Positions 1 to 19,336 of a stretch of 19,336 nucleotides of DNA are shown in pieces. Where the stretch lies: positions 1-19,336 of the forward strand of contig JAFZXG010000082.1 in assembly GCA_017616925.1 (NCBI GenBank), written 5' to 3'. Both the position numbers and the translations under genes were made by a program. Origin of the DNA: Clostridia bacterium (lineage in GTDB: Bacteria; Bacillota; Clostridia; Christensenellales; Borkfalkiaceae). Under the pieces are notes generated by a model. That model made no database searches. It worked only from the letters and a program-made list of their open reading frames with translations, and was not told where the DNA came from. Each line of letters begins with the position of its first letter. The stretch's first letter is position 1.

Positions 1-780
1 TCGCTCGTCGAAGTAGTTTTTCATTTCTTCGTTCTTACCCGCGACGATGATAAGCGTAAAATTCCGATCGATTTTAAGCATTTCTTCGGCAAAAGGCTTT
101 AATTTCGCGCTGGCGTAAGCGCCGTCCGCGACGATCACCGTGAAAGAGTTTCCGTCTATTCCGTATTTCTCGCGCATTTCCGATTTCGTGCCGTCGAAGT
201 TCTTGACGCAGTCGCGAAGAATAAAACCCGAATTAAAGACGTTTTCTTTCTTCATACGAATTTTTTTTATCGCTTCGTTTTCGGCGAACTCGTTGTTGAC
301 CGCAAAGAAGTCGCAACGGTTATCCCACCAGGCGTGGACGTTGGGATCGGGATCGTACGCCGCTGTAAGAAAGTCCTTTTTATACTTCTTTTTCGCCCAG
401 ACCGACACGTGCAGGGGCTCGAAATGCGTGCTTATTACCATGTCGGGATCTTTTTTCAGCATAATATCCGCACACTCTCTCTTTACCTTGCCGAAGGCAA
501 CGTTGTACGACAGTTTAAGCGTTCCCATAGGTGTAAGAAGTTTCTGTGCGAAGAACAGAAACCACAGGTAGCCTTTGTTTTTATAGCCCATTTTGGTCTG
601 ATTGATTAAAAGTTCTGCGTGTTTTTTAAGCCCGTCGCTACCTTCTTCCAAAATATTCAGTTTTTCGACTTCCACTTCGTCGGGGTAATATTTTTCGAGG
701 GCGTTCGCCACCGCTTCCGCGGAAACGATATGTCCGATCCCCGCTTCGATGAAAGTGATAAGCACTTTATATTTTTTCAT
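1..780 (-). CDS. MGDG synthase/UgtP-like glycosyltransferase (3' end cut by window edge)
   Basis: This is the N-terminal 260 codons of a leftward gene that runs off the window; the frame is open throughout. The protein begins MKKYKVLITF, followed by a G-x-G-H motif (GIGHIVSAEAVANAL, about residues 14-28). Later come ISTHFEPLHVSVW, a DPDPNVHAWW segment, and a GFILRD stretch leading to the start of a second Rossmann half (VIVADGAYASAKLK). This layout is that of the MGDG-synthase N-terminal domain plus GT28 C-terminal domain, seen in processive diacylglycerol glucosyltransferases and related MurG-like enzymes. These transfer a sugar from UDP-sugar to membrane diacylglycerol on the cytosolic face. 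The nucleotide-sugar-binding C-terminal part is missing, so donor and acceptor cannot be judged. The start has no Shine-Dalgarno site and lies only 9 bp after a consensus -10 box, so the mRNA may be leaderless. Confidence 0.85.
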   Translation of the reverse strand, partial: MKKYKVLITFIEAGIGHIVSAEAVANALEKYYPDEVEVEKLNILEEGSDGLKKHAELLINQTKMGYKNKGYLWFLFFAQKLLTPMGTLKLSYNVAFGKVKRECADIMLKKDPDMVISTHFEPLHVSVWAKKKYKKDFLTAAYDPDPNVHAWWDNRCDFFAVNNEFAENEAIKKIRMKKENVFNSGFILRDCVKNFDGTKSEMREKYGIDGNSFTVIVADGAYASAKLKPFAEEMLKIDRNFTLIIVAGKNEEMKNYFDER

Positions 781-789
781 GGTTAAAAC

Positions 790-818
790 ATTATAGCACC
801 GCGCCGCGCGGTTGTCAA
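790..818 (-). promoter_or_regulatory. Sigma-A promoter of the leftward glycosyltransferase, with palindromic spacer
   Basis: On the minus strand a TTGACA -35 box (813-818) and a TATAAT -10 box (790-795) are separated by exactly 17 bp. The spacer contains a perfect inverted repeat, ACCGCGC-N-GCGCGGT (798-812), which could be an operator. The -10 box ends 9 bp before the ATG at 780, so transcription should start within 2-4 nt of the start codon. Confidence 0.85.
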
Positions 819-837
819 ACTCAAAACGGGAAAGAGA

Positions 838-866
838 TTGACAATACTGTTCCGTTGTGCTATCAT
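838..866 (+). promoter_or_regulatory. Sigma-A promoter of the GT32 / glycosidase-like gene pair
   Basis: TTGACA (838-843) and TATCAT (861-866) are separated by exactly 17 bp. The expected start of transcription is near 873, at or within the Shine-Dalgarno stretch AAAGAGG (872-878), so the leader is only about a dozen nucleotides. This promoter is divergent from the one at 790-818; their -35 boxes are 19 bp apart, so the two could compete or share one regulator. Confidence 0.8.
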
Positions 867-884
867 TTACCAAAGAGGCAAGGT

Positions 885-1652
885 ATGAAAAACGAAACGA
901 ACACCGTACCCAAAATAATACATTACGTCTGGCTGGGCGGGGGCGAGAAGAAACCCGAACACCTCGCGTTTATGGAAACATGGAAGAAAAACTTATCGGA
1001 TTACGAGATAAAAGAGTGGAACGAAAATAATTTCGACGTAAACTGCTGCGATTTTATCAAAGAGGCTTACGAAAAAAAGAAGTTCGCGTTCGTATCGGAT
1101 TACATAAGGCTTAAAGTCCTTTACGAGTACGGCGGCGTGTATCTCGATACCGACGTGGAAGTGTTAAAGTCCTTCGACGACTTTTTATCGTTCGATTCTG
1201 TTCTCGGATTTGAAAACTCGGCGTATCTTTCCATGGGTACGATAATCTCTAAACCCAAACAAAAGTGGCTTAAAGAACATCTCGATTATTACGACCGTTC
1301 GCATTTTATCAACGGAAATAAACTCGACACCGTGCCGAATACGGTAAAAATAACGGCTTTTCTCAACAAAAAATTCGGCTTAAAGATGAAAGAAAGCAGG
1401 CAGACTTTAGACGACGGAATAGAGATATTCCCATGCGAATATTTTTCGCCCAAGGACTTTACGACGGGTAAGACGAAAATCACCGAAAACACCTATTCGG
1501 TACACAGATACGAAGGCTCGTGGACGGGCGGGAAAGGATTCCTTTTTAAGACGTTGCGGGTGATAAGGTATATATTCGGTAAAAGGATATTCGCTTATTT
1601 TACGGGATTGCATATGAGAAAAGAAGCGAAAAGGTTAGGTAAGGAATTTTAA
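885..1652 (+). CDS. Glycosyltransferase family 32-like (OCH1/capsular sugar transferase) protein
   Basis: The 255-residue protein opens with VPKIIHYVWLGG, the typical N-terminus of the DXD-containing sugar-transferase family (Gly_transf_sug, GT32). It carries FAFVSDYIRLKVLYEYGG followed by YLDTDVEVL; D88 and D90 form the DXD motif that binds metal and nucleotide-sugar. Such enzymes act in the cytosol on capsule, exopolysaccharide or glycolipid glycans. A start at 855 is possible by reading frame, but it lies between the -35 and -10 boxes of the promoter. The ATG at 885 is preceded by AAAGAGG and gives the standard N-terminus. The next gene starts 38 bp downstream and is probably co-transcribed. 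Donor and acceptor are unknown. Confidence 0.88.
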   Translation: MKNETNTVPKIIHYVWLGGGEKKPEHLAFMETWKKNLSDYEIKEWNENNFDVNCCDFIKEAYEKKKFAFVSDYIRLKVLYEYGGVYLDTDVEVLKSFDDFLSFDSVLGFENSAYLSMGTIISKPKQKWLKEHLDYYDRSHFINGNKLDTVPNTVKITAFLNKKFGLKMKESRQTLDDGIEIFPCEYFSPKDFTTGKTKITENTYSVHRYEGSWTGGKGFLFKTLRVIRYIFGKRIFAYFTGLHMRKEAKRLGKEF

Positions 1653-1690
1653 CGGATTTTCAGTAAACGGAAAAATTTTAAGGAGAAAAA

Positions 1691-3556
1691 ATGTATAAAT
1701 TATCGGTTCCATTTATGCTTTCGCAGGTAGAAAGGTACGGGGCGGACACCTTTATTTCCGAATTACGTAAAATAGACGCGGATATAGTATTTCTTGCGCT
1801 GGGATCTTACGAAACGGACGAAGAAAAAAGCAACGCCGTTTTCGACAGTCTTAAAAAATACGTCCCCGTATTTAAAAAAGCGGGCTTTACGGTCGGAGTT
1901 TGGGTATGGTCGTTTATGATAGTAAACGACCAAAAATACACGCATATAACTTCGCCTAACGGCGCGGTTTCCAAAAACCAAGTGTGTCCGTCGGACGAAA
2001 ATTTTTGCAAGTTCGCCGCAGAATATATAAAAAATATAGCAATGTCAAAGCCCGATATGATAATGTATGACGATGATTATCGCTACGGGTTTATAGATTG
2101 CGGGCTTGGATGCGCCTGTAAAAACCACCGCGCTTATATGAGTGAGATTTTAGGCGAAGATCTGTCTGACAAAGATCTCGGTAAACTTATATTCGGCGGA
2201 AAAGCGAATAAATACAGGAGTGCTTATCTTAAAGCAAACGGGCATTTTTTAAGAGAATTCGCCAAAACGGCGAGAGCTGCGGTAGACGATGTTGATCCCG
2301 ATATACGTCTCGGTCTTTGCGCTTGCATGAGTACGTGGGACTTCGACGGGGTGTCGGCTGCGGAACTTTCGCGTATACTTGCGGGGAACACCAAGCCGTT
2401 TTTAAGACTTATCGGCGCGCCGTACTGGGCGCCGAGTATTGCGTGGGGCAACAGATTGCAGGACGTTATAGAACTCGAACGTATGGAAAGTTCGTGGTGC
2501 GGGGAAGGTATCGAGATCTTCGCCGAAGGCGACACCTATCCTCGTCCGCGGTTTAGGTGTCCCGCGAATATGCTCGAAGGTTTCGATATGGCGTTAAGGG
2601 CGTCGGGATCTTTGAACGGGATCCATAAATACACTTTTGATTATTACGCCGATCCCGCTTACGAAAAGGGTTATGATATAAAGCATATAAAAAACGGAAA
2701 GATATACCGCAATATAGAAAAATATTTTTCGGATAAGACGCCGGTCGGCGTCCGCGTTTACGAGTATATAAATAAATTCGAGAACATGACCGTTCCGCCC
2801 TACTACGACGGTAAAGACGAAGTACAGAACACCTTTTTCTCGCCTGCCGCAAGGCTGATGGCAGCTCAAACGATACCTACGATTTACGAAGGTTTGGGAA
2901 CTGTGGGCGTCGCGTTCGGAGAAAACGCGAAGTATCTCGACGACGCCGCTTTAAGTAACGGTCTTATAATTGACTTGCCTGCCGCGGTAAACCTGATGGA
3001 ACGCGGGATAGACGTCGGATTAAAGGAAGTCGGCGGCGATATTGCGGTTTCGGAAGAGTATTTCCCGAACGAAAATCGGTACGTGGGGCTTTTCGGCTGT
3101 CCCGCAAAAGAGATGACCGTTAAAGACGAGATAAAAACGGACAGTTTCTTTATTTCCGAAGACAAACGGTATATAGGTTCTTATTTTTACGAAAATAAAG
3201 ACGGGCGGAAATTTCTGGTATTTGCGTTTGACGGGTATAACGCCGGTAATCACGCGTTCAAGCAGTATGCCCGCGGCGAACAGATAGAAAGGTTTATAAG
3301 GTTTACGGGTAAAAGGTTGCCTGCGTCTATGCGCGGCAATCCCGACTGCTATATGCTCTGCAAAGAGAACGCAAACGGTATCGCAGTATGGATAGGGAAT
3401 TTCTTTGCCGACGAGTGTCTTAACACCGCCGTCGTTTTAGACGGAGAGTTTAAGGACGTGAAGTTTATAAACTGCAACGGAAAATTAAGCGGGAATAAAG
3501 TGGTGATAGACGATATTGCGCCGTTTGCATCGGTAGGTTTTATCGTCGAAAAGTAA
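1691..3556 (+). CDS. Uncharacterised TIM-barrel glycoside hydrolase-like protein
   Basis: A 621-residue soluble protein without a signal peptide, starting after a good AAGGAG site. The first ~350 residues read like a (beta/alpha)8 barrel: an early strand with DIVFLALGSY, then GFTVGVWVWSF, then a conserved-looking MIMYDDDYRYGF (D127-D129). Next is a compact Cys/His cluster, C137-x3-C141-x-C143-x2-H146, which could bind zinc; GH42 enzymes have a comparable Cys cluster. Acidic residues in GIEIFAEGDTYPRPR could be catalytic. The middle resembles a Rossmann/glutamine-amidotransferase-like domain and the end a small beta-domain, an order also found in GH42 beta-galactosidases. I cannot assign a family or substrate with certainty. 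It follows the GT32 gene and ends before a bidirectional terminator. Confidence 0.6.
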   Translation: MYKLSVPFMLSQVERYGADTFISELRKIDADIVFLALGSYETDEEKSNAVFDSLKKYVPVFKKAGFTVGVWVWSFMIVNDQKYTHITSPNGAVSKNQVCPSDENFCKFAAEYIKNIAMSKPDMIMYDDDYRYGFIDCGLGCACKNHRAYMSEILGEDLSDKDLGKLIFGGKANKYRSAYLKANGHFLREFAKTARAAVDDVDPDIRLGLCACMSTWDFDGVSAAELSRILAGNTKPFLRLIGAPYWAPSIAWGNRLQDVIELERMESSWCGEGIEIFAEGDTYPRPRFRCPANMLEGFDMALRASGSLNGIHKYTFDYYADPAYEKGYDIKHIKNGKIYRNIEKYFSDKTPVGVRVYEYINKFENMTVPPYYDGKDEVQNTFFSPAARLMAAQTIPTIYEGLGTVGVAFGENAKYLDDAALSNGLIIDLPAAVNLMERGIDVGLKEVGGDIAVSEEYFPNENRYVGLFGCPAKEMTVKDEIKTDSFFISEDKRYIGSYFYENKDGRKFLVFAFDGYNAGNHAFKQYARGEQIERFIRFTGKRLPASMRGNPDCYMLCKENANGIAVWIGNFFADECLNTAVVLDGEFKDVKFINCNGKLSGNKVVIDDIAPFASVGFIVEK

Positions 3557-3674
3557 GGACGGTATAAGATTAATAGGTAAATCCGAAGAAAAGATTAGTG
3601 CAATGCGCTTTTCAGACAAGGCGGGCGTTTATCCGATAATCCGTTTTCTTAAAACCTTATTTCCAACGAAAAAA
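3557..3674. other. Intergenic stretch after the glycosidase-like gene; no gene seen
   Basis: About 120 bp between the stop of the rightward gene and the terminator stem. I see no open frame with a ribosome binding site, no tRNA-like fold and no repeat here. Confidence 0.5.
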
Positions 3675-3698
3675 CGGGCGGTTTCCGCCCGTTTTTTT
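3669..3698. terminator. Bidirectional Rho-independent terminator
   Basis: The stem CGGGCGG / CCGCCCG (3675-3681 and 3685-3691) has a TTT loop. An A-run lies on its left and a run of seven T on its right (3692-3698), so it has a U-tract whichever strand is transcribed. It sits between the convergent ends of the glycosidase-like gene (+) and the long leftward operon (-), and can stop both. Confidence 0.9.
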
Positions 3699-3774
3699 AG
3701 TGATAATTTCGTGTTTACCGTAAACTGCTATCCGTTTATTTCCCATATATCGATTCCCTTATCCCTATAAAAAA

Positions 3775-3936
3775 CTAGTAGATCTTTACGTTGTTTAACG
3801 CGTTTTCGCGTACCGTTCTCACGATTTGTCCGTTTTCGTAACGGTTTATAACATTAGTTACGGAAGAGTTCGTAAGATAACCTTTAATAAGTACCGATTG
3901 CGTCTTGTTCGCGATATCGTTTGATATCGCGACGCT
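3775..3936 (-). pseudogene. C-terminal remnant of a second GH28-like beta-helix gene
   Basis: The minus strand, reading straight on from the epimerase stop codon (3937-3939) and in the same frame, encodes 53 residues before a TAG at 3775-3777. By my hand alignment they match the last 53 residues (359-411) of the beta-helix protein encoded at 6693-7928 without gaps, 43 of 53 identical. Examples are the shared stretches KGYLTNS, TNVINRYE and RTVRENALNNVKI. No start codon, ribosome site or upstream part is present. It is therefore the 3' scar of a paralogous copy whose 5' part has been lost or replaced by the epimerase gene. The frame is still intact, which suggests a fairly recent event. Confidence 0.9.
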
Positions 3937-5151
3937 TTACAGTAATTCGGGCGCGTCGCCCGAAAACAGTGACGATAAAATATTTTCGCATAGGATAAGA
4001 CAGCGGGGTAAATGATACGGACCTTTCCACATCGAGCCTTTCTGCGTGTGAGAAACGCTTCCGTCACGATGAAGATAGCCGTACCACTCGCCGTATTTTC
4101 GGTCGGCAAAATGCGAAAAAGCGTATTCGTGCGTTTTCTCGAACAGCTTAAAATATTTTTCGTCGCCCGTAAGTTTATAGGCAAGTATCGTCGCTATCAG
4201 ACACTCGTTATGTACCCACCACAATTTCATATCGTATTCTAATTGTTCGCAGGGTTTATCGAAAGCGTCCGTAAAATAATAAATTCCGCCGTATTCTTTA
4301 TCCCAACCTTTTTCGATCGACCAGTCGAGAATATTCAGCGCTTTTTTCAAAAGTTCTTTATCGCCGACGGTACTTGCGTAATTCATTAAAAACCACGAAT
4401 TTTCTATCGAGTGTCCGGGGTTTATCGTTCTTCCCGCGTGGGTGTCCGAAATGCCGCCGTCTTTCGGTACGTTTTCCAAAACGCATTTGAGATCTTCTTT
4501 ATAATGGAGACCTAACATGTCGTTTACGATCTCTCTTATTATTCTGTCGTAACGGTCTTTTTTCCCGCTTATTCTCATAAGTGTCTGCGCGGAACTTATA
4601 AGCACCATAGGGTAGGCGTTGGAACGCAGATCGCGTACCGAAGTGTTTTCTTTGGGCGTTATCTTAAACGGATCGGCCGACGGATCTTTATAGATAGAGT
4701 ACATAAAGTCGAAATATTTTTCGGCGATATAGAGATCGTTAGGATCTTTCGTCTGCAAGTAGTATTCCGCGAATCCAACGACGAGAAAACTTTCGGAAAA
4801 GAAATATCTTCTTTTTCTTAACGGTAAGCCTTCTCTCGTAACGGTAAAAAACAATCTTCCGTCACCGTCGATACAATGCTTTTTTATAAACTCCGCACCC
4901 GATTCGGCAGCTTTCAGCCATAGTTCTTTTTTGCCGTAACTATTGCATAATTTAGAAAAAGTCCAGAGGCATCTGCCTTGGAACCAAACGCTTTTGTCGT
5001 TATTGTAAGATCTTCCGTATCTATCTACACTCGTAATAAATCCGCCGTACTCTCTATCGATAAGGTCTGATCTTTCCCAGAAAGGAACGACGTCATTTAA
5101 GAGATAGTCCTTATAAAAATCACGGTATCGTAAAATTTTGTTTTTGTTCAT
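3937..5151 (-). CDS. N-acylglucosamine 2-epimerase (AGE) family sugar epimerase/isomerase
   Basis: The 404-residue length is normal for the AGE/RnBP/cellobiose-2-epimerase family, an (alpha/alpha)6 barrel acting on the C2 position of sugars in the cytosol. Family landmarks are present in order: W-FQGR with R60, the NPGHSIE motif with catalytic His H247, WWVHNE with H314, and KGPYHLPR with the second catalytic His H380. The substrate could be a free hexose, an N-acyl hexosamine or a disaccharide; the sequence does not decide. It starts after an AAGGAAA site 27 bp below the glycosidase-like gene and is the last intact gene of the operon. The stop is followed in frame by a beta-helix remnant. 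The C-terminus itself looks complete, so the neighbouring rearrangement did not visibly damage it. Confidence 0.9.
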   Translation of the reverse strand: MNKNKILRYRDFYKDYLLNDVVPFWERSDLIDREYGGFITSVDRYGRSYNNDKSVWFQGRCLWTFSKLCNSYGKKELWLKAAESGAEFIKKHCIDGDGRLFFTVTREGLPLRKRRYFFSESFLVVGFAEYYLQTKDPNDLYIAEKYFDFMYSIYKDPSADPFKITPKENTSVRDLRSNAYPMVLISSAQTLMRISGKKDRYDRIIREIVNDMLGLHYKEDLKCVLENVPKDGGISDTHAGRTINPGHSIENSWFLMNYASTVGDKELLKKALNILDWSIEKGWDKEYGGIYYFTDAFDKPCEQLEYDMKLWWVHNECLIATILAYKLTGDEKYFKLFEKTHEYAFSHFADRKYGEWYGYLHRDGSVSHTQKGSMWKGPYHLPRCLILCENILSSLFSGDAPELL

Positions 5152-5177
5152 AATCGGTTTTCCTTTTTTAAAGGCGG

Positions 5178-6665
5178 CTAAATATTCGCCGCCTTCACAC
5201 AGGGAAATTTTATAACTTCGTTAAGAATGTCTTTACCCGACTTTTCTGAGTCCCAAAGGGTTTCGGCGTAAATAGCGGCGGGTAACGGGATCTCTTTTTC
5301 AAACATACCGTCTTCGATGAGTCCCTGCACATTTACGTCTTTTGCGTTTTCCGTAATAAGTTTTACCGTTTCCCGCGCTTTTTCGCAATTATATATCCAG
5401 TTTGCCTGACGCAATTTCCAGATCTTGCGTCTTTCGCTTAACCTGTTATCTATAAACGAGTCGCTTTTTTCACCTAAAACGATATTTTCGGGCTGATGAG
5501 AAAACGTCGTCCAGTCAAGCCCCGACATACCCTTTAAGACGAATCCGATCTTTTCGTTTTCTCCGCGCAACGTACATATTTTTTTCAGGAAATCCGCGTC
5601 GATCGGGATATCCGAAACCTGCTTTTCGGTTTTTTGATCCGCGATATTGTTTATAAACGGGAACGCTTCGCCGCAATTCTCCCAGACGATCGTTATTCTT
5701 TCGTCAACTTGCGCGATATATTCGAGTTTGTTTTTTACCGAAGTGGCGTGAAGTCCGAACTGTAATTTTAAGTCGGGGTATTTTTCAAGCAACTTTCGTC
5801 CCGTCTTATTGACGAGATCGACCACCGCCGCCGCGATAAGTCTGCCGTCGATATATTCGTCGCCGAGTTCGGTACACGACTGGAAGTATATCCCGTCGCC
5901 TTTACGGTGCGCGTATTCTATTTCAAACCTGTTTATTATGTTTTCTTTCAGTTCTTCTATGCCTTTTTCGGTCATACGCATCGAGGTTTTGCAGTCGGTA
6001 TCCCATCCCCAAGCGAATCCCCATATAACTTTTATCCCGAGACTGTGGGCGTAATCGACGATATCGTCCGCGTTTATCGGAGCGTAATCGTTCCATATAA
6101 CGATTTCGTTAAGTTTCAGTAGGACCATATTGTCGAAAAACGATCTGTAATCGTATATAACGTGTCCCCAGGTCCATATCGCGCGTTCTTTTACGGACGG
6201 GGCGGAACTGTAACTCCATTTGGGCGCTTTATTTTTAAAAGGGCTTTCAAAGTAGATACGGTCCTGCAGATCGCCGATCCCCGCCTTATAGATCAGATCC
6301 CCGCAATACTTGTTGATAAAATCGACCGCGCCGTACAGAACGCCTTTTTCGTCGTAACCGAGAATCGCGATGGACTGTTTGTCTTTATTGAACCGACTTT
6401 CGTCCACGCTGATGGAAAAAGCCTGTTCTTCGGGTATAATCTTTAAATTTCCGTTATCGGCGTATTCTTTTAAGTATTTATTGTCCGTTATCGTACCGAC
6501 GATTATAAGATTATTGTCATATAACGTCTTACGGTCTATATCGTTTGCCCTATAAAAAGGCAGATAGTTTTTGTAAAGATCAGAAACCGTCGCGTTGATA
6601 AGATTCAACGCCTTTTTTTCCAAACCTTCGTATTTACCGTACACGACGATCCACTTGTTTTCCAT
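5178..6665 (-). CDS. GH67/GH20-like glycosidase (alpha-glucuronidase-like fold), cytosolic
   Basis: A 495-residue protein. Residues ~1-125 form a small alpha/beta domain ending in AILGYDEKGVLYGAVDFINKY, the hallmark of the N-terminal domain shared by GH20 hexosaminidases and GH67 alpha-glucuronidases. A TIM barrel follows: W-x-N-D-Y-A-P, then IKVIWGFAWGWDTDC, then GIYFQSCTELGDE with E266 as candidate acid, and IVWENCGEAFPF with E329 as candidate base or nucleophile. No signal peptide. I cannot separate GH67 from related uncharacterised families. An upstream ATG at 6677 would add four residues, but its AAAGG abuts the codon with no spacing; the ATG at 6665 has AAAGGA 11 nt upstream and is preferred. 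The gene lies between the beta-helix and epimerase genes. Confidence 0.7.
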   Translation of the reverse strand: MENKWIVVYGKYEGLEKKALNLINATVSDLYKNYLPFYRANDIDRKTLYDNNLIIVGTITDNKYLKEYADNGNLKIIPEEQAFSISVDESRFNKDKQSIAILGYDEKGVLYGAVDFINKYCGDLIYKAGIGDLQDRIYFESPFKNKAPKWSYSSAPSVKERAIWTWGHVIYDYRSFFDNMVLLKLNEIVIWNDYAPINADDIVDYAHSLGIKVIWGFAWGWDTDCKTSMRMTEKGIEELKENIINRFEIEYAHRKGDGIYFQSCTELGDEYIDGRLIAAAVVDLVNKTGRKLLEKYPDLKLQFGLHATSVKNKLEYIAQVDERITIVWENCGEAFPFINNIADQKTEKQVSDIPIDADFLKKICTLRGENEKIGFVLKGMSGLDWTTFSHQPENIVLGEKSDSFIDNRLSERRKIWKLRQANWIYNCEKARETVKLITENAKDVNVQGLIEDGMFEKEIPLPAAIYAETLWDSEKSGKDILNEVIKFPCVKAANI

Positions 6666-6692
6666 ACCCGTTTTCATCCTTTATAAAAAAGT

Positions 6693-7928
6693 TTAATCGA
6701 TCTTTACATTATTTAACGCGTTTTCGCGTACAGTTCTTATTATTTGTCCGCTTTCATAGCGGTTTATTACGTTGGTGATAGTCGAATTTGTAAGATACCC
6801 TTTTACGAACACGGATTGCGCCTTGTTTGCGATAACGTTCGATATCGCAACGTTTTTCGCGGAATCGGGAAGGACTCTTCCGTAAGACGCGTCCGCTTCT
6901 CCGATAAGTATTCCGCCGCCGACTTCGTCTTCCGACGTGTCTATTACGTTGTCGATAATAACGTTTTCTATCGTGGACTCGACGGGGAGTAAGCGGATCA
7001 CCCAGCACCAGTAAGATTTTGCGATAACGTTTTTAATGATAACGTTCTTTATTCCGCGTTCCCTTCTTTCCCAGTCGCTGTGCATAACGTGCGTAGAATA
7101 CCCGCCGCTGAACACACAGTTTTTCGCCGCGATGGCGGTAAGCGCGATCACGTCGTCGCCCGTTTGACCGGTTATATCCGAAATAATAAGATCGTTGCAA
7201 CCGTTTCTTAAGTCTATTCCGTCCTGATTTTCGATATTTGATTTTACGCCGTCGATGAATTTATAGAGTCTGGAATCGAAATTTATCTTTTCGATACTGC
7301 CGTGGCGGCATGCTTCCAAAGAAATTCCCCAACAGTGCGAATCTTTTATCGAAACGTTCTTTATCGAAAAATACTCTACGTTCGCAAACAGGATGCCTAT
7401 ATTGCGCCAGTCGCCGCTTTTGTTTTCGCCTTCCTTATCGAAGTCCGTTCCGTAAGAGTGGTTGTGAAAATTGCCGCGCGCCACTTTTCCGCACGCCTTT
7501 TCTTCGTCGGATATCCAACTGCCGAAAGACAAAAGGTCTTTCTCGTCGTGGGGGCAGGGGACGCACAAAAGTTTACCCGAGTCCCCCGTAGATCTCGGAT
7601 GATCCGCGCCTTCGAGTATCGAAACTCCTTCGCCGATTATGTGAATATTCGTTATTTTCTCGGGATCGTTTTCGTTTAGACCGCAGTTTGCCGAACGGAA
7701 AAAGTTATCTCTGCATCTATCGGACAGTTTGATTTTACAGTTTTTAAGTATTACCGTCGTGTCCGAAGGCAGTAGAATCGCGTTGTCGATAAGCCAGAAA
7801 TCCCGTTCGGGTTCGGTTTTATTTTGGCGCGGTGGTATTACGACGATCCCGTCTTTATCTCTGCCCGCGATCGCTTTATTTATGATTTCATCGTCGGTTT
7901 TCCCGAAAAACTCGTTTACGTTTACCAT
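6693..7928 (-). CDS. GH28-like right-handed beta-helix (polygalacturonase-fold) protein, cytosolic
   Basis: A 411-residue protein rich in short repeated strands such as IKNVIIKNVIAKS and IENVIIDNVID, typical of a parallel beta-helix. Polygalacturonase (GH28) landmarks are recognisable: ENQDGIDL (N234, D236), TGDDVIAL (D258, D259), a His near 280-283 (THVMHSD) and VIRLL with R312. These correspond loosely to the NTD, DD, H and RIK motifs. GH28 enzymes cleave alpha-galacturonosyl or related links. With no signal peptide this one would act inside the cell on imported oligomers, as an exo-enzyme. A GGAGG site precedes the start. The last 53 residues are duplicated as a remnant at 3775-3936. The catalytic assignment is inferred from motif resemblance. 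Confidence 0.8.
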   Translation of the reverse strand: MVNVNEFFGKTDDEIINKAIAGRDKDGIVVIPPRQNKTEPERDFWLIDNAILLPSDTTVILKNCKIKLSDRCRDNFFRSANCGLNENDPEKITNIHIIGEGVSILEGADHPRSTGDSGKLLCVPCPHDEKDLLSFGSWISDEEKACGKVARGNFHNHSYGTDFDKEGENKSGDWRNIGILFANVEYFSIKNVSIKDSHCWGISLEACRHGSIEKINFDSRLYKFIDGVKSNIENQDGIDLRNGCNDLIISDITGQTGDDVIALTAIAAKNCVFSGGYSTHVMHSDWERRERGIKNVIIKNVIAKSYWCWVIRLLPVESTIENVIIDNVIDTSEDEVGGGILIGEADASYGRVLPDSAKNVAISNVIANKAQSVFVKGYLTNSTITNVINRYESGQIIRTVRENALNNVKID

Positions 7929-7954
7929 TTTCGCTTTTCCTCCAATTATTTATC

Positions 7955-9298
7955 TTATTCGGTACGGATACCGTTCATCTTGCAATATTCGGTAAGGATC
8001 TTTACGTTGTCGCCGTAAGAGATTATATAGTGCTGTCCTAACACCTTGTTTGCGAAATCTTCGGTGTCGTCAAGTTCTATTTTAAGTCCTGGGAGTTGGG
8101 GCGCGGGTTTATCCCAGCCGCACTCTTCCCAAGTCTCCGGCGTTTTGCCTACGCCCTTTACGACGTGCATGGTGAATTTTCCGTTAAGGCAAGCGAGACG
8201 GCACATGGTCAGTACTCCCTGTTTTGCCTTGGATACGTTTAATAATCCTTGCGAAAGTTCCCCGAACGCCGCGGGAAGTATGGTCGTTTCACCGTCAATT
8301 ATCTCTTTCGGGATATAGTCGGGAACGCCCGCTAACACTCCGTCGTTAAAGTATTCGTAAAACTCTAAATACGCGCCTATTTGTCCCGTAATCCCTTTTA
8401 CGATGACCTGCGTTATATTGCCCATACAGTCGTTTTCGGGGATAGTGCAAAGACCGTCTTCGGCAAGCAGGGTAAATATAGGCGCGGGCGGAAATCCCAA
8501 CAGTTTTTTGAATCCGTCAACGTCTTTAAGAGAGATCGCCGCGTACTTTCTCTCGTCTGCGATCTGCCTGATCGCAAGATAGTATTTTGCCGCGCTTTCC
8601 ACCGCGTTTTCGTCGGGCGTCTTAAGGAATTTCCACTTCTTTATTCTCGCTATCACCTTCTCTGTCTCTTTTGCGGTAAGTTTATTTGCCCTTTGTACCA
8701 CTTCAAGCATTTCGAAACACTCTATCTCTATACCGAAGTCGCGTTTTACGGCAAGCCCGTCGAACTGAGTTCCGTAAAGTTGCATATCGCGGTAGCCCAT
8801 TTGACCGATCTTCGTCTTTTTTAACTTGTTTTTTACCGCTGCGGCGTTGCAGTAAGAGACGACTTCTTCTACTTTTGACGGCGACTTTACCACGTCGTAA
8901 ACGTACTTAAAAGTATATCCCGCAGACTCCAACGCGATCCGTGCCGCACTCGTTCCCGCCTGATCCGCGGTAGTGACGAGATGTCCGTCTTCGTACCAGC
9001 CGCACAGTCCCCATAAAACCGTAGGTTTATGTTTAAACTCTTCGGCGACTTTCATTATGGCGTGGGTGGGTATCCAGCCCGCGACGCAAAGTACCATCGC
9101 GTCGAAATCCTTACCCTTAAAGTATTCTACCGCGTCGTTTATGTAAGTTTCTTCGTAATCGTCGCGTATGGGGTAGAAGGGGAAAACTTCCGCTCCTGTT
9201 TTTATTAAATCTTCGCACGCTTTTTTGCACTTTCTTTCGATCACTTCTATCGGGGTGTTTACTTCCCCGAATCCCGCAAAACCGATTTTTACCGACAT
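7955..9298 (-). CDS. L-fucose/L-arabinose isomerase-like protein
   Basis: A 447-residue protein beginning MSVKIGFAGFGEVNTPIEVI. The N-terminal ~150 residues form alternating strands and helices (DAMVLCVAGWIPTHAIM, KPTVLWGLCGWYEDGHLVTTADQAG) like the first domain of the FucI/AraA superfamily. The C-terminal part includes GDNVKILTEYC. FucI/AraA enzymes interconvert aldoses and ketoses with Mn2+ in the cytosol, but many distant members have unknown substrates, and this one is clearly divergent. The frame stays open 31 codons further upstream into the MFS gene; the start at 9298 is preferred because AAGGAG lies just upstream and it gives the expected N-terminus. It is separated by 26 bp from each neighbouring gene. 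Confidence 0.75.
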   Translation of the reverse strand: MSVKIGFAGFGEVNTPIEVIERKCKKACEDLIKTGAEVFPFYPIRDDYEETYINDAVEYFKGKDFDAMVLCVAGWIPTHAIMKVAEEFKHKPTVLWGLCGWYEDGHLVTTADQAGTSAARIALESAGYTFKYVYDVVKSPSKVEEVVSYCNAAAVKNKLKKTKIGQMGYRDMQLYGTQFDGLAVKRDFGIEIECFEMLEVVQRANKLTAKETEKVIARIKKWKFLKTPDENAVESAAKYYLAIRQIADERKYAAISLKDVDGFKKLLGFPPAPIFTLLAEDGLCTIPENDCMGNITQVIVKGITGQIGAYLEFYEYFNDGVLAGVPDYIPKEIIDGETTILPAAFGELSQGLLNVSKAKQGVLTMCRLACLNGKFTMHVVKGVGKTPETWEECGWDKPAPQLPGLKIELDDTEDFANKVLGQHYIISYGDNVKILTEYCKMNGIRTE

Positions 9299-9324
9299 CT
9301 TTTTTTCTCCTTTTTTATATATTT

Positions 9325-10578
9325 CTATTTCGTTTTTAACGTTTTGGTTTTCCTCTGATAATAAAGGTCTTCTGCAAAAAACACCGAACAAAGCGTAAGT
9401 ACCAACAGCGTGATAGAGAATAACACGAAAAATCCAGTATGCCAGTCGTTTCCGCTTAAGTCTAGAATAAGGGCTATCATAAAAGGCGACGCGGCTGCCG
9501 ACGCGCTTGCGCTTGCGTTTATATCGGCGGACGTTAAACCGTAATTCACGTAATTTTTAATATGCAGCGGAACCAAAACGCCGAAGGTGTTGTTGAGTAG
9601 CCGCAAGAATATTCCGATTGTTACGATCACCGCAATGGTAAGAATAACATTAAGTCCGTAAACAAAGCACAGTAAAAGACTTATTCCCGTTACGACGGCA
9701 GCCGACAGAAAAATGACCAAAAAATCGTTCTTGATCCTGTTGCAGAAAAATTCGGATAGGACGGGACCTAAATACGCAACGGTGGGGAAGAGCACCGTGA
9801 TAAGCGTTGCCATGGAGTCCGCAAGACCGAAATTGCTTTTTAAAATAGTCGGCATCCAGTTTGCAAAGCCGTAGTAAAGAAAACTTGAGAAGAAAACAGA
9901 GATCAGCGACAGGACAAACAACGGTTTTGCAGAAGGTCTTTCGGCAGTATATACCCTTTTTTTCAAAGGTATACCGTTTTCGTCGTCAACGGGTTTTAAG
10001 TCCGACTTTTCCATTCTCGTTATCGTAAAGAACATATAGAGAGTCGTAACGAGAAACGCCGTTCCCAGCGTGATAAAAGTTATACGCCAGTTGCCGAGAT
10101 GGATAGACAGCGAAGACAGCCCGAACGAAAGCGCGCTGCCCACGGAAAACGCCGCGCTTAAAAACAGTAAAGTTTTATCCATGGTTTTTCGGGACAGATG
10201 TTTGTTTAAGGTAACTATCGAACCGCACCACACCGAGCCGTGCATTATTCCGTTAAGAGCGAGTACGGAACATATATACCACATGGGCGAATAGAAAAAT
10301 ATGCTTAAAAACGACAATCCCGAAATAACGAACGTTACCATCATATAACGCTTAACGTTTATTTTTGAAAAGATCGGTGCAAGAATGACCTGTATTATCG
10401 CGTAAAAGGAATAGTAGAGAGTTATGGGCAGACTTGCTATAACGTTCGGCACGTCGTATTCGTCTTTTATCGCCACCATGGACGCCGAATACGATATTTT
10501 CATACACATAGACAGCATATACGCAAGCCAGCACGACAGTATAAGCCCGAATGTGATGCGTTTTTCTCTTTTAGTCAT
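9325..10578 (-). CDS. Major facilitator superfamily transporter, probably sugar or organic-anion uptake
   Basis: A 417-residue integral membrane protein with about 12 hydrophobic segments in two halves joined by a charged central loop (EKSDLKPVDDENGIPLKKR). That is normal MFS architecture. The N-terminal segment (FGLILSCWLAYMLSMCMKISYSASM) and general look recall the ACS/OPA branches, which carry sugar acids, sugar phosphates or organic anions; this placement is tentative. It is the only importer candidate in the operon and so may bring in the substrate of the surrounding enzymes. The start at 10578 is preferred over a longer frame from 10644: AAAGGAA lies upstream and overlaps the stop region of the deacetylase gene 5 bp away, indicating translational coupling. 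Confidence 0.85.
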   Translation of the reverse strand: MTKREKRITFGLILSCWLAYMLSMCMKISYSASMVAIKDEYDVPNVIASLPITLYYSFYAIIQVILAPIFSKINVKRYMMVTFVISGLSFLSIFFYSPMWYICSVLALNGIMHGSVWCGSIVTLNKHLSRKTMDKTLLFLSAAFSVGSALSFGLSSLSIHLGNWRITFITLGTAFLVTTLYMFFTITRMEKSDLKPVDDENGIPLKKRVYTAERPSAKPLFVLSLISVFFSSFLYYGFANWMPTILKSNFGLADSMATLITVLFPTVAYLGPVLSEFFCNRIKNDFLVIFLSAAVVTGISLLLCFVYGLNVILTIAVIVTIGIFLRLLNNTFGVLVPLHIKNYVNYGLTSADINASASASAAASPFMIALILDLSGNDWHTGFFVLFSITLLVLTLCSVFFAEDLYYQRKTKTLKTK

Positions 10579-10583
10579 ATTGC

Positions 10584-11408
10584 TTATTCCTTTATTGCGG
10601 TTACCTTTCCCGCTTTTACCAAAACGTTTTTGCCGTGATAACAAAGATACACGTCGGTATCGGTGGGGTTTTTAATTATTTTGCCGTCGACCGAATATTC
10701 CAGACGTTCGAACGCCTTTACGTAATCGTAAACTTCGCCGTTCGTGCAGTACCATATATCGTCGCGGTTGCCGACTTTCTTTGCAAAGTTCTCGATTATC
10801 TCCCAGTTGTCGCTATCGTTGAACTCGTAACTATGTCCCCAAAGGTAGAACAGTAAAGGTTCGTTATTCATATAAAAATCGGCTTTTTTGTAGTTTAAAA
10901 ACATTTCCGTCAGATCGGTAAGGTTTGGTGCGGCATGGCGGCAGGTGGGGGAAAGTCTCAACCAGTCGGTCGGTATCTTAAAACCGTTGGAACTTTCGAC
11001 CGTCCTCGCATACTTTACGCCGCAGTTTTTGAGTATTTCCACGACGGTATCGTTATAAGTACCGTACGCGTAAGCCATACCTTTAACGATCCTGCCGAAC
11101 TGTTTTTCAAGATTTTCCCTGTCAGTTATTATTTCGCGTGTCGCTACTTCGGGACTTACTTCCGTAAGCGAAAGGTGTTTCGCGCCGTGTACCGCTACTT
11201 CGTGCGGGGAATCAAGGTAGAGTTCGGTCGCCTCTTCTTTGGAGAGCCTTCTGTGTTCGGAATATAATTCCGAGTTAAGATTAAACGTGCATTTTAACCC
11301 GTATTTATCTAAAACACTTATAAGTTTTTTATCGAAAACCGTGCCGTCGTCGTAACTTAGCGTTACCGCTTTCAACTTAAAGTCGGGAAATCTTAAAAAT
11401 TTATACAT
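10584..11408 (-). CDS. Polysaccharide deacetylase (NodB-homology, CE4-type) protein, cytosolic
   Basis: A 274-residue protein with the CE4 motifs in order: LSYDDG (motif 1, D20-D21), HGAKH (motif 2, H74 and H78 as metal ligands), YAYGTYND (motif 3, about 113-120) and LFYLWGHSYEF (motif 5, H192). CE4 enzymes remove N- or O-acetyl groups from sugars with a divalent metal. There is no signal peptide or membrane anchor, unlike enzymes that act on the cell wall, so an imported acetylated sugar is the more likely substrate. The ribosome site is weak (AGCAGGCG upstream of the ATG). The gene follows the SGNH esterase by 36 bp, and the two may be paired deacylases. Confidence 0.87.
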   Translation of the reverse strand: MYKFLRFPDFKLKAVTLSYDDGTVFDKKLISVLDKYGLKCTFNLNSELYSEHRRLSKEEATELYLDSPHEVAVHGAKHLSLTEVSPEVATREIITDRENLEKQFGRIVKGMAYAYGTYNDTVVEILKNCGVKYARTVESSNGFKIPTDWLRLSPTCRHAAPNLTDLTEMFLNYKKADFYMNNEPLLFYLWGHSYEFNDSDNWEIIENFAKKVGNRDDIWYCTNGEVYDYVKAFERLEYSVDGKIIKNPTDTDVYLCYHGKNVLVKAGKVTAIKE

Positions 11409-11444
11409 ATACTAAACGCCTGCTATTCGTTATTTTTATTTACT

Positions 11445-12170
11445 TTATTTTCCTAACATCGTTTTCACGAGTTCGTAAGCAAATAAATAGTGCATATCTT
11501 TATCGGGGTGATTCAACTTGTTGGCGAGAAGTTCGGTCACGTTCACACCGCAATCCGCCATTTCCTTCCATATCGCGTAGCAATCGCAGACGACGACGCC
11601 TTTTTCTTCCGCGACCGACTTGGCGGCGGAAACGTATTCGTCCATAACGCCGCTACTCATCCTTTCGGCAAAGTTCTCGGCGAGTTCTTTAAAAAACTCA
11701 CTCGTGAGTTTCGGGCTTACGTTATAGTTCATGGTATTCGGCGTCATAAAAATACACTCCGCGCCCGTCGCCTTTATTCTGCCGAATATTTCGTTTAAAT
11801 GTTTTTTAAAATCCTTAATGCCGTCAAGCCCGCCGCCGCTGTCGTTTAAGCCGAAACATACGACGACGAGATCGGGGGAATACGATAAAACGTCCCTTTC
11901 TACACGGTTTAATCCCGTAAACGCGCTGCCGCCGCTTATTCCCGCGTTTATCACGGCGAAAGGCACGGACGGGTACAGTTTATTTAAGATTCTCTTAACT
12001 TTTTCGCAATACGCCCACTCCGCTATAAAGTCCGTTTGTATTCCGCGCGGCTCGGGTTCATAACACCCGAAACAGCCCTGCGTTACACTGTCGCCCAAAA
12101 ATGCGACGGTTATAGGCTTACGCGAGTAAAGATCTTTTTGTTTTTCCTTTATTTTGTCGATTATTTTCAC
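11445..12170 (-). CDS. SGNH/GDSL-family hydrolase (probable carbohydrate esterase)
   Basis: A 241-residue protein with the SGNH blocks: FLGDSVTQG (block I, nucleophile S28), NAGISGGSA (block II, G77), GLND (block III, N109) and a C-terminal NHPDKDMH (about 220-227, the Asp-His pair). This family includes acetyl-xylan, pectin-acetyl and other carbohydrate esterases. There is no signal peptide. It uses a GTG start, which overlaps the MATE stop as GTGA (12167-12170), with a very strong site AAGGAGGAG (12179-12187) 8 nt upstream, a coupled arrangement. Its place beside a CE4-type deacetylase supports removal of acyl groups from a sugar, which is inference. Confidence 0.88.
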   Translation of the reverse strand: MKIIDKIKEKQKDLYSRKPITVAFLGDSVTQGCFGCYEPEPRGIQTDFIAEWAYCEKVKRILNKLYPSVPFAVINAGISGGSAFTGLNRVERDVLSYSPDLVVVCFGLNDSGGGLDGIKDFKKHLNEIFGRIKATGAECIFMTPNTMNYNVSPKLTSEFFKELAENFAERMSSGVMDEYVSAAKSVAEEKGVVVCDCYAIWKEMADCGVNVTELLANKLNHPDKDMHYLFAYELVKTMLGK

Positions 12171-13540
12171 GCTTTTATCTCCTCCTTCGTTTTATAAAAA
12201 CGGAACATTTTACCCAAGAAGATATTCTGAACGAATACCGTTATAGTCCAGGACATCGGATAGGTTATGAAAAGTACGAGAAAACTTTCGGGGAATATTG
12301 CGGTCATAACCATAATGAAAATTATTCTTAAAACGCACCCGCCGAATATTGAAATTATCATCGACAGTACCGATTTTCCCATGCCGCGCATAACGTACGC
12401 GAACACGCCCATAAAGTTACATATAAAGTAAGTCGTCGCCATAACGGATAATCTCGTCTGTGCGTATGGCAGTATCTCGGCGTCGTTTCTTATGGCGAGA
12501 ACGAGCGGCTCGTCAAAAACAAGGATAAGTCCGCCGAGCACGAGTCCGTAACACATTATAAGGATCAGCGCTTTACGTATCGTTTCCTTTACGCGTTTTA
12601 CGTTGCCCGCGCCCATATTCTGACTCGTAAAGGACAGAGTGGAAATGGCGATCGCTTCGCCGCCGTCCAGAAGGAATTTATCTATCTCCTGTCCGACCGA
12701 ATTGCCCGCGGTGGCGACGCTGCCGAAAGAGTTTATATTCGCCTGTATAAAGACGTTCGAGATGCTGAAAAACACTTTTTGAAGACCGCTCGGCACGCCC
12801 ACCAACAAAACGTCTTTCAACTCTTTTTTATAGAATTTCAGGTGACTGAATTTCAGTCTGGCGTAGCCCGTGCTTTTAAGCATAACGACAAAACAGCATA
12901 CTGCCGATACGAAATTCGACGCGACCGTAGCGATCGCTACGCCTTCCACGTCCAGCCCTACGACCGTTACGAAAAATATGTTCAGAACGACGTTGAGTAT
13001 TCCGCCAGCAACGAGAAAGATAAGCGGTCTGAACGTGTCGCCGACAGCCCTTAATATCGCCGCGGAAAAATTATAGAGCATAATTATCGGCATACCGAGA
13101 GAATAGATTTTAAGATATGTCGTCGCCATATCGAGAAGATCGTCTTTACAGTTCATAAAGTAGAGGAAACTTCTCGCGCCGAAAAACCCTATTAAAAGCA
13201 GAACAACGCCCGAAACCACGCTTAAAAGTACGGAGCATCCGACGTATTTTTCCGCACTGTCCTTATCTCCCGCGCCTTTCGCTTTGGCGACGACGACGTT
13301 TGCGCCGAGAGAAAGCCCTATAAAGAACCCTATAAAAAGATTTATAAGAGTACCCGTGGCACCGACGGCGCCTACCGCGACGGTCGCCCTTTCGGGTGCC
13401 GCAAACCTGCCCAAAACCACGGTGTCCGCCGTGTTGAACAATAGTTGCAGTATATTTACTCCGAGTATGGGTAAAGAAAAGATAATAAGTTCTTTAAGTA
13501 TCGAACCCTTCGTAAGATCGAGTTCGTGATTATCGGTCAT
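12167..13540 (-). CDS. MATE family (DinF/NorM-type) multidrug or metabolite exporter
   Basis: A 457-residue membrane protein with about 12 hydrophobic segments. It opens with a short acidic tail and GSILKELIIFSLPILGVNILQLLFNTADTVVLG, the standard MATE N-terminus, and repeats the pattern in the second half (VGVPSGLQKVFFSISNVFIQ). MATE proteins export cationic compounds or metabolites using Na+ or H+. Its role inside a sugar-processing operon is unclear; it may export a toxic intermediate or inhibitor, or exchange a product. It starts 13 bp after the ceramidase-like gene with TAAGGAA overlapping that stop region, and ends in a 4-bp overlap with the esterase gene. Confidence 0.92.
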   Translation of the reverse strand: MTDNHELDLTKGSILKELIIFSLPILGVNILQLLFNTADTVVLGRFAAPERATVAVGAVGATGTLINLFIGFFIGLSLGANVVVAKAKGAGDKDSAEKYVGCSVLLSVVSGVVLLLIGFFGARSFLYFMNCKDDLLDMATTYLKIYSLGMPIIMLYNFSAAILRAVGDTFRPLIFLVAGGILNVVLNIFFVTVVGLDVEGVAIATVASNFVSAVCCFVVMLKSTGYARLKFSHLKFYKKELKDVLLVGVPSGLQKVFFSISNVFIQANINSFGSVATAGNSVGQEIDKFLLDGGEAIAISTLSFTSQNMGAGNVKRVKETIRKALILIMCYGLVLGGLILVFDEPLVLAIRNDAEILPYAQTRLSVMATTYFICNFMGVFAYVMRGMGKSVLSMIISIFGGCVLRIIFIMVMTAIFPESFLVLFITYPMSWTITVFVQNIFLGKMFRFYKTKEEIKA

Positions 13541-13553
13541 TTGTGATTCCTTA

Positions 13554-15041
13554 TTATAAGAACATACCGTTTATATGCGTTAAGGTTTCACGGACTAATA
13601 TGTCTCCGCCTTCGTGTCCCGTAACGCCGCTAGAAACGTACGCCGAATAGTGACTGCCTTTTTCCGCTTTCTCGGTGGGAAGATACCCGTCCGCTCCGCA
13701 TGAAAGTTGAATAAGGAAAGTCTGTTTCGCTTTACTTCTCGCCCTTATCTTGTTCCCGTAGTTTAAGAACAGTTCAAAAGGATTCGTCGCTATCGCTATA
13801 TCTCCGAACCTTACTATATGTATCTCTTCGGTAAAGGTATTGACTTTTTGCTGGAAATCGTATCTTGCTATTGTCCCCGCATAAATATGCATCTTCGCAT
13901 TGTCGTCGAAGTTCATAGCCCTGCCTTTGTTCTTTTCGATATAGTTTTCTATCTTTTCGACCGCGTCGTTATATTCCGCTATCGTTACGCGCCTTAAGGG
14001 CAGTACCATATCGAGCGTTTCGTGTTTCAATATCCCGTCGTTCTTTAATTCTTTTTTATCGAGTTCTTCGTATACGGATATGAGTTCGTTCGATATTCTT
14101 CTGCCTACTACCTTTAACCCCGATACGTCGAACATAGAAGGATCGGCCCTGCGTTCTATATAATTTTCTCTGTGGATATTCGGATCGTTAATAGGCGTTT
14201 CGGGGTTTACCCAACGGATTAAATCTCTCGGACACAAATCCCCCGCAGCCGAACAAAGTCCTAATACGAATACGTTTTTGCCGAAATGCTTTCTTAAATT
14301 CTCCTTTACCTTGCCCCAGTAGTCCGAAGAAATGAAACTTCTGTGTTCTACCACCTGCGAAGGACAGGCGATATTAGCGATAACGCCGTTTAACTCTTTA
14401 TTCTTATCGAAAGTATAAATAATTTCTATACCGCTGTCGTTGCCCGCTTCGAGTTCTTCGAAGTTAGCAAGATTTACGTCGCCCCACATTTTAGCCGAAC
14501 CGTCGTCGTAACAGACTCTTCTGTTCATACCGACCGCGGCGCGCCCGAACGCGTTTGCATAATAACCTTCGGTACGGTTTTCCCACGCCTTACAGATCGC
14601 TTCGGTTATTTTATCGACGAGGAAATTAAGCGCAACGTCGGGATCGAGCATCTTTTCGCTTGATACGAGCGGTTTATATTCCATACCTTCGGGAAGCATT
14701 TGTTTAAGGACGTCAAGCGTAGAACCCGAATCCGTCCCTTTCCTTGTATAGACGTAAGAAGTGTGCGTATGTATGGCGCTGGTTATTATCTTGTCTTTTA
14801 GTTCGGGATATTTCGCCTCTACTTTCTCTTTTACGAGTTTGTGAAGATTATTGCCTACGGCGACGAGATCGCAGGACGCTATCACCATTTTATCGTTACC
14901 GCTTTCCAAAGCAAAAGCGGTAATCGTTATTCTGCTTTCCACTTCGTCGGTAATTCTTTCAAAAAACTGACCTGCAAGCCCTATTTTAGTACCTTTTTCG
15001 GGCGTGATATCTACTTCCGCCCAACCCATTTTTAATGACAT
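13554..15041 (-). CDS. Neutral/alkaline ceramidase-fold hydrolase, substrate unknown
   Basis: A 495-residue protein beginning with GWAEVDITP, the signature start of the neutral/alkaline non-lysosomal ceramidase N-terminal domain. Zinc-ligand candidates are visible in SAIHTHTS (H91, H93) and VVEHRSFISSDYWG (H233). The family's GDxSP nucleophile motif is present as AAGDLCP, with cysteine (C270) in place of serine. The end has SCGADGYLPT and a GHEGGDILVRE segment, also family-like. There is no signal peptide, whereas true bacterial ceramidases are secreted. Together these suggest a relative repurposed for a small cytosolic amide, ester or sugar substrate. First gene of the operon; AAGGAG 10 nt upstream supports this ATG over the one four codons later. 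Confidence 0.8.
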   Translation of the reverse strand: MSLKMGWAEVDITPEKGTKIGLAGQFFERITDEVESRITITAFALESGNDKMVIASCDLVAVGNNLHKLVKEKVEAKYPELKDKIITSAIHTHTSYVYTRKGTDSGSTLDVLKQMLPEGMEYKPLVSSEKMLDPDVALNFLVDKITEAICKAWENRTEGYYANAFGRAAVGMNRRVCYDDGSAKMWGDVNLANFEELEAGNDSGIEIIYTFDKNKELNGVIANIACPSQVVEHRSFISSDYWGKVKENLRKHFGKNVFVLGLCSAAGDLCPRDLIRWVNPETPINDPNIHRENYIERRADPSMFDVSGLKVVGRRISNELISVYEELDKKELKNDGILKHETLDMVLPLRRVTIAEYNDAVEKIENYIEKNKGRAMNFDDNAKMHIYAGTIARYDFQQKVNTFTEEIHIVRFGDIAIATNPFELFLNYGNKIRARSKAKQTFLIQLSCGADGYLPTEKAEKGSHYSAYVSSGVTGHEGGDILVRETLTHINGMFL

Positions 15042-15076
15042 AATAAAACTGCTCCTTTTTTTGATTATTAAATATT

Positions 15077-15105
15077 ATTATAAATCTTTTCCATTTTTTT
15101 GACAA
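15077..15105 (-). promoter_or_regulatory. Sigma-A promoter of the glycan-processing operon
   Basis: Minus-strand TTGTCA (15100-15105) and TATAAT (15077-15082) with an exact 17-bp spacer, about 35 bp upstream of the first gene. Just upstream of the -35 box, touching it, is a short inverted repeat, ACTA-N4-TAGT (15105-15116), that could be a regulator site; it is too short to claim strongly. Confidence 0.87.
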
Positions 15106-15134
15106 CTAGAATTAGTCGGTTTTACCAGGAAAAC

Positions 15135-15174
15135 GATAAAAAACAAAAAAGAAAGATAAAAAGCAAAAAAGAAC
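15135..15174. repeat. Two tandem 20-bp A-rich direct repeats upstream of the operon promoter
   Basis: Two copies of a 20-bp unit beginning GATAAAAA (15135-15154 and 15155-15174) lie head to tail, 18 of 20 positions identical. They sit 30-70 bp upstream of the -35 box of the operon promoter. The phased A-tracts could act as an UP-like or bent-DNA element, or be tandem operator copies. Confidence 0.7.
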
Positions 15175-15226
15175 TGTGGACGCCGCTCTTTTTCGGTACG
15201 GATATCGAAACAGATCTTTCCGAGAA

Positions 15227-15718
15227 TTATTTATTTTTCCTTTGCGCGTCGTAAATATTATCGACCGCTATACACAAAGCGACCATTATATATTCGTAGT
15301 TTTCTTCGGCTTTTACCGAAAAAGTATCACGTATAAAGTCGAAATTGTCGTGTATAACGCCTATCGTTACGTCGTCTTTTTTTACGGTTATATCGCGCGG
15401 GTAGATAGGCCCTTCCATAGTCCAGACGGAGTCCGAAGTGTAGTCTTCGACGATATAATTACGGAAACTGAAATATTTTTTTGTGATTTTAAGAATTTTT
15501 TTTCCGTCCTTATCGTAAATAAGCGCGGAATACCTGAAAAACCGCCAGAATTTATTGCGGACCGTAAACACTTTTTTGTCCGACATATCCGCGATTACTT
15601 TTTTGTGCGTGAAAGAACCGAAGACGCCGTTTACTTTTAAGACTTCGTTTCCGTTTTCGTCGGTCACTTTGGAACCGCCTTTTAAAGTTACCAGATTGTT
15701 TTTTACGTTAAGTACCAT
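15227..15718 (-). CDS. LURP-one-related (LOR/tubby-like) family protein
   Basis: A 163-residue soluble protein rich in short beta-strands. The pattern is typical of the LURP-one-related family, a 12-stranded barrel resembling the tubby domain: GSKVTDENGNEVLKVNG, then DKKVFTVRNKFWRFFRYSALIYDKDGKKILKITKK, then SVWTMEGP-----ITVKKDDVTIGVIH. The C-terminal stretch YEYIMVALCIAVDNIYDAQ is the expected buried helix. Bacterial members have no settled biochemical role; membrane association has been suggested for the fold. A strong AAAGGAG precedes the start. It lies 25 bp after the membrane-protein gene and is probably co-transcribed with it. No convincing terminator was found after the stop. Confidence 0.8.
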   Translation of the reverse strand: MVLNVKNNLVTLKGGSKVTDENGNEVLKVNGVFGSFTHKKVIADMSDKKVFTVRNKFWRFFRYSALIYDKDGKKILKITKKYFSFRNYIVEDYTSDSVWTMEGPIYPRDITVKKDDVTIGVIHDNFDFIRDTFSVKAEENYEYIMVALCIAVDNIYDAQRKNK

Positions 15719-15743
15719 AATTTTCTCCTTTATATATATTTTT

Positions 15744-16415
15744 TTACAAGTTCACAATGCCGATGATAAGCACGATCGCGCCGACGATCATGCCGAAAGA
15801 AAGCAGTATCGCGCGCTTAATTTTATTTCTTTTACATAACGCTTTTGCGGACGCGAAAAAAAGTACGAGAGCGATTATTTCGAATCCGAGACCTATCGCC
15901 GCCGCAACGGTAAGGAACAGCCCGCTTAAACCCGAAAGGGTATTAAACAATCCCGACGCGAACTCTACGGGGGCGGTCGGTATGGCGAAATAGTCGGACA
16001 GCGACCTACCCGAAGACAGATAAATGGGTGCGATGATAAAGAATCCCACTAAAAACAGAAGGAACAACGCCGTGGTCGCGAGTGCGCAAACAAGGACTAA
16101 AAGCAGTATGCCGACGTAAGTAATTATAGGGACTAAACTTGCCAACGTTCCCAAAATACTGAAAGTTAGAGACGTGCTTTTAGCCTTTAGCATACCCGCT
16201 TCGCGTTCGAACTTTCTCTCTTCGACTCTTACGCGTTCTCTTTCGCGTCTTTTTTGCGCTCTTAACTCTTTTTTGGTAAGCGGTGCGTCGTTACTTCTAC
16301 TTTTCGTGCCGACGGGTTCTTGCGCGTCCGAATTTTCCGCGTTCGGTTTATCTTCTTTTTCGAGATTGTCGCCCGTTTTCAGATCCACCTTAAAAGGATC
16401 GTCGTTTTTTCCCAT
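15744..16415 (-). CDS. Membrane protein of unknown function with charged coiled N-terminus
   Basis: I do not recognise a family for this 223-residue protein. Residues 1-45 are acidic and low in order. Residues 47-74 (from LTKKELRAQKRRERERVR onward) are very rich in Arg, Lys and Glu and probably form a coiled, cytosolic helix. About four hydrophobic segments follow, near 82-101, 103-131, 158-192 (possibly two) and 201-222. There is no cleavable signal peptide. A GGAGAAT site supports the start. It sits between cstA (79 bp upstream) and the LURP-one-related gene (25 bp downstream), on the same strand. Confidence 0.75.
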   Translation of the reverse strand: MGKNDDPFKVDLKTGDNLEKEDKPNAENSDAQEPVGTKSRSNDAPLTKKELRAQKRRERERVRVEERKFEREAGMLKAKSTSLTFSILGTLASLVPIITYVGILLLVLVCALATTALFLLFLVGFFIIAPIYLSSGRSLSDYFAIPTAPVEFASGLFNTLSGLSGLFLTVAAAIGLGFEIIALVLFFASAKALCKRNKIKRAILLSFGMIVGAIVLIIGIVNL

Positions 16416-16494
16416 TTTTTATTCTCCGTATAACTTCGCGGCTTAAATTTCACCGATTGATCCGATATGATTATGCGCAAAACGACGCGTATTA

Positions 16495-17964
16495 TTAATG
16501 TACGACGTCACGATCCGCATCCGTCTCTTTAGGGGTGCGCGTTGACTTTATCCAAAGTACGATATAGACGATAAACAGCACCGCCGCAAAAGAAACGCCT
16601 ACGGGGTAAGCGATCGTTGCGGACAGGCGCAGACCTTCGGTCGCGATAAGGATGTAGGTCATACTTACGGCGGACATAAAAGTCGCGGGAAGCGCCGTTA
16701 AAAGCGAGCCGAAACGGTATTTTCCCTTTTTTACAAGGTAGGCGGTCGCCACCCACAAGGCGATCATGGCAAGCGTCTGATTGCTCCAGGAAAAATAACG
16801 CCATATAATTTCAAATCCGTTGTCGTTCGCTATCGCGAACCACGTGAGAAGTCCGCCGACTAAAAGTAAAGGAATCGTTATGATAAGTCGGTTTCTTATT
16901 TTCTTCTGTTCTAAATTAAAGGTTTCGGCAAGAATAAGTCTTACGCCCCTGAAAGCCGTGTCGCCCGAAGTGATAGGGCAGACGACCACACCCGCTATTG
17001 CGAGTATTCCGCCGAAAGTACCGAGAACGCCCGTCGAGATCTCGTAAACGACGTTCGATGCGCCGCCCGATAACGCTTCGCTTAAAAGTTGCGTCGTGCC
17101 GTAGAAAGCCACGCCTGCCGCCGCCCAGACGAGAGCGATCACCGATTCGCTTATCATTGCGCCGTAAAAGACCTTTCTGCCTGTTTTTTCACTCGTGATA
17201 CATTTTGCCATCATAGGCGATTGCGTGGCGTGAAAGCCCGATACCGCCCCGCAGGCCACCGTTACGAACATATACGGCCAGACGGGTTTCCCGTCGGGAT
17301 GAAGGTAAGAAAGCGACAGTTCGGGAAGCGTAAACGTTCCGCCGGAGAACAGAAACCCGCCGAGTACCGCCGCCGCCATTACGATAAGCAGTATTCCGAA
17401 TACGGGGTAGAGTTTTCCGATAAGTTTGTCGATGGGAAGCAAGGTCGCGAGAAGATAGTAGCAAAGGATGATCACCGCCCAAAACGTACCGTTCATACCG
17501 TCCGGCGTAAGTCGGGCAAGGAGTGCGGCGGGACTCGTGACGAAGACCGTTCCGCACAGCACGAGCAGGATTACGGAGAATATACGCATTATCCATTTCG
17601 CCGTCTTCCCGAGATATATACCCGATAGTTCCGCGATAGACGCACCGCCGTGCCGTTCGCTTATCATACCGGACATGTAATCGTGTACCGCGCCGCCCAA
17701 AATCGAACCTAACACTATCCACAAAAACACCACGGGTCCGAACACCGCGCCCATAAGCGCGCCGAAAATAGGACCGGTGCCCGCAATGTTTAGAAGTTGC
17801 ACCAAAAACGCCTTCCACGTCTTCATGGGCACGCAGTCCACGCCGTCGTTAACTGCGATCGCGGGCGTTTTTCTGTCGTCCGTCGCGAAGATATTTTCGG
17901 TAAATCGACTGTAGAGAATATATCCGATAACGAGTACGCAGAACGAGATAAAAAGCGATATCAT
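16495..17964 (-). CDS. cstA: CstA family carbon-starvation peptide/pyruvate transporter
   Basis: A 489-residue integral membrane protein with the conserved CstA core in its N-terminal third: AFLVQLLNIAGTGPIFGALMG, then LGSILGGAVHDYMSGM and ISERHGGASIAEL. A second conserved block lies mid-protein (SGFHATQSPMMAKC and CPITSGDTAFRG). Characterised CstA and relatives import peptides or pyruvate, often when carbon is scarce. It is shorter than the roughly 700-residue E. coli protein, as is common for clostridial members. AAAGGA upstream is rather far from the ATG (about 14 nt), so initiation may be weak. It has its own near-perfect promoter with an abutting palindrome. Confidence 0.93.
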   Translation of the reverse strand: MISLFISFCVLVIGYILYSRFTENIFATDDRKTPAIAVNDGVDCVPMKTWKAFLVQLLNIAGTGPIFGALMGAVFGPVVFLWIVLGSILGGAVHDYMSGMISERHGGASIAELSGIYLGKTAKWIMRIFSVILLVLCGTVFVTSPAALLARLTPDGMNGTFWAVIILCYYLLATLLPIDKLIGKLYPVFGILLIVMAAAVLGGFLFSGGTFTLPELSLSYLHPDGKPVWPYMFVTVACGAVSGFHATQSPMMAKCITSEKTGRKVFYGAMISESVIALVWAAAGVAFYGTTQLLSEALSGGASNVVYEISTGVLGTFGGILAIAGVVVCPITSGDTAFRGVRLILAETFNLEQKKIRNRLIITIPLLLVGGLLTWFAIANDNGFEIIWRYFSWSNQTLAMIALWVATAYLVKKGKYRFGSLLTALPATFMSAVSMTYILIATEGLRLSATIAYPVGVSFAAVLFIVYIVLWIKSTRTPKETDADRDVVH

Positions 17965-18020
17965 TTTTCTTTGGATTGTCCTTTACGTTTTGTTCTTTAA
18001 ATCACTTAAACGACACCATT

Positions 18021-18049
18021 ATTATAAAAAGCCGCACGGGGTTTGTCAA
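18021..18049 (-). promoter_or_regulatory. Sigma-A promoter of cstA
   Basis: Minus-strand TTGACA (18044-18049) and TATAAT (18021-18026), both perfect consensus, with a 17-bp spacer and a leader of about 50 nt before the cstA ATG. Such a strong core suggests control by a repressor. Confidence 0.92.
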
Positions 18050-18061
18050 CGGTTAACCGTT
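18048..18061. promoter_or_regulatory. Perfect 14-bp palindrome at the cstA -35 box (candidate operator)
   Basis: AACGGTTAACCGTT is a perfect palindrome that overlaps the last two bases of the cstA -35 box and also the stop codon of the ECF S-component gene (18053-18055). Protein bound here would block RNA polymerase. No U-tract follows on either strand, so it is not a terminator. The binding factor is unknown. Confidence 0.65.
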
Positions 18062-18589
18062 ATTTTGATTGTATATTTTCGCAATCGAAAGGACTTTGAC
18101 GAGCGGCAGGAACAGTATCCCCACCGAAACCGCCGCGCAGACCGACTGCGTTAGCATAAAGGGGAGAGAACCGTAAAAATAAAGCCGTGCGGCGTCAAAC
18201 GTAAACCCGAAAAAGAGCGGGGTGATTATATCGTCCAAAAGCGAGAACGCGGCGGTGAACGCCGCGGAAAGAACGATTACGGCGGCGAATTTTAAAAAAC
18301 CGATATCCGTCCCGAATTTTTTTCCCAAAAACCCGAAAAACAGTGCGAAAAGGGAATAATAGATAAGATACAGAATAATTACCGTCGGGTAAAACCCGAA
18401 AATAAAACAGCGTAGGAGCGAAAAACATACGGCGACCGTAATTCCCGCTTTTATCCCCGCGCAGTAGCAAAAGGCAAGAAAAAACACCGTAACGAGTTCT
18501 ATTCCGCCAACGCCCGATAAGGCGAACTGCACGGCGAGAAGAAGCGCGGTATATAGCGCGGTAACGGCGATAAACTTCGTCGGTTTCAT
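18053..18589 (-). CDS. ECF transporter S component, probably for cobalamin
   Basis: A 178-residue, very hydrophobic protein with about five to six membrane segments. The start MKPTKFIAVTALYTALLLAVQFALSGVGGIELVTVF is typical of substrate-binding S components of energy-coupling-factor transporters. It has no ATPase or T component beside it, so it would belong to group II and share an EcfAA'T module encoded elsewhere. It starts 2 bp after the DUF4430 gene with no ribosome site of its own, which implies coupling. The shared cobalamin riboswitch points to vitamin B12 or a precursor as the substrate; that is inferred from regulation and context, not from the protein. Confidence 0.8.
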   Translation of the reverse strand: MKPTKFIAVTALYTALLLAVQFALSGVGGIELVTVFFLAFCYCAGIKAGITVAVCFSLLRCFIFGFYPTVIILYLIYYSLFALFFGFLGKKFGTDIGFLKFAAVIVLSAAFTAAFSLLDDIITPLFFGFTFDAARLYFYGSLPFMLTQSVCAAVSVGILFLPLVKVLSIAKIYNQNNG

Positions 18590-18591
18590 AC

Positions 18592-19017
18592 TTAATAGGG
18601 TGTCGTCGCCGTGTAAACCCAGATATACGAACAGCCCGCCTTAATAACGAGATCGGACGCGCCTAAAGCCGCCGAAACATATATTTTATCTTTGTACGAG
18701 ATTTCTCCCCAAGCGGAGTTGGAATTTTCTTCGTCGTCGGTATAAAGCATCCAGTATTTTTCGTTAGTGTTCGCTATACCGTTTACGGAATTGATAAAAT
18801 CACCGTAGGCGGAAGTTTCAGAAGTATAATCCAAAGTCCCCTGCGATCTTGTGTAATCCATAAACTCGATAAGTTTTTTACCCGCGTAATCTGCCGTGGG
18901 TTTAAGAACGATAAACTCGTCCGTATCTTTGATCACCGTCGGTTCTTTTTTGGAACAGGCAAACGTTAACGTACAGACGGAAACCACAAGCAACAAAATA
19001 GCGATAACTTTTTTCAT
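18592..19017 (-). CDS. DUF4430 (transcobalamin-like) surface lipoprotein, probable B12 binder
   Basis: A 141-residue lipoprotein: a basic start, a hydrophobic stretch, then the lipobox LTFAC with C21 as the lipidated residue, so it sits on the outer face of the membrane. Residues ~45-138 match the DUF4430 fold, which is related to the C-terminal beta-domain of transcobalamin and intrinsic factor: GDFINSVNGIANTNEKYWMLYTDD, then SAWGEISYKDKIYVSAALGASDLVIKAGCSYIWVY. AGGAG (19024-19028) directly follows the terminator of the cobalamin riboswitch. Likely role: capture corrinoid outside the cell and pass it to the S component encoded 2 bp downstream. Binding itself is inferred. Confidence 0.87.
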   Translation of the reverse strand: MKKVIAILLLVVSVCTLTFACSKKEPTVIKDTDEFIVLKPTADYAGKKLIEFMDYTRSQGTLDYTSETSAYGDFINSVNGIANTNEKYWMLYTDDEENSNSAWGEISYKDKIYVSAALGASDLVIKAGCSYIWVYTATTPY

Positions 19018-19028
19018 ATTTTTCTCCT

Positions 19029-19054
19029 AAAAAACGCCCGAAAGATCGGGCGTT
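19029..19054 (-). terminator. Riboswitch-controlled Rho-independent terminator
   Basis: Minus-strand stem AACGCCCGA / TCGGGCGTT (9 bp, arms at 19046-19054 and 19033-19041), a 4-nt loop and a T-tract ending at 19029. The Shine-Dalgarno site of the DUF4430 gene abuts the T-tract. Its 5' arm can alternatively pair with an upstream TCGGGCG (19092-19098). Confidence 0.93.
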
Positions 19055-19055
19055 A

Positions 19056-19217
19056 AAAGTACGGTTATAAAAGATCGTTCTTTTCTCCTTTCGCCCGAGA
19101 AACGATCGCTTGCGTAAGGCAGGCTATCGGGCTATACCGTAATGGCCGTTGCGACGGATTTTCACCGTTCTTCCCCTGCTTTCCTTGCGCGGATATCCGC
19201 GTAAGACTCAAACGCCT
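19056..19217 (-). ncRNA. Cobalamin riboswitch
   Basis: The minus-strand leader contains the cobalamin-aptamer core: GGGGAAG, GGTGAAAATCCG (19155-19166), CGC, then GCCATTACGGT (19136-19146) and a CCTGCC segment that can pair with GCAGG before the core. A near-perfect accessory hairpin contains the palindrome CGCGGATATCCGCG (19188-19201). The aptamer is followed by a Rho-independent terminator and the DUF4430/ECF-S genes, as expected for an OFF switch that stops B12 uptake when cobalamin is plentiful. Ends are approximate. Confidence 0.9.
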
Positions 19218-19223
19218 GAGTAA

Positions 19224-19252
19224 AGCATATAATTTTTCGTCCGCTTTGTCAA
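19224..19252 (-). promoter_or_regulatory. Sigma-A promoter of the cobalamin-riboswitch operon
   Basis: Minus-strand TTGACA (19247-19252) and TATGCT (19224-19229) with a 17-bp spacer. Transcription would begin near 19217, just ahead of the aptamer. Confidence 0.85.
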
Positions 19253-19279
19253 TTCTTTTGCGGTATTTGCCGTCCTTTA

Positions 19280-19308
19280 TTGACTTTATTTTCCCGAAAT
19301 GGTATATT
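19280..19308 (+). promoter_or_regulatory. Divergent rightward promoter for a gene beyond the window
   Basis: TTGACT (19280-19285) and TATATT (19303-19308) with a 17-bp spacer. No start codon with a ribosome site lies in the last 28 bases, so the gene served is outside the window. Confidence 0.75.
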
Positions 19309-19336
19309 GATAATATAAAGAAAGCGCAGGCAAAAA

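Follow-up and report, generated by a model that had tools for sequence, protein, structure and literature searches.

A run of nine genes in the window (the whole stretch of 19,336 nucleotides that was analyzed, contig 164 of a source genome that is 56% complete at 906,790 bases) joins an importer, an exporter, deacylase-type enzymes, glycosidase-like proteins and a predicted sugar isomerase, and raises the question whether these genes serve a common purpose and, if so, on what kind of compound. No description of the gene set was found among the titles and abstracts listed in searches of open-licence PMC papers.

Organization of the nine-gene run

The nine co-oriented ORFs of an earlier sequence-only reading were confirmed on the minus strand from position 15041 down to 3937 (Table 1), with spacings, in operon order, of 13, -4, 36, 5, 26, 26, 15 and 26 bp. 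The tight spacing, the promoter-like site 35 bp upstream of CERa and the terminator-like site behind AGE make a single transcript likely, as that reading had also supposed, and no minus-strand terminator-like site was found in the intergenic gaps of the run. Both signals were called on position and quality, because the window-wide counts are near the level of shuffled sequence (27 promoter-like matches against a shuffle mean of 29.0, thus not above the shuffles, and 35 terminator-like matches against 27.8, sd 4.6, thus slightly above). An imperfect TCGTTTTCCTGGTAAAACCGA repeat lies 5' of CERa.

Table 1. Features of the window, in operon order, followed by neighboring features and putative signals
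Feature	Position	Strand	Length (aa)	Remarks
CERa, neutral-ceramidase-like	13554..15041	-	495	first gene of operon; member of conserved core
MATE exporter	12167..13540	-	457	PF01554, 159 bits
SGNH/GDSL hydrolase	11445..12170	-	241	PF13472, 67.2 bits (gathering score 32.9)
CE4, polysaccharide-deacetylase-type	10584..11408	-	274	PF01522, 75.4 bits (gathering score 23.1)
MFS importer	9325..10578	-	417	PF07690, 100.9 bits
FucI, predicted FucI/AraA-like aldose-ketose isomerase	7955..9298	-	447	conserved core; 9298 is the preferred start
GH28-like protein	6693..7928	-	411	no Pfam match; one weak NCBIfam match (E 0.0012)
GHx, glycosidase-like, GH84/GH20/GH115/GH67 fold group	5178..6677	-	499	no Pfam or NCBIfam match
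AGE, N-acylglucosamine 2-epimerase family	3937..5151	-	404	PF07221, 174.8 bits (gathering score 23.4)
Second GH28-like gene, C-terminal remnant with stop	3781..3954	-		3' of AGE
HYD621	1691..3556	+	621	no Pfam match; converges on operon
Promoter-like site, sigma-70-like (TTGTCA-17-TATAAT)	15077..15105	-		11/12 consensus matches; 5' of CERa
Terminator-like stem-loop	3672..3690	-		3' of AGE; overlapped by a plus-strand terminator-like one

Families were assigned by Pfam and NCBIfam cut-offs. The Pfam cut-offs were passed by AGE, MFS, CE4, SGNH and MATE, and CERa and FucI scored below theirs. MATE also exceeded the curated cut-off of TIGR00797 (200.2 vs 147.4), whereas MFS remained far below that of its best NCBIfam match, a D-galactonate transporter type (48.6 vs 395), and AGE below that of the N-acyl-D-glucosamine 2-epimerase equivalog NF052547 (382.6 vs 600). 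The seven soluble proteins are probably cytosolic, in agreement with the earlier proposal that the enzymes, without signal peptides, act inside the cell: their best 11-residue N-terminal Kyte-Doolittle mean, used here as a proxy for a secretion signal in place of a signal-peptide predictor, was 0.27-1.38, against 2.08 and 2.65 in the two transporters.

The sequence-only reading had let its single pathway depend on a gene order that is kept beyond close relatives. For the full nine-gene order this is not the case: it was absent from every other locus read (L002-L018, L060-L079, L136-L173, L204-L231), and the order was rejected as a conserved unit.

A core of CERa, FucI and a sugar kinase

The predicted isomerase FucI scored 23.4 bits against PF02952 (gathering score 29.3), and its best NCBIfam match was the sulfoquinovose isomerase SftI (65.4 bits vs a cut-off of 700). 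In profile comparisons it matched chains of AraA and FucI with E values between 0.0009 and 0.06, one AraA chain giving 0.96, and E288, D290, E312 and H423 were invariant in 17 rows; they may correspond to the metal ligands of the L-fucose/L-arabinose isomerase fold (Glu, Asp/Glu and His). CERa reached 20.9 bits against PF04734 (gathering score 32.1), and its profile matched human neutral ceramidase (4wgk) at E 0.00097. H91, H93, D268, E423 and Y453 were invariant in its alignment (22 rows); these may correspond to zinc-site and catalytic residues of neutral ceramidase, whose second zinc His aligns to P227, within an insignificant stretch of the alignment. A single-sequence structure prediction of CERa was discarded (pLDDT 31.2). 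A distant paralogue (CERb) is present in L162 and L164.

Within the family, 13/151 genomes carry FucI, and the A3 profile detected it in 30 of 391 genomes and 20 of 222 genera of the class, own genome included throughout. The loci read for it were 11 from the family (weak matches in G041 and G039 excluded) and 28 from the class (a partial match in G458 and four weak second matches excluded). In 28 of these 39 loci, all of which had been found by FucI alone, CERa was no more than six ORFs away from FucI (11/11 in the family, 17/28 in the class, thus not in 11 of the class loci), and the linkage of the two genes reaches across the class. Five extra family loci with both genes had been found via the CERa search and therefore are no test of linkage; four more CERa stretches (L076-L079) were without FucI.

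An FGGY kinase gene was present within six ORFs of FucI in 4/11 family loci, 20/28 class loci and 4/5 of the CERa-found family loci. The neighbors that were counted near FucI in the 16 family and 28 class loci, respectively, included: FGGY (8 and 20), LacI (6 and 4), M20 amidohydrolase (6 and 1), TPI-type (0 and 12), YjbQ (1 and 10), SIS (0 and 9), DeoR (0 and 13) and MATE (1 and 4). These counts are lower bounds because several contigs end nearby. An FSA/TalC-type aldolase was found in 4 of the 28 class loci. M20 recurs in the clusters of the relatives, as does a CapA relative whose best NCBIfam match is a lasso-peptide epimerase (222.2 vs a cut-off of 700).

Across 17 genomes tested, 16 had a kinase match at E ≤ 1e-30 (best identity 43-100%), the single exception being the own genome, which is 56% complete. 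Since FGGY kinases are common, mere presence is weak evidence. Detached kinases adjoin cluster members in the seven stretches that were read out of eight (L244 is too short): MFS, CapA and M20 (L243), MFS (L242, L245), YjbQ-SIS-TPI (L246) and TPI (L247-L249).

MATE lies between CERa and FucI in L071, where it is 68% identical to that of the window. The MFS of the window shares only 24-28% identity with the usual MFS near CERa-FucI, and its membership of the pathway is plausible.

A candidate LacI-type regulon in the relatives

In four loci (L060, L068, L071, L075) the palindrome ACGAAAnnnTTTCGT was found beside a LacI gene and 5' of CERa or a CERa operon. We searched for this candidate operator in 20 genomes, picked largely for carrying CERa or FucI, which gave 48 sites compared with 15 for the reversed control pattern, and all 48 were read in context. 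Half of them (24) lie at most 350 bp upstream of CERa, FucI, MATE, CE4, the GH28-like or HYD621 counterparts, M20 or LacI, including two that adjoin LacI only and two within a called ORF (G096 contig 50, a MATE ORF, and G115, a 92-aa ORF). The remaining 24 adjoin none of the listed genes: 11 are within called ORFs, and of the other 13, four precede MFS genes, two metallo-beta-lactamase genes, one a GH39-type gene and two unnamed genes, whereas four have no called gene behind them.

The 15-mer with exact AAG/CTT spacing has 13 occurrences, 12 of them about 30 to 120 bp before listed genes and one within an ORF (G096 contig 47). The motif had been found with the help of two fitting sites (G115 and the CERa operon of G159); of the 11 sites that are left, 10 fit. 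In G159, six exact sites precede an M20-MFS-CERa-FGGY-FucI operon, CE4, the GH28-like gene, two MATE genes and a relative of HYD621. The three of G089 precede a HYD621-like gene, MATE and FucI-CERa, and a variant-spaced site precedes the GH28-like gene. G160 and G161 each have an exact site before CERa.

The GH28-like protein did not match PF00295 (gathering score 22.9) at E 0.01, and its relatives vary in this respect: that of L285 passes with 27.3 and that of L276 has no match; the G089 relative passes the Pfam GH28 model. Such relatives occur in 7/101 genomes, own included (4/7 other places were read), and those of G159 and G089 (phmmer, 1.7e-35 and 4.8e-25) are both directly behind a candidate operator. 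The same position is held in these two genomes by relatives of HYD621 (1.7e-20 and 6.4e-21, 21-22% identity); a further one (33%) is found three ORFs past FucI in L204. The profiles of HYD621 and the GH28-like protein gave no usable match to solved structures. Behind a candidate operator we also found a CE4 relative in G159 (55%), and MATE genes in G159, G089, G156 and others. In L279 the genes opposite MATE are a phage terminase and a portal gene, matched at 83% and 62% by their L282 counterparts, and MATE is therefore the likely operator target at both loci.

As a control, the search was extended to 17 genus mates in which CERa had not been found. They hold 13 sites (reversed pattern 7), one of exact type, and none of the six that were read, the exact one included, adjoins a pathway gene; neither does any of the five sites in the CERa-less genomes of the 20-genome set (G072, G081, G154). 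Altogether 18 sites occur in 20 CERa-less genomes versus 43 in 16 CERa-bearing genomes (own excluded), with several genomes incomplete on both sides of the comparison.

Position of the operator and gene linkage together suggest that CERa, FucI, CE4, MATE and the GH28-like and HYD621 counterparts form one regulon in the relatives. The regulon is inferred from the relatives because the window lacks an operator (two matches at two mismatches, with 3.98 expected by chance) and the own genome, at 56% complete, has no operator sites and no match to the relatives' LacI gene or to the kinase query. A link between the GHx-AGE loci and the AAC-spaced operator group through metallo-beta-lactamases was rejected: these proteins gave no significant BLAST match.

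Apparent additions to the run

The case for a common purpose, as claimed in the sequence-only reading, is thus supported for CERa, FucI, MATE, CE4 and the GH28-like gene, through the genus-mate operator and the CERa-FucI linkage, and also for HYD621 beside the run; SGNH, GHx and AGE are tied to the pathway only by their probable co-transcription. SGNH relatives occur in 13/101 genomes, own included, and none adjoins CERa or FucI in the 11 of 12 other places that were read. CE4 relatives are more frequent (41/101 genomes, own included; 20 stretches were read from 18 of the 40 others). In L159, L161 and L162 they neighbor genes of TPI, YjbQ and SIS type, and in L170 FGGY. A KDPG-type aldolase adjoins them in five loci (L153, L155, L156, L160, L165), a hint in the direction of uronic acid. 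None of the 38 stretches (L136-L173) around GH28-like, SGNH, CE4 and GHx matches contained CERa or FucI.

GHx matches the fold of GH84 and GH20 as well as that of GH115 and GH67; among the chains compared it aligns best, over its whole length, to GH84 structures, and its profile matches GH115 and GH67 alpha-glucuronidases at E 0.001 to 0.02, mostly in the N-terminal part. E270 and E333 are invariant in 17 rows and are putative catalytic residues. Membership of GH84 appears unlikely: the fold fits, but the catalytic pair was not seen by eye, and the Asp pair of GH84 seems to be Gln-Ser in GHx.

GHx relatives were found in 4/101 genomes, own included, and all three other places were read, that of G209 (L169) poorly because the GHx ORF was not called there. 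Among 17 named loci with GHx relatives (16 MAGs titled Clostridia, Clostridiales or Oscillospiraceae, and one Lacticaseibacillus) AGE adjoins GHx in seven, and the remaining seven genes of the run were not detected at E 1e-4, some contigs being short. Elsewhere GHx-AGE is thus a separate cassette, and in G159 (L167) it lies away from the CERa locus and has no exact operator match.

The run may carry two units on one transcript: a pathway of CERa, MATE, CE4, FucI and GH28, and an unrelated hexosamine- or uronide-releasing cassette of GHx and AGE, together with SGNH, which would have been inserted behind the pathway genes or among them. The independent GHx-AGE pairs, including that of G159, favor such an arrangement, as does the broken second GH28-like gene after AGE (76-77% protein identity to the GH28-like protein over about residues 353-410; 126/158 bases identical), which suggests recombination at that end. 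The close packing of all nine genes on a single strand speaks against it, and added genes are often retained when their functions fit. We regard two units as a real possibility, though one that we do not prefer.

Proposed pathway and other readings

The reading that we prefer, and consider more probable than not, is that an acylated or amide-linked glycoside is broken down in the cytosol by the products of this operon, in which the scattered regulon of the relatives would largely have been gathered. Enzyme roles are predicted and the order of steps is inferred, as follows: i) MFS would take up the compound; ii) the GH28-like protein, assisted by HYD621 and GHx, would dismantle it together with the deacylase-type proteins CE4, SGNH and CERa; iii) FucI would convert the released aldose to a ketose; iv) an FGGY kinase, expected elsewhere on the chromosome, would phosphorylate the ketose; v) SIS-, TPI- and FSA-type enzymes would process the phosphorylated sugar further; and vi) MATE would export a released by-product. 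AGE may recycle a second sugar freed by GHx. The genes for SGNH, GHx and AGE look like additions, and HYD621 stands beside the operon, which here is without the operator of the relatives. More tentatively, and with the odds leaning against it, we propose a new pathway that occurs patchily in many families of the class. In it, CERa as a ceramidase-fold hydrolase would release an aldose from a conjugate with an amide bond, a new FucI-type isomerase and an FGGY kinase would channel this aldose into sugar-phosphate metabolism, MATE would expel the partner molecule, and the LacI regulon would here have been collected into one operon.

It is unlikely that the set instead serves to detoxify or scavenge an N-acyl or amide compound, such as a natural product of plants or bacteria, that would leave mainly through MATE, the sugar part being secondary. 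The recurrence of MATE near CERa or behind the operator, of M20 and the CapA relative as neighbors, and of aminotransferase and Gfo/Idh genes that join CERa-FucI in four class loci would suit that role; the isomerase-kinase-aldolase set, however, indicates carbon use, and of 44 other loci only five have a MATE gene near FucI. We consider it improbable that the pathway acts on pectin or glucuronoxylan oligomers that contain uronic acid, the compound class that had been thought probable from the sequence, since the alpha-glucuronidase matches of GHx, the GH28-like relatives and the KDPG-type aldolase beside CE4 relatives are countered by the better whole-length alignment of GHx to GH84, the fit of its fold to GH20 too, and the recurrent partners (FGGY kinase, sugar-phosphate enzymes, TPI-, SIS- and YjbQ-type genes).

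Comparison with known systems

The proposed glycoside pathway would turn an annotation dead end into something testable, by connecting a clade of ceramidase-like proteins with a predicted isomerase and a kinase of sugar metabolism and with a candidate operator. With a regulon that has a readable operator, a common substrate of CERa, GHx and HYD621 could be sought in a single screen, and the locus suggests that genes which some genomes carry at scattered places of the chromosome can stand together as one operon in a relative.

CERa resembles neutral ceramidase (PF04734; 4wgk, 2zws) in the weak profile match of its N-terminal part, the invariant HxH motif and the aligned Glu of the PxE stretch, but differs in length (495 aa vs chains of 646 and 688), in its score below the Pfam cut-off, in lacking a hydrophobic N-terminus and in its unaligned second zinc His. 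Like GH115 and GH67 alpha-glucuronidases and GH84 and GH20 hexosaminidases, GHx is modeled as an alpha/beta domain plus barrel; it differs from them in its 499 aa and in an identity of 9-16% in the matches listed.

As a whole, the set is reminiscent of the LacI- or DeoR-controlled isomerase-kinase operons of the fucose, arabinose and xylose type, with which it shares a FucI/AraA-type isomerase and an MFS importer and, in the relatives of this cluster, an FGGY kinase and a LacI or DeoR regulator. Unlike those operons it has a ceramidase-like core gene, partners of SIS, TPI and YjbQ type, additional deacylase-type enzymes with MATE, and an isomerase that scores below the family cut-offs. The sulfoquinovose isomerase pathway (SftI, sulfo-SFT; PMC11968277) is similar in that FucI has its best NCBIfam match in SftI and that an FSA/TalC-type aldolase occurs in some of the class loci. 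It is set apart by the low score of FucI (65.4 bits vs 700), by the FGGY kinase of the relatives' set and in that no sulfoquinovosidase genes came to notice here.

Variant clusters and operators in relatives

The clusters of CERa (neutral-ceramidase-like protein), FGGY sugar kinase and FucI (FucI/AraA-like isomerase) in L205, L226, L227 and L228 also hold an aminotransferase and a Gfo/Idh dehydrogenase, and their MATE is a different one, a combination that may point to an amino sugar or an aminocyclitol as the substrate. A tandem of three CERa genes, followed by FGGY and FucI, occurs in L065 (3210-7739). The relatives of the polysaccharide-deacetylase-type CE4 have a second recurrent setting, in which their neighbours are an aldolase of the KDPG type and a protein of 340 aa (L153, L155, L156, L160, L165).

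Operators with an AAC/GTT spacer form a second group of 12 sites in 6 genomes (L290, L291, L295, L297, L298, L300, L302, L303, L304, L305, L312); seven of them precede LacI and MATE(-CapA-M20-MFS) genes, three MFS genes and two metallo-beta-lactamase genes.

Genes flanking the operon

The CstA-type gene lies upstream of the operon region. The glycosyltransferase gene is immediately 5' of that for the 621-aa protein HYD621, which may share its transcript, since only 38 bases separate them. The riboswitch precedes both small ORFs on the same strand, possibly as a cobalamin uptake unit.

Other features of the window
Feature	Position	Strand	Match
DXD-motif sugar glycosyltransferase	885-1652	+	PF04488
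CstA-type carbon starvation transporter	16495-17964	-	PF02554
Second small ORF behind riboswitch	18053-18589	-	no Pfam match
Small ORF behind riboswitch	18592-19017	-	no Pfam match
AdoCbl-II riboswitch	19113-19189	-	43.2 bits (gathering 36.5)
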